From Rhizobium tibeticum (GTDB lineage: Bacteria; Pseudomonadota; Alphaproteobacteria; Rhizobiales; Rhizobiaceae), in contig NZ_FOCV01000008.1 of the NCBI RefSeq assembly GCF_900110205.1, forward strand, positions 1-64,000: DNA of 64,000 bases, in the 5' to 3' direction. A program made the translations under genes and the position numbers. Positions 1 through 64,000 of the stretch are shown here, one piece after another (position 1 is the stretch's first letter; every line of letters starts with the position of its first letter). A model generated the notes under the pieces. It worked only from the letters and a program-made list of their open reading frames with translations. It was not told the DNA's origin and ran no database searches.

Positions 1-87
1 TTCCAGATCCTGCGTGACCAACGCGCTTACGAGCAGCGCGGTGAAAGCACCACGGAAGGCGCGTCGACGATATCCCGGTTGTCCTGA
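1..87 (+). CDS. C-terminal fragment of an unidentified protein (cut by window start)
   Basis: Frame 1 is open from the first base and ends at a TGA at 85-87. The tail is hydrophilic (FQILRDQRAYEQRGES and onward) and looks like the end of a real protein, but it is too short to assign. The start lies outside the window. It could also be chance reading through non-coding DNA. Confidence 0.3.
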   Translation, partial: FQILRDQRAYEQRGESTTEGASTISRLS

Positions 88-313
88 TGACTGTCTAGCG
101 AGCCCGACAGGACTGGGCTGCGCTCCTCAGGGAGAATGGGAAACCGGGAGCTGAACGCCACTCTGTGACCGAAGCCAGAAGCGGCATCAGGGTCACGAAT
201 TGGAGAATGGTTCGAGAACCGCAGGACACTTTTGTCCTGCGGATAAGAGACTTTTAGCCGATCGGCGAAAATGCCGATCACATACCAACAGAACCCAAGG
301 AATAGGCCGCCAG

Positions 314-505
314 ATGGTGGTGTTCTCCCCTTGTGTTCTTTCATTGGAGCTTTCATGGGACGAGGACGGAGCGACGATACGGGCCAAAATAAAGGCCGTT
401 TCCTCGGATGGTCTCACTCTTCAGATCACCGCGGGAAAGGATGTTATCGAGCGGACCTATGCTGCAGCGAAGGCTCCGTACGTCTGTCCCGATATGAAGC
501 GCTAG
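314..505 (+). CDS. possible small hypothetical protein (63 aa)
   Basis: The ATG at 314 opens 63 residues with a plausible protein-like composition: a hydrophobic start, then WDEDGATIRAKIKAVSSDG, which could be a beta-rich domain. There is no clear ribosome binding site and no family I recognise. The surrounding 88-631 region holds no other gene I can support. A remnant of a longer gene is equally possible. Confidence 0.3.
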   Translation: MVVFSPCVLSLELSWDEDGATIRAKIKAVSSDGLTLQITAGKDVIERTYAAAKAPYVCPDMKR

Positions 506-631
506 TTCGAACCATAGATCCCCAGGCTGGAGCGGGGCATGAACTGGCAAAAGTCGGTTCCCGTCCCCATTTAGGGGCAAGGCGCGGGCTGCCTATGTTG
601 ACGCGCATTGTTTGGCGGAAAGGACGATCCA

Positions 632-1153
632 ATGACTGTAGAGCGTGCGGTACTGGCGGGCGGTTGCTTTTGGGGTATGCAGGATCTCATCAGACGCTAT
701 CCCGGCGTCGTGTCCACTCGCGTGGGTTACACGGGTGGCGAAATAGCAAACGCCACCTACCGGAATCACGGCAACCATGCCGAGGCGATCGAGATCATGT
801 TCGATCCCTCGACAATCAGCTACCGCGACATCCTTGAGTTCTTTTTCCAGATCCATGATCCGACGACACTCAACCGGCAAGGCAACGATCTCGGCAGCAG
901 TTACAGGTCGGCGATATTCTACGCCAACGACGAACAGCGCTTGACTGCCGAAGACACCATTGCTGACGTGAACGCATCGGGTCTATGGCCGGGGAAAGTG
1001 GTTACCGAAGTCGTTCCAGCAAGTGATTTCTGGGAAGCGGAACCTGAGCACCAGGACTATCTGGAACGCATTCCGAACGGATACACATGCCATTTTATCC
1101 GACCCGGGTGGAAATTGCCGAAACGGCAGCAAGACACCGCCGCCGTTGGATGA
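632..1153 (+). CDS. msrA: peptide-methionine (S)-S-oxide reductase MsrA
   Basis: This cytosolic repair enzyme reduces methionine-S-sulfoxide in proteins and free methionine sulfoxide, using thioredoxin as electron donor. The 173-residue protein carries the signature GGCFWG with the catalytic Cys at about residue 12, followed by the conserved [12 protein letters not shown] stretch and a later [12 protein letters not shown] segment that fits the MsrA fold. The length is right for a stand-alone MsrA with no MsrB fusion. I chose the ATG at 632 because GAAAGGA lies just upstream; an in-frame ATG at 608 would add eight residues before the conserved start. The C-terminus is basic (KLPKRQQD). A strong hairpin follows at 1174-1200, so it is probably a single-gene unit. 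Confidence 0.95.
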
Positions 1154-1173
1154 GCCGAGCGTGCGCGCGAAGC

Positions 1174-1200
1174 AGGCCTTGCCTGACGGCAAGGCCTTTG
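1174..1200 (+). terminator. terminator-like hairpin after msrA
   Basis: A perfect 10-bp stem (AGGCCTTGCC at 1174-1183 pairing with 1188-1197) closes a 4-base TGAC loop and runs into TTTG. The T tract is short, so termination may be partial. Confidence 0.6.
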
Positions 1201-1350
1201 CAGTTCGGGGCGATGTCGGGAGGTAACGCACATCAAGAAGCAGGCGACCGGGAAACTTTAAGCGGCCATCATGCGAATGGTTGGCCCAAGACGCGCAACC
1301 GATGCCACATGCCCCAAGCAGTTGTAGACAAATCACTTCTTTGAAAGAAA

Positions 1351-1440
1351 TGGCGGACAGGGTGGGATTCGAACCCACGGTACGCTTTCACGTACACACG
1401 CGTTCCAGGCGTGCGCCTTAAACCACTCGGCCACCTGTCC
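1351..1440 (-). tRNA. tRNA-Ser(GGA)
   Basis: Read on the minus strand, a 7-bp acceptor stem begins GGACAGG, followed by the D-loop sequence GGCCGAGTGG. The anticodon loop is CTGGAAC (anticodon GGA) within a CACGC/GCGTG stem. A long variable arm typical of serine tRNAs, a GGTTCGAATCC T-arm and an encoded CCA 3' end follow. Total length is 90 nt. Confidence 0.97.
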
Positions 1441-1668
1441 TTTAGGCGGTCTGCATCTGCTAAGATGCAAATCGTCGGAACGGCCGCGATATATACCGAT
1501 GAATTTTCGCCGATCAACCCAAATCTAACAGTTTTTTGACTTCTTCCGGTAAAAGTGCGGCCAGGGCCTCCATTGCAGTTCCACCCACCCGTAACTATCT
1601 TTCATTTGGATGGCGAATGGCGCGGCTGGCCGGGCGAGAGCCCGGTGCATGAGTGGCCGGAGAGATCG

Positions 1669-1986
1669 ATGCGTTTCCTTTTGCGTTTGGCAAGTCTTGT
1701 TGCGCTGGCTGTTGCCGTGATTGCCGGAACGATCGATTCAATCCAGTCCGTTGCCGCCTCGTCTGTGGTCATAACGCCCATGGGTGACGCATGGCAGGAT
1801 TTGAATCCGTCGTCGTTGGAAGCACTGCAATCGAGCATTGCCTACTATATCCACCCGCGGTTCTACACACTTGCCTTCCAGTGGCTCATGCTTCAGCCGG
1901 CCTTCGCGGTATTTCTGGTGCTATCGCTTCTGTTGTGGATGGCGGGCTACAAAAAGCCGCCGGTCGCGGGCCGTTTTGCTGCATAA
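1669..1986 (+). CDS. small membrane protein of unknown function (105 aa)
   Basis: I do not recognise a named family. There is an N-terminal hydrophobic segment at about residues 5-25 (LASLVALAVAVIAGTI), which could be a signal anchor, a polar middle, and a second strong transmembrane helix near residues 75-92 (MLQPAFAVFLVLSLLLWMAG) ending in a short basic tail. The start at 1669 is preceded by GGAGAG at good spacing; an upstream in-frame ATG at 1555 would add an implausible Pro/Trp-rich extension. It lies alone between tRNA-Ser and the nucleoside importer. An inner-membrane location is inferred from the two helices. Confidence 0.65.
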   Translation: MRFLLRLASLVALAVAVIAGTIDSIQSVAASSVVITPMGDAWQDLNPSSLEALQSSIAYYIHPRFYTLAFQWLMLQPAFAVFLVLSLLLWMAGYKKPPVAGRFAA

Positions 1987-2301
1987 TCCACGTCGCTACC
2001 TATCTCGCTGGCCTTGGATCCGAACGGACATAGGTCCTGCGCGAAACCGGCTCAAGCTGCCCGCTTGGCTAGAAAAATCGCAGCCCAACGATGATTTTGC
2101 GCAAAAATCAGCCCGCATGAGCTGATTTTTGGCAATTGCGGCAAATTTTTACCAGCCGAAAAATTTCTCGTGAAATTTTTTTTGAGCCATGCAAGGATGC
2201 GCCCAGCCAGGCCTCCGGGGGGAGGTCGGTGGTTCCGCAGACATGCCTGGAACAGGCTTGCGGGAGGACCCAAACAATTAGAAACAATAGGGCTGCAACT
2301 C
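1987..2301. other. intergenic leader of the nucleoside importer operon
   Basis: About 315 bases with no supported gene. The middle part (2070-2190) is markedly A/T-rich compared with its surroundings and contains the hairpin listed separately, so the importer promoter is probably here. I looked for a purine-riboswitch-like layout and did not find one I could support. Confidence 0.5.
2103..2130. terminator. A/T-flanked hairpin upstream of the nucleoside importer
   Basis: A perfect 10-bp inverted repeat (AAAAATCAGC / GCTGATTTTT) surrounds an 8-base loop. The A and T tracts on either side would let it act as a bidirectional terminator, or as a leader structure for the importer operon starting at 2302. 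Confidence 0.5.
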
Positions 2302-3294
2302 ATGAAAAAATCCCTTCTGACTCTCCTGGCCGTGGCTGCCATGTCCACGACGGCGCTCGCCGCCGACGTCAAGCCGGCGCTCGTCTACGGTACCGGCGGG
2401 AAGTTCGATAAGTCCTTTAACGAAGCAGCCTACAATGGCGCCGAGAAGTTCAAGAAGGAAACGGGGATCGCTTATCGCGACTTCGAGCCGACCGGTGACA
2501 CCCAGGGCGAACAGGCAATCCGCAACTTCGCAAGCCGTGGCTTCAACCCGGTTATCGCCGTCTCGTTCGCCTGGACCTCGGCTATCGAGAAGGTCGCAGC
2601 TGAATTTCCCGACACAAAGTTCGTCATCGTTGACGCCGTCGTCGACAAACCGAACGTCCGTTCCGTCGTCTACAAGGAAGAAGAAGGTTCCTTCCTCGTT
2701 GGCACACTTGCTGGCCTCGCTTCGAAGACCGGCAAGGTCGGCTTCGTCGGCGGTATGGACATTCCGCTGATCCGCAAGTTCGAATGCGGCTACGAGCAGG
2801 GCGCACGCTCCGTCAAGGCTGATGTCGAAGTGTTCCAGAACATGACCGGCACGACAGGCGCTGCTTGGAATGACCCGGTACGTGGTGGCGAACTCACCAA
2901 GAACCAGATCGATCAGGGCGCGGACGTCATCTACGCTGCAGCGGGCGCAACCGGCCTCGGCGTCTTGCAGACGGCCGCCGACAACAAGAAGCTCTCGATC
3001 GGCGTCGATAGCAACCAGAACCACCTTCACCCGGGCTCCGTCCTGACGTCGATGGTCAAGCGTGTTGACCTCGCAGTTTACAACGGTTTCAGCGACGTCA
3101 AGGGTGACAAGTTCACGGCCGGCGTCCAGGCGCTCGGCGTCAAGGAGGACGGCGTTGCCGCCGCCGTCGACGACAACAACAAGGCGCTGATCACGCCGGA
3201 AATGCAGGCTGCGCTCGACAAGGCCAGGGAAGGCATCATCGCGGGAACCATCAAGGTTCACGACTACACGACGGACAACGCTTGCCCGAAGTGA
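2302..3294 (+). CDS. BMP-family ABC transporter substrate-binding protein (probable nucleosides)
   Basis: This is a periplasmic binding protein of the Bmp/Med/TmpC family, whose characterised members bind purine nucleosides. The 330-residue product starts with a clear signal peptide (MKKSLLTLLAVAAMSTTALAA, cleavage likely after ALA). The mature part has family features: YGTGGKFDKSFNEAAYNGAEKF near the start, EGSFLVGTLAG mid-protein, GFVGGMDIPLIRKFECGY, and a late SIGVDSNQNHLHPGSVLTSMVKR. There is no lipobox. The ATG at 2302 is chosen for the signal peptide; the ribosome binding site is weak. It is the first gene of an importer plus salvage operon, which supports a nucleoside substrate. A hairpin directly after the stop should raise its level over the downstream genes. 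Confidence 0.93.
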   Translation: MKKSLLTLLAVAAMSTTALAADVKPALVYGTGGKFDKSFNEAAYNGAEKFKKETGIAYRDFEPTGDTQGEQAIRNFASRGFNPVIAVSFAWTSAIEKVAAEFPDTKFVIVDAVVDKPNVRSVVYKEEEGSFLVGTLAGLASKTGKVGFVGGMDIPLIRKFECGYEQGARSVKADVEVFQNMTGTTGAAWNDPVRGGELTKNQIDQGADVIYAAAGATGLGVLQTAADNKKLSIGVDSNQNHLHPGSVLTSMVKRVDLAVYNGFSDVKGDKFTAGVQALGVKEDGVAAAVDDNNKALITPEMQAALDKAREGIIAGTIKVHDYTTDNACPK

Positions 3295-3308
3295 TCCGTG
3301 ACTGAGAC

Positions 3309-3345
3309 GGGCGTATGGCGGAGTTACTCCGTCATACGCCCTTTT
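3309..3345 (+). terminator. intra-operon attenuator hairpin after the binding-protein gene
   Basis: A 15-bp stem (GGGCGTATGGCGGAG at 3309-3323 with 3327-3341, one G-T pair) closes a 3-base loop and is followed by CTTTTCG. It sits between the binding-protein stop and the ATPase GTG. Such elements commonly let the binding protein be made in excess of the membrane complex, by partial termination or 3'-end protection. Confidence 0.75.
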
Positions 3346-3362
3346 CGTATTTGGAGCCTGCT

Positions 3363-4874
<1,512 letters not shown>

Positions 4875-4881
4875 GGCCTTC

Positions 4882-5985
4882 ATGAGCACTGCTTCAGTTC
4901 CACTTCCAAATTGGATCAACTACGGCCTCATCCCGCTGTTGAATCTGTTCGTCGCCTTCCTGATCTCCGGCTTCGTCGTCTGGCTGATCGGGGAGAGCCC
5001 GCTTGCGGCCCTGTCGCTGCTGATCGATGGCGCGCTCGGCAGCGGCGAAGGCATCGGCTTTACGCTCTACTATGCGACGAGCTTCATCTTCACCGGACTT
5101 TCCGTAGCGGTGGCTATTCACGCGGGCCTGTTCAACATCGGTTCGGAAGGCCAGGCCTATCTCGGCGGCCTCGGCTGCGCGCTGGTGGCGCTGGCACTCG
5201 ACCACTATGTGCCATGGTATGTGACCATGCCGGTGGCGGTGGTGGGCGCGGGCCTCTTTGGTGCCGCCTGGGCCTTCATCCCGGCTTTCCTGCAGGCCAA
5301 GCGCGGCAGCCACATCGTCATCACCACCATCATGTTCAACTATATCGGCGCAGCATTGATGGTGTACCTGCTGGTGCATGTGCTTATCGTGCCTGGCAAG
5401 ATGGCTCCGGAAACACGGACATTCCTTGAAGGCGGTCAATTGCCGAAACTCGGCTGGCTTATGAACCTTTTCGGCGCCAAGCTCGGCGCCGCACCGTTCA
5501 ACGTCTCCTTCCTTATCGCGCTCATTGCCGCCTATTTCGTCTGGCTGCTGATCTGGCGCACCAAGCTCGGCTTCGAAATGCGGACGCTTGGCGTCAGCCA
5601 AAGCGCGGCAGCCTATGCCGGCATCCCCTACGCCCGTACCGTCATGATCGCGATGCTGCTCTCCGGCGCGCTGGCGGGCATGATGGCGCTTAATCCGGTG
5701 ATGGGCTCCTCCGCCCGTCTGCAGGTGGAGTTTGTCGGTGGAGCCGGCTTCGTTGGCATCGCCGTGTCGCTGATGGGAAGAAATCATCCTGTCGGGATCA
5801 TCTTCTCGGCGATCCTCTTCGGTATCCTCTATCAGGGTGGCGACTGGATCTCCTTCGAGATGCCGAACATCACGCGCGAAATGATCCTGGTTATCCAGGG
5901 TCTCGTCATCCTCTTCGCGGGCGCGCTGGAATACATGTTCAGACCTGCGATGGTTCGCGCCTACCAACAGTTCAAGGCCGCGTGA
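4882..5985 (+). CDS. nucleoside ABC transporter permease, subunit 1
   Basis: Integral membrane subunit of the BPD_transp_2 family, 367 residues with about eight to ten hydrophobic segments. Family landmarks are HAGLFNIGSEGQAYLGGL (about residues 75-95) and the later LGVSQSAAAYAGIPYART and GAGFVGIAVSLMGRNHPVG. The ATG at 4882 follows GAGG in the end of the ATPase gene; the two genes are 7 bases apart, suggesting coupled translation. It pairs with the next permease to form the channel. Confidence 0.94.
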   Translation: MSTASVPLPNWINYGLIPLLNLFVAFLISGFVVWLIGESPLAALSLLIDGALGSGEGIGFTLYYATSFIFTGLSVAVAIHAGLFNIGSEGQAYLGGLGCALVALALDHYVPWYVTMPVAVVGAGLFGAAWAFIPAFLQAKRGSHIVITTIMFNYIGAALMVYLLVHVLIVPGKMAPETRTFLEGGQLPKLGWLMNLFGAKLGAAPFNVSFLIALIAAYFVWLLIWRTKLGFEMRTLGVSQSAAAYAGIPYARTVMIAMLLSGALAGMMALNPVMGSSARLQVEFVGGAGFVGIAVSLMGRNHPVGIIFSAILFGILYQGGDWISFEMPNITREMILVIQGLVILFAGALEYMFRPAMVRAYQQFKAA

Positions 5986-5998
5986 GGGGGAACGGACG

Positions 5999-6970
5999 AT
6001 GGATTACTATGACATCTTCATCAGCGTCCTGAGCTCCACGATCCGCTTGTCGATCCCGCTGATCTTCACGGCGTTGGCAGGTCTGTTTTCCGAGCGTGCC
6101 GGCATCTTCGACATTGGCCTCGAAGGCAAGATGCTTGGCTCGGCGTTCGCGGCGGCGTGCGTCGCCTACCTGACCGGCTCAGCTTGGCTAGGTCTTGGTG
6201 CCGGCATCATTTGCTCAGTGGCGCTCAGCCTCGTGCATGGCTTCGCCTCCATCACCAATCGCGGCAACCAGATCATCTCGGGCGTGGCGATCAACTTCTT
6301 CATCGCCGGTATCACGATCGTTCTCGGCGGCGCCTGGTTCGGCCAGGGCGGTCGCACGCCGCAGCTGCTTCCGGACGCCCGCTTTGCTCCGATCGTGCTG
6401 CCCGGTGCCGATGCAATCCGCGGCGTTCCCGTCATCGGTCCGCTCTATGCCAACGTGATCTCGGGCAACAACATCCTGACTTACCTAGCCTTCCTTGCCG
6501 TTCCCCTCTCCTGGTGGATCCTCTATCGCACGCGCTTCGGCTTGCGACTGCGGGCGGTGGGCGAGAATCCCGGCGCGGTCGATACGGCGGGCATTTCGGT
6601 GAGCTGGCTGCGCTATCGTGCGGTCATGTGCGCCGGCATCCTCTGCGGTTTCTCCGGAACCTACCTGGCGATCGCGCAATCGGCAGCCTTCATCAAGGAT
6701 ATGTCGGCTGGTAAGGGCTACATTGCGCTTGCGGCGCTGGTCTTTGCGAAGTGGAAGCCGGTGCCCGTCATGTTCGCCTGCCTGCTCTTCGGCTTCCTCG
6801 ATGCGCTGGCGAACTTCATGCAGGGCAAGCAGGTTCCTCTGATCGGCGAAGTGCCGGTGCAGATCTTCCAGGCGCTGCCCTATATACTCACCTGCATTCT
6901 GCTCGCCGGTTTCATCGGCGTCGCAATCCCGCCGAAGGCGGGGGGTGTCCCCTATACGAAGGAACGTTGA
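5999..6970 (+). CDS. nucleoside ABC transporter permease, subunit 2
   Basis: Second BPD_transp_2 permease, 323 residues, largely hydrophobic. The signature GIFDIGLEGKMLGSAFAAA is the counterpart of the NIGSEGQ motif in subunit 1, and LRAVGENPGAVDTAGI is the cytoplasmic coupling region. A strong ribosome binding site (GAGGGGGAACG) precedes the ATG at 5999, 13 bases after the previous stop. The next gene (cdd) follows 4 bases after its stop, tying import to catabolism. Confidence 0.94.
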   Translation: MDYYDIFISVLSSTIRLSIPLIFTALAGLFSERAGIFDIGLEGKMLGSAFAAACVAYLTGSAWLGLGAGIICSVALSLVHGFASITNRGNQIISGVAINFFIAGITIVLGGAWFGQGGRTPQLLPDARFAPIVLPGADAIRGVPVIGPLYANVISGNNILTYLAFLAVPLSWWILYRTRFGLRLRAVGENPGAVDTAGISVSWLRYRAVMCAGILCGFSGTYLAIAQSAAFIKDMSAGKGYIALAALVFAKWKPVPVMFACLLFGFLDALANFMQGKQVPLIGEVPVQIFQALPYILTCILLAGFIGVAIPPKAGGVPYTKER

Positions 6971-6974
6971 GAAC

Positions 6975-7364
6975 ATGTCCCACGATCTTTTCGAGGCCGC
7001 TCGCGGAGCCATGGCTTTCGCTCATGCCCCCTATTCGAAGTTCCCGGTCGGTGCAGCGATCCGCGCCGAGGATGGCAAGGTCTATACCGGCGCCAATATC
7101 GAGAACCTGTCTTTCCCGCAGGGTTGGTGCGCGGAGCCGACCGCTATCAGCGCCATGATCATGGGCGGTGCCAAGAAGATCGTCGAAATGGCTGTTATTG
7201 CCGAGAAGCTGCCCCTTTGCCCGCCCTGTGGCGGTTGCCGGCAAAAGATCTCTGAGTTCGCTTCCAAGGATACGAAGATCTATCTCTGCGACGAAGCCGG
7301 CGTGAAGAAAACGATGACCATGGACGAGCTCCTGCCCTTCAGCTTCGAGACCGAACTCGGATGA
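6975..7364 (+). CDS. cdd: cytidine deaminase
   Basis: Converts cytidine and deoxycytidine to uridine and deoxyuridine. The 129-residue protein is the short tetramer-forming type. Zinc ligands are visible: the Cys of CAE (in FPQGWCAEPTAIS) with the catalytic Glu, and the PCGGC pair. The residue after CAE is Pro, where many short-type enzymes have Arg; this may simply be a lineage feature. The FPVGAAIRAEDGKVYTGANIEN stretch forms the substrate pocket. The ATG at 6975 gives the standard N-terminus (MSHDLFEAARGAM). Its stop overlaps the punA start as ATGA. Confidence 0.95.
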   Translation: MSHDLFEAARGAMAFAHAPYSKFPVGAAIRAEDGKVYTGANIENLSFPQGWCAEPTAISAMIMGGAKKIVEMAVIAEKLPLCPPCGGCRQKISEFASKDTKIYLCDEAGVKKTMTMDELLPFSFETELG

Positions 7365-8164
7365 GTGCCGCGCTGGACGTCCTTGCCGGCAAGCTCGGCG
7401 GCCTTTCGCCGCGCTACGGCATTGTGCTTGGCTCCGGCCTCGGTTCGCTGGTCGGCCAACTGACAGACGCGCATCGCATTCCCTACCATGATTTGCCCGG
7501 CTTTCCGGTCAGCGCTGTTTCGGGCCACGCCGGCGAGGTGGTTGCCGGCTCGCTGGGTGGTGTCCCGGTCGTCATGCTGTCAGGCCGCGTCCACTTTTAC
7601 GAGAAAGGCGATGCGAGCGCGATGCGGCTGCCGATCGAGGTACTCAAGGGTCTTGGCATTGAAACCTTGATCCTGACCAATTCCGCCGGTTCCTTGAGAA
7701 ACGACATGCCGCCCGGCTCGGTGATGCAGATCACCGATCACATCAACTATTCCGGCGTGAATCCGCTGATCGGCGAGGAAAGTGACCGACGCTTCGTGGG
7801 CATGACAAGCGCCTATGATGCAAGCCTTGCCGATAAGATGCGCAAGGCTGCAGCGACGATCGGCATCGCCTTGTCGCAAGGCGTCTATATGTGGTTTTCC
7901 GGTCCGAGCTTCGAGACGCCCGCTGAAATCCGGATGGCCCGCATTCTCGGCGCGGATGCCGTTGGCATGTCGACCGTACCGGAGGTCATTATCGCGCGAA
8001 TGCTGGGCTTAAGGGTTGCGGCAGCGTCGGTTATCACCAACTATGGAGCCGGCATGACCGGCGGCGAACTGAGCCATGACGAAACCAAGGACATGGCTCC
8101 GATCGGCGGCGCTCGCCTCGCTGCCATACTGAAAGAAATGATTGCAGGAGAACGCGAACAATGA
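7361..8164 (+). CDS. punA: purine-nucleoside phosphorylase (trimeric PNP class)
   Basis: Phosphorolyses inosine, guanosine and their deoxy forms to base plus (deoxy)ribose-1-phosphate. The 267-residue length and motifs fit the trimeric PunA/XapA class rather than hexameric DeoD: GSGLGSL near the start, SGHAGEVVAG, SGRVHFYEKGD, TNSAGSL, WFSGPSFETPAEIRM, VGMSTVPEVI and ITNYGAGM. The start overlaps the cdd stop and the end overlaps deoC, both as ATGA, so the three are translationally coupled. Confidence 0.94.
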   Translation: MSAALDVLAGKLGGLSPRYGIVLGSGLGSLVGQLTDAHRIPYHDLPGFPVSAVSGHAGEVVAGSLGGVPVVMLSGRVHFYEKGDASAMRLPIEVLKGLGIETLILTNSAGSLRNDMPPGSVMQITDHINYSGVNPLIGEESDRRFVGMTSAYDASLADKMRKAAATIGIALSQGVYMWFSGPSFETPAEIRMARILGADAVGMSTVPEVIIARMLGLRVAAASVITNYGAGMTGGELSHDETKDMAPIGGARLAAILKEMIAGEREQ

Positions 8165-8937
8165 CCAGTCATTCCAGCAAGGAGACGGCCGCCGTCGCCC
8201 TTTCCCTCCTCGATCTCACCAACCTCAAGGATGATTGCACCGAGGCGCAGATCGATGCGCTGTGCGCCCGGGCTCAGACCCCTTTTGGCAGCACGGCAGC
8301 GATCTGCATCTGGCCGCGCTTCGTTGCCCGCGCCCGCGCCGTCCTCGGCACAGGCCATCCGGTGCGCATTGCGACCGTGGTCAACTTCCCCTCCGGCGAG
8401 ATGGAAGTTGCCGACGTCGCCGCCGAAACTCGCGAGGCGATTGCCGATGGCGCCGACGAAATCGACCTCGTCATCCCCTATCGCAAGTTCATGACGGGTA
8501 GCGGCAAGGCCGTCACCGACATGGTTGCGGCCGTCCGCGCCGAGTGCAAGGATCCGGTTCTTCTGAAGGTCATTCTCGAGACTGGCGAAATCAAGGACGC
8601 GGCGCTGATCCGTCGCGCCTCCGAACTCGCCATCGAGGCCGGCGCTGATTTCATCAAGACGTCCACCGGCAAGGTGTCCGTCAATGCGACGTTGGAAGCT
8701 GCCGACATCATGTTGCGGGTCATCCGCCAGAGTGGCCGTAAGGTCGGCTTCAAGCCGGCGGGTGGTATCGGGTCGGTGGCAGACGCTGCGCTCTATCTGA
8801 GCCTTGCGGAGACGATCATGGCACCGGATTGGCCCATGCCGTCCACCTTCCGCTTCGGTGCGTCCGGATTGCTCGACGATATCCTTGCCGTTCTTAGCGG
8901 CACGCAATCCGCGCCCGCCGCTGCATCGAGCTATTGA
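8161..8937 (+). CDS. deoC: deoxyribose-phosphate aldolase
   Basis: Cleaves 2-deoxyribose-5-phosphate to acetaldehyde and glyceraldehyde-3-phosphate, the last step of deoxynucleoside catabolism. The 258-residue class I aldolase shows the Schiff-base lysine in FIKTSTGK, the DEIDLVIPY segment with the catalytic Asp, and the phosphate-binding GFKPAGGI. It is coupled to punA by an ATGA overlap and is followed by deoA after one base. DeoB, which feeds it, is encoded at 17371-18591 on the other strand. Confidence 0.95.
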   Translation: MTSHSSKETAAVALSLLDLTNLKDDCTEAQIDALCARAQTPFGSTAAICIWPRFVARARAVLGTGHPVRIATVVNFPSGEMEVADVAAETREAIADGADEIDLVIPYRKFMTGSGKAVTDMVAAVRAECKDPVLLKVILETGEIKDAALIRRASELAIEAGADFIKTSTGKVSVNATLEAADIMLRVIRQSGRKVGFKPAGGIGSVADAALYLSLAETIMAPDWPMPSTFRFGASGLLDDILAVLSGTQSAPAAASSY

Positions 8938-8938
8938 A

Positions 8939-10255
8939 ATGATCCCGCAGGAGATCATCCGCCAGAAACGAAACGGCGAGACGCTTTCCGAAGGGGACAT
9001 TCAGTCGTTCATTGCCGCACTTGCGTCCGGCCAGCTCTCGGAGGGGCAGATCGGCGCCTTTGCCATGGCAGTCTGGTTCAAGGGCATGTCGCGCGAAGAG
9101 GTCGTGGCCCTGACGCTTGCAATGGCGCACTCGGGCGACACGCTGAGCTGGACCGACATCGACCGTCCGATCGCCGACAAGCATTCGACAGGCGGCGTCG
9201 GCGACAACGTTTCCCTGATGCTCGCGCCGATCGCCGCAGCATGCGGCCTGGCGGTTCCGATGATTTCCGGTCGTGGCCTCGGCCATACCGGCGGAACATT
9301 GGACAAGCTCGAAGCCATTCCCGGCTACACCATCACCCCCGACGCAACCCTCTTTCGCAAGGTCGTGAAGGATGTCGGATGCGCTATCATCGGGCAGACC
9401 GGAGCCCTTGCTCCTGCCGATGGCAAGCTCTACGCCGTACGGGATGTGACGGCGACCGTCGACTCGATCCCGCTCATCACCGCCTCGATCCTCTCGAAGA
9501 AACTTGCGGCCGGGCTGCAGACCCTGGTCCTCGACGTCAAGGTCGGTAGCGGCGCGTTCATGGCCAAGCCGAAAGACGCCGAGACACTCGCCCGCGCGCT
9601 TGTCGATGTCGCCAATAGCGCAGGCGTCAGGACGTCGGCGCTGATCACCGACATGAACCAGCCGCTCGCGGATGCGGCAGGAAATGCCGTCGAAATCCGC
9701 AATTGCCTGGAATTTCTGGCAGGCGGCAAGAAGAACACACGCCTCGAGGCGGCCGTGCTGGCCTTTGCGGCCGAGATGCTGATGAAATCCGGCCTGGCCT
9801 CGTCACTGCGGGACGGTGAAACGCGGGCCGCAGACGCCCTTGCTTCAGGCAGGGCCGCCGAGAATTTTGCCCGCATGGTCCACCTTCTCGGCGGCCCATC
9901 CGATCTTTTGCAAGCGCCGGACAAATATCTCGTCAAGGCACCGGTCACGAAGCCGGTTCCCGCGCCTCGGTCCGGTTGGCTTTCCGGCTGCGACGTTCGC
10001 GAGATCGGCATGACCGTTGTCGACCTCGGTGGCGGACGACGGCATCCCAACGACAGGATCGATCATCGCGTTGGGATTTCAGACATTCTTCCGCTTGGCA
10101 CGGCTGTCGAACAAGGCGACCCGATTGCGTTGGTGCATGCCGCAAGCGAGGCTTCGGCGGATGCCGCAGTGGCAGCCCTGACCGCAAACTACCGGATCGA
10201 TGAACGGCAACCGGCAATTCCCACAGTCGTGTGCCAGCGCATCGCGGCTAGATGA
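8939..10255 (+). CDS. deoA: thymidine phosphorylase
   Basis: Converts thymidine and deoxyuridine plus phosphate to base and deoxyribose-1-phosphate. The 438-residue protein shows the pyrimidine phosphorylase signature GRGLGHTGGTLDKLEAIPG, DKHSTGGVGDNVSL for phosphate binding, and KVGSGAFM. The length is standard. I place the start at the ATG at 8939 (MIPQEIIRQKRNGE), one base after the deoC stop; a longer reading from 8804 would lie within deoC. It is the last gene of the importer and salvage operon. Confidence 0.95.
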   Translation: MIPQEIIRQKRNGETLSEGDIQSFIAALASGQLSEGQIGAFAMAVWFKGMSREEVVALTLAMAHSGDTLSWTDIDRPIADKHSTGGVGDNVSLMLAPIAAACGLAVPMISGRGLGHTGGTLDKLEAIPGYTITPDATLFRKVVKDVGCAIIGQTGALAPADGKLYAVRDVTATVDSIPLITASILSKKLAAGLQTLVLDVKVGSGAFMAKPKDAETLARALVDVANSAGVRTSALITDMNQPLADAAGNAVEIRNCLEFLAGGKKNTRLEAAVLAFAAEMLMKSGLASSLRDGETRAADALASGRAAENFARMVHLLGGPSDLLQAPDKYLVKAPVTKPVPAPRSGWLSGCDVREIGMTVVDLGGGRRHPNDRIDHRVGISDILPLGTAVEQGDPIALVHAASEASADAAVAALTANYRIDERQPAIPTVVCQRIAAR

Positions 10256-10645
10256 TAGTGGCAACCCGATGCGGGCGGTCAATCCCGCAGCCATCGCCAT
10301 ACCCGGTATCCGTCGGTCTGCGCCGGGTCGAAAGTCCACTGCTGCTGATGCCGGATTAACCGGTGATGCCCGGTCCTGGATTTCGAATACCGACGCCCGC
10401 CAGCGCTGGCGAAATGCGCGCCGGGCTGCCTCGAGGCATCCAAACACGACTTCGACGGCTATTTGCCATGCAACACAAGTATAAGATGCGCACACGGCAA
10501 GCAAATTCGCCCTTACGATGAGTTCATCGTTTACTTGCATCAGAATTGCGCAGAATATTAGCGCATGGGAGGAAGCCTTCGGCCCTCACTCTCTATAAAT
10601 TGCGCCCGAACGGCTTTCCTCCCTTGGCTCAAGGGAGGATTAATC
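10256..10645. other. intergenic region between deoA and the second importer
   Basis: About 390 bases without a supported gene. The first half is GC-rich with several imperfect inverted repeats and the second half (10480-10620) is less GC-rich, so the promoter of the 10646 importer is expected there. I could not assign specific -35/-10 boxes. Confidence 0.4.
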
Positions 10646-11728
10646 ATGAGGCGGACTTTGCTGTACGCGGCGTCAGCTGCGGTACTATCGCTCGGCGTCT
10701 CGCAGGCATTTGCGCAGTCGGGCAGCGTTGAGAAAGCGGTTGGCGGCTACAATTTTGCCGAAGCTGCCAAGGAAGCGCCCGGCACGAAAGATTTCCATTC
10801 GGCTGACGGTCATTTGACCTTCGCGATCGTGACGCATACGGCAGGCAACGGCTTTTTTGATCCTGTCTATGTCGGCGCGACCGTCGCCGGCAACATGATC
10901 GGCGCCAAGATCCTGCTGCTCGGTTCGGAATCACCGGTAGACGATCCAGCGCGTGAGATCGAGATCCTGAACCAGATTGTCCAGGACCCGACAATAGACG
11001 GCATTATCATGACGACGCCGCAGATTGGCGCCTATAATGACATCGTCAAGGCGGCCGAGGCGGCAGGCATACCGATCGCGACGACCAACTCGTTCGATGC
11101 GACCATCCTCCATCGCAACAATATAAGTCATACCGGCCAGGACGCATCGGCCGCAGCAATCGGCGGCGAGGCACTCGCCAATTGCGTGCTTGCGAGCGGC
11201 GCGACCAGCGGCTCGATTCTCTTGCCGTCGTCGACCGCGATGGGCAACATTGAGGTGAACAACCGCGTGACCGCCGCTTTCAACGCCATCGTCAAGACGT
11301 TGAAGGATGCCGGCAAGCTTGACGCTTTCAAGGTCGACGCCGGGCCGGAGAATGTCGGGATCGACACGAACCCGAACGATCCGGTCAATGCGCTCGTTTC
11401 GCTCTTCGAGTCCCGCGGCGACGCGGTCGGCGCCTTCACAGCCAACAACGTCTTCACGCCACCGCTCGTGAAGGCGGTCGCGCAGATGGGGCGGACCGGC
11501 AAGTTCTGCGCATTTGGTTTCGATCTCGGCCCGGCGCAGCAAGAGGGCATTGCCGCTGGAAACCTGACCGGCTCGCTGGGACAGCAACCCTTCCTGCAGG
11601 GCTTCTGGCCTGTCATGCAGCTTTACCTGCAGATCGATCGCGGCATTGCTGCCGCCAACCTCGACACGCGTGCACAACTAGTGACGAAGGAGACCGTCGC
11701 AAACGTTGGCAAGCGCTTCGAGAACTAA
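10646..11728 (+). CDS. sugar-type ABC transporter periplasmic binding protein
   Basis: A periplasmic binding protein of the ribose/fructose (RbsB/FrcB, Peripla_BP_4) type, 360 residues. Residues 1-24 form a signal peptide ending SQAFAQ. Family features include LTFAIVTHTAGNGFFDPVYVGA at the start of the mature fold, LNQIVQDPTIDGIIMTTPQ, and a late SLGQQPFLQGFWPVMQL. The start at 10646 is preceded by a strong AAGGGAGG. The ligand cannot be read from sequence; the location among nucleoside genes suggests ribose, another pentose or a nucleoside. A perfect hairpin separates it from the permease gene. Confidence 0.9.
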   Translation: MRRTLLYAASAAVLSLGVSQAFAQSGSVEKAVGGYNFAEAAKEAPGTKDFHSADGHLTFAIVTHTAGNGFFDPVYVGATVAGNMIGAKILLLGSESPVDDPAREIEILNQIVQDPTIDGIIMTTPQIGAYNDIVKAAEAAGIPIATTNSFDATILHRNNISHTGQDASAAAIGGEALANCVLASGATSGSILLPSSTAMGNIEVNNRVTAAFNAIVKTLKDAGKLDAFKVDAGPENVGIDTNPNDPVNALVSLFESRGDAVGAFTANNVFTPPLVKAVAQMGRTGKFCAFGFDLGPAQQEGIAAGNLTGSLGQQPFLQGFWPVMQLYLQIDRGIAAANLDTRAQLVTKETVANVGKRFEN

Positions 11729-11748
11729 CCACCTGAAACGCCTGAAAT

Positions 11749-11779
11749 CGATGCGGGAGGACGCAAGCCTCCCGCATCG
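11749..11779 (+). terminator. intra-operon hairpin after the sugar-binding protein gene
   Basis: A perfect 12-bp stem (CGATGCGGGAGG / CCTCCCGCATCG) with a 7-base loop ACGCAAG. There is no T tract, so it more likely protects the 3' end of the binding-protein mRNA than terminates. It is placed like the 3309 hairpin in the first importer operon. Confidence 0.6.
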
Positions 11780-11806
11780 CAACGGCAAGGTTGATCGGCA
11801 GAGACC

Positions 11807-14059
11807 ATGGCGTCCACGACAACATCGTTAGGCCGCGCGCCGCCGCAGCTCGTCGGCGGCTGGGAGGCTGGGCTGCTGGTCTTCCTCGCGTTGCTCTATC
11901 TCGGCGGCGCTTTCGTCAATCCGGCCTTTTTTGGCTCTCCGGAAGCCCTTCACGCGCTGCTGCGCGATACATCCCGTGTCGGGATCATCGCGGTCGGAAT
12001 GACCTTCGTCATCGCCAACAAGGATCTCGATCTTTCGGTCGGCTCCACCTACGGACTGATCGCCGTGGTTTTCGCCAGGCTTTTTGCGTCGAACGTTCTC
12101 GACTTTGGGGTCATGGAGTCCGCAATCTTCTGTGTGCTGCTGGGCACGGTGATTGGCCTCGTCAACGGCGTGCTTGTGACGACCCTGAGAGTGCCTGCCT
12201 TCATTGCTACGCTGACGATGCTTTTCATCGGTCGCGGCTTCGTTCTTGCGCTTTCGCATGGTCAGGCGATCTATTACTCCAGCAAGGCGAAAGACTATCC
12301 GCTCTTCTTTCATCTCGGCGAGATCAATGCTCTCGGCTTCAACAACCAGATCGCGATCTTCCTTCTCATCGCTGTCATCGGCGCTTATGTGCTTGCCAAG
12401 TCCCGTTGGGGCTATGAGACCTTTGCTACGGGCGGAAACGAGCAGGCTGCAGCCTATGCCGGCATCCGCACGCGCTGGGTGCGCATTCGCGCTTACCTGC
12501 TCTCATCGCTTTGCGCGACCCTTTCTGCTCTCTTGTCAGCTGCGCAGGACAAGGGTGTCACTCCTCTTTACGGCGTCAGTTGGGAACTCACCGTTATCGC
12601 GTCGGTCGTCATAGGCGGTGCATCGATCCTGGGTGGGCGCGGTCGGGTGATCGGGTCTTGCCTTGGGGCCGCAGCCGTCGTGCTGATCGACAAGGTATTG
12701 CGCGAGGGCTGGCCGATCACGCGTACCGTCGTTATCGACGGGGAGAGCATTGCCGTCGGTGCCAGGTTCACCCTACCCGCCGGTGCCGTGTTGGTTTTCC
12801 TGGGTCTCCTTCTCGTCACGGCCGTGCTCATCGAGCCGTTCCTCATTCGCCGCCAGATCGCGGCCAGGTTCTGGGCCTGGATCCGCGGCAGACCACCGCC
12901 GCCAGCCTACGAGACCGGCGGCGTGGCCCTGGAGGGCGCGCAGACGAAAGGGGCGATGGCGACCGACATCGCACTCTCGGCTACCGGGCTCGGCAAGTTC
13001 CTCGCGCGCCGTGACGCGCTCGCCATCATCCTGACCACGGTGCTGTGGCTGACCGGTTTGGCGCTGAGGCCAGATTACTGGTGGAATCTGCCCAACACCT
13101 TCGCGATCCTGCTCAACTACACAGAACTGGCACTCATTACCGTCGGACTGACTTACGTCATTGCGGCCGGCGATATCGATCTTTCCGTTGGCGCAGTGCT
13201 TGCGCTTGCAGGCAGCACCGCAGCCTATTTCTTGAAGGTATTGGGCGCCGATCCGTTCACTGCCGTAGCGATGGGGCTGCTCGCGGGGAGCGCTGCGGGC
13301 CTCGTTAACGCCGTCGTCACAGTCGGCTTCAAGCTACCGGCCTTCATTGCCACGCTCGGCATGTTCTACATTGCCCGAGGTCTCGCCGCCTGGTTCGTCG
13401 CCGGCCAGCAACTGACCGGTTGGCCTGAAGGCTACAACCTGCTTGGTCGCAAGGTGAATGACGTTCTCCTGCATTTCGGCCTATCGCTGCCGCCGGGGAT
13501 CATTCGCTCGGTGGCCGAGGTCGTCAGCATCCAGACGATATTTATTTTTTTGGTCGCCGTCACGGCTGGTATCGTGCTTGCCTACACACCATTCGGACTA
13601 AAGGTCTGCGCGGCGGGCGGCAACGTCCGCGCGGCCGCTTATGCCGGCATCAACACGAACCGCGTGCGTTTCACTTCACTCATGCTGGCCGCTCTTTGCG
13701 CAGCCGTGGCCGGGATCATCAACGTCGCTTACTTCCGCAGCTTCAACCCGGTTGCCGGCCAGTTCCGGGAGCTTGACGCCATCGCCTCCGTTATCATCGG
13801 CGGCGGATCGATCTTCGGCGGTTATGGCACGATGATCGGTTCGCTTGCCGGAGCGGCCGTCATCACGCTCATCCGGGCACTCCTGCAGCTCAACGTCCAG
13901 GGCTTCAGCATGCCGCAGCACTGGATCAATGTCTTCATTGGGGTCATCCTCATTGTCGCAGTGCTGATCGACATATGGGTGCGTCAGGCCAATGTCTTCG
14001 CGCGCCTGCGGGCCCTTTTTACGAAAGCGGTGCCAACGGGAGAACGCATCCATGGCTGA
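11807..14059 (+). CDS. fused double permease of sugar-type ABC transporter
   Basis: At 750 residues this is about twice the length of an RbsC/FrcC permease, and it holds two complete BPD_transp_2 domains in tandem. The first copy (about 1-350) has NKDLDLSVGSTYGLIAVV and GGNEQAAAYAGIRTRWVRIRAYL. The second (about 395-750) repeats these as AAGDIDLSVGAVLALAGS and GGNVRAAAYAGINTNRVRF. Each half ends with an ASVVIGGASILGG-type motif. The hydrophilic linker (about 350-395) includes an in-frame ATG at 12957, so separate internal initiation is conceivable. Binding protein, fused channel and a single-domain ATPase (8-base overlap at the end) would make a complete importer, the ATPase presumably acting as a homodimer. 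Confidence 0.92.
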   Translation: MASTTTSLGRAPPQLVGGWEAGLLVFLALLYLGGAFVNPAFFGSPEALHALLRDTSRVGIIAVGMTFVIANKDLDLSVGSTYGLIAVVFARLFASNVLDFGVMESAIFCVLLGTVIGLVNGVLVTTLRVPAFIATLTMLFIGRGFVLALSHGQAIYYSSKAKDYPLFFHLGEINALGFNNQIAIFLLIAVIGAYVLAKSRWGYETFATGGNEQAAAYAGIRTRWVRIRAYLLSSLCATLSALLSAAQDKGVTPLYGVSWELTVIASVVIGGASILGGRGRVIGSCLGAAAVVLIDKVLREGWPITRTVVIDGESIAVGARFTLPAGAVLVFLGLLLVTAVLIEPFLIRRQIAARFWAWIRGRPPPPAYETGGVALEGAQTKGAMATDIALSATGLGKFLARRDALAIILTTVLWLTGLALRPDYWWNLPNTFAILLNYTELALITVGLTYVIAAGDIDLSVGAVLALAGSTAAYFLKVLGADPFTAVAMGLLAGSAAGLVNAVVTVGFKLPAFIATLGMFYIARGLAAWFVAGQQLTGWPEGYNLLGRKVNDVLLHFGLSLPPGIIRSVAEVVSIQTIFIFLVAVTAGIVLAYTPFGLKVCAAGGNVRAAAYAGINTNRVRFTSLMLAALCAAVAGIINVAYFRSFNPVAGQFRELDAIASVIIGGGSIFGGYGTMIGSLAGAAVITLIRALLQLNVQGFSMPQHWINVFIGVILIVAVLIDIWVRQANVFARLRALFTKAVPTGERIHG

Positions 14060-14852
14060 CGCGCAACCCTTACAGCCGATTGTCGAAATGCGGAGCATCG
14101 AGAAGGCCTTCGGAGCCGTGCAGGCACTGCGCAAAGTCGATCTCGTGCTTTATCCAGGCGAGATTCTCGGCCTAGTCGGCGACAATTCGGCCGGCAAGTC
14201 GACGCTGATGAAGATTCTGACCGGTGCCTATCAGCGCGATTCCGGCGAAATCCTGGTTGCTGGGCAACCGGTGTATTTCAAGGGTCCGCACGAGAGCCGC
14301 GACGCCGGAATCGAGATGATCTATCAAGACTTCGCGCTTTGCGGGAACATGGATGTCGGTCAGAACATCTTCCTTGGCCGCTGGCCCCTCAAGGGCCCCT
14401 TCGTCAACCGACGAAAGATGTATGCCGAGGCCGACCGCGTTCTGAAACGGCTTAAAGTCGACGTGAATTCCGTCTATCAAAAGGTTGAAAGCCTGTCAGG
14501 CGGTCGCCAGCAATCTGTAGCGATTGCCCGCGCGATCTCGTTCGAACCGCGCGTCGTGATCCTCGACGAGCCGACTGCCAACCTTTCCGTGATGGCGACC
14601 GAACGGCTGCTCGAAACCATGCTGGAGCTGAAGAAGCAAGGCGTCGCCCAAATCATCATCTCGCATCGCCTTGTTGATATTTTTGCCGTGGGTGATCGTG
14701 TCATGGTCCTCAAGCGCGGAGAGTATGTCGGCGACCGCTACGTCAAAAACACGGACGAGCACGAGGTCTTGGAGATAATTGTCTCCGGAACCCGCGAGAA
14801 CGCGCTGACAGCCGACGAGGCAAGAAACATTGATCGGCCATCGACGCCGTGA
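14052..14852 (+). CDS. sugar ABC transporter ATP-binding protein, single domain (FrcA-like)
   Basis: A 266-residue protein with one ABC domain, unlike the usual double-domain RbsA type but like rhizobial FrcA. Walker A reads GDNSAGKST (Ser where Gly is usual). The signature is LSGGRQQSVAIARA, Walker B is VVILDEPTANLSV, and the H-loop is IIISHRLVDIFAVGDR. The ATG at 14052 overlaps the permease stop by 8 bases, so translation is coupled. It energises the fused permease encoded upstream. Confidence 0.92.
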   Translation: MADAQPLQPIVEMRSIEKAFGAVQALRKVDLVLYPGEILGLVGDNSAGKSTLMKILTGAYQRDSGEILVAGQPVYFKGPHESRDAGIEMIYQDFALCGNMDVGQNIFLGRWPLKGPFVNRRKMYAEADRVLKRLKVDVNSVYQKVESLSGGRQQSVAIARAISFEPRVVILDEPTANLSVMATERLLETMLELKKQGVAQIIISHRLVDIFAVGDRVMVLKRGEYVGDRYVKNTDEHEVLEIIVSGTRENALTADEARNIDRPSTP

Positions 14853-14985
14853 CGTCATGCCCAACCTGCATTACGCCCGGGCGTGGATTTGCCTCGACAG
14901 GTTTTCGACGACGGCGAAACGCCGGTGAGGAGATGATGTGCGGTCTTGATGACCCGTAGGCTGTGGAAAGTCCTCGATACCCGGT

Positions 14986-15507
14986 CTATTGCTTCAAACT
15001 GAGGGATCCATCTGCAACGGAATAGGAGGCAAGCTTCCTGAGGAAGCTCATGCCGACGAGCGTGGAGGAAAGGGCATCATCCTTCAGCACGAAAGCCTCC
15101 ACGTCGCGCACACGAATGCCACCGATTTCCACCCGATCCAATGTGATGTGCGCCGCCTTTGTCTGCCCATTGGCCGTGTCCACCGAGTAGCGGAAATCAA
15201 GCTGGTTGCCGGTGTAGCCAAGGCGTCGGGCGAAGCTCTCGTTCAGAGCGACATAGGTTGCACCTGTGTCGATCAGGCCCTGCACCTGTCGACCGTTGAT
15301 TTTGAAGTCTCCGGAGTAATGTCCCTGGGCATCGGCCTGCAGGCGCGTCGTGCCACCATTCACCGCGGTGGCAGGTCTCTGTTCGGTCCTGCCGGTTACG
15401 AAGTTGGCCGAAACAACTGCTTCGCTGCCGGGTTTTCCCATGAGGGACGGAATTTGTGTGGCAAGCACCGCGGCGATGCTTGCAAAAATGACGGTGCGCA
15501 GGAGCAT
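14986..15507 (-). CDS. retropepsin-like aspartic protease, membrane-anchored (TIGR02281-type)
   Basis: A 173-residue protein with an N-terminal hydrophobic anchor (about residues 3-22) followed by a single retropepsin-like domain. The catalytic motif is visible as LIDTGATYVALNESFARRLGY, with the Asp in DTGA, and the C-terminal flap-side stretch is STLVGMSFLRKL. One DTG motif per chain implies a homodimeric active site. It resembles the clan AA proteases common in Rhizobiales; the periplasmic substrate is unknown. It stands alone, separated from upp by a hairpin. Confidence 0.85.
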   Translation of the reverse strand: MLLRTVIFASIAAVLATQIPSLMGKPGSEAVVSANFVTGRTEQRPATAVNGGTTRLQADAQGHYSGDFKINGRQVQGLIDTGATYVALNESFARRLGYTGNQLDFRYSVDTANGQTKAAHITLDRVEIGGIRVRDVEAFVLKDDALSSTLVGMSFLRKLASYSVADGSLSLKQ

Positions 15508-15608
15508 CGGGACAGAAATCCTTCCTGTATAAACCCCGCGTCATGCGTGGCCATGCTTCTAGCTGCTACGCCATATTTGCTGACAAGTTGCTAATGCCGG
15601 CAAAGCAA

Positions 15609-15635
15609 ATGGCCCGGCAAGCATGTCCGGGCCAT
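15609..15635 (-). terminator. terminator-like hairpin downstream of upp
   Basis: A perfect 9-bp stem (ATGGCCCGG / CCGGGCCAT) with a 9-base loop. On the minus strand it follows the upp stop and continues into TTTGCTTTG. Confidence 0.65.
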
Positions 15636-15667
15636 CAACTGCCTCTATTTGGTAAACGGAGTGCAAA

Positions 15668-16297
15668 TCATTTCGTGCCGTACATGCGGTCGCCGGCGTC
15701 GCCGAGACCAGGCATGATGTAGCCCTTCTCGTTCAGATGGCTGTCGATGGAGGCGGTGAAGACGGGAACATCCGGATGCGCCTCGCGGAAATTTCTGATG
15801 CCCTCGGGTGCCGCCAGAAGGCAAAGGAAGCGAATATTGTGGGCTCCGCGTTCCTTGAGCTTGTCGATTGCGGCGATCGACGAATTGCCGGTGGCAAGCA
15901 TCGGGTCGACGACGATGATCAGGCGCTCCGAAATATCCTCGGGAGCCTTGAAGTAATATTCGACCGGCTGCAGCGTCTCGTGATCGCGGTAGACGCCGAT
16001 ATGCGACACGCGCGCCGACGGCACGAGATCGAGCATGCCTTCGAGAAGGCCGTTACCGGCACGCAGGATCGAGGCGAAGACGAGCTTCTTGCCTTCGAGG
16101 ATCGGCGATTCCATCGTCTGCAGGGGCGTCTCGATGGTCTCCATCGTGAGCTCCAGATCGCGGGTCACTTCGTAGCAGAGCAGCGTAGAGATTTCGCGCA
16201 GGAGCCGACGAAAACTCCCGGTAGAGGTCTCCTTGCGCCGCATGATCGTGAGTTTGTGCTGCACAAGCGGGTGATCAATGACCGTTACGCCATCCAT
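15668..16297 (-). CDS. upp: uracil phosphoribosyltransferase
   Basis: Makes UMP from uracil and PRPP, salvaging the base released by nucleoside phosphorolysis. The 209-residue length is standard. The PRPP-binding loop [18 protein letters not shown] and the C-terminal uracil-binding [18 protein letters not shown] are clear, as are [14 protein letters not shown] and the N-terminal [13 protein letters not shown]. The start at 16297 gives the family N-terminus; an in-frame ATG at 16357 would begin within the add-upp intergenic hairpin. It is third in the deoB-add-upp strand order but separated from add by a terminator-like hairpin, so it may be transcribed independently. Confidence 0.95.
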
Positions 16298-16346
16298 GGC
16301 CGAGCCCTTCCTATCGTTGTTCTTATCGGATGTTTCTTCCATGGAA

Positions 16347-16377
16347 ATTGCCTCCACTGCAAGAGCGGAGGCAATTT
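16347..16377 (-). terminator. hairpin between add and upp
   Basis: A perfect 10-bp stem (AATTGCCTCC / GGAGGCAATT) with an 11-base loop, downstream of the add stop on the minus strand. Only a short T run follows in that direction, so termination could be partial. Confidence 0.6.
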
Positions 16378-16405
16378 TGCAATGCGCTCCCCAAGGCGAG
16401 AGGGG

Positions 16406-17374
16406 TCACATCCGGGCAAAAATTGCCTGGCGCGTCGGCTCGTCGACGAAGGCTGCCTCGATACCGGTTCGCGTCATCTCATCAATTGCGGCGTCGCTGA
16501 AGCCAAAGGCATCGGCGGCCAATTCGTACTCGCGCTTCAGCGACGTATGAAAGAACGGTGGGTCGTCCGAACTGATCGTCACGCGTACACCGGCCTCCTT
16601 GAGCCGTGGCAACGGATGAGAGGCGAAATCCGGGAAGACGTTCAGCGCAATGTTGGAGCCGGGACAGACTTCGAGCACCGTTCCGAGGTCGGCGATCCGC
16701 CGGACGAGATTCATGTCTTCTATAGCGCGCACGCCGTGCCCGATGCGGGAGGGCCTGACGACGTCGAGCGCCTCGGCAACGCTGAAAGCGCCGCACACCT
16801 CGCCCGCGTGGATGGTGAGGCCGAGCCCTGCATGGCGCGCGATGTCAAAGGCACGCGCGTAGTCGGCAACCCGACCCATTCGCTCCTCGCCGGCAAGATT
16901 GAATCCGGTGATAAGCGGATTTTTCGCCTTAGCAGCATATTCCGCGGCGCCAATGACACTTTCGGGGCCGAAATGACGCTCCCCCGTGACAATCAGACGT
17001 GCCTCGATACCGCTTTTCGCCTTCGCACGACGAATACCTTCGCACACACCTTCGATGTAAGCGTCCGCGCCAAGCCCGATTCGCTTGCCGTGATCAGGAG
17101 ACACGATCAGCTCGCTGTAGATCGTGCCTACGGCGGCGAGTTCCTCAAGATAGGTTTCAGTCAGCAGCGCATAGTCTTCTTCGGTCTTGTAGACCTCGGA
17201 GACCTTGTCGTAGCATTGCAGAAAGCTTGCGAAATCGTGCCAGACATAGGCGCCATCAGCCAGATAGGGGCTGATGTCGATGTTGTACTTGCGGGCCTGC
17301 GCCCAGGTAAGCGTTGGCGACGCCGCACCTTCCAGATGGCAGTGCAGCTCGACCTTCTTCAAATGCGATGTCAT
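16406..17374 (-). CDS. add: adenosine deaminase
   Basis: Converts adenosine and deoxyadenosine to inosine and deoxyinosine, which PunA can then split. The 322-residue protein shows the metal-binding HxH ([11 protein letters not shown]), LTIHAGE, IGHGVRA and [12 protein letters not shown], the full adenosine deaminase catalytic set. The ATG at 17374 overlaps the deoB stop as ATGA, so the two are co-translated. Adenine deaminase-like members share these motifs, so nucleoside specificity is inferred from length and context. Confidence 0.92.
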
Positions 17375-18591
17375 AGAAAACTTCTCCCGTGCGCCCCCGG
17401 CGGAATGCGCAGATGGCGCGCAATCGTCTCGCCGATATCCGCATAGGTGGCGCGGATGCCGATATCGCGAGAACGCAACCCCGGCCCGTAGGCAATGATC
17501 GGCACGCGTTCGCGCGTGTGATCGGTGCCGCGCCACGTCGGATCGCAGCCATGGTCGGCGGTCAGGATCACGAGATCGCCGGGCTTCAGCTTGCCGCCCA
17601 CTTCGGGCAGCCTGGAATCAAAGGCTTCAAGCGCGGCGGCATAGCCTGCCACGTCCCTGCGATGGCCGTAGACCATGTCGAAATCGACAAAGTTTGTGAA
17701 AACCAGTTCGCCATCCTCGGCGGTGTCCATGGCTGCGAGGCTGGCATCCATCAACGCCTCATTGCCATTCGCCTTGACCACCCGCGATACCCCCTTATGC
17801 GCAAAGATGTCGCCGATCTTGCCAATGGCATGGACCTTGCGACCTTCCTTGACCAGTCGGTCGAGAAGCGTCGGCTCCGGCGGTGGCACAGAGAAGTCGC
17901 GCCGGTTTCCGGTGCGCTGGAACTTGGAGACGGTTTCCCCAACAAACGGCCGAGCGATGACGCGGCCGATATTGTATTGGTCCAGCAACGCCCTCGCGAT
18001 CGTGCAGAAGGTCATGAGCCTGTCGAGGCCGAAATGCGCCTCGTGCGCGGCAACCTGGAAGACGGAGTCGGACGAGGTGTAGCAGATCGGCCTTCCAGTC
18101 CGGATATGCTCTTCGCCATGGCGGGCAATGATGTCGGTGCCCGAGGCGTGGCAGTTGCCGAGTATCCCCGGAACGTCCGCAGCCCTGCAGAGCGCCTCGA
18201 CCAGCTGCGGCGGAAAGGCTTCCCCTTCGGTTGGAAAGTAGCCCCAGTCGAATGTTACAGGCGTTCCGGCGATCTCCCAATGGCCGGACGGGGTGTCTTT
18301 GCCATGCGAAACTTCGCTGGCGGAGCCGAACATCGCGTAGACTTTTTCCGGAACTGGCATCCCGGCCGGAACGCGGCCCGACGCGGCCTTTGCCAGATGC
18401 ACCAGACCAAGAGCCGACATGTTCGGAAGCTGGAGCGGGCCGGAGCGCAACCCTTCGCGATCGCCAACACCCGCCGCACAGAATTCCGCGATGTGTCCCA
18501 GCGTGTTGGCGCCCTCATCGCCGTAAGCCGCAGCATCCGGAGCACCGCCGACGCCAAAAGAATCCAGAACGAAAAGAAACGCTCGCGCCAT
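17371..18591 (-). CDS. deoB: phosphopentomutase
   Basis: Interconverts (deoxy)ribose-1-phosphate and -5-phosphate, linking PunA and DeoA products to DeoC. The 406-residue alkaline-phosphatase-superfamily enzyme has the N-terminal metal site [14 protein letters not shown] and the C-terminal [18 protein letters not shown] with several metal ligands. The start at 18591 ([13 protein letters not shown]) is the family start; an extension to 18630 looks non-coding. It is first of a minus-strand unit with add. Confidence 0.95.
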
Positions 18592-18683
18592 GCTCCACCC
18601 AGCGAATTCACGGTCCACGCAGTGGGCCACTGTTCAAGCCTTATAACGGCAGAGCGCGCTTGGCAAACCTGCATCCGGCTCAG

Positions 18684-19259
18684 TCAGCAATCGCCGCACG
18701 TGACAGTAGCGCTCGCACGGGGGAGATAGAAGTAACTGCGGCTGATGGTGATCGTGCTGTCGTTCGGCACCAAGTTTGGTGCAAACAGGAAGAGCTTATA
18801 CGGAATGCTGAGTTCGGTACGGACCAAAAAGATATTGGCTTTCTTCATATCGGCCGGCACCGTCGTAGCGGAATTAACCACATATGGACGGCTGCCATCC
18901 TGCGCCCACGACCATGCCACTGTCGGGTTTCCAGTACCATCGAGAGCGATGCCCGTGATCTTGATCGTAAGGCCGGTCGAACCGTAGGGGACGAATACCG
19001 CAGAGGCCACCGAGGGCATATCGGTGAGCCAAGCTTTGGTCACGCTTTTCTGTTGGGTCACAACATCCGTGATCATGCCAGCCGCCCGGCTTGCGCGCTT
19101 GCTGATGCTGAGACCAATCGTGATCTCGAATGCACCGATGTAAAGCATCACCAGGATCGGGAACAGGATCGCAAACTCGATCGCGCCCACGCCCTGCCGG
19201 TCGCCGATGAAGCGTCTTGCGAGCCGATGAAGCCTGATCAATACGCCGCGACCTGCCAT
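18684..19259 (-). CDS. TadE-like pseudopilin of the Tad pilus system
   Basis: A 191-residue protein with a short basic N-terminus and the TadE-type segment GVGAIEFAILFPILVMLYIGAFEITIG (residues about 26-52), where the GxxxxEF pattern marks prepilin-like processing before a transmembrane helix. The remainder is a periplasmic domain with a C-terminal Cys pair (TCGDC). The start at 19259 shares one base with the stop of the upstream TadE-like gene. It is divergent from the flp-cpa operon and probably a minor pseudopilin. Confidence 0.85.
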   Translation of the reverse strand: MAGRGVLIRLHRLARRFIGDRQGVGAIEFAILFPILVMLYIGAFEITIGLSISKRASRAAGMITDVVTQQKSVTKAWLTDMPSVASAVFVPYGSTGLTIKITGIALDGTGNPTVAWSWAQDGSRPYVVNSATTVPADMKKANIFLVRTELSIPYKLFLFAPNLVPNDSTITISRSYFYLPRASATVTCGDC

Positions 19260-19885
19260 CAGGGGTACTGCTCGTTCTGGAAGGCCGTCGTGGCGACCAT
19301 TAGAAAATATGAGGAAGAGCCGTCGGTAGGGCGGACGTTCGTAATGTAAGGCCTTATCAGGTCGGTGATGACTTGCCAGCGGTAATAGGCCCGGACCATG
19401 TTGATCGTGCCAGAACCGCCAGGAAGATATTTGAAGTCCGAGGTCTTGATGTCCGCGTAGGCGCTGGTGGACGTCCTCGGTATCGTCGTCGGAATGGCCG
19501 CAAATGTGGAGAAGTTCTGTACGTCGATGAACAGCTTGCTCGGAGTGGCCACTTCCGTTGTAGAGCATTTTATCAGAATTGAAATCTCATCGCAGAACGC
19601 CGTCCTGAACGATGTCACATCCGTGTTCGCGGGTGTGATCTGGCCGGTCCGCATCTTGCGGCTCATCGTATCCACGGCATTGGACAAGAGCTCCTCGCCG
19701 GCAAAGGCAATGAATGTCTCGATGATCGCAAAGACCACCAGGAAATAGGGTATGGCGAGGAGTGCAAATTCGATAGCGGCCGACCCGTCGCGAGAGCGCG
19801 CAAATGCGGTTAACCGCGGCCGCCTCCGCCGATGGGGGCGGGAGGCCGCGTCCGCTGTTTGATCCGTTTCCTTCATGACATGCAT
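19259..19885 (-). CDS. second TadE-like pseudopilin of the Tad pilus system
   Basis: About 208 residues. A basic, Arg-rich leader precedes the processing-type motif GSAAIEFALLAIPYFLVVFAIIETFIAF, followed by a periplasmic domain. Starts at 19885 (MHVMKETD) or 19876 (MKETD) are both plausible; upstream residues to 19972 look less protein-like. It is translationally adjacent to the first TadE-like gene, so the two probably form a TadE/TadF-type pseudopilin pair. Confidence 0.85.
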   Translation of the reverse strand: MHVMKETDQTADAASRPHRRRRPRLTAFARSRDGSAAIEFALLAIPYFLVVFAIIETFIAFAGEELLSNAVDTMSRKMRTGQITPANTDVTSFRTAFCDEISILIKCSTTEVATPSKLFIDVQNFSTFAAIPTTIPRTSTSAYADIKTSDFKYLPGGSGTINMVRAYYRWQVITDLIRPYITNVRPTDGSSSYFLMVATTAFQNEQYP

Positions 19886-19989
19886 CCGGGACAGCTTCGA
19901 CCACACCGTTTTAAAGGGTGATCGTTGATTTTCCGTTTCAAGCCGGATCAGAAGTTTAACGGACGTTGGCAAACGCGATTTGGCGGCTA

Positions 19990-20400
19990 CTATTGAGCTG
20001 CCGCTGTCGCCTCCGCTCCTTGCTGGCTATGCTGCTCGCAATTCGGGGTACAGGAAAGGACCGACCGCTCCGTCTGTCGAAAGACGCGGACGGTGTTTGC
20101 CTCGTCGATCGACACCAGGATGCTCTCGTCCAAAATCGCGTTACCGTCAGCATCGAGCAACACGAGGTTGGTCGTTCCAAAGCTGCGTCCCGTCAGCACG
20201 ATCGTCTTGGAATCAGCGACGGTTGCATCCGCTACCTTGGCATTGCCGACGATGACCTTGCTTACCGGGCGATCCAGCTTCAATACACGCGCCTGGTCCA
20301 TATAGACCCGCAGTACATCCTGCTGCGCGTGCGCAGACGTACAAAGGCCGAGAGCGACAAGAAAGCTGGCTAGAAAAATCCTCTTGCCACTCAGGGGCAT
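19990..20400 (-). CDS. secretin N-domain-like pilus protein (CpaC N-terminal homolog), exported
   Basis: A 136-residue protein with a signal peptide (about 1-25, ending TSAHAQ) and one domain of the pilus/secretin N-terminal type: VLRVYMDQARVLKLDRPVSKVIVGNAKVADATV and SFGTTNLVLLDADGN. The same motif order occurs in the N-terminal part of CpaC at 22553-24058 (VVDLPVDAHDILVSDPSMADAV, GQTNIFIFGADGQ). It lacks the secretin channel domain. It may assist secretin assembly or cap the channel. It heads the minus-strand group with the two TadE-like genes. Confidence 0.8.
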   Translation of the reverse strand: MPLSGKRIFLASFLVALGLCTSAHAQQDVLRVYMDQARVLKLDRPVSKVIVGNAKVADATVADSKTIVLTGRSFGTTNLVLLDADGNAILDESILVSIDEANTVRVFRQTERSVLSCTPNCEQHSQQGAEATAAAQ

Positions 20401-20808
20401 TTTGGTTCTCTTCTGTAGAGTTGCGGCGATTTTTGCAGAACAGCATGAGAAAAATTGGTGAATGAAGCTTTAATTCTCTTCTGACGTGCGCAGGATTCCA
20501 GCGGCTCGCACCCATAAAAAGACAATTCCCTCGTGATGCAGTGAGTTTGCTGGACCGCCCCGAACATCGGTGGAGCTCCCCGACAAGCAACGGAAACTTA
20601 AATTACTGCAAGGCACGCGGGGCCTTTCCTAGATTTCTAAACATTCAGGAAAGAGAATACTTACCATTCTTAAGTGTCGGTCGGCATTTACGAAGTGGTA
20701 ACCCAACTCTTTAAGTTGATAGAAACAGGCGCGGGCTAAATTGTGGCAATCCGATCAACGGCAACAGTTGGCGGACGTGCTGAACCTCAACTGGAGTTAG
20801 GAGTTACC
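20401..20808. promoter_or_regulatory. divergent promoter region between the secretin-N gene and flp
   Basis: About 408 bases with no supported gene, locally A/T-rich at 20595-20720, so it should hold the promoters for both the minus-strand pseudopilin group and flp. TTAA half-sites occur near 20598, 20670 and 20711. None forms the full TTAA-N7-TTAA pair seen upstream of cpaB, so CtrA binding here is only a possibility. Confidence 0.45.
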
Positions 20809-21006
20809 ATGACCAAGCTTGTTAGCCGTTTTCTGAAGGACGAATCCGGCGCGACCGCAATTGAATACGGCCTGATCGCAGCGCTGATCTCCGTCGCGCT
20901 CATCACCGGTGCATCCGCACTGGGTAGCAAACTGAACATCCTGTTCAACAACCTGTCTGTCACGATGAACTCGGCGGCTGGCAAGGCTAACGTTACCCTT
21001 CCTTGA
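20809..21006 (+). CDS. Flp-type pilin, major subunit of the Tad pilus
   Basis: A 65-residue prepilin. The leader is MTKLVSRFLKDESG, followed by ATAIEYGLIAALISVALITGA; cleavage after the Gly in the GxxxxEY pattern by CpaA would release a small, mostly helical pilin. The start at 20809 has TTAGGAG upstream. A strong terminator follows, so the abundant pilin transcript would be largely separate from cpaA. The only Flp pilin in this locus. Confidence 0.93.
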   Translation: MTKLVSRFLKDESGATAIEYGLIAALISVALITGASALGSKLNILFNNLSVTMNSAAGKANVTLP

Positions 21007-21051
21007 TCGACAGGGATAGTGGCGAGACTTGAGGGCGCTTTGCCAAAAAGC

Positions 21052-21083
21052 AGGCTCACAGGCTAACGCTGTGAGCCTTTTTT
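21052..21083 (+). terminator. rho-independent terminator after flp
   Basis: A perfect 10-bp stem (AGGCTCACAG / CTGTGAGCCT) with a 7-base loop is followed by a T6 tract. It is immediately upstream of cpaA, so it likely sets a high pilin to machinery ratio. Confidence 0.85.
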
Positions 21084-21102
21084 GTTCACCGGGATTTACG
21101 GA

Positions 21103-21615
21103 ATGCTCGCAGCCGCCGTCTTTGTGATTTTCCCGCTCTGCCTTGCGATCGCCGCGTTCTCGGATCTGTTTACGATGACGATCCCCAACCGCGTGTCGAT
21201 CATTCTCGCTATCGCATTCCTGGGAGTCGCGACGCTGGCAGGAATGCCCCTCTTGGTGATGGGAACGCATCTCGCGGCCGCATTTTCGGTTCTCGCCGTC
21301 TGCTTTGTCCTGTTTGCCCTGAATATCATGGGCGGCGGCGATGCGAAGCTGCTAGCATCAACATCTCTCTGGTTTGGTTTCGATCCTGCTCTTGTCGAGT
21401 TTCTGGTCTATGTCGGCATATTTGGCGGCATTGCGACTTTTGTGATCCTTCTGATCCGTACACAGGCTCATGTCATCCTCGCCGTAGGACTACCGATTCC
21501 CAACTCCATCCTTCTTGCCAAGAAGATCCCTTACGGCATTGCTATCGCCGCAGGCGGCTTTATTGCCTTCCCTTCCTCCCCGCTCTTCACTGCGGCGTTG
21601 GAAAGCCTGAAGTAA
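21103..21615 (+). CDS. cpaA: prepilin peptidase CpaA/TadV
   Basis: Inner-membrane aspartic peptidase that processes Flp prepilin and the TadE-like pseudopilins. About 170 residues with several transmembrane helices. The two catalytic Asp motifs are visible: FSDLFTMTIPN (first Asp) and MGGGDAKLLA (GxGD). I favour the ATG at 21103; a TTG at 21082 in the terminator T-tract would add seven residues. The full CtrA-type box lies just after its stop. Confidence 0.9.
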   Translation: MLAAAVFVIFPLCLAIAAFSDLFTMTIPNRVSIILAIAFLGVATLAGMPLLVMGTHLAAAFSVLAVCFVLFALNIMGGGDAKLLASTSLWFGFDPALVEFLVYVGIFGGIATFVILLIRTQAHVILAVGLPIPNSILLAKKIPYGIAIAAGGFIAFPSSPLFTAALESLK

Positions 21616-21622
21616 CGGCAAG

Positions 21623-21638
21623 TTAAGCCGCCGTTAAC
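21623..21638. promoter_or_regulatory. CtrA-type binding box upstream of cpaB
   Basis: TTAAGCCGCCGTTAAC matches the full alphaproteobacterial CtrA consensus TTAA-N7-TTAAC exactly. It lies 8 bases after the cpaA stop and 88 bases before the cpaB start, a promoter-proximal place. Seen in sequence; cell-cycle control of the cpaB-tadC genes is inferred. Confidence 0.7.
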
Positions 21639-21725
21639 CTAAAATCGAAGGCTTTCATTAACCATAATTACACCAATTGCGGGCCATTCTTCGGGCGAAT
21701 ATCGCGAATCCCCGAGGAACATTCG

Positions 21726-22541
21726 ATGAGACCCGCCCGCCTTTTGATACTTGGAGTGGCTGTCGTTGCAGCCGGCCTTGCCGGTGTGCTGGCGATGAGC
21801 CTCGCGGGACGCGGTTCCGTCGTCACCCAGGTTCAATCTGTGGTCGAGAAGGAGCCGACGGTCAACGTGCTCGTCTCCGGCGCCAATCTGCCGGTCGGCG
21901 CACGATTGGACGACAAGGCCGTGCACTGGATGGCATGGCCGCAGAGCGCAGTCGTCCAGGGCTTCATCACCGAGGCTGACAAGCCCGATGCCCTGAAAAA
22001 CATGCAGGGTGCCGTTGTTCGCCTGCCGATCTTCGAAGGCGAGCCGATCCGCGCTGAAAAGGTCGCGGATTCGAGCAGCCGGATCATGTCCTCCCTCCTG
22101 CCCTCCGGCAAACGCGCGGTCGCAACCGAAATCTCGGTCTCCACAGGTGCCGGCGGCTTTATCCTGCCGAACGACCGCGTCGACGTGATCATGGTTCGCA
22201 AATCCAAGGAAGCCGATAAGTATCTGACCGAGACGGTGCTCAACAATGTGCGCGTGCTCGCGATCGACCAGCAGATCCAGGAAAAGGAAGACGGCTCAAA
22301 AGCCGTGGTCGGCACCACCGCGACACTGGAGCTGACGCCCGACCAGACCAAGGTGCTGGCCGTCGCACAGCAAATCGCCGACCGGCTGTCGCTGGCATTG
22401 CGCTCCGTGGCCGACGCCCAGGAGCAGGATACCAGTGCTGCGGACTACCTCCTCAGCGGTGACAACGGCAGCGCCATCGTTCAGGTCATCAAATCAGGCT
22501 CAATCGTTACAGACAGCATCAGCGCGCCGAAGGCCGAGTAA
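21726..22541 (+). CDS. cpaB: Flp pilus assembly protein CpaB/RcpC
   Basis: A 271-residue periplasmic, membrane-anchored assembly factor. It has an N-terminal anchor (RLLILGVAVVAAGLAGVLAM), then a SAF-like domain (VNVLVSGANLPVGARLDDKAVHWMAWP) and the RcpC region with RAVATEISVSTGAGGFILPNDRVDVIMV. This order is typical of CpaB. GAGGA lies upstream of the ATG at 21726. It is thought to act with the CpaC secretin at the outer membrane. Confidence 0.92.
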   Translation: MRPARLLILGVAVVAAGLAGVLAMSLAGRGSVVTQVQSVVEKEPTVNVLVSGANLPVGARLDDKAVHWMAWPQSAVVQGFITEADKPDALKNMQGAVVRLPIFEGEPIRAEKVADSSSRIMSSLLPSGKRAVATEISVSTGAGGFILPNDRVDVIMVRKSKEADKYLTETVLNNVRVLAIDQQIQEKEDGSKAVVGTTATLELTPDQTKVLAVAQQIADRLSLALRSVADAQEQDTSAADYLLSGDNGSAIVQVIKSGSIVTDSISAPKAE

Positions 22542-22552
22542 AGGAAATGGGA

Positions 22553-24058
22553 ATGGGCACTTTGAAGCGCCACATGAAGCCCTTGATGGCAGGGTGCTTG
22601 TCTTTTGCGATTGGGTTCTCCGGCGTAGCGCCGCGTTTTGTTGCTCCTGTCCTCGGTCCTGACGCCGCTTGGGCTAATTCCGACGGCATGGTCACGATAA
22701 CCCAGGCGGGTCCCGGTGCTCATCGCAGCCTGAAACTCGGTCTGAAGAAGGCGATCGTCGTCGATCTGCCGGTCGATGCCCACGATATCCTCGTCTCAGA
22801 CCCTTCCATGGCCGACGCAGTCACCCGTAGCTCCCGCCGTATCTACCTCTTCGGCAAGACAGTGGGCCAGACGAACATTTTCATTTTCGGCGCCGACGGC
22901 CAGCAGATCGTCAGCCTTGATATCGCGATCGAGCGCGACGTCGCCGGCCTCGAAACCAATCTCCGGCGCTTCATCCCGGACTCCTGCATCAAAGTCGAGA
23001 TCGTGTCAGACAACATCGTGCTGACCGGCACGGTACGCACGCCACAGGATGCTGCCCAGGCCGCGGATTTGGCACAGGTTTTCCTGAAAGGTGGCGAAGC
23101 GACGACACGCACGGAAACGGCCAGTGGCTCGGGCGGAGAAGGTTCGGTGGCACTGTTCGCTGAAGGTCGCCAGGTCTCGCAGGTCGTCAATCTCCTGCAG
23201 ATCCAGGGCGAAGATCAGGTCACGCTGAAGGTCACCATCGCAGAAGTCCGAAGAGAGGTGTTGAAACAGCTCGGCTTCGACAATCTGGTCTCCAACTCCA
23301 AGGGCCTTTCAGTTGCTCAATTGGGCGCGCCCGCTTCCAGTGGCGCGGCGGCGACAATCGGCGGCGGCCTTGCCGCCCTCTTCAAGAGCTCGATCGGAAA
23401 ATACGATATTTCGACCTATTTGAGCGCGCTTGAGCAGGCGAAGGTCGTCAAGACGCTGGCCGAGCCAACGCTCACGGCGATCTCCGGCCAGGCAGCAACC
23501 TTCAATTCGGGCGGTCAGGTGCTCTATTCCACGACGGACAATGACGGCAACGTCACGATCGTTCCGTATAATTACGGCATCAATCTCGCGTTCAAGCCGG
23601 TAGTGCTTTCCTCCGGTCGCATCAGCCTGGAGATCAAGACGAACGTATCGGAGCCTGCACCTTCAGTTTCCGGTTCGACGCCAACCTATCAACGCCGTGC
23701 TGCCGAGACCTCCGTCGAGCTTCCCTCCGGCGGTTCCATCGCGCTTGCCGGCCTGATCCGCGACAACGTTGCGCAAACCTCAAACGGTACGCCCGGCGTC
23801 AACAAGATCCCACTGCTTGGCACATTGTTCCGGCAGCGTACGGTCGAGCGTGACGAGACCGAACTGGTCATCATCGCAACGCCCTATCTCGTTCGCCCGG
23901 TTGCCCGCAATCAGCTCAACCGTCCGGACGACAACTTCAGCCCGGAAAATGACGCTGCGGCTTTCCTCCTCAATCGCGTCAACAAGGTTTACGGCGGCCG
24001 CGAAACACCCGTCGCCGACGCTCAATTCCATGGCTCCATCGGGTTCATCTACAAATGA
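22553..24058 (+). CDS. cpaC: Tad pilus secretin CpaC/RcpA
   Basis: Outer-membrane channel for the pilus, about 501 residues. A signal peptide is followed by the pilus-type N-domain (AIVVDLPVDAHDILVSDPSM), a BON-like stretch (VEIVSDNIVLTGTVRTPQDA), then the secretin domain with QVTLKVTIAEVRREVLKQLGF, ALEQAKVVKTLAEPTL and the late VELPSGGSIALAGLIRD and IPLLGTLFRQR. I favour the ATG at 22553 because AAGGAA then has proper spacing; an ATG at 22547 sits almost on the binding site. The end overlaps a possible cpaD ATG at 24055. Confidence 0.93.
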   Translation: MGTLKRHMKPLMAGCLSFAIGFSGVAPRFVAPVLGPDAAWANSDGMVTITQAGPGAHRSLKLGLKKAIVVDLPVDAHDILVSDPSMADAVTRSSRRIYLFGKTVGQTNIFIFGADGQQIVSLDIAIERDVAGLETNLRRFIPDSCIKVEIVSDNIVLTGTVRTPQDAAQAADLAQVFLKGGEATTRTETASGSGGEGSVALFAEGRQVSQVVNLLQIQGEDQVTLKVTIAEVRREVLKQLGFDNLVSNSKGLSVAQLGAPASSGAAATIGGGLAALFKSSIGKYDISTYLSALEQAKVVKTLAEPTLTAISGQAATFNSGGQVLYSTTDNDGNVTIVPYNYGINLAFKPVVLSSGRISLEIKTNVSEPAPSVSGSTPTYQRRAAETSVELPSGGSIALAGLIRDNVAQTSNGTPGVNKIPLLGTLFRQRTVERDETELVIIATPYLVRPVARNQLNRPDDNFSPENDAAAFLLNRVNKVYGGRETPVADAQFHGSIGFIYK

Positions 24059-24099
24059 ACGCGCCAGGATCAGCAATCGCACAACACAGAGATCAGCCG

Positions 24100-24801
24100 A
24101 TGGCCCACAAGCAGAACACCGCGCATGAATCCCGCCTTTCGAAATCGCTGCTGACCCTGGTCGCGGTGGCGGCCACCCTGCTTTCCGGCTGCGCCTCCCA
24201 CGACGAATTGACGACCGGCGGCATCCCTGACGACTATCGCAAGCGCCACCCGATCGTGGTTGCCGAAGCCGAGCAATCGGTTGATATCCCGATCGCTTCG
24301 ACGGATCGCCGTCTCAACATCGCTCAGCGCGACATGATCCGCGGCTTCGCGCAGAACTACACGGCGCGAGCGACCGGACCGGTCTACCTGCTGACGCCCG
24401 AGGGATCGCCGAATGCGGCAGCCGCACGGCAGCTGCGCGGCCAGGTGCGCGCCGAACTCTCGGCCCGCGGCATCGCGAGCTCCAAGATCGTCAACAGCTC
24501 TTACGCAGCCACCGGTGCGGGCGACGCAGCGCCCATTCGCCTGACTTTCGTCGGCACGACGGCAATGACGTCACAGTGCGGTCAGTGGCCGAGGGACATG
24601 ATCAACGATTTCAGCAACCAGAACTACTACAATTTCGGCTGCGCAACGCAGAACAACCTGGCTGCACAGGTTGCAAACCCGGAAGACCTGATCGCGCCTC
24701 GTGGCATGACTCCGATCGATGCGACCCGTCGCAACGCCGCGATCAAGGAGTATCGCGAAAGAACAAGCACGATCGAAGAAATTGGCTCCAGCACCTTCTG
24801 A
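24100..24801 (+). CDS. cpaD: Tad pilus lipoprotein CpaD
   Basis: An outer-membrane lipoprotein of the CpaD family, 233 residues from the ATG at 24100. The signal ends in a lipobox (TLLSGC), and the mature part includes the conserved YLLTPEGSPNAAAARQL stretch and later NDFSNQNYYNFGCATQNNLAAQV. An ATG at 24055 overlaps the cpaC stop as ATGA and would add 15 residues before the signal; either start is possible. It is thought to help assembly of the CpaC secretin. Confidence 0.9.
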   Translation: MAHKQNTAHESRLSKSLLTLVAVAATLLSGCASHDELTTGGIPDDYRKRHPIVVAEAEQSVDIPIASTDRRLNIAQRDMIRGFAQNYTARATGPVYLLTPEGSPNAAAARQLRGQVRAELSARGIASSKIVNSSYAATGAGDAAPIRLTFVGTTAMTSQCGQWPRDMINDFSNQNYYNFGCATQNNLAAQVANPEDLIAPRGMTPIDATRRNAAIKEYRERTSTIEEIGSSTF

Positions 24802-24819
24802 TCAGTTTAGGACCGAACG

Positions 24820-26097
24820 ATGAGTACAGTCGAATACGAGATCAAGAATACGACGGAGCTGCGCAACGCCGAGGATGCTATTCGCATGGCCGAACTCGAG
24901 AACATGCGCCCACTTCCTCGCATATCGGTACACGCCTTCTGCGAGAGCGAAGAATTGCAGCGGGTCATGGAGCGTTGCAGCCATGACCGTCGCATGTCGA
25001 AGGTCGGCCTGCGGATCACCAGCGGCGGCACAGCGGCAGCTGCGAACATGTTCGCGACTGCGCCGACACCGAACTTGATCATTCTCGAAACCAAGGCGGG
25101 AGCCGCCAATCTGCTGAACGAGCTAGCGCCGCTTGCCGCCGTTTGCGACGCTTCCACCAAGGTCATTGTCGTCGGTTACTACAACGACATCGCGCTTTAC
25201 CGCGAACTCGTACGCAATGGGATTTCCGAATACATGGTCCAGCCCGTTGCCATGTCAGACATCATGATGGCAATGGCGACGATCTTCGTTGACCCGGATG
25301 CGGAGCCGCTTGGCCGCAGCATCGCCTTCATCGGCGCCAAGGGCGGCGTCGGCTCCTCGACGATCGCCCACAACTGCGCTTTTGGCATCTCTAATCTGTT
25401 TTCGACCGAAACGATCCTGGCCGATCTCGATCTGCCCTATGGCACGGCCAATATCGACTTCGACCAGGACCCGACCCAGGGCATCGCCGAGGCCGTCTAC
25501 GCGCCCGACCGCCTGGATGAAGTGTTTCTCGACCGCCTGCTGACGAAGTGCTCCGAGCATCTGTCGCTGCTTGCGGCACCCTCGCTTCTCGACCGCGCTT
25601 ATGATTTCGAGGGACAGGCGTTCCAGCCTGTTCTCGAAGTGTTGCAGCGCAACGCCCCCATCACCGTCCTCGACGTGCCGCATGCCTGGTCGGAATGGAC
25701 GCGTTCCGTGCTGGCCAGCGTCGACGAGGTCGTCATCTGCGCGTCCCCCGATCTCGCCAACCTGCGCAACGCCAAGAACATGGTGGATGCGCTGCGCAAG
25801 ATGCGCCCCAACGACAAGATGCCGCATCTGATCCTCAACCAGGTCGGTATGCCGAAACGGCCGGAGATCAGCCCCTCCGATTTCTGCGAGCCGCTGGAAA
25901 CCGACCCGATCGCGATCATCCCCTTCGACGCCAACCTCTTCGGCAACGCGGCCAACAGCGGTCGGATGATCTCTGAAATGGATGCGAAGTCGCCAACGGC
26001 CGAGACGTTCGCGCAGATATCGCACATCGTAACCGGGCGGATAGCTATCAAAAAGGCACGGAAGGGCGGTTTGCTCGGCCTTCTAAAGCGTAAATGA
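24820..26097 (+). CDS. cpaE: Tad pilus assembly ATPase-like protein CpaE/TadZ
   Basis: A 425-residue protein with a receiver-like N-terminal domain (about 30-150) and a ParA/MinD-like domain starting at SIAFIGAKGGVGSSTIAHNCA, a deviant Walker A (GGVGSST). Switch and Walker B-type segments follow (ILADLDLPYGTANIDF, TVLDVPHAWSEW). Such proteins place the pilus machine at the cell pole. It starts 18 bases after cpaD. Confidence 0.92.
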   Translation: MSTVEYEIKNTTELRNAEDAIRMAELENMRPLPRISVHAFCESEELQRVMERCSHDRRMSKVGLRITSGGTAAAANMFATAPTPNLIILETKAGAANLLNELAPLAAVCDASTKVIVVGYYNDIALYRELVRNGISEYMVQPVAMSDIMMAMATIFVDPDAEPLGRSIAFIGAKGGVGSSTIAHNCAFGISNLFSTETILADLDLPYGTANIDFDQDPTQGIAEAVYAPDRLDEVFLDRLLTKCSEHLSLLAAPSLLDRAYDFEGQAFQPVLEVLQRNAPITVLDVPHAWSEWTRSVLASVDEVVICASPDLANLRNAKNMVDALRKMRPNDKMPHLILNQVGMPKRPEISPSDFCEPLETDPIAIIPFDANLFGNAANSGRMISEMDAKSPTAETFAQISHIVTGRIAIKKARKGGLLGLLKRK

Positions 26098-26126
26098 CGC
26101 CCGCCAAGAGTGAATTGGATTAAGGC

Positions 26127-27596
26127 ATGTTCGGAAAACGCGGAAACGAAGGATTTGGCAAGGCGGGCGGCACGATCGCACCGCCTCCGCCGGCGCAACA
26201 ATCCTCCCCGTCGGCACCTGCGGTTCTGGTCGAACCGCAGCGCGAAGCTTCGCGCCAGCAGGTCTCGCCGCCGCCGATGCAGACGCCGCAGCGCAGGCGC
26301 CCTGCCCGTACCGACGAATACTACGATACCAAAGCGCAGGTGTTTTCCGCGCTCATCGATACAATCGACCTTTCGCAGCTTGCCAAGCTCGACGGTGAAA
26401 GCGCACGCGAAGAAATCCGCGACATCGTCAACGACATCATCACGATCAAGAACTTCGCGATGTCGATCTCCGAGCAGGAAGAACTGCTCGAAGACATCTG
26501 CAACGACGTTCTGGGATACGGCCCGCTCGAACCGCTGCTTGCTCGAGACGACATCGCCGATATCATGGTCAACGGCGCCGGCCAGACCTTCATCGAAGTC
26601 GGCGGCAAGACGATCGAATCCGAGATTCGCTTCCGCGACAATTCGCAGCTGCTTTCGATCTGCCAGCGCATCGTCAGCCAGGTCGGGCGCCGCGTCGATG
26701 AATCGAGCCCGATCTGCGACGCGCGCCTGCCCGACGGTTCCCGTGTCAACGTCATTGCGCCACCACTCGCCATCGACGGACCGGCACTCACGATCCGTAA
26801 GTTCAAGAAGGACAAGCTCACCCTCGAGCAGCTTGTTCGTTTTGGCGCCATCACGCCGGAAGGTGCGACGCTGCTCCAGATCATCGGCCGCGTTCGCTGT
26901 AACGTCGTCATCTCAGGCGGTACCGGCTCTGGCAAGACGACGCTGCTCAACTGCCTCACCCGCTACATCGATGCGGATGAGCGCGTCATTACCTGCGAAG
27001 ACACGGCCGAACTGCAGCTACAGCAGCCACACGTCGTGCGCCTTGAAACTCGCCCGCCGAACATCGAAGGCGAAGGCGAGATCACGATGCGCGATCTCGT
27101 CAAGAACTGCCTGCGTATGCGTCCGGAACGTATCATCGTCGGTGAAGTCCGCGGACCGGAGGTCTTTGACCTGCTGCAGGCAATGAATACCGGCCACGAC
27201 GGTTCCATGGGCACGATCCACTCGAACTCGCCACGCGAATGCCTCAGCCGCATCGAGTCGATGATCGCAATGGGCGGCTTCACATTGCCGGCCAAGACGG
27301 TGCGCGAAATCATTTCCGGCTCGGTCGACGTGATCATCCAGGCGGCGCGTCTGCGTGACGGCTCCCGCCGTATCACGCAGATCACCGAGGTGATCGGTAT
27401 GGAAGGCGATGTGATCATCACCCAGGATCTAATGCGCTATGAGATCGAGGGCGAGGACGCATCCGGCAAGCTCGTCGGCCGGCACAAGTCGACCGGAATT
27501 GGCAAGCCGCATTTCTGGGACCGCGCCCGCTACTTCAACGAAGAAAAGCGCCTTGCTGCCGCGCTCGACGAAATGGAAGCCAAGTCCAAGGATTAG
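26127..27596 (+). CDS. cpaF: Tad pilus assembly and retraction ATPase CpaF/TadA
   Basis: The cytoplasmic secretion ATPase driving the pilus, 489 residues. A Pro/Gln-rich, probably disordered N-terminal tail (about 1-60) is followed by the PilT/VirB11 fold: [16 protein letters not shown] (Walker A), [16 protein letters not shown] (Asp box), [22 protein letters not shown] (Walker B) and [19 protein letters not shown] (His box). All catalytic elements look intact. Confidence 0.95.
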
Positions 27597-27600
27597 TGAG

Positions 27601-28608
27601 ATGTTCGGGTTCGATCCTGTTGTGTTGGCCATTGTCGTGCTCGCCGCCGTTGCGGCCGGCGCCGTCTGCTATGGCCTTCTCTTCACGCGGATGGAGACGG
27701 AAAAAAAATCGGCAAGCCGCGTCAGCCGCGTCGCTTCGGCGGAGGCAGACAAGGCGAACGTGAAGGCGGCCCGCGACCGCGTCCAGGAAATGTCGAAGCG
27801 CCGCAAATCGGTGCAGGATAATCTGAAGGACCTTGAGAAGCGGCAGCAGGAAAATACCAGGAAGAAGCTGTCCTTGAAATCGCGGCTGACACAGGCCGGT
27901 CTTAAAATCACGCCGGGGCGCTTCTTTACGTTCAGCGCCATCTTCGGCTTCATCCTGATGTTCGTCGCCTTCCTGGCAGATGCACCGCTTATGGTCGTGC
28001 TCGGTCTGCCCATCATTGCCGGACTTGGAATGCCGCGCTGGGTGCTCGGCTTTCTGATCAAGCGGCGCCAGAACAAGTTTCTCGACGAATTTCCCAACGC
28101 GCTCGACGTCATTGTGCGCTCCATCAAATCCGGCTTGCCATTGAACGATGCCATCCGGCTCATCGCCAACGAGGGCAAGGATCCCGTGAAGAGCGAGTTT
28201 CGCCGCGTCGTCGAATCGCAGCAGGTCGGCCTCAGCGTGCCTGACGCCTGCGCGCGCATGGTCAATCACATGCCGCTGCAGGAAGTCAGCTTCTTTGCGA
28301 TCGTCATCGCGATTCAATCGCAGGCCGGCGGCAACCTCTCGGAAGCCATCGGCAATCTGGCAAAGGTCCTGCGCGATCGAAAGAAAATGAAGGCGAAGGT
28401 CAAGGCGTTGTCGATGGAAGCGAAAGCATCGGCCGTCATCATCGGTGCGCTGCCGTTCATCGTTGCGATGCTCGTCTATCTGACATCGCCCGAATACATG
28501 CTGATCCTGTTTACCGACCCCCGCGGCCATTTGATCATGGGCGTTTCGGCGGTCTGGATGTCGATCGGCATTTTCGTCATGCGCAACATGGTCAATTTCG
28601 ACATCTGA
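27601..28608 (+). CDS. tadB: Tad pilus inner-membrane platform protein TadB
   Basis: A 335-residue T2SSF-domain membrane protein. It has an N-terminal helix (PVVLAIVVLAAVAAGAVCYG), a charged cytoplasmic coil (about 35-90), two helices (about 100-150), then the F-domain with LDVIVRSIKSGLPLNDAIRLIA and VIAIQSQAGGNLSEAIGNLAKVLRDR, and two C-terminal helices. The ATG at 27601 lies 4 bases after the cpaF stop. Confidence 0.92.
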   Translation: MFGFDPVVLAIVVLAAVAAGAVCYGLLFTRMETEKKSASRVSRVASAEADKANVKAARDRVQEMSKRRKSVQDNLKDLEKRQQENTRKKLSLKSRLTQAGLKITPGRFFTFSAIFGFILMFVAFLADAPLMVVLGLPIIAGLGMPRWVLGFLIKRRQNKFLDEFPNALDVIVRSIKSGLPLNDAIRLIANEGKDPVKSEFRRVVESQQVGLSVPDACARMVNHMPLQEVSFFAIVIAIQSQAGGNLSEAIGNLAKVLRDRKKMKAKVKALSMEAKASAVIIGALPFIVAMLVYLTSPEYMLILFTDPRGHLIMGVSAVWMSIGIFVMRNMVNFDI

Positions 28609-28620
28609 TGGAGACGGGCG

Positions 28621-29604
28621 ATGTCATCTGATCTCGCGACCAAACTGACAGACCCCTCCATGCTGATCGCGGTGCTCGTCGCGATCGCGGTGTTCGCCAG
28701 TCTGTATACGATCGCCGTTCCGTTCTTCGAGCGCGGCGATCTCAACAAGCGCATGAAAGCTGTATCGACGGAGCGTGAACAGATTCGCGCCCGCGAACGC
28801 GCCCGCATGAACGCCGATTCCGCCGGAAAGGGCTCGCTTCGCACTCAGAACAACCGTTCGGTCCGGCAGATCGTCGAGAAGTTCAACCTTCGCGAGGCGC
28901 TGGTCGACGAGAACACCATGAACAAACTGCGCGCCGCCGGCTTTCGCTCGGAAAATGCGCTGAATATGTTCCTCGTCGCGCGTTTCCTGCTGCCGTTCCT
29001 ATTCTTCGGCCTTGCGGTTTTCTGGGTCTTCGGTCTCGATAATCTCGCCGATAAGCCGACGATGATGCGCTTCCTGCTGACCCTGGGGATCGCCTATGCG
29101 GGCTTTTATGCACCGAACATTTTCATCTCCAATCGGATGTCGAAACGCCAGCATTCGATCAAGCGCGCCTGGCCGGACGCGCTTGACCTGATGCTGATCT
29201 GCGTCGAGTCGGGCATTTCGATCGAGGCAGCCATGCGTCGTGTCTCGGAAGAGCTAGGCGAGGCTTCCCCGCCGCTGGCGGAAGAAATGATTCTGACGAC
29301 GGCCGAGCTTTCCTTCCTTCCCGATCGGCGCGTTGCGTTGGAAAACCTCGGCCTGCGCACGCAGATCCCATTGGTGCAGTCCGTCACCCAGGCCCTGATC
29401 CAGGCGGATCGCTACGGCACGCCGGTTTCGCAGGCGCTGCGCGTCCTCGCGCAGGAAGGCCGTGACGAACGCATGAACGAGGCCGAGAAAAAGGCTGCTG
29501 CCCTGCCGCCGAAGCTCACGGTACCAATGATCCTGTTCTTCCTGCCGGTTCTCGTCGCTGTCATTCTCGGGCCAGCCGGCATTCAGGTGGCCGATCGCTT
29601 CTAG
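28621..29604 (+). CDS. tadC: Tad pilus inner-membrane platform protein TadC
   Basis: A 327-residue T2SSF-domain partner of TadB. It has an N-terminal helix (about 10-30), a basic Arg-rich cytoplasmic part, helices around 110-170, then the F-domain (DLMLICVESGISIEAAMRRVSEEL, ALIQADRYGTPVSQALRVLAQE) and a final helix. It starts 12 bases after tadB and ends the continuous cpa-tad run. Confidence 0.92.
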   Translation: MSSDLATKLTDPSMLIAVLVAIAVFASLYTIAVPFFERGDLNKRMKAVSTEREQIRARERARMNADSAGKGSLRTQNNRSVRQIVEKFNLREALVDENTMNKLRAAGFRSENALNMFLVARFLLPFLFFGLAVFWVFGLDNLADKPTMMRFLLTLGIAYAGFYAPNIFISNRMSKRQHSIKRAWPDALDLMLICVESGISIEAAMRRVSEELGEASPPLAEEMILTTAELSFLPDRRVALENLGLRTQIPLVQSVTQALIQADRYGTPVSQALRVLAQEGRDERMNEAEKKAAALPPKLTVPMILFFLPVLVAVILGPAGIQVADRF

Positions 29605-29687
29605 GCTTCCATTTCCGTAGGGCTTTCCATCTCAACGCATCGGGCATAGGTTGGCCGGCATCTCCGTGAGCAAGCAGGAGCCCGACG

Positions 29688-30320
29688 ATGTCGTCCACAA
29701 GCATCTTCCTGAGTATCATTGCGGCCCTGTCGATCGGGGCGATGAGTCCCGGTCCGAGCTTCGTCGTCGTTTCACGCATTGCGATGTCGCGTTCACGCCT
29801 GGACGGGCTTGCGGCGGCGCTCGGGATGGGCATTGGGGGCGTTGCCTTCAGCGTGTTGGCGCTGGCGGGGCTGACGGCGCTGCTCTCGCAATTCGAATGG
29901 CTCTATCTGGCTCTGAAGGTGGCTGGGGGAGCCTATCTCGTTTACATCGCCTTCAGAATTTGGCGTGGCGCACGCGAGCCGATCCACGTCGGTGATGCGG
30001 TAAGCGATCATCGGGCACTCGCCCGAAGCTTTACCACGGCTCTCCTGACACAGGTTAGCAACCCAAAAACGATTGTCGTCTACGCAAGTATTTTTGCAGC
30101 CTTGCTGCCGAAGACGGTCCCGCTTGGGCTTGTTTTCGCGCTGCCGATTGGCGTCTTTGCGGTTGAAGCCGGTTGGTACACGGTCGTGGCGCTCGCATTC
30201 TCGGCAAAACATCCGAGGCGGCTATACCTCGCTTCGAAGACCTGGATCGATCGCCTGGCCGGGACGGTCATGGCCGGCCTCGGCGTGCAGCTTGTCACCT
30301 CGGGGCTGGCCGGCCGCTAA
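29688..30320 (+). CDS. LysE/RhtB-family amino-acid exporter
   Basis: A 210-residue inner-membrane protein with about six hydrophobic helices. Family features are AALSIGAMSPGPSFVVVSRIAMSRSRLDG at the N-terminus, LKVAGGAYLVYIAFRIWRGA in the middle and TQVSNPKTIVVYASIFAALLP. The substrate cannot be told from sequence. GGAGCCCGACG precedes the ATG. It is inserted between tadC and the convergent tadD, with no evident link to pili. Confidence 0.9.
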   Translation: MSSTSIFLSIIAALSIGAMSPGPSFVVVSRIAMSRSRLDGLAAALGMGIGGVAFSVLALAGLTALLSQFEWLYLALKVAGGAYLVYIAFRIWRGAREPIHVGDAVSDHRALARSFTTALLTQVSNPKTIVVYASIFAALLPKTVPLGLVFALPIGVFAVEAGWYTVVALAFSAKHPRRLYLASKTWIDRLAGTVMAGLGVQLVTSGLAGR

Positions 30321-30322
30321 GG

Positions 30323-31153
30323 TCAGTTTGTGCTGGTGGGAGGGCTACTGCCGCTATCCTTGGCCGCGAGCTTTTGCCAGGAATTCTGTTGCGACAGCAT
30401 CGAGCGAAGATAGGCGACGTTGGCATCGGCCTGCTGCTGCGAAAGCTCTCCGCGCGCAATCTTTTCCGCCTCGGGGAACCGACCCTGAAGGCCGACGACG
30501 AGAGCGAGATTCTGGCGGACTCGACTGTCCGCCGTGGGCTGCCCTGCGGCCTGGCGCAAATAGGTCTCGGCCGTCCTGAGGTCGCCGGTCAGCACATAGG
30601 ACATGCCGAGATTGGACAGGATTGAGGCCTCGCCCGGCTGGATATCGAGCGCTTCGCGGTAGCGTTGGCGCGCTTCGGCAGAGCGCTCGAGCTGATCGAG
30701 GATCGCGCCTTCCGCCGATGTGAGCTTCCAGTCCGGACGGTCAGGGGTCTGGGCGCGGCCGATCGTATCGAGCGCCTGCTGCAATTGACCGGCCGCCGCC
30801 TGCGCCTTTCCGTAGGCCGCCAGGACGTTTCGATCGGTCGGGTTGGCGATTGCAACCTGCTGCATGACGGCGAGCGCCTGCGCATCGCGACCCTGCATCC
30901 GTAGGAGATTCGCATAGTTGACGCCATTGATGGCATCGCGTGGGTTCTTTTCGTACGTCTGCCCTACACGCTCGGTCGAGCTGCGCAGCTCGGCTTCATT
31001 CATCGTTTCGACCGGCTTGGTGAGTGTCGGCACGGATCCCGTCGTCATCCGATCCTTGGTCGTCGTGCAGCCGGCAAGTGTCAGCATGACGAGCGCGGTC
31101 GCAACGCCCTGAAAAACACGGGTTTTGAGAAAAGTATTGGCCGAAGCAGGCAT
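30323..31153 (-). CDS. tadD: TPR lipoprotein, probable TadD
   Basis: A 276-residue lipoprotein with a signal ending in a lipobox (LTLAGC) and tetratricopeptide repeats from about residue 60 to 230 (for example NGVNYANLLRMQGRDAQALAVMQQ, ASILSNLGMSYVLTGDLRTAETYLRQA). TPR lipoproteins of this type (TadD) accompany Tad secretins. The gene runs opposite to the cpa-tad operon, with LysE between them, so its role in this pilus is inferred from family and proximity. Confidence 0.82.
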   Translation of the reverse strand: MPASANTFLKTRVFQGVATALVMLTLAGCTTTKDRMTTGSVPTLTKPVETMNEAELRSSTERVGQTYEKNPRDAINGVNYANLLRMQGRDAQALAVMQQVAIANPTDRNVLAAYGKAQAAAGQLQQALDTIGRAQTPDRPDWKLTSAEGAILDQLERSAEARQRYREALDIQPGEASILSNLGMSYVLTGDLRTAETYLRQAAGQPTADSRVRQNLALVVGLQGRFPEAEKIARGELSQQQADANVAYLRSMLSQQNSWQKLAAKDSGSSPPTSTN

Positions 31154-31294
31154 TGTGCGTCCCTGAGATCCAAATTGGCGTCTGACCTCAAAGCGGAACA
31201 GGGAAAGGTTTTGACGTAATCTTCACTCCAGCAATAGTCTGTTAACCCTAACAGACCGTTAAGACGTGATTCCCGGACGCCCCGAAGGATAAAC

Positions 31295-32683
31295 ATGGCA
31301 CCCTATCAGTTCATCGAGAGACCGACCCCGTTCAACAGTAAGGGCGGCTCGACCCTGCCGATCTTTGCCGTCACCCCGGCCCACATAGAAACCGGCACGA
31401 TCGACCCGATCGCACTCGATTGGGCCAAGAAGGCGGGCTACAAGGCCGATAGTGGCTCGTTGCTGCTCATTCCAACTGAGGAAGGTCATCTCGGCGGCGC
31501 ACTGTTCGGGCTCGGCACCAATCCGTCCGAACAACCCTACATCACCGGCAAGCTTGCCCGCACGCTGCCGGCCGGCGACTGGCATATCGAAACAGCGCCG
31601 CTGACGGCAAACCGCCTCTCTCTAGGCTTCGGCCTCGGCAGCTATCGCTTCGACCGGTACAAGTCGGAGAAGTCTTCGGCTCCGACGCTGATGATCCCGC
31701 GCGATGCCGACGGAGCGGATATCAAGCGGCAACTGGCGGGCGTCTTCCTGGCACGCGACCTGATCAATACGCCCACCAACGACATGGGGCCGAACGAGCT
31801 GGAAGCCGCCTTCCGTGGCCTGGCTGCCCACTACAAGGCCGAGATCAATGTCGTCAGCGGCGACGACCTCCGGCAGAACTTCCCGCTTGTCCACACCGTC
31901 GGCCGCGCAAGCGCCGATGCACCGCGCCTGCTCGAGTTGCGTTGGGGCAAGAAGGGCCACCGCAAGATCACGCTCGTCGGCAAGGGCGTCTGCTTCGACA
32001 CCGGCGGCCTCGACATCAAGCCGGCATCGTCGATGCTGCTGATGAAGAAGGACATGGGCGGCGCGGCAAACGTCATGGGCCTCGCGTTGATGATCATGGA
32101 CGCCAAGCTCAAGGTCGATCTCAGGGTGATCATTCCTGTGGTCGAAAACTCGATCTCAGCCAATGCCTTCCGTCCAGGCGACATCTACCGGAGCCGCAAG
32201 GGGCTGACGGTGCAGATCGACAATACCGACGCCGAAGGCCGCTTGATCCTGGCTGATGCCCTTGCCTATGCGGATGAGGATGCGCCTGACCTGCTGATCG
32301 ACATGGCGACGCTGACGGGTGCTGCCCGTGTGGCCCTCGGTCCCGATTTGCCGCCCTTCTTTACCGATGACGGTGAACTTGCTCAGGACCTGACCGAAGC
32401 AAGCCTTGAGACGGACGACCCATTGTGGCGACTGCCGCTCTATGGCGGCTATGAAAAGGATATCCGCGCCAAGTTTGCCGATATTACCAATGCCCCGGCC
32501 GGTGGCATGGCTGGTGCGATCACGGCCGCCTTGTTTCTCAAGCGCTTCGTCTCCGACACCACGAGCTGGGCGCATTTCGATATCTACGGCTGGGCGCCTT
32601 CAGAAAGACCTCACTCCCCCGGCGGTGGCGAGGCGCAGGCAATTCGCGCGCTCTACCATCACATCCGGCAGAGCGTGCGTTGA
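31295..32683 (+). CDS. M17-family leucyl aminopeptidase
   Basis: A cytosolic, two-metal aminopeptidase of 462 residues. The catalytic part contains GKGVCFDTGGLDIKPASSM and the signature NTDAEGRLILADALAY, with the metal ligands and catalytic Lys/Arg set. The N-terminal domain is shorter and more divergent than in E. coli PepA. GAAGGA precedes the ATG at 31295. It is divergently arranged from tadD. Confidence 0.93.
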   Translation: MAPYQFIERPTPFNSKGGSTLPIFAVTPAHIETGTIDPIALDWAKKAGYKADSGSLLLIPTEEGHLGGALFGLGTNPSEQPYITGKLARTLPAGDWHIETAPLTANRLSLGFGLGSYRFDRYKSEKSSAPTLMIPRDADGADIKRQLAGVFLARDLINTPTNDMGPNELEAAFRGLAAHYKAEINVVSGDDLRQNFPLVHTVGRASADAPRLLELRWGKKGHRKITLVGKGVCFDTGGLDIKPASSMLLMKKDMGGAANVMGLALMIMDAKLKVDLRVIIPVVENSISANAFRPGDIYRSRKGLTVQIDNTDAEGRLILADALAYADEDAPDLLIDMATLTGAARVALGPDLPPFFTDDGELAQDLTEASLETDDPLWRLPLYGGYEKDIRAKFADITNAPAGGMAGAITAALFLKRFVSDTTSWAHFDIYGWAPSERPHSPGGGEAQAIRALYHHIRQSVR

Positions 32684-32800
32684 ACGCCGATCATTAAAAT
32701 TCTATTCACCGTGACGGGCGACATAATCTGTCGCCCATTGCGTCGCACGGTGCACTGCCGGAAAATGGAACGCAGACGTAACGAGTTTTCCGGAGGACCC

Positions 32801-33150
32801 ATGCCGATCGAACTGACGGCTTCGCAGGCATTGGGCCTGTGGCATGGTGTGACGCTCGATCAGGTTAGGCTCGACGATCGCGATTTGACGTTGCGCCAGA
32901 TGGCCATCCTGCTGCATATCTATCTCGTGCCGCCGCCACACACCGTGCGCGGTCTGGCGGCGACGCTCAACGTGACCAAGCCTGTCATCACCCGGGCACT
33001 GGATACGATGGGCGAATTGGGTCTGGTTGACCGCTGCGCGACGAACGGGACCGGCGAAACGTCGTGATAAAGCGCACCGTGGGAGGTGCGCTCTATCTGG
33101 AAAAGCTTGGTGATCTCGTGCGTGACCAGGGTCGCCGCCTGACACCGTGA
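32801..33150 (+). pseudogene. MarR-family transcriptional regulator, frameshifted
   Basis: The ATG at 32801 (with CGGAGGACCC upstream) opens a winged-helix protein: MPIELTASQALGLWHGVTLD, then the helix-turn-helix VRGLAATLNVTKPVITRALDTM. Near 33035, after GELGLVDR, the frame runs to a TGA at 33065-33067. Shifting to the -1 frame there restores DERDRRNVVIKRTVGGALYLEKLG and continues to a stop at 33148-33150. This fits a one-base deletion; there is no slippery heptamer to suggest programmed frameshifting. The NlpC/P60 gene starts 11 bases later, so the two were probably one transcript. A sequencing error is the main alternative. Confidence 0.75.
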
Positions 33151-33160
33151 AAGGGATAGA

Positions 33161-34042
33161 ATGACGATGCTCGACCGCCGCCTGCATGCCTACCGAGCGG
33201 ACCTTGCAGAAGCAGGGCTTGAGGGTCGCGTCGATGCCCTGCGCTTCGTTGCCGGTGCGCCGGCGCAGGTAGCCGTGCCGGTCATCGGGCTCAGGCCCGC
33301 GCCCGACCTTGCCAAGGGGATCGATACCGAACTGCTCCTTGGCGAGGACGTCACGGTGTTCGACCGCGCAAACGGTTGGTGCTGGGTCAAAGCCGCTTCT
33401 GATGGCTATGTCGGCTATCTGCCGGAGACCGCGCTTTCAGACGCGCTTGCGACGCCGACACATATCGTCACGGTCCAGCGGACGTTCCTTTATCAGGAGG
33501 CGGAGCTGCGCAAACCATGCAAGGCCATTCTATCCATGGGCAGCAGAGTTCGGATTGTCGGCGAGGCCGATACGCGCGGCAACCGCTATGCGATGCTGGA
33601 AGACGGCACAGCGATTTTTGCCAAGCATCTGCAGCCGATCGGCGAAGGCGAAGGCGGCGACTATGTCGAGGTGGCAAGCCGGTTCCTTGAAACCCCCTAT
33701 CTCTGGGGCGGTCGCTCCGGACTTGGCATCGACTGTTCAGGCCTTGTCCAGCTTTCAATGCTGATGACGGGACGCAGCGCGCAGCGCGACACCGACATGC
33801 AGGCGGCAACCCTCGGGGAGCCGATCCACCGGTCCGAGCTGCGCCGCGGCGACCTGGTTTTCTGGAAGGGGCACGTTGCCGTCCTTGAAGATCCGGAAAC
33901 GATTATTCACGCCAACGGCCATACGATGACGGTCGCGCGCGAAAACCTCGAGGACGCGATCAAGCGCATCGGCTGGCTTTACGAGCAGCCGACAGGTTAT
34001 CGTCGCCCGCTCACCCGGCCGGCGGCTTCGGCCATGACCTGA
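33161..34042 (+). CDS. NlpC/P60-family cell-wall hydrolase with SH3-like domains
   Basis: A 293-residue cysteine peptidase. Two SH3-like segments (about 45-90 and 105-155) precede the NlpC/P60 domain, in which the catalytic Cys sits in GLGIDCSGLVQLSM, the His in WKGHVAVLEDPE and the third polar residue in IIHANGHTMT. There is no signal peptide, so it is either cytoplasmic or exported in another way. AAAGGGATAG precedes the ATG. Its 3' end overlaps the convergent amidase gene by 32 bases. Confidence 0.9.
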   Translation: MTMLDRRLHAYRADLAEAGLEGRVDALRFVAGAPAQVAVPVIGLRPAPDLAKGIDTELLLGEDVTVFDRANGWCWVKAASDGYVGYLPETALSDALATPTHIVTVQRTFLYQEAELRKPCKAILSMGSRVRIVGEADTRGNRYAMLEDGTAIFAKHLQPIGEGEGGDYVEVASRFLETPYLWGGRSGLGIDCSGLVQLSMLMTGRSAQRDTDMQAATLGEPIHRSELRRGDLVFWKGHVAVLEDPETIIHANGHTMTVARENLEDAIKRIGWLYEQPTGYRRPLTRPAASAMT

Positions 34043-35402
34043 TCCCGCCTGTCCAGCTCTCGAAAGCCCTCGACAGCCTCAGGACACGCATATCGTCAAA
34101 GCGCGGGCCAACGATCTGCAGTCCGATCGGCATTCCGGATCGTGAAAAACCGCAATTGATCGATGAAGCGGGCTGCTCGGACATGTTCCAGGGCACCGTG
34201 AAGCAAATGTGTTCAAAGGGGCGTGCCGGATCGTTCGTCGGGGACGCCCATTCGGCGGGATAGGAAACGATGGGGTTGGTCGGCGAAATCACAGCGTCGA
34301 CCTTCGTAAACAGCCTGCCGCAGCTCTTGCGCATCTCGATCGTCTGATTGAACCCCCTGACGGCATCGGCGCCGCTGATCGACGCGCCGCCCTCGGCCCA
34401 CGTGTAAATGTAGGGCAGGATGCTGTTGCGACGCTCTTGGCTCAGGTTCTCGATATCGCCCCAGAAGCGGGAACGCCAGAACGTGTCCAGGCCGTCCAGC
34501 ATCTCCCGCGTCAGAACGGGCTGAACCGGGATGACAATCGCGCCGGCATCTTCAAATCGCTGACCCGCCGCCTCGACCGACGCCTGCACCTCGTCGTCAA
34601 CCGCGAGACCGCATCCGGCGTCCAGCATAAGCCCTATCTTCAGTCCGCGTACGTCGATCCCGAGATCCATCCAATCGAAATCGTTCGGGGGCAGACTGGT
34701 GCCATCGCGCCAGTCCGGGCGCGAAAGTGTCGCCATCGCAAAGGCCGCATCCTCAACCGTGCGCGTCATCGGCCCCGCACAGCGGCCGACATAGAACGGA
34801 TCGACCGGAATGCGGCCATGGCTCGGCTTGAAACCAAAGATGCCTGTCCAGCCTGCCGGCAGACGCACCGAGCCGCCGATATCGGTACCGACGTGCAGGG
34901 GCCCGTAACCCGCAGCTGCGGCAGCAGACGCGCCGGCACTCGAGCCTCCAGGATTCTGCGTCATGTCCCAGGGATTTCGGCTCAGAGGATGGAAGCTCGA
35001 AAGACCTGAGGAGAGCATCCCATAGTCCGGGCAGGTGGTCTTTGCAAAGAGCACCGAGCCGTCCTCGCGCAGCCTTGCGGCGGCGGGGGCATCCTCGGTC
35101 GCAGGCAGCAACTCAATCGCTCTGGTCCCGAGCGGCACCGGCTGACCTTTGGTAGCAATCAGCTCCTTCAGCGTCGCCGGGATACCATCGAGCATGCCAA
35201 GCGCCGTGCCTTTCATCCATCGGTCGGTCGAAGCTTGCGCCTGCTTGCGCGCCGCCTCTGGATCATAGGCATAGAGGGCGCAAATGCTGGGCTCCCACGC
35301 TTCGATGTGTCGCTCCAGCGCCAGCCAGTACTCATGCGGGGATAGGCTGCGATCGGCGAAGCGCTGCCTCAATTCGCGGATCGTTAAATCGGTTTCGGAC
35401 AT
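34011..35402 (-). CDS. amidase-signature family amidase
   Basis: A 463-residue amidohydrolase. The Ser-Ser-Lys set is visible: Lys in IPATLKELIATKG, the first Ser in NPGGSSAGASAAAAAG, and the nucleophile in GTDIGGSVRLPAGWTG. The start at 35402 (MSETDLTIRELR) is chosen because sequence upstream to 35624 lies over the neighbouring permease. It lies immediately downstream of a peptide-type ABC transporter on the same strand, so it probably hydrolyses the imported amide or peptide-like compound. Confidence 0.9.
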   Translation of the reverse strand: MSETDLTIRELRQRFADRSLSPHEYWLALERHIEAWEPSICALYAYDPEAARKQAQASTDRWMKGTALGMLDGIPATLKELIATKGQPVPLGTRAIELLPATEDAPAAARLREDGSVLFAKTTCPDYGMLSSGLSSFHPLSRNPWDMTQNPGGSSAGASAAAAAGYGPLHVGTDIGGSVRLPAGWTGIFGFKPSHGRIPVDPFYVGRCAGPMTRTVEDAAFAMATLSRPDWRDGTSLPPNDFDWMDLGIDVRGLKIGLMLDAGCGLAVDDEVQASVEAAGQRFEDAGAIVIPVQPVLTREMLDGLDTFWRSRFWGDIENLSQERRNSILPYIYTWAEGGASISGADAVRGFNQTIEMRKSCGRLFTKVDAVISPTNPIVSYPAEWASPTNDPARPFEHICFTVPWNMSEQPASSINCGFSRSGMPIGLQIVGPRFDDMRVLRLSRAFESWTGGIRSWPKPPAG

Positions 35403-35409
35403 GGCATTG

Positions 35410-36300
35410 TCATCCGGGCGTGTGGTTTCTAAGACGAACGCGGCTCGCCTCGCGCGGGTCGAGCAAGTCGCCCAGGCCGTCGCCGAGCATGTTGAAGCCG
35501 AGGACGCAGAGCGCGATGGCAAGGCCAGGAAGGATTGCCAGCCACGGCGCAAGCGCAAGGTAGGTCTGTGCGTCGGCAAGCATACGACCCCATGTCGGCG
35601 CAGGCGGCGCAATGCCGAGGCCAAGGAAGCTGAGCCCGGCCTCTGTCAACACCGCCAACCCCAGTTGGATCGTCGCCTGGACGATGATCTGGCTCATGAT
35701 GTTCGGCAGCACATGACGGACTGAGATCGCAAAGCGGCTGTTCCCGATTGCGTGGGCCGCCAGCACATAGTCCCGGCTCCAGGCCTGGAGCGCTGTGGCG
35801 AGCGTGATGCGAGCAAAGACGGGGATCATGAAGGTTGCGATGGCAATGATGGCGGTGAGCCGACCCGGACCGAGAAAGGCGCCCAGCATCATTGCCGAAA
35901 GAATCGGCGGCAGCGCAAAGACGACATCGCAGGCGCGCATCAGCAGAGCTTCGTAGGTTCCCCGTACCGCAGCCGCCGAAATGCCGGCAAACGAACCGAG
36001 CATGCCGCCGATCGCAACGGCTGCGATGGCGATCGAAAGCGAGTTCCAGCAGCCGACCATCATCATAGAGAGGACATCCCGCCCAAACTGGTCCGTGCCG
36101 AGAATGCCGAAGGCAAGAGGCAGCTGCAGCTTGTGAATGATCTGCATCTTCGCGGGTGGCAGCGGCGTCCAAACCAGCGACAACAAAGCCACGGCAATGA
36201 GCAGCGCGATGATACTGCCGCCAACGATCAGATTCATTCTCCGGCTAATTTCGAATTGCCGGCGCCGAATGATCGCTTGATTGGATGCGACCGGCGCCAT
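35410..36300 (-). CDS. dipeptide-type ABC transporter permease (DppC family)
   Basis: A 296-residue inner-membrane permease. An N-terminal helix (about 24-45) is followed by GTDQFGRDVLSMMMVGCWNSL, the DppC/OppC hallmark, and the coupling loop YVLAAHAIGNSRFAISVRHVLPN. It lies 7 bases upstream of the amidase and one base after the DppB-type gene, so a single operon. Confidence 0.93.
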   Translation of the reverse strand: MAPVASNQAIIRRRQFEISRRMNLIVGGSIIALLIAVALLSLVWTPLPPAKMQIIHKLQLPLAFGILGTDQFGRDVLSMMMVGCWNSLSIAIAAVAIGGMLGSFAGISAAAVRGTYEALLMRACDVVFALPPILSAMMLGAFLGPGRLTAIIAIATFMIPVFARITLATALQAWSRDYVLAAHAIGNSRFAISVRHVLPNIMSQIIVQATIQLGLAVLTEAGLSFLGLGIAPPAPTWGRMLADAQTYLALAPWLAILPGLAIALCVLGFNMLGDGLGDLLDPREASRVRLRNHTPG

Positions 36301-36301
36301 G

Positions 36302-37249
36302 TCAGACGCCCTTTCGCAGGCGCGGATCGATCGCCAGGTAGGAGAGATCGACGATGAAGTTCATGACGATGACGAGTCCGGCAAAAAACAGCACGACATC
36401 CTGCATGACGATGATGTCACGCTGCGACAGCGCCTGGTAGGCAAGACGCCCGAGGCCAGGAAGATTGAAGACGTTTTCGACCAGAACCGCTCCCGCAACC
36501 AGGAAGGTGAACTGCAGCCCCAGGATCGTCAAAACAGGAACGAGGGCATTCGGCACCGAGTGGCGCCATAAGACTCGCTGCTTCGACAGTCCCTTGGCAA
36601 GCGCCGTGCGCGTGAAATCCTCATGCATGGTCTCCAGGACGGCCGAACGCGTGACCCGTACCAAGACGGCCGCCTGTGGTAATGCAAGCGCCACTGCGGG
36701 CATGACAAGCGCTTTGAGAGCCGACCAGATGCCGGAACTCCATCCCGGGAATCCCCCGGCCGGCATCCAGCCGAGCGTCGTTGAAAACAGCATGATCAGC
36801 AGCAACGCCACCCAGAAGCCCGGGACAGCGATGCCTATCTGCGAAAACATCGAAGCGACAACGTCCGGCAGCCCGCCTCGATGAGACGCCGCAAGGACAC
36901 CCAGAGGGATGGCGACGGCGACGGAGAGAGCGATCGCCAACAGCGCCAGAGGCAGCGTGACCGCCAACCGTTCAAGGATCAAGCCGGCAACCGGCACCCC
37001 ATATGTATAGGATTGGCCGAGATTGCCGCGAAATACGCCGACGAGCCACTCGCCATAGCGCCAAAGGAGAGGCTGATCGACACCAAGCTCGTGACGGAGG
37101 GTTGCAAGCGTTTCCGGGGAAGCCGATGTGCCGAGCATGATGGAGGCCGGATCGCCCGGCAGAAGATCCATCACTGCAAAGATCAGCAGTGAAACGACGG
37201 CGAGCGTGACGATGAGACCGGCGAGGCGACGGAACAGAAGCGCTATCAT
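36302..37249 (-). CDS. dipeptide-type ABC transporter permease (DppB family)
   Basis: A 315-residue permease with the DppB start MIALLFRRLAGLIVTLAVVS, the periplasmic GDPASIMLGTSASPETLATLRHELGVDQPL segment and the coupling loop DFTRTALAKGLSKQRVLWRHSVPNAL. No ATPase gene for this system is present in the window, so it may use ATPases encoded elsewhere. Confidence 0.93.
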   Translation of the reverse strand: MIALLFRRLAGLIVTLAVVSLLIFAVMDLLPGDPASIMLGTSASPETLATLRHELGVDQPLLWRYGEWLVGVFRGNLGQSYTYGVPVAGLILERLAVTLPLALLAIALSVAVAIPLGVLAASHRGGLPDVVASMFSQIGIAVPGFWVALLLIMLFSTTLGWMPAGGFPGWSSGIWSALKALVMPAVALALPQAAVLVRVTRSAVLETMHEDFTRTALAKGLSKQRVLWRHSVPNALVPVLTILGLQFTFLVAGAVLVENVFNLPGLGRLAYQALSQRDIIVMQDVVLFFAGLVIVMNFIVDLSYLAIDPRLRKGV

Positions 37250-37296
37250 TTCACGTCCGGTATTGTTCGCCGCCCCGCCATGTCATCCATCCGCAA

Positions 37297-38826
37297 TCAG
37301 TCTTCCCAGGAGACGTTCGTGAGGACGTTCGAGGGAATCGGCTCGTTATCCCAGAGACCCTTCAGCTTCTTGTCCCAGACGCCGAGCTTGGGCATGACGA
37401 AGAGATAGAGCGCCGGCACATCCTCGGCCAGAACCTTCTGGGCCTCCCCGTAGATCTGGGCTTGCGTCGCGGGATCCGAGGTCTCCTGCACCCTCTTCAT
37501 CAGGTCGTCGAACGCCGGATTCTTGTAATTGAAGTAGTACGGATCGCGCGCGTAGATGTCGATGTCGAGCGGCTCGGCATGTGCGACGATCGTCATATCG
37601 TAGGCGCGGTCCTTCATGACGTCCTGCACCCATTTGGCCGGAAACTCGGTCGGCTCGATGTTCATCGTCACCCCGATTTCGGCCAGCATCGCCTGCATGA
37701 CCTGGGCGCTGCGCGGCGCATAGGCCATTTGCGGCGACTTGATCGTGAAGGTGAAACCACTGGGATAGCCGGCTTCGGCAAGCAGCGCCTTGGCCTTTTC
37801 AGGATCGTAGGGCAGAACGCCGGTGAGATCGACGTAGCCGGGGTCGTTCGGCGTGTAGTGGCTGCCGATCGGCGTGCCGAGGCCTGACCAGGCACCGTCG
37901 ATGACCGTCTTCCGATCAATCGCCATCATCAGGGCCTGTCGCACGCGCTTGTCGTCGAACGGCTTCCTGTCGTTGTTCATCCCGGCCACGACCTTGAGCT
38001 CGGTATTGCCGATCCTGGTCGCAAGCTTCGCATCACCGTCAAACGAACTCATCAGCTCGGGCGCCGCGAACTCGGGAATGGCGTCGACATCGCCAGACTT
38101 CAGCGCCGCGGCCTGGGCCTGCGGATCGGCAATAAAGCGGAAGGTCACCTTCTCGAGCTTTACCGAAACGTCCTTGTTCCAATAGTCGACGTTCTTTTCG
38201 AGTTCGACCTTGTCGCCCTTGGCCCAGTTCACAAACTTGAACGGTCCTGTGCCGATGGGATTCGTCTTGTCATCGGCGGCGGAATTCGGCGCCACCATGA
38301 CCGAGGCGGGCCAGCCAAGCCAATAGAGGAGACTGCCTGTCGGTGCGGAGAGGCGCAGCACGAGCGTTTCCGGGTCGGGGGTCTCGATGGAAGCGATCGA
38401 GGTGAAGAAACGCTTCTGCGGGTTTACCGAGTCGGCACCGCGGGCACGATCAAGCGCGAACTTCGCCGCAGCCGAATCGAAAGCCTCGCCATCGTGAAAT
38501 TTGACGCCGGATTGTAGCTTGAAGGTATAGACGAGACCATCAGGGGAGACTTCCCAGCTCTTGGCGAGTTGCGGCTGGACCTTGCCGGCCTCATCAATCG
38601 CGACAAGGCCTTCGAAGATATTCTGCCAGGTCACCTGCCCGATCGCGACAGGGGCTGCGATCGTCGGATCCAAACCGGTCGGTTCCACGGTCATGCCGAG
38701 GGTCAGTGTGGTTTTGGCCGCTTCCGCCGGGGTGAGCCCAAAGAAAACGAAACCGACAGAAACGGCCGCCCCGAGCGAAAGTCGCCGAACCAGCCGTGCC
38801 GACGGCGCCAGCCAAACCTTCATCAT
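37297..38826 (-). CDS. peptide-type ABC transporter substrate-binding protein (SBP_bac_5)
   Basis: A 509-residue periplasmic binding protein. A signal peptide (about 1-36, ending AEAA) precedes LTLGMTVEPTGLDPTIAAP and the conserved WEVSPDGLVYTFKLQSGVKFHDGEAFDS. It ends within the usual length of the family. GGGGAA lies six bases before the first of two ATGs. It is first in the order binding protein, DppB, DppC, amidase. Confidence 0.93.
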   Translation of the reverse strand: MMKVWLAPSARLVRRLSLGAAVSVGFVFFGLTPAEAAKTTLTLGMTVEPTGLDPTIAAPVAIGQVTWQNIFEGLVAIDEAGKVQPQLAKSWEVSPDGLVYTFKLQSGVKFHDGEAFDSAAAKFALDRARGADSVNPQKRFFTSIASIETPDPETLVLRLSAPTGSLLYWLGWPASVMVAPNSAADDKTNPIGTGPFKFVNWAKGDKVELEKNVDYWNKDVSVKLEKVTFRFIADPQAQAAALKSGDVDAIPEFAAPELMSSFDGDAKLATRIGNTELKVVAGMNNDRKPFDDKRVRQALMMAIDRKTVIDGAWSGLGTPIGSHYTPNDPGYVDLTGVLPYDPEKAKALLAEAGYPSGFTFTIKSPQMAYAPRSAQVMQAMLAEIGVTMNIEPTEFPAKWVQDVMKDRAYDMTIVAHAEPLDIDIYARDPYYFNYKNPAFDDLMKRVQETSDPATQAQIYGEAQKVLAEDVPALYLFVMPKLGVWDKKLKGLWDNEPIPSNVLTNVSWED

Positions 38827-38972
38827 TGTGTTCCCCTGTCTGGCCGCTGCCGTAGCCTCGACCTTTGCGAGCTAAAGTGTCATTCCCGGAGTGCACACAC
38901 AATGACGATTATGTGTTCTCGGCGTAGCCGAAAGTGCTACACTCGAAGATGCGGTCCGAGCAAGCCCAGGGA

Positions 38973-39892
38973 CTAATCTTTTGCTCGCGGTCTTGCGTCT
39001 GCGCGCTCGCGCATAAACCGTTCAATGAAATCGACCAGCTTTGTGGCCGCAAAGGAAAGCTGGCGATCAGGAGCGACGCAGAGATCGACATAGGTGCGTA
39101 TCGCGTTTTTTCCAGCCAGCGGAATGGCGCGGAGGTGGCCCGCCTCGACTTCGCGGCGCACGGTCAGTGCCGGCAGCAAGGTAACTGCGGCGTCGCTCAA
39201 AACCAGTTCCTTGAGCATTTCGAGCGAGCTCGTGACGAACACAGGTTCGACATTCAAGCCCTCCTTCTCAATGCGTGCATCGAAGGCCTGCCGGAAGCTG
39301 AAGGACTGATCGGGAAGCGCCAGCGAATACTCGGCGATATCCTTCAGCTGGATTTCGGCCCGATCCGCAGCAGGATGCGTTGGCGCGACGATCAGGTCAT
39401 AGGCGATTTCCGAGCGCAACCGTACCTTCGTGCCGGAGAGCGGCGGCGCAAACAGCGTGACCGCGATATCGGCTTCAGCGCCGTTCACCGCTTCAATCGC
39501 ATGGCGCGCGCTTGTGATCGCGACTTCGAAGCGCAGTTTTGGATACTTCAAGCTGAACTCCGCCAGCGCCGGAGCGAGCAGATTGGCGACCGTGGCGCCG
39601 TTGGCATAGATGCTGACCCGGCCGCGTTGCAGCCCCTTCAGATCCTCGATCAGCTGGCCGACGTGATCGAGTTCGCGCAGCGTCCGACCCGCACGGGCAG
39701 CAAGCAACTCACCGCCGCCGTCAGTTTGACGCCGCGGGCGCTGCGCTCCACAAGCGGCGCACCGAAGTGATATTCCAGGTTCTCGATCTGCCGGCTGATC
39801 GCCGTCGGCGCAACGTTCAGATTCTCCGCAGCCTGGCGCATGGAGTTGGTGCGCACCAGCTCGTCGAAATACATCAGGGCCCGGATCTGCAT
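38973..39892 (-). pseudogene. LysR-family transcriptional regulator, frameshifted
   Basis: From the ATG at 39892 (GGAGACC upstream) the reading frame gives a LysR helix-turn-helix domain: MQIRALMYFDELVRTNSMRQ and APTAISRQIENLEYHFGAPLVERSARGVKLTAA. Near 39716 the frame changes: one frame reads VSCLLP and stops, while the frame shifted by one base continues as GELLAARAGRTLRELDHVG into a complete substrate-binding domain to 38973. A missing G in a GCGGCGG run explains it. It lies divergent from the peptide-type importer operon, whose regulator it probably was. A sequencing error remains possible. Confidence 0.8.
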
Positions 39893-39910
39893 TTCGTGGT
39901 CTCCGCCGCT

Positions 39911-40942
39911 TCAGGCAATATCGCCCTGTTTAAGCGATCTTACGCGATCCGGGTAGCGATCTCGCCAGGCCTGCTGCGCGCCGACGACCGGAAGTGCAGT
40001 GGCCTCGTAGACACCGCGCGCGATGGCGCGTGCCATCACCATTGTGGCGAGATGGCAGAGTTCCAGAAATGCAGGCAGATCCGGCCGCTGCTTCCTGCCC
40101 GTCGAGGCGGCAAAAACAGTGTCGCCATCAAGGGGCAGATGCGCCGGCAGCAGACCGCGGGCGAAGCCGTCATGTGCCATGATCGCAAGGCGGTGCGCCT
40201 CCTGCTTGGTCAAGTCGGCATCGGTGACGATGGCGCCGATCGTCGTCGCCGTGGTGCTCATGCCTTTCAGCCGCATGTGCGTGTCGACCTGCGAGATTGG
40301 CGAGGGCAAGCCGAGGCCGCCGAACTCTCCGTTCTGCTCGAAAGGCGCGGACCAGAAATGCGGCCCCTCGCCCACCGTCGCCGAGCCAAGCGCATTGACG
40401 GCGACGATCGCCGCGATCTTCAGGCCGGTGCTGGTTTCGGCGCTTGCCGAACCGAGCCCCCCTTTGAAGGTCGCGGTGGTTGCGCCCGCGCCCGCACCGA
40501 CGGTGCCGAGCGCGAATTGCTCTTTGTCCGCCGCCTTGAAAGCTTGATAGCCCATTTCGCGATAGGGCGACTGCAGACCCCAGTCTTTGTCGCCGCCGTT
40601 CAGCAGGTCCATCAGGATTGCCTGGGGAACGATCGGCACCTTCACATCGCCGACAGGAAAGCCTCGGCCGACTTCCCGTAGACCTGCCTGGACGCCGCCC
40701 GCGGCGTCCAGGCCGAAGGCCGACCCACCGGAGAGCACAAACGCGTCAACCGCGCCGACCGTCATCGACGGATCGAGAAGCGCTGTGTCGCGGCCACCGG
40801 GCGCACCGCCCAGCACGACCCCGGAGGCCGTGACCGGTTCGTCGAAGACGATGACGGTTATACCTGAGCCGAGCTTCAGATCCGTCGCGTTTCCGACCGA
40901 GACGCCTTCAATGTCGGTGATCAGATTCAGCAACCGCACCAT
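39911..40942 (-). CDS. P1-family (DmpA/S58-type) peptidase
   Basis: A 343-residue member of the autoprocessing DmpA/S58 family of aminopeptidase-like proteins. Visible features are ITDIEGVSVGNATD at the start, DAFVLSGGSAFGLDAAGGVQ, GTVGAGAGATTATFKGGLGSASAET, and KIAAIVAVNALGSAT, where the family's self-cleavage site lies before the catalytic Ser/Thr-type residue. I favour 40942 (MVRLLNLITDIEG) over a 15-residue longer start at 40987. It is near the amidase and peptide importer cluster, so peptide or amide metabolism is a reasonable guess. Confidence 0.85.
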   Translation of the reverse strand: MVRLLNLITDIEGVSVGNATDLKLGSGITVIVFDEPVTASGVVLGGAPGGRDTALLDPSMTVGAVDAFVLSGGSAFGLDAAGGVQAGLREVGRGFPVGDVKVPIVPQAILMDLLNGGDKDWGLQSPYREMGYQAFKAADKEQFALGTVGAGAGATTATFKGGLGSASAETSTGLKIAAIVAVNALGSATVGEGPHFWSAPFEQNGEFGGLGLPSPISQVDTHMRLKGMSTTATTIGAIVTDADLTKQEAHRLAIMAHDGFARGLLPAHLPLDGDTVFAASTGRKQRPDLPAFLELCHLATMVMARAIARGVYEATALPVVGAQQAWRDRYPDRVRSLKQGDIA

Positions 40943-40993
40943 CCTGGTTTGAGCAAGAGCGCGCGATAGGACCGCAATGGCGATCAAAAGACA

Positions 40994-41024
40994 AGACCGG
41001 CCTCACCTTTGGCAAGACCGGTCT
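40994..41024 (-). terminator. terminator-like hairpin downstream of the 64-residue protein gene
   Basis: Arms AGACCGG and CCGGTCT enclose a 17-base loop. On the minus strand the stem is followed by TTGTCTTTTG. It separates the small gene at 41063 from the P1 peptidase. Confidence 0.55.
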
Positions 41025-41062
41025 GAAATCTGTCAAGGCTGGTTAGGCCATGCTTCATGCCC

Positions 41063-41257
41063 TCAGGCATGAATGGGCTTCGGGTGACGACGCGTCATCA
41101 GATCATGGATCGCGAGCTTTACTTCTGCCGGCGAGCTGAAATGCTGCTCGTCCAGATCGTGGACGTGAAATTTCACTGCGATGAACTTCAACCGGTTCTC
41201 ATCCGGGATGACGATCCCGACGGGAACGCCTGCATACTCGATTACTTCTTTTTTCAT
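41063..41257 (-). CDS. small hypothetical protein (64 aa)
   Basis: An unrecognised 64-residue protein beginning MKKEVIEYAGVPVGIVIPDENRLKF and ending RRHPKPIHA. It is acidic-hydrophobic in the first half and basic at the C-terminus, with no membrane segment. A very good ribosome binding site (AGGAG, 8 bases from the ATG) supports it as real. A terminator-like hairpin follows. Confidence 0.7.
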   Translation of the reverse strand: MKKEVIEYAGVPVGIVIPDENRLKFIAVKFHVHDLDEQHFSSPAEVKLAIHDLMTRRHPKPIHA

Positions 41258-41334
41258 GCGTAGAACTCCTGCCGCGCGGTATGCGCTGGCGATGGCGAAT
41301 TGACTTGTCTGATTCCGTTAAAGGTGGACGAAGG

Positions 41335-41430
41335 TCACATTCGACAGTTCGGGCGGGAGAGGGCGCCCGGACGGTCATTGCCAAGCACGGATCGCCCAAG
41401 GAAATCGGCGAGAGTATCGATTTTCGTCAT
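41335..41430 (-). CDS. possible 31-residue peptide upstream of the 41063 gene
   Basis: A short minus-strand reading frame (MTKIDTLADFLGRSVLGNDR and 11 more residues) starts at 41430 with a strong AAAGGAACGAG upstream. It lies 77 bases before the next small gene on the same strand. It could be a small protein, a leader peptide, or the start of a damaged gene. No family recognised. Confidence 0.35.
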   Translation of the reverse strand: MTKIDTLADFLGRSVLGNDRPGALSRPNCRM

Positions 41431-41777
41431 GTCTCGTTCCTTTCTCTGGCGTTGCGCTTGCTTGAGGCCCCGGCTTTCCAGGGTCGGCGATGACTGCGCT
41501 ATTAATCTACTTCATTGGTAGACTATACGTCGCAGTCGATCAGAAACATATTCCGAAACATGTCAAAAAATCGACCATTCGGAAAATTTCATTCCATCAT
41601 ATTCGAATTGACTGCAAGAACCCTATCAAGTCTTTGTGCAATTCGCGTGACGGTCCGAAGCTCTCTTTCGATCACGGAGCAGACATAGGAAGTGCCGCTG
41701 ATTCCGGCAATGGGGCATTTGATTAAAAAATGCAAAGCCGCGAAATGACCGAAATGGTTAACGTTGCCACAAACGGC
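41431..41777. other. A/T-rich intergenic region
   Basis: About 350 bases with no supported gene. Bases 41530-41640 are clearly A/T-rich for this genome, suggesting a promoter for the small minus-strand genes. I see no strong hairpin or repeat. Confidence 0.45.
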
Positions 41778-44708
41778 CTACCATCCCTCCGAGAGCACCT
41801 TTTCCAGCATGTCGACGAAGAAATCGGCACTGTCGACTGTCAGACAGAGCGGCGGCTTGATCTTCAACACATTGAGGTGATCGCCGGTCGGCTGCACTAG
41901 GACGCCGAGATCGAGGAGGCGGCCGCAGATTGCCGCCGTCTCCTGTGTCGCCGGCTCCAGCGTCGTTCTGTCGCGGACCAGTTCGAGGCCGAGATAAAGC
42001 CCCATGCCATGCACGGCGCCGACGATCGGATGACGCTCGATCAGCGCCACCAGACGACCCTTGAGGTGATCGCCGACATCGCGCGCGTTCTCCTGCAGCC
42101 TTTCATCGGCCATGATATCGAGCACCGTCATACCGGCCACACAGCTGACCGGACTGCCCCCGGTGGACGAAAAGAAATGGCCTTCCTTCTCCAGCGAACC
42201 GGCGATGGCCCTGGTCGTGATCACAGCGCCGAGCGGATGCCCGTCTCCCATACCCTTCGCGATGGTAATGATGTCGGGGACGGCACCACCCTGCTGCTCG
42301 AAGCCCCAGAAATGGTGCCCAAGCCGTCCGTAGCCCACCTGCACTTCGTCGGCGATGCAGACGCCGCCACGGGCCCGGATCTGTCCGTAAACCGCCGCAA
42401 GGTAACCGTCCGGAAGCGAAATGCCGCCGGCATTTCCATAGACTGGTTCGGCAATGAAGCCCGCCAGCCCCTCGCCTTTTGCGTCGATGGCTTCAAGGAC
42501 CTCAACCACCGCTTCCAGGTAGCCGGTCGTTGATTCCGAACCACGGAAGGCACCCCGATATGTATTCGGCGAGAGAACGGCATGCACCCAGTCGGGCCGC
42601 GTCGTCAAAGCCTGCGGATTGTCGGCGATCGACGTGGAGACTGCATCACTGGCAACCGACCAACCGTGATAGGCCTCAAGAAGGCTGAGCATAGGCTTGG
42701 CGCCCGTGTGGGCCCAGGCAAGCCGAAGGGCGAGGTCGTTGGCCTCCGATCCGCTGTTGACGAGAAAGACTGCGTCCAGTCCCTCCGGGGCAAGGGAGGC
42801 CAGACGCTCTGAAAATTCGGCAATCGCGGCATAATGAAAGCGCGAATTGGTATTCAGCCGCAGCCACTGCTCGCTGATCGCCTCGGCCAGGCGCGGATGA
42901 CCGTGACCAAGAATGGTGACGTTGTTGAGCATGTCGAGATAGGAGCGCCCCTCGACATCGAACATATGCTCTTTCCAACCGCGTTCCATCTGCGGCGGCG
43001 TCTCGTAATAGTTCTTCTGCGGCCCTGCGAGATGAGCCTCTCTGAGTGCGAACAACTCCGCCGACGCCGGCTTCGGCGCATCGACGCCAGCGCCGAGAAG
43101 GGCCGCCGGCGACGGGCACAGTTCCGACCAGGCCACGGCCTCCTGCGGACCGCAAAACAGCGGCGGCTCCGCGCCCTGCAAGGTGGAGAGCTGCACGCGA
43201 AGCCCGCCGAGAGATCCGCTTTCACCGGAGATCGTCCCGAGCGCCTGCCCTGGCTCGACCTCCGCCTCATCCCCAAGCGAGGGCTCAATTCCGTCCAGAT
43301 GAAGGTTGACGCCCTCGCCTGCCAGAATGAAATGGTGGTTCCTCCAACTGACCCTTCCCGCAAACGGGGCGGCAACCGTGCTGCCACCGGCGAGGCAAAT
43401 GTCGGAATGCAGTGCAAAGGTCGCGGACGGCGTGGCACTGTGAAGCTTGGAGCGCGACAATCTGTATTCGCCGTAGCGTGTCGCCGCAGTGCCGGTCTCG
43501 GCCGCCGCGCGGGCAAGTAACCGCCAATCCATGTCGGCCTGCGACCAGTTACCGGCGGCGAAATGCGGGCTCTGGACACCGAGATCGACAAAGGAAATCG
43601 TCGCCGGGTCGATGTCGGGAAACAGCGGACGCCAGTCCTTCGTCGGCAGCGTGGCCGTTTCCATGCCCACCGCCTTCAGGACAGCGATCTCCATGAGTTC
43701 GAACGGAACAGAGACCGCCGTGTCGAATATCAGGCGCTCGAGCTCGAGATTGCCGCGGACATAGTCGTTCTCGGGGTCGATCGAAATCTGCTGCTCGCTG
43801 CTGGCGACAAGGATGACGGCGCGCGCAACCACCAGGGGCCAGAGAGCGCGCAGCTCTTCTTCGGTGAGCGGATAGACTTCGTGATAGGCCTTCACCGCCG
43901 GAAGAATGTAGAGCGGGTCGCCATCCGCCTGATGCAGCAGCGAGGCGCAGGTGACCGCGAGATCCCCGATCAGCCAGCCGCGGATGATATCGCCGAAATC
44001 GATGACGCCGTCGGGAACCAGACGGCCGCGGCTGTCGCGATGACTGACGACGTTGTCACCCGTCACGTCATGATGCACGGCCTGCAAGCGCAAAGACGGC
44101 GCCAAAGGCTGGATTCGCCGCACCGCGGCCACCATCGTCTTGGCGATGCGATCGCGTGCGGCGCTGTCGGTGATCGCCGACAGCAGCTGAACGGCGACCG
44201 GGCCTGCGCGGCGCAGGTCCCATTGCAGGCTGCGATCGAGGCCAGGATGCGTGAAATCGGCCAGCGACTGCGCCAGGCGGGCGCACAGACCCCCAAGCGC
44301 GGAAACCGATTCCTTCGGCAAGTGCTTGCGATGCGTCAGCCCCTCGCCTTCGAGATACTCCAGCAGCCGAACCTGAAAGGTCTGGTCGCGCACGCTCACG
44401 GCCACGATGTCCTGCCCGTCCGTCGATGGGATGACCCGTGGAACGCGCGGCGCATTCTCTTTCGTGCAGATGTGGTGGATCGCTGCGTTCTGTGCCTCGA
44501 GTTCCAGCGTCTCATAGGTCACGTGGCATATCTTGAGCACATAGCGCTGTTCGCCGGTATCCAGGCGATAGTTGCGATCCTGCTGGCTGCCGAGCTCGGC
44601 GATCGTTCCCGACAAGCCATATCGCGACTGAAGAATGTCGCCAGCTTCCGCGGCGGTCACGTCCGGGCGTGGCAACGTCGCGCGATAGGCAAGCGTCTCG
44701 TCAGTCAT
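41778..44708 (-). CDS. three-domain protein: APH-type kinase, degenerate M23-like domain, class III aminotransferase
   Basis: A 976-residue fusion. The N-terminal APH/choline-kinase-like domain (about 1-330) has AVHHDVTGDNVVSH (catalytic HxDxxxxN) and GVIDFGD (metal site). A middle lysostaphin/M23-like stretch (about 430-520) includes STVAAPFAGRV and VEPGQALGTISGESGSLGG, but the usual HxH is not visible, so it is probably non-catalytic. The C-terminal PLP aminotransferase (about 550-976) has NVTILGHGHPRLAEAI, CIADEVQVGYGRLG and the PLP Lys in TIAKGMGDGHPLGAV. A plausible role is phosphorylating and then transaminating or eliminating an amino-alcohol-like substrate; this is inferred from domain types only. 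Confidence 0.9.
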   Translation of the reverse strand: MTDETLAYRATLPRPDVTAAEAGDILQSRYGLSGTIAELGSQQDRNYRLDTGEQRYVLKICHVTYETLELEAQNAAIHHICTKENAPRVPRVIPSTDGQDIVAVSVRDQTFQVRLLEYLEGEGLTHRKHLPKESVSALGGLCARLAQSLADFTHPGLDRSLQWDLRRAGPVAVQLLSAITDSAARDRIAKTMVAAVRRIQPLAPSLRLQAVHHDVTGDNVVSHRDSRGRLVPDGVIDFGDIIRGWLIGDLAVTCASLLHQADGDPLYILPAVKAYHEVYPLTEEELRALWPLVVARAVILVASSEQQISIDPENDYVRGNLELERLIFDTAVSVPFELMEIAVLKAVGMETATLPTKDWRPLFPDIDPATISFVDLGVQSPHFAAGNWSQADMDWRLLARAAAETGTAATRYGEYRLSRSKLHSATPSATFALHSDICLAGGSTVAAPFAGRVSWRNHHFILAGEGVNLHLDGIEPSLGDEAEVEPGQALGTISGESGSLGGLRVQLSTLQGAEPPLFCGPQEAVAWSELCPSPAALLGAGVDAPKPASAELFALREAHLAGPQKNYYETPPQMERGWKEHMFDVEGRSYLDMLNNVTILGHGHPRLAEAISEQWLRLNTNSRFHYAAIAEFSERLASLAPEGLDAVFLVNSGSEANDLALRLAWAHTGAKPMLSLLEAYHGWSVASDAVSTSIADNPQALTTRPDWVHAVLSPNTYRGAFRGSESTTGYLEAVVEVLEAIDAKGEGLAGFIAEPVYGNAGGISLPDGYLAAVYGQIRARGGVCIADEVQVGYGRLGHHFWGFEQQGGAVPDIITIAKGMGDGHPLGAVITTRAIAGSLEKEGHFFSSTGGSPVSCVAGMTVLDIMADERLQENARDVGDHLKGRLVALIERHPIVGAVHGMGLYLGLELVRDRTTLEPATQETAAICGRLLDLGVLVQPTGDHLNVLKIKPPLCLTVDSADFFVDMLEKVLSEGW

Positions 44709-44817
44709 GGCATCCCCCGCGGCATGATTCGATTCTGCAGACTAAGCAGATAATCGAATCCTTGCCACCGGCAAGCGAGGAGATCGCAGTCGCTCGACGG
44801 CAAAGCCGCCGCGGCTG

Positions 44818-45702
44818 TCAGCCCATGCGCTCGGACGCATAGCTGCCCGGGCTTGCGGGGAATACGATCGTGCGGTTGCCGTTCAGGAAAACGCGGCGAT
44901 GGATATGGGCATGGATGGCACGCGCCAGCACCTGGCTTTCGACGTCGCGGCCGATAGAGACATAGTCGTCGGCGCTCTGAGCGTGGGTGATGCGGGCAGT
45001 ATCCTGCTCGATGATCGGACCTTCATCAAGATCCGCCGTCACATAATGGGCCGTGGCGCCAATGAGTTTCACGCCGCGCTCATAGGCCTGCTTGTAAGGG
45101 TTGGCACCCTTGAAGCTCGGCAGGAAGGAGTGATGGATGTTGATGATCTTGCCCGACATTTTGCGGCACATGGCGTCGGAAAGAACCTGCATGTAGCGGG
45201 CGAGCACAATCAACTCGGTGCCGGTCTGATCCACGAGATCGAGGAGCTGCGCCTCGGCCTGCGGCTTGTTTTCCTTCGTCACCTTGATGTGGTGGAACGG
45301 GATATCATGATTTACGACGACCTTCTGATAGTCGAAGTGATTGGACACCACGCCGACGATATCGATCGACAGCGCACCGATCTTCCAGCGGTAGAGCAGG
45401 TCATTCAAACAGTGGCCGAAGCGGGACACCATCAGAAGCACCTTCATGCGGCTGGCGCCATCATGGATTTCAGCATCCATCTCGAATTTCTCGGCGACCG
45501 GCTTGAAGCCTTCTTTCAGCGCCCCAAGGCCCACACCTTCTTCGGAAATGAAGCTGACACGGGTGAAGAACCTGCCGGTATCGAGGTCGTCGAACTGCGA
45601 CGAATCGACGATGTTGCAGCCCTGATCCGCCAGATAGTTCGCGATCGCTGCCACGATCCCCCGCGTCGACTTGCACGTCACCGTCAATACATAGCTCGTC
45701 AT
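44818..45702 (-). CDS. purU: formyltetrahydrofolate deformylase
   Basis: Hydrolyses 10-formyl-THF to formate and THF. The 294-residue protein has an N-terminal ACT domain (YVLTVTCKSTRGIVAAIANYLA, about 1-80) and a C-terminal formyl-transferase fold with KIINIHHSFLPSFKGANPYKQA and IGATAHYVTADLDEGPII, the Asn/His/Asp active-site set of the family. The start at 45702 has AAGGACGG upstream. It lies 109 bases after the aminotransferase fusion start, on the same strand. Confidence 0.94.
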   Translation of the reverse strand: MTSYVLTVTCKSTRGIVAAIANYLADQGCNIVDSSQFDDLDTGRFFTRVSFISEEGVGLGALKEGFKPVAEKFEMDAEIHDGASRMKVLLMVSRFGHCLNDLLYRWKIGALSIDIVGVVSNHFDYQKVVVNHDIPFHHIKVTKENKPQAEAQLLDLVDQTGTELIVLARYMQVLSDAMCRKMSGKIINIHHSFLPSFKGANPYKQAYERGVKLIGATAHYVTADLDEGPIIEQDTARITHAQSADDYVSIGRDVESQVLARAIHAHIHRRVFLNGNRTIVFPASPGSYASERMG

Positions 45703-46058
45703 GTGTCCGTCCTTCTTGCGGCGCCTGCTGGCCGGCCTGCTTAGATCATAGCGAAAGTCACGGATAGACCACCGTGCCTTCATTCGTGCAACTATCGGCA
45801 GGAGAAACCGTCAGAAGCTTGCACGCTCTCGCGTCTCCCCGTTGCGACCAACTTACGGCAGAGCGCGCAAAACTCCGTTCCGCTTGCGTCGTCAAGACGC
45901 GTATCCCCGCCGTACAACACACGGCAGGGAAATTGCCGCGTCGAAGTCACGCTTTCGAGATGATGGCCGACAGAGCGATCCGATTGCTTGATGTGGATCG
46001 CCGCCGCGCCTACATCCGTGGGAGAAGATGAAGTCCAGAAATCCGGCAAGGCGACGAG
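45703..46058. other. intergenic region upstream of purU
   Basis: About 356 bases between divergent genes. No reading frame with a credible start and composition was found. It should hold the purU promoter on the minus strand and one for the 46059 gene, but I cannot assign boxes. Confidence 0.4.
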
Positions 46059-46391
46059 ATGCGGTTCGCACAAGTGTTGTTGATAGCCACGGCAGCCGGC
46101 GCAAGCCTAGCGCCCGGAGCAAGCTACGCCACGGACTGGCGGCGTGCTGGCGAAACCCAGGCCCACTCGGCATATCCCTACGCAAACCTGCCGGGGGTCA
46201 AGGCGCAGCCGGATCCAAAGGACGAGGAACAATATAATTGCCGGACGGAGACGCGGCCACTTCGCCGCGGATACGACAAGATCTTCCGTACTGGCGGGCT
46301 GCCGACCCTTGTCTACGTCTGCGATCGTGACGGCGTGGAGAGCACCGGCACGCAGGTGCCGCTACGCGGACACTATCAGCCGGTCCGCTGA
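46059..46391 (+). CDS. small exported protein of unknown function (110 aa)
   Basis: A probable signal peptide (MRFAQVLLIATAAGASLAPGASYA, cleavage near residue 24) precedes a polar mature part with two Cys (YNCRTETRPL and VYVCDRDGV) that could form a disulfide. No family recognised. It is the last chromosomal gene before the inserted element. Confidence 0.6.
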   Translation: MRFAQVLLIATAAGASLAPGASYATDWRRAGETQAHSAYPYANLPGVKAQPDPKDEEQYNCRTETRPLRRGYDKIFRTGGLPTLVYVCDRDGVESTGTQVPLRGHYQPVR

Positions 46392-46648
46392 TTGGGCTCC
46401 TCGGCCAAAATGGCGCGCAATCAGGTGGTCGATATCCACCCCCAGGCCCGGCGATGATCACGCCGGCAGGATCGCGGCGGCGACCGGCCCATCGCCTTGG
46501 GGCGACAGGCCGCTTTTCGTGGTTCGCGATCGCGGCCGTTACTACAATCGGCAGCCTGATCGGGCATCATTACCTGCCCCGGTAACGTATTTCGGGGAAG
46601 AAATAGGAAGCCGTTGGTATCGGCTTTCATTTTGCATTTATTAGGGAA

Positions 46649-46663
46649 TGGTGCCAGAAGAGG
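46649..46663. repeat. candidate attL: imperfect copy of the tRNA-Leu 3' end
   Basis: TGGTGCCAGAAGAGG here matches TGGTGCCCAGAAGAGG at 61447-61462 with one missing C. A GGGAAT also precedes both, offset by two bases. The position at the start of the A/T-rich zone and inside the last chromosomal gene's downstream region is what tRNA integration predicts. The missing base weakens the case. Confidence 0.55.
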
Positions 46664-46723
46664 CAGTAAATTCAAGAGATAAGTTTTTGATATTCAATCA
46701 AAAGATCTGCATACATTGCCGCA

Positions 46724-46745
46724 AGTACCAACAATAGTACCAACA
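46724..46745. repeat. left integrase arm-type repeats
   Basis: Two direct copies of AGTACCAACA (46724-46733 and 46736-46745), separated by two bases. The same decamer occurs just inside the right end at 61316-61325. Paired decamers near both ends are typical of tyrosine integrase arm sites. Confidence 0.65.
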
Positions 46746-47000
46746 CTAATTTGCGCTCGTCGGTGGGCGGCGACTTGGGACCGTACAGCTCGGCGACGTC
46801 AAGCGTGTAACAATTCGTGATCGCAGCCTAATTGGTGCGCGAAATCAATCGGCTGGACCACTTTGTATGTCGGTTGTATTACACTAACTCTTTGAAATAT
46901 CAAGCTATTTTGCCTCCTGGCGCTTTTGGCGAGCGGCAAGATCGGTTATCTTTGCACTTATAGCGGGCCATATGGGTCCGTAGGAAACCAGGAGCAAAAG

Positions 47001-47189
47001 ATGACTGCCACTGACCGTTTTATTCGCCTCGCCGACGTCCAGGATATGATCGGCCTGAAGGACAGCCGCATCTATCAGATGATCAAGGCCGGCGAGTTCC
47101 CGAAGCCGATCAAGCTCGGCGCCTCTTCGCGCTGGTCTCTGCGCGCCGTCGAGGCGTGGATGAGCGAACGCGCCAATGCGGCGGCCTGA
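47001..47189 (+). CDS. AlpA-family regulator/excisionase-like protein
   Basis: A 62-residue MerR-like winged helix-turn-helix protein: FIRLADVQDMIGLKDSRIYQ, then MIKAGEFPKPIKLGASSRWS and AVEAWMSERA. This matches the AlpA pattern (recognise, bind, wing with SRW). In P4-like elements and PICIs AlpA controls excision or integrase expression. AGGAGCAAAAG precedes the ATG at 47001. First gene of the left block. Confidence 0.88.
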   Translation: MTATDRFIRLADVQDMIGLKDSRIYQMIKAGEFPKPIKLGASSRWSLRAVEAWMSERANAAA

Positions 47190-47190
47190 C

Positions 47191-47805
47191 ATGACCAGGC
47201 CGCTTAAAAAGGAACTGCCCAAGGGCTCGCGCATAGGAGATTACGTTCGTCGGTTGATTGCCGAAGCCCGCGACGCAATGCCATTTTGGCAGTGGGACAA
47301 TAAAGACGTTCGGGCCCTTGGCGTTTGGGCGGAATTGAGGGGAGAGCGCCGCATCTGGGTGCTTCCGAGAGAGCTTGTTCGGGACGAACTAGTGTTGCCA
47401 GCCATTGCCAGCATCGAAGGACGGCAAGCCGCCGACGCGATGAAGCGTCAGGTCCCGAATGTACTTGACCATTACGTTGACCTGATTTGCGAAGACGCGA
47501 AGCGACAAGCGTCGGCGCGGGAGCGGTTGGCGCCGACGACCGACATATCGTGGGCCGTGGTAATGGTGGTGCTTGCAGCGCTGTACGACCGCTATGACGG
47601 CACCATCACAGCCAACGCGAACTATGAGCGCGCGGCGCGACGGCTCGGCGTAAACCGTGCAGCGGTTCGCCGTACAGACCAGGATTTTAGACGGCGGGCC
47701 GGCATGCTTCCGGAGCTTGACCGTGCGGCACTCTTTGCCGCGGTACGGGTCGCCATAGAGAGACTGGCAGAATACGACCGACAGATAGGCAAGCGCGCGG
47801 CGTAG
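47191..47805 (+). CDS. element protein of unknown function (204 aa)
   Basis: I do not recognise this protein. It is rich in charged residues and helices; a late segment NYERAARRLGVNRAAVRRTDQDFRRRAG looks like a helix-turn-helix, so DNA binding is possible. The start at 47191 follows the AlpA stop by one base; an ATG at 47176 would overlap it. Position between AlpA and the primase suggests a regulatory or replication accessory role, which is inference. Confidence 0.65.
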   Translation: MTRPLKKELPKGSRIGDYVRRLIAEARDAMPFWQWDNKDVRALGVWAELRGERRIWVLPRELVRDELVLPAIASIEGRQAADAMKRQVPNVLDHYVDLICEDAKRQASARERLAPTTDISWAVVMVVLAALYDRYDGTITANANYERAARRLGVNRAAVRRTDQDFRRRAGMLPELDRAALFAAVRVAIERLAEYDRQIGKRAA

Positions 47806-47896
47806 CCGGCCTGTTCGTCTCCGCGTGTGCTGATTTCGCTGTAGTCGAACACGGCCCTGCGCGAGCATCGGTTCTAAAACCTCCAAAGGAGCCGCG

Positions 47897-48172
47897 ATGA
47901 CCGCAAATGCTTATTCTGGCGCCGACGCCAATTTCCTTACTCTTGCTGAAGCCGCGAAGATCGCAGGGCGTTCCTATTCATGGGCGCGTGACTGCGCTGT
48001 CGATGGCCGGCTCGACGCACGCCGCTTTTCTTCCGGTGGCAAGATCCACGTAACCGTGGCCAGCCTTACCAACGTCATCGAAGATGAACGCCAACGCCAA
48101 GCCCTGCAGTCACCGAGACGGCCGCGCTTCAAACAGCGAAATCATCTCCGGCTCGCCGTCGACAACACTTGA
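47897..48172 (+). CDS. small HTH protein, excisionase-like (91 aa)
   Basis: LTLAEAAKIAGRSYSWARDCAVDGRLDARR followed by GGKIHVTVASLTNVI resembles the MerR-like helix-turn-helix plus wing of excisionase-type proteins. The tail is basic (SPRRPRFKQRNHLR). AAAGGAGCCGCG precedes the ATG. It lies just before the primase-helicase gene and may regulate it. Confidence 0.75.
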   Translation: MTANAYSGADANFLTLAEAAKIAGRSYSWARDCAVDGRLDARRFSSGGKIHVTVASLTNVIEDERQRQALQSPRRPRFKQRNHLRLAVDNT

Positions 48173-48229
48173 AAAACGATAGACCGGCCGAGCGGGATAG
48201 GCTCGACCGGTCCGAAAGGTAGTCCAGTA

Positions 48230-50821
48230 ATGCTTGAAGACTATAGCAATTCCGGTGCATCGAGGCAATCGGACGGTAGTTTCGCCGCGCAGTATGCGGC
48301 CCGCCAGGGTGCTCCTTTGCCGCCGCCGAAGATGAGCGCCGCGCCGAAGTCGGACACGACGGAATTAACAGCCGACGTTGGTCAAATGCGTTTCGTGCAC
48401 GCAACCGACAACAACAGAGGCTGGGATGCGTATTTGGCCAGCAAGCGCAAGGCCGCTGCGGTTGGGACCTTGAGCGCTCCTGCATCGCCCATGCCCGCGC
48501 CGGCCGCTGCCAAGCCCGCCGCCGCGACTGCAAGCCCGGAAGCATTGGGCACCAGGACCGCGATAGCCTTCCTGAAGAAATTCGATCCTGACGGCTGGCA
48601 TAACTTGACCGCCATTCACCCGACAAGGACGTACACCGGCAAGGATGGCAAACCCCATGCGGAGGTGCGTGGCAAGACCTTTGCTCCGGGCCAATGGGAA
48701 GAGATGGAAGATTGGATCAACGCGCGCCAGGGCGAATGGAACCTCTATTTCAGTGTCAATGAGCCGAGGCCCCGCGCGCCGGACAAGAAATTGCGCGAGG
48801 AGGATATCGGAGCCATTCGCGCTCTATGCTGCGACGTCGATCCTGAGGACGGGGCCGACATACTTGATAGTGAAAGAGTGCGTCTCCGGCGACAGGTAGA
48901 CAACCTTGCGGCCGGGCCCGTCCCGCCAACATTCGCGATCGACAGCGGAAGCGGTGTGCAGTCGTTTTGGCAAATGCGTGAAAAGCTGGACCCAGCGGTG
49001 TGGGTGCAGCAAGCCAAGGACATCGGACGAGGCATCGCCCATGCGCTGGACGGCGACCCGGTGCAGGACATCTGCCGCGTTATGCGGTTGCCGGGCACTA
49101 CGAACATCCCGAACGCTATCAAGCTGTCCAAGGGCCGCGTTGCGAGAAAGTCTGAACTCCTTTTCACGAACCCGTCGCGCTACTCGCTGGCGGACGTCGA
49201 TAGCCAATACCCTGCCTATGCCGCCGCGGCGAAGGAAGACAAAAGCGGTGCCATTGCGGAGGCCGAACGCGATCTCGATCAAAGCCTGCTACACGCCGGT
49301 CGCTACGAGGATCTGCCGGCCGATCTTCAGGACAGGTTCAACGATGCCCGCGGGCACTTCAAGAAGTTGGCCAAGTTGTGGGACAGCGGCGAGCACAATG
49401 GCAACGACGATAGTTATTCGGGCGGCCGCTTTGCTCTTGCTGGCTGGCTTCGCTGGTTGACAGAAAAGGGCAGTGTCGAATTCGACGTCAACGACTACGC
49501 TCAACTACTTTGGGTATGGGACCATGCAGTTGGTCCGCACGACGATCGCGAGGCAAAACTATCCGAGCGCGAAATCGCTCGAGCATGGGGGAACGCGAAA
49601 CCCAAGGAGCATTTCTCGCCGATAGAAGATGATGAAGCCGAGATAGCTGCGCAGGATAAGCAACTCCCGCTCGACGCGCACGCTGACGGCACGCCAAACG
49701 CAGACAAGGCCAAGGCGACGACTGGACGGAAAAGGTTCGAGTTCATGTCGCTAGACGACATAGAGCGGGCGTTCTTGGTCGAACCGAAAGAGCCGCTGAT
49801 CGATGGATTGCTAGATCAAGGCACGCTCTCCGTCGTCTATGGCGCGTCGAATGTCGGGAAGACGTTCATTTGCCTGGATATGGCATGGGCCATCGCCCAA
49901 GGGCGGCAATGGGCAGGTCAGGCGACTAGAAAGACGGGCGTCCTCTACATCGCGGCAGAAGGCGGCACCGGCGTGCTCGGCCGCGTCCTGGCGCTCAACC
50001 AGATCCATGGCCGCCCCGGCGCCAAGGACTTCGTGCTTCTGCGGTCGAAACTCAATTTTTACAAATCAGACGCTGACGCGAAAGAACTGCTGACGGAAGC
50101 GCGAGCCTATGGCCTAGAAAATATCGGCCTGATCGTTGTGGACACTCTCGCTCGCAGCATGGACGGCGGCGACGAGAGCGCCACCAAAGACATGAGCGTT
50201 GTCGTCGGGCATCTGGACAATCTCAGGAAGGCGACCGGCGCCCATGTCATGCTCGTTCACCACAGCGGCAAGGACGAGACGAAGGGCGCTCGAGGAAGCT
50301 CGGCATTGCGCGCGGCGACCGATACGGAAATTGAATTGCGGAAGACCGACGAGGAAAGCGCAACCGGCGGCACCATCACCACGACAAAGCAGCGCGATAT
50401 GGACGGCAGTTTTTCACGCGCCTTCACGCTCGAAACCGTCAAGCTTGGCGGCGGTGATCACAGAGAGGCTTCCTCCTGCGTTGCCAGGGTATCGGCAGAG
50501 AAAGCACAGCGCGGGTCCGCACCGACTGAACCGCAACGCGAAGTCATGGCCGCGATGGCCGACATGGGCGACCCCGGCGAAGCCTTCAGCGTTCAGGATA
50601 TCCGCCAGGCTCTCGGCCCAAGCGTATCGGACAACACCGTACTTCAGCGATTGAAGCGGATGAAGACAGCGGGATTTGTCCGAAAGGACGCCCAAGGACG
50701 TTGGTCACTTAGGACAGATTGTCCGGACAAGAAGCCCGAGAACTGGTTCGAAAGCCACGAAGCAGAGCCGGAAAACAGCGCGACCACTGGCGATAAGCCA
50801 GAGGCGCCCGGTTCAGGTTAA
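48230..50821 (+). CDS. primase-helicase replication protein (AEP-like primase plus RepA-type ATPase)
   Basis: An 863-residue multidomain replication protein. Residues about 110-320 look like an archaeo-eukaryotic-type primase: D202xD204 in CCDVDPEDG, IDSGSGVQSFW (239-247), and D280 followed by ICRVMRLPGTTN. Residues about 500-720 form a RecA/RepA-like helicase: Walker A GASNVGKT (538-545), then IGLIVVDTLARSMDGGDES as Walker B, and MLVHHSGKDETKGARGSSAL. A C-terminal winged-helix (about 770-835, SVQDIRQALGPSVSDNTVLQRLKRM) could bind origin DNA. GAAAGG lies before the ATG at 48230. The adjoining iteron-like array supports an origin-specific initiator, as for P4 alpha or PICI Pri-Rep. Confidence 0.85.
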   Translation: MLEDYSNSGASRQSDGSFAAQYAARQGAPLPPPKMSAAPKSDTTELTADVGQMRFVHATDNNRGWDAYLASKRKAAAVGTLSAPASPMPAPAAAKPAAATASPEALGTRTAIAFLKKFDPDGWHNLTAIHPTRTYTGKDGKPHAEVRGKTFAPGQWEEMEDWINARQGEWNLYFSVNEPRPRAPDKKLREEDIGAIRALCCDVDPEDGADILDSERVRLRRQVDNLAAGPVPPTFAIDSGSGVQSFWQMREKLDPAVWVQQAKDIGRGIAHALDGDPVQDICRVMRLPGTTNIPNAIKLSKGRVARKSELLFTNPSRYSLADVDSQYPAYAAAAKEDKSGAIAEAERDLDQSLLHAGRYEDLPADLQDRFNDARGHFKKLAKLWDSGEHNGNDDSYSGGRFALAGWLRWLTEKGSVEFDVNDYAQLLWVWDHAVGPHDDREAKLSEREIARAWGNAKPKEHFSPIEDDEAEIAAQDKQLPLDAHADGTPNADKAKATTGRKRFEFMSLDDIERAFLVEPKEPLIDGLLDQGTLSVVYGASNVGKTFICLDMAWAIAQGRQWAGQATRKTGVLYIAAEGGTGVLGRVLALNQIHGRPGAKDFVLLRSKLNFYKSDADAKELLTEARAYGLENIGLIVVDTLARSMDGGDESATKDMSVVVGHLDNLRKATGAHVMLVHHSGKDETKGARGSSALRAATDTEIELRKTDEESATGGTITTTKQRDMDGSFSRAFTLETVKLGGGDHREASSCVARVSAEKAQRGSAPTEPQREVMAAMADMGDPGEAFSVQDIRQALGPSVSDNTVLQRLKRMKTAGFVRKDAQGRWSLRTDCPDKKPENWFESHEAEPENSATTGDKPEAPGSG

Positions 50822-51106
50822 TTAGGCATCGTGGGTCGCACGTGGTCGCATTCGCAAATCCAAGGAAAGACGCGTATGTTCAATGCTTTATGCCAAAAGT
50901 GGTCGCAGTGGTCGCGGACTGGTCGCAGTGGTCCCGACTGCAACGGGTTTTGGTGGTCGCCGTGGTCGCCGCCTTATAAGGCGACCACGCGACCAACCCG
51001 CGGCTCGGCCAGTGAAAGACAGCCTGATTTTTCCAATGGCTTGGGCTTGGGCATTGGCATCGCGCGAATACCTCAAACGCCTTGTAGGCGGATCGGCGGT
51101 TAGGAT
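50822..51106. repeat. iteron-like array, candidate replication origin
   Basis: GTGGTCGC occurs exactly at 50842, 50899, 50908, 50953 and 50962, and inverted (GCGACCAC) at 50981. One-mismatch copies start near 50832, 50919 and 50928, with an inverted one at 50989. Neighbouring copies are often 9 bases apart. At 50962-50988 a perfect 9-bp dyad (GTGGTCGCC / GGCGACCAC) brackets GCCTTATAA. The array follows the primase-helicase stop directly, which fits an iteron origin; an operator for the following gene is the alternative. No gene is supported in the stretch. Confidence 0.7.
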
Positions 51107-51628
51107 ATGGCGACGGTCCAACAACGCCACCAGGCGCGCGGCGCGATCCTGCACTGGCACCGGAGCCTCCGTTCTTCACGCCCCAAGTGCGGGGCCAAAC
51201 GAAAGCATGACGGGCAGCCGTGTCAGCAACTCGCCATGAGCAACGGTCGGTGCGCATATCATGGCGGTCGAACTCCCAAGGGTGACGAGTGGCATAAGCC
51301 GAGATGGCCGAACGGCGACGCGTCCAACGCTGAAAAGCGGCTGCAACGCAAACTGCGCGATTTGGAACGGGCAAAACGGAAGCGCGACGCTCGCCTTGCC
51401 AGAATGACGCCCGAAGAGCGCGATCGAAGCGCGGCCAAGAGCCGAGCCGCCAGGCCGCGCCCGGCCAAGGAGCGCGCGGCCGATCGCGCAGCCAGAAAAG
51501 AGGCCGCGAAGACGCGCGCCCTACTTGCCGAAGAGCGACCGCGAGATCCTGCACTCGTTGAAATCGACCGCCAGATTGCAGAACTGGAGCGACGCGCGGC
51601 GTCCCTCCTTTTCGATATATTTGATTGA
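51107..51628 (+). CDS. HGG-motif phage-type protein (173 aa)
   Basis: An N-terminal Cys/His module CGAKRKHDGQPCQQLAMSNG and RCAYHGGRTPKG fits the HGGxST-type domain found in phage genes, often near terminase genes. The rest is a long, highly basic Arg/Lys/Ala-rich helical region ending in a coil-like tail (EIDRQIAELERRAASLLFDIF). It could bind DNA or RNA. The start at 51107 lies at the end of the iteron-like region. Confidence 0.7.
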   Translation: MATVQQRHQARGAILHWHRSLRSSRPKCGAKRKHDGQPCQQLAMSNGRCAYHGGRTPKGDEWHKPRWPNGDASNAEKRLQRKLRDLERAKRKRDARLARMTPEERDRSAAKSRAARPRPAKERAADRAARKEAAKTRALLAEERPRDPALVEIDRQIAELERRAASLLFDIFD

Positions 51629-51637
51629 GGTAACGCC

Positions 51638-51937
51638 ATGACAGACAAACGGAACGTCGCGGACATTCAACGCGACTTACTGACCAGAATTCACACTGAA
51701 GGCGTCCAAGCGGCGTATGAGGCAAGCCTAGCGGTCGCCCGCGATCCTAAAGCCCCCGCTCCGGCTCGAGCGACGGCATCGGCCACATTGTTCCGCGTCG
51801 CAGGTTATTTCGACCGCCAGGAACGCGACCAAGCAAAAGAACCTCACGAGATGACTGCCAGCGAGTTGCACGACGAGATCGCTCGCTTGGCGCGCCGGTC
51901 ACAAGACAAAGGCGCCGATGAAGATGTTTTTGGCTAA
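51638..51937 (+). CDS. small phage-type protein (99 aa), partner of the HGG gene
   Basis: Mostly helical and acidic: DIQRDLLTRIHTEGVQAAYE, PARATASATLFRVAGYFDRQ, PHEMTASELHDEIARLARR. It resembles small proteins I associate with phage genes just upstream of terminase, but I cannot name it with certainty. It starts 9 bases after the HGG gene, so the two are probably co-expressed. No terminase large subunit follows; the next genes are on the other strand. Confidence 0.6.
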   Translation: MTDKRNVADIQRDLLTRIHTEGVQAAYEASLAVARDPKAPAPARATASATLFRVAGYFDRQERDQAKEPHEMTASELHDEIARLARRSQDKGADEDVFG

Positions 51938-52182
51938 GCGCGCCGAAGGGGCACCACGTTGCCGCCGTATAGGTCGACGCCATACGAGGGACGAGCCGGG
52001 GCGGTGCTCTGATATGGGTTGAGCTCGTTGCGAAGAGCGTCCGCGCTCTCGCTTATCTGATCAAGCAGCCCAAAAATTCGGGTGCTCGTTTCGGTGGGCA
52101 AATTACAGGCCCGGATTTGGTCAGTAAGAAGTTTCGTCACACGGGTGATGTAATGCGCGCGCTGATCGGCGGGTAGAACCAT
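51934..52182 (-). CDS. small element protein of unknown function (82 aa)
   Basis: Helical N-terminal two thirds (HYITRVTKLLTDQIRACNL and IFGLLDQISESADALRNEL), then a Pro-rich tail. Its 3' end overlaps the convergent gene at 51938 by 4 bases. No family recognised. Confidence 0.55.
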   Translation of the reverse strand: MVLPADQRAHYITRVTKLLTDQIRACNLPTETSTRIFGLLDQISESADALRNELNPYQSTAPARPSYGVDLYGGNVVPLRRA

Positions 52183-52253
52183 GTCGTCGGTCTCATGTGT
52201 CGGTCGGAGTTATTGTTGGATCTGCGAAAGATACTCTCGACCGCGCGGGGTCG

Positions 52254-52535
52254 CTAGGGCTTTCGTCTCCCTCTGCGAAGCAACACTTGTTCCAACGCCC
52301 ATTTCCGCGCATCCGTTTCAGTCAGCCGCGGACGTGGCTTAGCGGCTTCGGCTTTTGCGGCGATCCGTGCTTTCTCGGCTTCGATGTAGCTCGCCAAATC
52401 CGCCTCGTCGATCAAGACGGGGCGCCCCGGCAAATAAGCGAGCTTCCCCGCCAGGCGCAGACGCTTAATTTTCTCCCGGCTGCAGCGAAGAATGGCGGCG
52501 ACTTCCGGCTCGGTCAAAAACCGTTGTTGTGTCAC
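52254..52535 (-). CDS. excisionase-like helix-turn-helix protein (93 aa)
   Basis: FLTEPEVAAILRCSREKIKRLRLAGKLAYLPGRPVLI is a MerR/Xis-type helix-turn-helix and wing, with DEADLASYIEAEKARI following. The C-terminus is basic. Its ATG overlaps the serine recombinase stop as ATGA, so the two are made together. It may be the directionality factor for that recombinase or for the integrase. Confidence 0.8.
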   Translation of the reverse strand: MTQQRFLTEPEVAAILRCSREKIKRLRLAGKLAYLPGRPVLIDEADLASYIEAEKARIAAKAEAAKPRPRLTETDARKWALEQVLLRRGRRKP

Positions 52536-53161
52536 GCTGCTCTCTCGCTTTCCTTGAGCCGCTTGGACAGTCGGAGCAGCGTGGACCGCGAGCAGCCTGT
52601 CGCCTTTACGATGTCATTCCAGCTCGCTTTGGCCTTCAACATTCGGGTGATGGCAGCGTTTCGGTCAGCGTCTTCCGGGCGGCCCTTGTAGCGCCCTGTA
52701 GCCTTCGCCTTTTCGATCCCCTGCGCCTGCCGGCGTCGTCTGTCTTCGTAGTCCTTCCTCGCGATCGCCGCGAGCATGTCGAGCATCATGGAGTTGATCG
52801 CGCGGAACATGCGGCCGGTGAACGGGTCGTCGCTATTCGTCAGCATTGCGTGCGAGGTGGGCAGATCCAGTGCAACGATGCGCACCTGGCGGCCATCGAT
52901 CTCGCGTTTAAGCGCCTCCCAATCAGCCTCATTAAGTCGGCTTAGGCGGTCCACTTGCTCTATCAGCAGCGTGTCATTGGGGCTGCAGTCGCTGAGCAAT
53001 CGGAAGAGTTCCGGCCGCTTCAGAGAGGCACCGCTTTCATTCTCGACGTAGTACGCGGCGATCGGAAAACCTTTCTCTTTGGCGAAGTCCTCGAGTTGAG
53101 CCTTTGCGCGCAGAGCATCCTGTTCCTTTGTACTCGCGCGGAGGTACGCCCGTATAAACAT
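52532..53161 (-). CDS. serine recombinase, resolvase/invertase family
   Basis: A 209-residue small serine recombinase. The N-terminal catalytic domain begins MFIRAYLRASTKEQDALRA with the nucleophile Ser10. It continues LIEQVDRLSRL, with Arg residues of the active site, a long E-helix (RMFRAINSMMLDMLAAIARKDYEDRRRRQ), and a C-terminal helix-turn-helix (ATGCSRSTLLRLSKRL). The start at 53161 puts GAGGGG at good spacing; 53167 is close. It is a second recombinase in the element besides the tyrosine integrase. Confidence 0.9.
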   Translation of the reverse strand: MFIRAYLRASTKEQDALRAKAQLEDFAKEKGFPIAAYYVENESGASLKRPELFRLLSDCSPNDTLLIEQVDRLSRLNEADWEALKREIDGRQVRIVALDLPTSHAMLTNSDDPFTGRMFRAINSMMLDMLAAIARKDYEDRRRRQAQGIEKAKATGRYKGRPEDADRNAAITRMLKAKASWNDIVKATGCSRSTLLRLSKRLKESERAA

Positions 53162-53290
53162 GTCCATTCCCCTCGTAGTTCGATTTGGATGGTTCGTTTG
53201 CATCCGGTTCGTTTTGGGTGGTTTCAGTGATGATTTCGGCGGCGGTTCTATGGGGTAACAAGGGGTTTCCTTGAGGTAGACCCAAAAGAA

Positions 53291-53524
53291 CTAGCCAGCC
53301 CTCAAGGCCAGCTTGCATCTCTCGCGGACGTCGAAGTGTTCGGTGTAAAGCGCCAGTACCTCGAGTTCGTCGCACCAGTCCGCAAGTTCGTCCGCGTCGC
53401 ATTGCGCTTTTGCGAGCTCCATTGCCGCCAAGGCGCGCTTCAGCAATGCAAGTTCCCTTTCGTGCGGCGTTCTGGACGCGCTCTTGCGTGAGCGGTATTC
53501 GGCGAGATCGATAACGTTGTTCAT
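53291..53524 (-). CDS. small element protein of unknown function (77 aa)
   Basis: A helical, charged protein (MNNVIDLAEYRSRKSASRT, then LLKRALAAMELAKAQCDAD). AGAGGG precedes the ATG. It heads the minus-strand block containing the recombinase and could be a regulator of that block. The direct repeats at 53566-53607 lie just upstream. Confidence 0.6.
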   Translation of the reverse strand: MNNVIDLAEYRSRKSASRTPHERELALLKRALAAMELAKAQCDADELADWCDELEVLALYTEHFDVRERCKLALRAG

Positions 53525-53933
53525 AGCAGCCCTCTGTGAAGCGGTGAGTGCTGCTAGATTCTTTTACGTGGTTCGTTAAGTCAAGCATTATCTTCACACG
53601 TGGTTCGAATATATTTAATAACATGCCTAACTCGCAAGAAACGCGTCGGTCAATGTTGCGTATTGTCTGCCAATGTTGGCCAACAAAGCGGACACAACCA
53701 ACAAACATACTTTCAACTTTCTCCAGTTTCGCCGACAGCGCGTCTGGACATACTCCAAAACCGGGGGTCGCCCCCTGGCATAGTCCAAATTTATTCCTAA
53801 AAAGCAGCAACCGCCGCCGACACAAAATTGCGCCACGCTGGAACTTTTGACCGCACTATCTGGGAGATTTGTTCGACTTTGCGTGCGTCGTTTCTGTTTG
53901 AGACGAACAAACCGGACGACCATTATTCAGTGC
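53525..53933. promoter_or_regulatory. divergent control region upstream of the ejection-type operon
   Basis: About 409 bases with no supported gene between a minus-strand block and the plus-strand block. Direct repeats of ACGTGGTTCG sit at 53566-53575 and 53598-53607, with start points 32 bases apart (about three helical turns). A TATATT lies after the second repeat and could be a -10 box. The layout fits a shared regulator of both blocks. Confidence 0.5.
53566..53607. repeat. direct repeat ACGTGGTTCG, two copies
   Basis: Two identical 10-base copies spaced by 22 bases. Probable operator sites for a regulator of the divergent blocks; the binding protein is unknown. Confidence 0.55.
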
Positions 53934-54461
53934 ATGACGATCTGGACGCACCACAGCGAAGATTACGACGGCTTGCCGCCCGACAACATCGTGATAGGCG
54001 CTGGCGAGACGGAGCTCGATTACTCCGTCAACATGCTGCAAACCTATCTCGGCCACGTTGCTCGGGGCGATGACGTCGCGTGGAACGCGTCCCACGCCGC
54101 GCTCTTTCTCCAGACCGGAATATCCCGTCGCGCGCCGCGTATCACAGAAGGCCAGCGCGACCGGCTGCTTGAAGCTCTGATCCTTGCGCGCCCGGCAATC
54201 CTCGCCCTTTTCCCGAGCCCAGGCGAACGGGAGTTGGCGTCACGGGGCGTCGATGCAATGGCCGGCCTGATCTTTTACTGGAATGAAGACGACGCGCAGC
54301 GCAGCGCTCGGCACAAGCATGTCTATCTCGACATGCGGGCATATGCGCGCCGCCTGCGAAACGCCTGTCACAACCACTGCCTGCTTAACGAGATCCGCGA
54401 ACGCGCCGTTGAACGCCGGAGCGAACTTGTCGCGGACATGCTCCGGAAGGCAGCGGCATGA
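53934..54461 (+). CDS. element protein of unknown function (175 aa), first of the ejection-type operon
   Basis: I do not recognise it. It begins MTIWTHHSEDYDGLPPDNIV and has helical stretches (ITEGQRDRLLEALILARPAILALF, HVYLDMRAYARRLRNACHNH). The ATG at 53934 is chosen over an extension to 53847 that looks less protein-like. It is joined to the next gene by an ATGA overlap. As the first gene before two virion-like proteins, it may be a small ejection or assembly factor; that is inference. Confidence 0.6.
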   Translation: MTIWTHHSEDYDGLPPDNIVIGAGETELDYSVNMLQTYLGHVARGDDVAWNASHAALFLQTGISRRAPRITEGQRDRLLEALILARPAILALFPSPGERELASRGVDAMAGLIFYWNEDDAQRSARHKHVYLDMRAYARRLRNACHNHCLLNEIRERAVERRSELVADMLRKAAA

Positions 54462-54925
54462 CGATGGACGCGCCAACTACCGCCCGCCGCCTCGTCGAAA
54501 CGGCAATCGCGCATTTTCGCTCCGCTCTGACGGCAGAGAACGCAGTCGTTCCGGCAATTCGCGCGCTCGACGATCTGGTGACGGCGGCGGTCGCTTGGCC
54601 CGATCTCGGCGACCACGAACCCGGATTGGCGGCCAGGGTAAGCGAGCTCGCGTTCGCGATAGCGCCGCGCGTCGCTGAAGGCGTTGCCGGCGCGATTGCC
54701 GCAGATCGCGTCTATTTTGGCCTGGCCGCCGGGGCTGCATTGCTGACAGCCAAACCGGACAACCTGCACGCCGATCGAATTCTGCACGCCGGGCTTATAG
54801 CCGCTGAACTTAGGGCTGCCGTCTGCCGCTCTGAACTCAAACGTCGGAATGATCCCCTCGGGCGTGCTGTCACCGCGCAGCGCGCATGGGAAGCGCCGGC
54901 AGACCACAACGTTTCACTCCAGTAA
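54458..54925 (+). CDS. element protein of unknown function (155 aa), second of the ejection-type operon
   Basis: An Ala-rich, probably helical protein (VETAIAHFRSALTAENAVVPAIRALDD, AAELRAAVCRSELKRRNDPL). Several hydrophobic stretches (VAEGVAGAIAADRVYFGLAAGAALL) could associate with membranes. The start overlaps the previous stop as ATGA, and the next gene starts 10 bases after its stop. Confidence 0.6.
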   Translation: MTMDAPTTARRLVETAIAHFRSALTAENAVVPAIRALDDLVTAAVAWPDLGDHEPGLAARVSELAFAIAPRVAEGVAGAIAADRVYFGLAAGAALLTAKPDNLHADRILHAGLIAAELRAAVCRSELKRRNDPLGRAVTAQRAWEAPADHNVSLQ

Positions 54926-54935
54926 GGCGCCCCCG

Positions 54936-56438
54936 ATGTCATCCATTGTCGCCAATCGCTACTACAACAATCCGGAAATCGGCCAGGCATTCAGTTCGCT
55001 GGCGACCCTTTTCGCTCCGCCTAGCGGCAGCGACCTTGCGGGATACGCAGCGGCCGGCGCAAAGCGCGCGGAAGCGGCGCGGCTAGCCGAGCTTTTCGAC
55101 TACTCCAAGAACCCGAATTTCAACCAGACCGTCTTTGACCGCATGGGTGTGGGCGCGGGCGCATATGCACCGAGCCAGTCCTACTACAGCGTGGATCAAG
55201 GCAACGCGACGACCCGGCGCGGCCAGGATATCGCGGCGCAAACGTCGACGGCAAACAACGCAGCAGACAACGCGCGCGCTCTCCAGACGAGCGCCATGGA
55301 CAATCAGCGCTCGGCGATCGCGTCGCTTTACGGCCCGCTGAGCGAAGGACAGGTAAGGCCCGCCGTGCCGGCCGATATCGCCGCTCACGTCGGTCTGCCA
55401 GCGATCGACGAGGCCAAGGGAGCGGCCAAGCCCCTCACGACGGACGAATGGCAGGCTCAAAACGCGGAGCGTCTGCGCCAGTCGGGCGCCATTGGCGACC
55501 AGCAGTTGCTTGATGCGATCATGGGCAAGGAGACGCCCGTCCAGGCAGTTGGGCCGGATGGGAAGACGCCGGTCTTCATGACGCCTGGCGCCGCCACCCG
55601 TACCGGCGCACAGCCTTACGACCAGTCTGCCGACAAGTCGCTTGTCGAGGGCACGGCGCTTGTGAACGGCAAGACGATGCAGGTTTTCCGCCGCCCGAAC
55701 GAAAGCATTTATCGCACTGCCGACGGCCAGCCGATCCCCACAGACATTCAGGTTTTCGACAAGGCGCGGCCCGTCGGCACGAGCGACCAGATCGGCATGA
55801 AACAGAGCGAGTTCACGCAGAAAAACGCGATGTTCTACAATCGCGCCGCATCTGCCGCCGCGAACCTCGAGGATCTGCAAAACAACAAGGGTTATGCGCC
55901 GGGCGCCGCCGACTACGAATTGATGCTCGGCAAGACCGGCGATGTCCTGCCGCTCTCCCTGTCGAATAACCTCGTCTCTCCCGAGGGGCGGCAGTTCTAC
56001 AATTCCGCCATGAACTTCATGCTGTCCGTGCTGCGGCCAGATACGGGCGCGGCATTCGGGCGCGAGGAATTCCAGAACTACGCTCGCGTGTTCATTCCGC
56101 TGCCGGGCGACGATCCGCAGACAATCGCCGACAAGAAGGTTGCGCGCGACACCGCCTTGGCAGCCTTGCAAGGTTCGTCCGCGGGCGCTGCCGATCAGAT
56201 TACCCGCATCATGCAGGCGAACGGCGTTCCGGTCCCACCGGAGATGCTGGCGCACATGCAGGCTGCACAGGCGAATGCGCCGACACAATCCGTACAGCAG
56301 TCCGCTCAGCCGCAGAGCTCGGCACAACCTTCAGGCGATCCGTTGGCCTCTGCACGGGCCGCGATCGCGAAGGGGGCGCCTCGCGACAAAGTTATTCAGC
56401 GCCTGATCGATAACGGCATTGATCCGAAAGGTCTCTAA
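54936..56438 (+). CDS. probable phage internal-virion/DNA-ejection-type protein (500 aa)
   Basis: A largely helical, Ala/Gln-rich protein. The section FMLSVLRPDTGAAFGREEF, then NYARVFIPLPGDDPQTIADKK, matches a pattern I associate with large internal proteins of podovirus-like prophages; this is from memory, not a search. The N-terminal 110 residues are low in hydrophobicity and rich in Ala/Asn/Gln. The C-terminal region (about 430-470) is Gln/Ser/Pro-rich and probably disordered. It has AAGGCG upstream and is followed without a gap by the next gene. Confidence 0.65.
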   Translation: MSSIVANRYYNNPEIGQAFSSLATLFAPPSGSDLAGYAAAGAKRAEAARLAELFDYSKNPNFNQTVFDRMGVGAGAYAPSQSYYSVDQGNATTRRGQDIAAQTSTANNAADNARALQTSAMDNQRSAIASLYGPLSEGQVRPAVPADIAAHVGLPAIDEAKGAAKPLTTDEWQAQNAERLRQSGAIGDQQLLDAIMGKETPVQAVGPDGKTPVFMTPGAATRTGAQPYDQSADKSLVEGTALVNGKTMQVFRRPNESIYRTADGQPIPTDIQVFDKARPVGTSDQIGMKQSEFTQKNAMFYNRAASAAANLEDLQNNKGYAPGAADYELMLGKTGDVLPLSLSNNLVSPEGRQFYNSAMNFMLSVLRPDTGAAFGREEFQNYARVFIPLPGDDPQTIADKKVARDTALAALQGSSAGAADQITRIMQANGVPVPPEMLAHMQAAQANAPTQSVQQSAQPQSSAQPSGDPLASARAAIAKGAPRDKVIQRLIDNGIDPKGL

Positions 56439-58475
56439 ATGCCCGACGTTACGTTTGACGACTTGATTTCGCAGAGCGGCGTTCCTGCCAACAAGGGAGC
56501 CGTTTCTTTCGACGATCTCGTACCAGGCGCTCCGCCACAGGAGAAATCCACGCTTGCCGGCGACATCGCCAAGAGCATCGGCTCCGGTATCGTTCGCGGC
56601 GCCGCCGAAACTGTCATGCTACCGGTGACGGCAAAGCGCCTTCTCGATACCTACGCCACGCCCTACGAGGTGGGAGCGGTCAACGCCGTGCGCGGCGCAT
56701 TCGGCTACGATCCGTTGCCCGTACCGACCGCTGAAGAAATCGAAAGCGGTGGCGTAGATCGCGCCCTGAACGCTGGCCAGGACGCAGTTCGCGGCGCCAT
56801 GGACGAACATCTGCATGCGCCTGAGACGACCCCCGGCAAATATGCCGAGACTATCGCCGAATTCGCTGTGCCGGGCGGCGGGCCGTCGAGAGCCACGCGC
56901 GCCGCGCAAGGCATCGGTCGCCGGGTCCTGAGTTATGCGGGCGACGTTACACGGAATGCGGTCGTTCCTGGCGCCGCATCGGAGGCCGCCGGACAGTTGA
57001 CCGAAGGAACCTCCGCTGAGCCTTATGCACGCTTGCTCGGCGCAATTGCCGGGAATGTCGGGGGCGCTGTCGTCTCTGCCCGCACGCCCGAAAGCGTCCT
57101 GGCGCGCGCTGTTGGCGATCCCGAGCAAATCGATTGGGCGCGAGCTCTCGCCCTCCAGGACAATTCGACCGGCGTTCGCTTGACCGGCCCGGAGGCGATC
57201 ACCCATGCGCAGAACGGCGGCACGTCGCTCGCCGACCTTCAGCGGCTGACGGAGGGTTCAGTTTCGGGCGGGGCGCGCATGCGGCCGTTCCTTGCCGAAC
57301 GCCCCGCGCAGGTCGATACTGCAGTCAATCGGCTTCTTGATGCCATAGCGCCACAGAGTGCCAATCCGTCTACACTTGGCCCGCGTGCGTCCGAAGCGGC
57401 CACCAACGCCATCGACGATGCAAGACAAGCCATCAACGCGCAGACCCGACCGCTTTACCAGGCATCGGCGCCGGCCGTTATTCCCGACGCGGAGTTTCAG
57501 GCGATGCGAGCCGATCCGCGTTTCAGGTTGGCTTTGGAGCGCCTTCGCAACAATCCGGAAATTGCCCCCGGCTATGCCAATCTGCCGGATAACTCGGTTG
57601 GCGTTGTGGACGCCGTGACGAAGGATATGTACGCCCGCGGCGAGGCCCTGGCAAACAGTGCGAACCCCGGATACGCGCCAGAGATAGGCGCGCTCAACAC
57701 GCAGGCCGCCGCCAATGCCCGCGACGTGGCCCGCAACGTTTCGTCGGAATACGACCAGGCTTTGGCAGAACAGGCGCGCCTACGCCGCGAGCAGCTTCAG
57801 CCTGTTGCGGAAGGCCCCCTTGGACGCGTAGCCGCCGCGAGCACGACCTCTTCGGCCAGCGACGCGCTTCTGCCGCGAAACCCGCTCGTTGGCTCTGAAG
57901 GCGAAACAGCCGACGCAATGACCCGTCTGATGGCGCAAGATCCGGAGACGGCGCAAGCCCTCGCCCGCCAGTCGATCGCCGATCGCTACGCCCGCGCCGC
58001 GACGGAGACGCAATCAGGCGACCGGGAATTTGCAGGTGCCAAGTTCGCCAAGGACATCGCGGGCAATCAGCCACGCAACGCGGTCCTGGACGCGATACTC
58101 CGCTCGCTTCCTGACCAGACAGCGGCGACCGCCGCGCCCGAACTGCTGGACGTCTTGCGCGCCACAGGGCGCCGGAAGCCGATCGGTAGCGCAACGGAGT
58201 TCAACCGCGCCGCCAATGCCGAATTGTCGCAGGCTCCGCTTGCTCAACGCGCCGCGAATGCCGCGGGCACCTTCGGCGCTAGCCTGATCGCGAATGCCGG
58301 GGACGCTCTCAGCCGGGCGACGCTACGCGGCAACATCAACCGGCTTGCAGACATGTTCACCGATCCGAATTCCGTCGATCTCATCCGCGAGGCAATCGCT
58401 CGAGGCGAAACGGGGCTCGTTCCTCGCGCCGTGGCGCGCGGCACGGTTCAATCAGCAGTCAGTGAAAATCGCTGA
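56439..58475 (+). CDS. probable phage DNA-ejection-type protein (678 aa)
   Basis: A large Ala-rich protein. The N-terminus has two copies of a VxFDDL motif (DVTFDDLISQSGVP, GAVSFDDLVPGAPP), a pattern common in internal-virion proteins. The next region (about 55-150) alternates glycine-rich and hydrophobic helices (GSGIVRGAAETVMLPVTAKRL), then TTPGKYAETIAEFAVPGGGP, NAVVPGAASEAAGQLTEGT, and long helical stretches to the end. Such proteins can insert into membranes to build a DNA channel. It starts right after the previous stop (TAAATG), so the two are tightly coupled. No enzymatic (lysozyme-like) motif was seen. Confidence 0.65.
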   Translation: MPDVTFDDLISQSGVPANKGAVSFDDLVPGAPPQEKSTLAGDIAKSIGSGIVRGAAETVMLPVTAKRLLDTYATPYEVGAVNAVRGAFGYDPLPVPTAEEIESGGVDRALNAGQDAVRGAMDEHLHAPETTPGKYAETIAEFAVPGGGPSRATRAAQGIGRRVLSYAGDVTRNAVVPGAASEAAGQLTEGTSAEPYARLLGAIAGNVGGAVVSARTPESVLARAVGDPEQIDWARALALQDNSTGVRLTGPEAITHAQNGGTSLADLQRLTEGSVSGGARMRPFLAERPAQVDTAVNRLLDAIAPQSANPSTLGPRASEAATNAIDDARQAINAQTRPLYQASAPAVIPDAEFQAMRADPRFRLALERLRNNPEIAPGYANLPDNSVGVVDAVTKDMYARGEALANSANPGYAPEIGALNTQAAANARDVARNVSSEYDQALAEQARLRREQLQPVAEGPLGRVAAASTTSSASDALLPRNPLVGSEGETADAMTRLMAQDPETAQALARQSIADRYARAATETQSGDREFAGAKFAKDIAGNQPRNAVLDAILRSLPDQTAATAAPELLDVLRATGRRKPIGSATEFNRAANAELSQAPLAQRAANAAGTFGASLIANAGDALSRATLRGNINRLADMFTDPNSVDLIREAIARGETGLVPRAVARGTVQSAVSENR

Positions 58476-58504
58476 TCGATACCGGCCTCTTGGCAGCAGC
58501 GGAG

Positions 58505-59461
58505 CTATTTCCAAAGCGGCAGTTGTTCCCAATTAGCCGGAAAGCCGGCATCGGCAATGGTTACGTTGGGCGCGGCGGGAAAGGTAGCCATATGCGCCTT
58601 CAGACGTTCGGCCCATTTGGTTCGCGGGTTCACCAATTTCAGAAGGGTTTGCATGACCGAGAAGGCTGCATAGATCCTGCGGTTCCCACCTGGCGTATGC
58701 GCCAAGTGGTCCATTTCGGGCACCTCGCCTTGGCGCGGCAATGCCGGTTGATCGACCAAAGGCTTGTTCCAAAGTCGCGAATGGTGGGCGCAAACATTTC
58801 GGACACCGCAGAGCGCCCGTATCCATGATTTTATGAGGTGGGGCTGAAGGCCGCCGTAGCTCTTCGAAATGGTCTGCAGGTCCGCGTACCGCATTCCCGC
58901 AAGGAGGTGCGAGAGAGGGCCAAAATCGAGAAGTTCGACCGCGATCCAGATCGGCATGTGTGAGTTTGGATACTTCGAGCGAAAATGGTTCGCGAATTCC
59001 TCCTTGGACGATGCGGCTCTATCGTCCAGTTGCTTTAGCCAGCCGTCATGTTTTGAATTCTGGAACCCGGTTCCCGGCGTGGTGAACCTCTTATCTAACT
59101 TTTTGGGGTCGCGGTGACCGGTGGGGTCGTGGCTACCCAGGCATAGGGCAACCTCCGTGCGTATCGATACTTCGATCCGTTCGAGCGCGTCTAACGCCAA
59201 GAGCCGCAGGGTCTTGTCGAAGGCATACAGGGCCGTGACGTGCCCAAAATCGGTTCCGTCCTTAAAGTGATCGCCGAGCTTGTAGGAGCCGTCCGCCTGC
59301 TTCTCGATCTTTCGAAAGGGGTACCAATACGCACTCAGACGATAGTAACCAATCCGTTGAAGATACTCTTCGGCTTTGGCCGGATCGGCGATCAACAGCC
59401 CGCGTGATTCGAGCAGGGCTCGCTGTTGCGGAACTGGCAGGTGCGGTTTGTTATATGTCAT
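58505..59461 (-). CDS. Abi_2-family abortive infection protein
   Basis: A 318-residue AbiD/AbiF-type protein. The N-terminal pattern QQRALLESRGLLIADPAKAEEYLQRIGYYRLSAYWYPF is family-typical. The C-terminal signature RALCGVRNVCAHHSRLWN contains R221xxxxH226, the Rx4-6H motif of HEPN-type RNases. The likely role is phage-triggered growth arrest by RNA cleavage, inferred from family. It faces the ejection-type operon 29 bases away, on the opposite strand, in a slot where satellites often carry defence genes. Confidence 0.88.
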   Translation of the reverse strand: MTYNKPHLPVPQQRALLESRGLLIADPAKAEEYLQRIGYYRLSAYWYPFRKIEKQADGSYKLGDHFKDGTDFGHVTALYAFDKTLRLLALDALERIEVSIRTEVALCLGSHDPTGHRDPKKLDKRFTTPGTGFQNSKHDGWLKQLDDRAASSKEEFANHFRSKYPNSHMPIWIAVELLDFGPLSHLLAGMRYADLQTISKSYGGLQPHLIKSWIRALCGVRNVCAHHSRLWNKPLVDQPALPRQGEVPEMDHLAHTPGGNRRIYAAFSVMQTLLKLVNPRTKWAERLKAHMATFPAAPNVTIADAGFPANWEQLPLWK

Positions 59462-59581
59462 GGAAAATAAGAAGGCCGACCCTTGCGTTGCAGAGGGGCC
59501 GGCCGTGTCCCCCTCGATATGTGCTAGTCTCTGTCTATTGTCAAGGCCGCAATGGACGGGCGCGACGCCAGGTAGCTCGCC

Positions 59582-59968
59582 TTACACCGGCAAATTGTTG
59601 CACGGTCCCGACCGCGATGTTCCGACAATCTTCCAATCGTCTGCCGTGCCGCCCGGCCCTGTCAAAGCGGCTCGAATGAGAAGCTGGCAGGCCGATGCTC
59701 GCGTAATGCCCGGCGTGACCTGCGTTGCAGGGAGCGTGACATAGACCGGCGCGCCTTCGATCACGAACACCTTGCCGCCTGCGACGGGATAGGCGTTGAC
59801 CGGAACAAGGCCGGTCCGCGCAATGAACTCTGCCAAGGTCGTGCCGTGATAGGCGCTCAACCGGGCGTCTAGATTTGCGTTGAGTTGTGACTGGTATTCC
59901 GCGTTCGTCTGGCAACTCGCAAAACTCAATACCGCGGCCAAGCCGGCCGCGATCTTTATCCGTTTCAT
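59582..59968 (-). CDS. small lipoprotein of unknown function (128 aa)
   Basis: A signal peptide with a lipobox (MKRIKIAAGLAAVLSFASC) is followed by a mature part beginning QTNAEYQSQLNANLDARLSAYHG. There is one later Cys pair-like arrangement (SACQLL and GPCNNLPV). It starts at 59968 with the MKRIK leader; the upstream ATG at 59983 lies before a GC-rich stretch. As an envelope lipoprotein next to an abortive-infection gene it could alter phage entry, but nothing in the sequence proves this. Confidence 0.6.
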   Translation of the reverse strand: MKRIKIAAGLAAVLSFASCQTNAEYQSQLNANLDARLSAYHGTTLAEFIARTGLVPVNAYPVAGGKVFVIEGAPVYVTLPATQVTPGITRASACQLLIRAALTGPGGTADDWKIVGTSRSGPCNNLPV

Positions 59969-60055
59969 TCCCCACCCCCTCATTTTACCTGGCGTAAAAA
60001 TATCCTCGCATCATTGCTGTCATCAATTTCCGCTGACCGTCCGTCGGCCGCCCGA

Positions 60056-61261
60056 TTATGAGAAGATGTCTACTTTCTCGGCGCGGAGCGCGTCGATTTC
60101 GTCGGCCCACCATTTCGCCATGCGGACACGCTCATCCCAATAGAGCGCGCGGTGATACGCGCGGCGCACCAGATCCGCCCCGGCGTGGGCTAGTTCGGCC
60201 TCGATAGCATCGGCCGGCCATTTGCCGCTCTCGTTCAATAGGGTCGAGGCCGTCGCCCGGAAGCCGTGGCTTGTCATTTCGTCCGAACTGAAGCCCAGGC
60301 GCCGCAGCGCCCCGTTCAGCGTGTTTTCAGACATTGGGCGCTGGCGGGTATGGACGGCAGGAAAGACGCGTGCGCCGTCACCAGTGAGCTTGCGGACCTC
60401 TTTCAGGATCGCCACCGCCTGATCGGGAAGGGGCTTTCGATGCTCCCGGCGCATCTTGGCCCGCTCCGCTGGAATGATCCACTCCCGCTTATCCAGATCG
60501 AATTCCGACCATTCCGCTTGTCGCAGTTCGCCGGGGCGCGGATAGAGGATCGCCATAAGCTTCAGAGCGGCGCGCGTCTCCGGCATGCCGTCATAGGCCC
60601 ATATGGCCCGGAGAAGCCCGGCGAACGTATCCCGTTCGGTGGCGGCGGCCCTGTGCGTCACAGTGGGCGCAATAAGCGCGCCCTTCAGCGCGCCGGTTGG
60701 GTCGTTGACTGCCCTGCCTGTCGCGACCGCATACCGGAAGACTTGGCCGATCGTGGATCGAAGCCGGCGGGCGCTTTCATAGTTCCCGTCTGCCTCGACC
60801 TTGCGCAGCGGTATGAGGATTTCGGCCGCGGTGATTTCCGCGATTGGCCTCTTGCCCAGGTCGCCGCGGGCGAGGCCGATTAGCCATTCCTTCTTCGCGA
60901 TCGTCGCCGCCGCCTTGCCCTCGCGCTTGACCTTCGCAATGAACTCGTCGGCAATAACCGCGAAGGTGGTTTCGTTCGACGTGCGGCTGACGGTCTTTTC
61001 GATCTTCGCCTGGTGCGATGGGTCCAGCCCCGCTGCAAGATGCTTCTTGGCCTCGTCGCGGCGCTTGCGTGCGTCAGCAAGACTAACGGCCGGATACGCC
61101 CCGAAGGCCAATGTCCGCTGTTTGTTGTGGAACCGGTATTGCATTCGCCAGAGCTTCGAACCGCTCGGCGTGACGAGCAGATGCAGGCCGCCAGCATCGC
61201 TGTATTTCTTTGCGGCCGTCTGGCCTTTCAGATTGCGGATTTGGACGTCGGTGAGGGCCAT
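60056..61261 (-). CDS. P4-type tyrosine integrase
   Basis: A 401-residue site-specific recombinase. The N-terminal DUF4102-like arm-binding part (about 1-90: YSDAGGLHLLVTPSGSKLWRMQYR, GAYPAVSLADARKRRDEAK) precedes a core-binding domain and a catalytic domain. The catalytic residues are R247 (PRPGELR), H332xxR335 (HGFRATAST), H359 (ELAHAG) and the nucleophile Y374 (RALYWDER). It ends 30 bases after the previous lipoprotein region and starts about 185 bases from tRNA-Leu, the usual place for a tRNA-targeting integrase. Confidence 0.95.
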   Translation of the reverse strand: MALTDVQIRNLKGQTAAKKYSDAGGLHLLVTPSGSKLWRMQYRFHNKQRTLAFGAYPAVSLADARKRRDEAKKHLAAGLDPSHQAKIEKTVSRTSNETTFAVIADEFIAKVKREGKAAATIAKKEWLIGLARGDLGKRPIAEITAAEILIPLRKVEADGNYESARRLRSTIGQVFRYAVATGRAVNDPTGALKGALIAPTVTHRAAATERDTFAGLLRAIWAYDGMPETRAALKLMAILYPRPGELRQAEWSEFDLDKREWIIPAERAKMRREHRKPLPDQAVAILKEVRKLTGDGARVFPAVHTRQRPMSENTLNGALRRLGFSSDEMTSHGFRATASTLLNESGKWPADAIEAELAHAGADLVRRAYHRALYWDERVRMAKWWADEIDALRAEKVDIFS

Positions 61262-61263
61262 TT

Positions 61264-61325
61264 TGTTGGTACCGGAATAGGCGCGAGTGCGTTGGTAGCG
61301 ATGAATACCAACGAGAGTACCAACA
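61264..61325. repeat. right integrase arm-type repeats
   Basis: AGTACCAACA occurs at 61316-61325, a near copy AATACCAACG at 61304-61313, and inverted near copies at 61264-61273 (TGTTGGTACC) and near 61290. These mirror the two copies at the left end (46724-46745). Confidence 0.65.
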
Positions 61326-61380
61326 AAGGCAGTGGATGCAAGTGGGCGGCGGTGGACAGCAACAGGGCCAAAGTAACAAA

Positions 61381-61405
61381 AAAGCCCGGAAAAACCGGGC
61401 TTTTT
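61381..61405. terminator. bidirectional terminator between integrase and tRNA-Leu
   Basis: A 9-bp stem (AAAGCCCGG / CCGGGCTTT) with a 5-base A loop and T tracts on both sides. It lies downstream of tRNA-Leu on the minus strand and on the element side of the tRNA end, so after integration it would be the tRNA terminator supplied by the element. Confidence 0.8.
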
Positions 61406-61446
61406 GCGCTTTCCTCATGTCCAGTGGACCGGGAAAAGTGGGAATT

Positions 61447-61533
61447 TGGTGCCCAGAAGAGGACTCGAACCTCCACACCCTTTCGGGTACCAGCACCTGA
61501 AGCTGGCGCGTCTACCAATTCCGCCATCTGGGC
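61447..61533 (-). tRNA. tRNA-Leu(CAG), integration target
   Basis: On the minus strand the acceptor stem starts GCCCAGA, followed by TGGCGGAATTGGTAGACGC. The anticodon loop TTCAGGT gives anticodon CAG within a CCAGC/GCTGG stem. A long variable arm, GGTTCGAGTCC T-arm and encoded CCA end complete an 87-nt leucine tRNA. The tRNA is intact, so the element re-creates its 3' end. Confidence 0.96.
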
Positions 61534-61710
61534 GACGGAGAGCCATGTACGGGGGTGGCCTCTTGCTGTCAACAGGGTTTTTGAAGTTTTCCTGACAGGC
61601 AGCAAAAAAGTCTTTGATGCCGGTGTATGCTGACGACGGCACAATCTGAGGAGGCGGCGATAGTGATCGGCGCAAGGCGCACTATATACGCAGCAAGAAA
61701 GGATCGTCCG

Positions 61711-62139
61711 ATGCCTGGTCTTCACAATCTCTGCCTGATCGCGCTTTTCTCCCTGTTACCGTACGCAGCCGTTGCGATGCCGCTCGGCGTATTTTCAGCC
61801 CCCGCCGGCGAATCGGACATCGTCCGTGTGGGGTCGACCATGTGCGACGCGCGCGGCTGCTTTACCTTCGGGCCGGTGCAGTCGTTCCGCCCATCCTATG
61901 TGCAGCCAAACTACCGGCCGCCGACCGCCACAGGCCCGACTTACTATCGACCGGGCGCACGGGGACGCGCGCCGCTCTACTACGATCCACCGCCCGTGCG
62001 CACGGTGCAACCGAACGCGCAGGGACGACAGTTCCATGTGGACTGGTGCCGAAATCAGTATCGGAGTTACAATCCCAAGACCGACCGGTTCGTGACGTTT
62101 GAGGGCATCTACAAAACCTGCAATTCGCCGTACGACTAG
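61711..62139 (+). CDS. BA14K-like exported protein
   Basis: A 142-residue protein with a signal peptide (MPGLHNLCLIALFSLLPYAAVA), a Pro/Tyr-rich middle (NYRPPTATGPTYYRPG) and a C-terminal BA14K domain: HVDWCRNQYRSYNPKTDRFV and CNSPY, with the typical Cys pair. BA14K proteins are Rhizobiales-specific and include immunoreactive, lectin-like members in Brucella. AAAGGA precedes the ATG. First chromosomal gene past tRNA-Leu. Confidence 0.85.
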   Translation: MPGLHNLCLIALFSLLPYAAVAMPLGVFSAPAGESDIVRVGSTMCDARGCFTFGPVQSFRPSYVQPNYRPPTATGPTYYRPGARGRAPLYYDPPPVRTVQPNAQGRQFHVDWCRNQYRSYNPKTDRFVTFEGIYKTCNSPYD

Positions 62140-62154
62140 AGGGGATTCAGATTC

Positions 62155-62170
62155 TAGGCCGATCGGCCTA
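62155..62170. other. 16-bp perfect palindrome between convergent genes
   Basis: TAGGCCGATCGGCCTA is fully self-complementary with no loop. It lies between the convergent BA14K-like and SelW-like genes. It could fold into a weak terminator or be a protein binding site; neither is shown. Confidence 0.4.
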
Positions 62171-62189
62171 AATTCATCCTGATCTAGGC

Positions 62190-62486
62190 TCAGCTTTCCA
62201 GCGAGGCTCGATCGACGTGGCCGAGGTCGCGGCCGGGCTCGATGATATCGCGGACGCGCTGCTTCAATTCCTTAGGACCTGGAAAGCCGCCGTCGCGCTT
62301 GCGCTCCCAGATCAGGTCGCCATCGACACGGATCTCGAAATTGCCGCCCGTCCCGGGAATGAGCGCCACTTCGGCGAGACTGTCAGTGAAGGTCTGCAGA
62401 AGCTCCTGCGCCATCCAGCCGGCACGCAGCAGCCAGTTGCATTGGGTGCAGTAGAGGATCGTCACGCGGGCTTTCTCGTCGCTCAT
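62190..62486 (-). CDS. SelT/SelW/SelH-like (Rdx) thioredoxin-fold protein
   Basis: A 98-residue protein of the Rdx family with the redox motif CTQCNW near residue 13 (ILYCTQCNWLLRAGWMAQELL), followed by ALIPGTGGNFEIRVDGDLIWERKRDGGFPGPKELKQRV. Bacterial members have Cys in place of selenocysteine. A good ribosome binding site (AAAGGAAACC) precedes the start at 62486. Role in redox homeostasis is inferred from family. Confidence 0.9.
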   Translation of the reverse strand: MSDEKARVTILYCTQCNWLLRAGWMAQELLQTFTDSLAEVALIPGTGGNFEIRVDGDLIWERKRDGGFPGPKELKQRVRDIIEPGRDLGHVDRASLES

Positions 62487-62603
62487 GTCAGGTTTCCTTT
62501 CGTCATGCCGGTTTACGAACTGCCGTGGCGCGGCGCAATCCATATTGCAATCGCGCAGCGCTTGGTGTTCCTGTCCGTGTCGAAGATCGTATTTGAGATG
62601 CTG

Positions 62604-63347
62604 ATGCGAGTCGCCGTCATCGAGAACATGAAAAGCACGCCGCTCGGCTCGCTGGGCGTGGCACTGGCGGAGGCCAAAGCAGAGGTCGAGCGCTTCCACC
62701 CGTGGATCGATGGCAAATTACCCGCCAGTATTGCCGATCATGACGCGCTGGTAGTGCTCGGCGGCGAGCAGAACGCGATCGATGATGAGAACTATCCGTA
62801 CCTGCCGGCGCTTGCGCAACTGATGCGCGACTTCGCCGACGCCGACAAGGCGGTGCTCGGCATCTGCCTCGGCGCGCAGATCCTGGCGCGTGCCTACGGC
62901 GCGGAAAACCATTTGAATGCCGGGCTGGAGTTCGGCTGGCACGCGGTCAGCAAGTCCAGGGATGGCCGGACGGACCCATTGCTCTGCGGCCTCTCGGATG
63001 ATTTCACGACGTTCCAGTGGCACAGCGACACCTTCACGCTGCCGGAGGGCGCCAAGCGCCTTGCGGTCAGCAGCCTGACGCAGAACCAGGCGTTTCGCGT
63101 TGCACGCGCAGCCTATGGCACGCAGTTCCACTTCGAAGCCAGCGCATCGGTGATCGATAGCTGGAAAGCCGAATTTGCCGCATCGATCGAGCAGATGGAG
63201 CCCGGCTGGCATGAACGCTACACGACGCTTGCCGCCGGCCATGCGAGCGAATCAGATGCGAGCGGCCTTGCCATCGGTCGCAATTGGGTGCGCATGATCC
63301 AAGCCGAGGCACGGCCATTCCTCAAGGCAGTCGCCGCCGCTAGGTAG
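62604..63347 (+). CDS. class I glutamine amidotransferase
   Basis: A 247-residue GATase1 domain protein. The nucleophile C88 lies in VLGICLGAQILARAYG, and the His/Glu pair in YGTQFHFEAS (H176, E178). This stand-alone type is often annotated as a GMP synthase-like or gamma-glutamyl-hydrolase-like protein; the acceptor or substrate cannot be told. The ATG at 62604 gives MRVAVIENMKSTPLG, a typical N-terminus; a longer frame from 62217 would lie antisense to the SelW-like gene. Confidence 0.88.
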   Translation: MRVAVIENMKSTPLGSLGVALAEAKAEVERFHPWIDGKLPASIADHDALVVLGGEQNAIDDENYPYLPALAQLMRDFADADKAVLGICLGAQILARAYGAENHLNAGLEFGWHAVSKSRDGRTDPLLCGLSDDFTTFQWHSDTFTLPEGAKRLAVSSLTQNQAFRVARAAYGTQFHFEASASVIDSWKAEFAASIEQMEPGWHERYTTLAAGHASESDASGLAIGRNWVRMIQAEARPFLKAVAAAR

Positions 63348-63389
63348 CAGCGGCGACGACCATTTTGAACGAATACGACATGGCCGGCG

Positions 63390-64000
63390 CTACGTCGCGG
63401 AACGGATCCAGACAAGCATTTCGCCGGGCGCGCGATTGTCCCACAGATGGTACGGCACGAAGCGAGCCGTCGCCTTCTCGGCCACCGGCGGCTTGGTCCG
63501 ATAGAGCGTCGCGCCCCAATCCGGTTCATCCTTCGTGACCGGAATGTCGAGCGCAACCGCACCGCCGAGCTCGGCGATCTCCGCGGTCGTCGCTGCGATG
63601 TCCTCGCCAAGCCGGATGCCATTCAGGCCCGCGCCATTGTCGGTCGCCTCCACGCAATAGACGAGCGGTCCGCGCAACAGCGCAGCGCGTCCGACATCCT
63701 GCCGCACCAGCGGGTTTGCCCAAAGGGCGCGCGCTTCCAGCGGGATGTTCAGATCGATCTTGTCGCCATCGCGCCATTCGCGTTCGATGCGGGCGTAGCC
63801 ATCGACTTCGACTGCACCGAGATCGATCGTTTCGCGGTTGACTGCCAGTGTCGCGCCCTTTGCCCATTCCGGGATGCGCAGCGAAACTGCGAAATGCGCC
63901 GGCTTGCTCGTCTTGACGTCGAAGTGAACGGCGCCGTGCCAGGGGTAGCGGGTCTTCTGCGTCAGCTCGATGTTGGTGCCGGCAATTTCGAACCGCGCGC
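63390..64000 (-). CDS. GH127-type glycoside hydrolase (beta-L-arabinofuranosidase-like), C-terminal part
   Basis: The frame is open from the window end at 64000 to a stop at 63390-63392, so only the C-terminal 200 or so residues are seen. They show family-like stretches: HFAVSLRIPEWAKGATLAVN, NPLVRQDVGRAALLRGPLVYCVEATD and FVPYHLWDNRAPGEMLVWI. GH127 enzymes remove terminal L-arabinofuranose from plant glycans, which fits a plant-associated lifestyle. The catalytic domain lies outside the window. Confidence 0.85.
   Translation of the reverse strand, partial: ARFEIAGTNIELTQKTRYPWHGAVHFDVKTSKPAHFAVSLRIPEWAKGATLAVNRETIDLGAVEVDGYARIEREWRDGDKIDLNIPLEARALWANPLVRQDVGRAALLRGPLVYCVEATDNGAGLNGIRLGEDIAATTAEIAELGGAVALDIPVTKDEPDWGATLYRTKPPVAEKATARFVPYHLWDNRAPGEMLVWIRSAT

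Follow-up and report, generated by a model that had tools for sequence, protein, structure and literature searches.

In the P4 alpha/ori and lambda O systems, iterons are read by the initiator. In SaPI Rep helicases, the C-terminal domain recognizes an origin of short repeats directly 3' of the helicase's own gene, and specific binding to a putative origin was shown for the C-terminal domain of SCCmec Cch2, as stated in the available part of one account (PMC7581432). The PrimQH family of the PrimPol-PV1 supergroup, as far as the available text describes it, combines a primase, a helicase (RepA-type in some members) and a C-terminal winged helix; a PriCT-1/2 or zinc domain follows the primase in 84% of the members, many of the elements lie in tRNA genes, and the winged helix, according to the authors, might recognize the origin (PMC5862659). 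In pRN1, a stem-loop origin of ~100 nt, without iterons, lies 3' of the gene for the primase-helicase ORF904 (PMC4234260, available part), and a satellite with an initiator of another kind, RepA_N, is described in the available part of PMC7145576. The available part of PMC11773190 held nothing on an origin of the kind considered here, and a search of titles and abstract starts, with subscription journals mostly outside its scope, yielded no description of arrays after RepA-type helicase genes.

An earlier note on the 64-kb stretch of Rhizobium tibeticum DNA analyzed here (the window) had proposed an iteron-like array next to a primase-helicase gene as a replication origin. Our reading, which we hold to be very probable, is that this array is the replication origin of a 14.8-kb element at tRNA-Leu and is bound by the element's primase-helicase through a predicted winged helix.

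The integrated element and its primase-helicase gene

The following features of the element were located computationally.

46650-61462, no strand: integrated element of 14.8 kb with short imperfect direct repeats at its ends; empty site in the relative G008
46650-46663, no strand: left end repeat, one base fewer than the right repeat and the relative's empty site
61448-61462, no strand: right end repeat, at the 3' end of tRNA-Leu (gapped comparison with the empty site)
46926-47189, + strand: AlpA-type regulator/excisionase of the element (PF05930, E = 8.4e-12)
60056-61261, - strand: tyrosine integrase of the element (PF13356, PF22022, PF00589)
48230-50821, + strand: primase-helicase gene, 863 aa, with an archaeo-eukaryotic-type primase region, a RepA-type helicase (AAA_25) and a C-terminal winged helix (profile matches, motifs, model)
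50510-50719, + strand: codons of the predicted winged helix (residues ~761-830), the proposed reader of the repeats (predicted structure)

In the empty site, on contig C1 of G008, the match to the left flank ends and the match to the right flank begins within one short sequence; the flanks meet there at the tRNA-Leu 3' end, and the bounds of the element were therefore set at 46650 and 61462. No exact attachment repeat of 14 bases or more was found, and it was the gapped comparison with the empty site that revealed the imperfect one. The element, which already has a tyrosine integrase, also encodes a serine resolvase with its own HTH_7 domain (52532-53203), an Abi_2 abortive-infection protein (58505-59461) and, in two long adjoining genes (54849-58475), proteins of 529 and 678 aa that matched nothing in Pfam, PHROGs or NCBIfam at the limits used. 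Elsewhere in the window, a stretch of ~45 bases at about 62143-62189, partly palindromic by eye, recurs widely in genomes of the same genus and is a dispersed repeat.

The primase-helicase matched PF13481 (AAA_25) at residues 501-683 with an E value of 1.5e-38, the only Pfam match up to E 0.001, with no DUF927 or D5-type helicase domain among the results. Its sole sequence match in the PDB (up to E 0.01) was RSF1010 RepA (1g8y; E = 7.5e-5). PHROGs primase families matched residues 164-293 and 153-293, and the primase motifs CCDVD and SGSGVQ occur at residues 200 and 239; Pfam gave no match to a PriCT-1/2 or zinc domain after the primase. The full-length AlphaFold2 model, at a mean pLDDT of 42, was poor everywhere but in the C-terminal domain, where the winged helix that had been postulated earlier was indeed predicted, as a helix-helix-helix-wing fold with pLDDT values of 83-92 by ten-residue blocks over residues 771-830. 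The C-terminal piece modeled alone reached a mean pLDDT of 67.5; Foldseek returned no match below E 0.001 with it, and a second-look aligner placed it closest to the winged helix of DNA-bound Zur (4mtd; Z = 12.3 over 90 residues; rmsd of 2.4).

The repeat array after the stop codon

Recounting the coordinates gave full agreement with the earlier note, which had reported five direct and one inverted exact copies of GTGGTCGC, together with near copies, in 165 bp directly 3' of the primase-helicase gene. The sites are as follows.

50832-50996, + strand: iteron array, the proposed origin (repeat counts)
50780-50787, - strand: inverted exact copy within the 3' end of the primase-helicase gene (repeat count)
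50842-50849, + strand: exact repeat GTGGTCGC
50899-50906, + strand: exact repeat GTGGTCGC
50908-50915, + strand: exact repeat GTGGTCGC
50920-50926, + strand: 7-base copy TGGTCGC (word scan)
50929-50935, + strand: near copy TGGTCCC (word scan)
50953-50960, + strand: exact repeat GTGGTCGC
50962-50969, + strand: exact repeat GTGGTCGC
50970-50983, no strand: perfect 14-bp palindrome CGCCTTATAAGGCG at which the repeats change strand (sequence; hairpin of the surrounding repeats)
50981-50988, - strand: inverted exact repeat
50989-50995, - strand: second inverted 7-base copy (word scan)

The exact inverted copy at 50780 lies outside the interval of the earlier note and was absent from it. As the 7-mer TGGTCGC, the repeat has six copies on the + strand (that at 50920 included) and three on the - strand (50780, 50981 and 50989), with one-mismatch copies at 50702, 50833 and 50929. 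The 8-mer occurs 8 times in the 64-kb window against 3.25 expected, a number reached by 3 of 100 shuffles, and 7 of these 8 fall within 50780-50988. The pattern TGGTCGCN{1,4}TGGTCGC occurs 5 times in the whole 7.06-Mb genome, 4 of them in the array. Spacing had been described as 9 bases for many copies, which is true of 50899/50908 and 50953/50962; other adjacent copies are 8-11 bp apart, and larger gaps follow 50843 and 50929. As is typical of iterons, then, these are short direct repeats about one helical turn apart (8-11 bp, with two larger gaps) that adjoin the element's replication gene, the first exact 7-base copy lying 22 bp past the stop codon. The DNA beside the repeats is not strongly A/T-rich (59% A+T over 50849-50897, plus the TTATAA core). 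The perfect dyad with an A/T-containing core in which the array was said to end was recovered as the palindrome at 50970-50983.

The last direct and inverted copies can pair as a hairpin (-24.4 kcal/mol; z = -5.75; none of 200 shuffles equally stable), which is the one observation in favor of taking the array for a transcription terminator, an RNA hairpin or a chance simple repeat. We regard this as extremely improbable: neither an intrinsic-terminator pattern nor an Rfam match was found at the array in the respective scans, 8 copies of the 7-mer in the array stretch were reached by 0 of 100 dinucleotide shuffles, and copies at related loci keep a spacing of mostly 8-12 bp irrespective of their word (see below).

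Conservation of the layout at related helicase genes

Related helicase loci were drawn from PF13481 matches. This family presumably also takes in DnaB- and RadA-like proteins, and since matches were found in all 297 genomes, only the strongest were sampled. Set 1 consisted of 20 of the 30 loci of a first list, all 30 loci of a second list and 60 further loci among the matches listed there; L001 (same place as L045), L005, L010, L013 and L023 (frame open to the locus end) and L015, L016, L020, L021 and L028 (short or broken matches outside the motor) were dropped, and L002 (short downstream DNA; same locus as L039) was left out, giving 109 loci. Several near-identical copies from G355 and some weak-end matches were also left out. 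Set 2, from genomes new to the analysis, comprised 23 of the 29 loci L136-L164 (the other six lay in set 1 genomes) and 60 further matches, some genomes giving several loci; 80 of its 83 loci came from outside the window's order, and L172, L182 and L189 came from its own family or order. An array was scored when the region from -60 to +240 bp around the helicase stop codon contained at least 5 copies of any one 7-mer, on either strand, inside a span of 200 bp.

By this measure, arrays were present at 49 of 109 loci in set 1 (48 of 108 if the window is excluded; near-identical loci are counted) and at 39 of 83 in set 2. Control stretches had arrays in 0-2% of cases overall: in set 1, 1/442 in-gene, 1/571 upstream and 6/388 more than 500 bp downstream, with 2/10,900 dinucleotide shuffles; in set 2, 0/374 in-gene, 3/408 upstream and 1/366 far downstream. 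Extending the stretch to +440 raised the counts to 53/109 and 43/83. Array centers were concentrated 0-150 bp past the stop codon (48/109 and 38/83), with 9-17 in the adjoining 150-bp bins and 0-4 per bin beyond 300 bp either way (an array may count in two bins). Same-strand neighbors were mostly 8-12 bp apart irrespective of the word, in 172 of 254 pairs up to 40 bp apart in set 1 and in 117 of 184 pairs up to 30 bp apart in set 2. The 60 set 1 and 44 set 2 loci without an array by the same measure, roughly half of the related helicases, indicated that the helicase alone does not imply an array.

Over the 88 arrays, which had a median of 10 sites, the median start of the first repeat (from -60 on) was +2 bp relative to the stop codon. 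This bears on the idea that the repeats are operators through which a regulator, perhaps the helicase itself, controls the surrounding genes with no replication start involved. Short repeats next to genes are commonly operators, and in the records examined the array occupies the space that separates the helicase gene from the gene that follows; against this, the position of the array is tied to the helicase gene end, a simple consensus scan of 50600-51300 detected no sigma-70-like promoter, and in Rhizobium phage RHph_N65 the next gene is on the opposite strand and therefore does not have its promoter region in the array. An operator role thus appears quite unlikely to us.

The earlier note had held that the repeats should be conserved where the primase-helicase is. 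This was true of the layout, at 45% and 47% of loci in the two sets against the control values above, but not of the exact word, which did not recur beside other strong helicase matches. The pattern TGGTCGCN{1,4}TGGTCGCN{1,4}TGGTCGC identified at least 118 loci in genome contigs (mostly of 8 kb or less) and, in viral contigs, 90. At none of the 208 loci so listed did the word directly follow a further strong helicase match, although these loci are short and distant helicases would be missed. Any helicase match at all was present in 4 of them. The only strong one, in L384, was rejected as a relative of the array, being 2.5 kb off and having repeats that resemble a coding tandem repeat. Peptide patterns of the primase-helicase retrieved no close relatives in genome contigs and one 41% match in viral contigs, at L031, where the array is weaker (4 copies of CGTCGCA) and a CCCTTTAGGG palindrome is present.

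Several loci of other genomes, L237, L240, L256 and L266 among them, have 9-13 copies of TGGTCGC in ~500 bp with no helicase match within the locus. In viral contigs, tandem GCGACCA, the same word as in the window, occurs in L362 (~9913-9941), L389 (~1384-1412) and L360 (~296-324), apparently within a gene for a winged-helix replication protein, as judged by eye from the DNA; possibly one DNA word was met independently in these cases.

A palindrome was scored as at least 3 C, then 2-6 A/T, then at least 3 G. It was present in 21 of 49 arrays in set 1, compared with 10 of 60 array-less loci, 9 of 442 in-gene and 13 of 571 upstream stretches, and in 14 of 39 arrays in set 2, compared with 5 of 44, 13 of 374 and 9 of 408, respectively, so that 2-4% of in-gene and upstream stretches had it. 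Repeats lay on both sides of the palindrome in 32 of 35 arrays, and the flanking repeats were on opposite strands in 29 of these 32, compared with 273 of 733 other neighboring repeat pairs. The window's own palindrome, CGCC-TTATAA-GGCG, fails the C-run/G-run pattern; its plan and the change of strand are the same.

Among 23 plasmid records with a match, 7 were examined, picked mostly for small size, and in 4 of these, circles of 17-38 kb, the helicase gene is directly followed by an array, of 6-12 copies:

Caenibius p1, 38 kb: TGCGGAA, 12 copies, directly 3' of the helicase gene
Methylobacterium currus unnamed4, 35 kb: CGCAACA, 8 copies, directly 3' of the helicase gene
pMRAD08, 21 kb: GACCGGA, 6 copies, directly 3' of the helicase gene
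Klebsiella circle with capsid, terminase and integrase genes, 17 kb: TGCCGCA, 6 copies, directly 3' of the helicase gene

Methylobacterium FF17 pD had a weak array of 3 copies, and the two IncQ-type plasmids, which have a separate initiator RepC, had none after repA; by the palindrome pattern, one of the two had no match and the other matched once, at a CCCCCATGGG within its primase gene. The M. currus and FF17 plasmids encode a separate Toprim protein beside the helicase, indicating that the array needs no fused primase. The GC skew of pMRAD08 and of the Klebsiella circle does not point to the array. Of 1346 phage records with a match, 6 were examined; arrays were present in Roseobacter phage CRP-811 (CTACAAA, 11 copies) and RHph_N65 (GCGGAGA, 12 copies) and absent from Caulobacter GB2A, Mycobacterium AlanGrant, Mycobacterium Bobby and ctyzp037.

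The Klebsiella circle (L128, CP018459.1), with its capsid, terminase, integrase and RepA-type helicase genes, resembles an excised capsid-forming satellite; chromosomal copies of its helicase region (94-95% identical, at least 80% covered) occur in 4 of 5426 Escherichia coli genomes, and any match occurs in 7.

Partition (centromere-like), packaging and recombination sites can be repeat arrays too, and an array of this sort might serve as one of these instead of as an origin. The distances make this very improbable, in our judgment: the M. currus array is at the helicase gene, ~11 kb from parA, that of the Klebsiella circle is ~4-5 kb from the integrase and terminase genes, and that of the window is 9 kb from the integrase.

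The repeat word and the helicase C terminus

Words were compared over the 49 and 39 arrays, or 44 and 34 without near-duplicate C termini. Over all pairs, similarity of the C terminus and of the word were correlated in set 1 (rho = 0.309, 0/1000 permutations; 0.247 after adjustment for motor and word base composition) and in both sets together (rho = 0.149, 0/1000), and not significantly in set 2 (rho = 0.065, 83/1000). The motor was also correlated with the word in set 1 (rho = 0.210, 1/2000), but little of this correlation remained after adjustment for the C terminus (0.087, 104/2000). In set 2, the link appeared solely among pairs with recognizably related C termini, and the restriction to such pairs was chosen after the nonsignificant all-pairs result in that set. 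With this restriction (score of at least 0.20) and without near-duplicates, word similarity exceeded the background in set 1 (0.591 versus 0.410, 27 pairs) and in set 2 (0.553 versus 0.376, 18 pairs), values reached by 0 of 2000 permutations in either set; at thresholds of 0.15, 0.20, 0.25 and 0.30, each set had 0 or 1 of 2000 permutations as high as the value observed. Equally many pairs with the most similar motors and unrelated C termini had word similarities of 0.464 (set 1) and 0.371 (set 2), the motor similarity of these pairs being below that of the C-terminus pairs (0.36 versus 0.46 in set 1 and 0.28 versus 0.49 in set 2).

Some pairs fail, namely, L044/L068 (C terminus, 0.49; word, 0.32), L166/L116 and L180/L116. 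A case noticed by eye is that of RHph_N65, Caenibius p1 and two other genomes, which carry GCGGAGA, TGCGGAA, GCGGAGA and TGCGGAG; the C termini of the latter three are 24-26% identical to that of the phage, with R-Y, G, K, G and V positions in common. The window's own C terminus has no related one in the sample (best score, 0.11), and its pairing with GTGGTCGC is accordingly deduced from the class. Judged from these sequence comparisons, the repeat word follows the helicase C-terminal domain more than the motor among related C termini.

It is also conceivable that the repeats are an origin read by another protein of the element or the host and not by the primase-helicase, since about half of the helicases have no array and the two IncQ-type plasmids, with the same motor family, use a separate RepC. 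Such a reader is decidedly unlikely, given that the word tracks the C-terminal domain above the motor among related C termini and that in four plasmid records that differ in gene content the array is still located by the helicase gene. Layout at the stop codon and a word that follows the C-terminal domain are as expected of iterons bound by their own initiator. The proposal that the array is a candidate replication origin is thus supported, at the level of sequence, by the layout at 49/109 and 39/83 loci and by the word following related C termini.

From this we infer a course for excision, binding and its stoichiometry, opening of the palindrome, ring loading, priming and the direction of replication. 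The element would excise, and several copies of the primase-helicase would dock on the repeats through the C-terminal winged helix, each repeat taking one protein and successive repeats lying about a helical turn apart. Because the repeats change strand at the palindrome, two helicase rings could face opposite ways around it; the DNA would open at the palindrome, the rings would then load, and the primase part would start strands for a host polymerase to extend.

More broadly, we see an even chance that phages, satellites, phage-plasmids and integrated elements have in common a large class of self-loading initiators, made up of RepA-type (RecA-fold) helicases whose C-terminal winged helix can be exchanged. 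Each would read its own word in an array at the stop codon, two opposed rings would load around a palindrome of the CCCC-A/T-GGGG kind, and wing and word would change together. The shared layout extends a single guess to a rule by which candidate origins of replication can be located across a large group of mobile elements, and the 88 helicase/repeat pairs (78 without near-duplicate C termini) could serve for testing the choice of DNA word by the winged helix. If right, the origin reading would also hint at which of the satellites, phages and phage-plasmids might use the same origins or be rivals for them, and if wing and word do change together, origin compatibility among these elements might be read from sequence.

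Relation to described systems

Compared with the systems outlined above, the likeness to SaPI Rep and Cch2 lies in repeats 3' of the helicase's own gene that would be read by its C-terminal domain and, possibly, in two rings. As described in the available part of that account, however, the motors of those proteins are of the DUF927 or Primase_Cterm/D5 type and belong to staphylococcal elements, whereas the window has a RecA-fold RepA-type motor; unlike the SaPI/SCCmec system, that of the window occurs in its phylum and in the named Pseudomonadota records and has a palindrome where the repeats flip (PMC7581432). The protein itself resembles PrimQH, with a P-loop RepA-type helicase, a predicted C-terminal winged helix and, by eye against the available description, motif I (hhhDhD) as CCDVD at 200 and the Gln/His motif II as SGSGVQ at 239; the available text names no such origin, whereas here candidate origins and their words are given, with a fused primase or without (PMC5862659). 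With pRN1 it shares a primase-helicase with a C-terminal winged helix and the location of the origin, a candidate one in the window, just 3', the layout being kept and the sequence not; ORF904 differs, in the part of the account available, in its SF3 motor, its stem-loop origin and in that no specific binding was seen (PMC4234260). RSF1010/IncQ RepA (PDB 1g8y) has the same motor family by sequence but differs in its separate initiator RepC, the two IncQ-type plasmids examined having no array after repA. The P4 alpha/ori and lambda O systems differ from the window in protein family and in position. The array system would be a variation on the known helicase-read origins, with a possibly general rule behind it.
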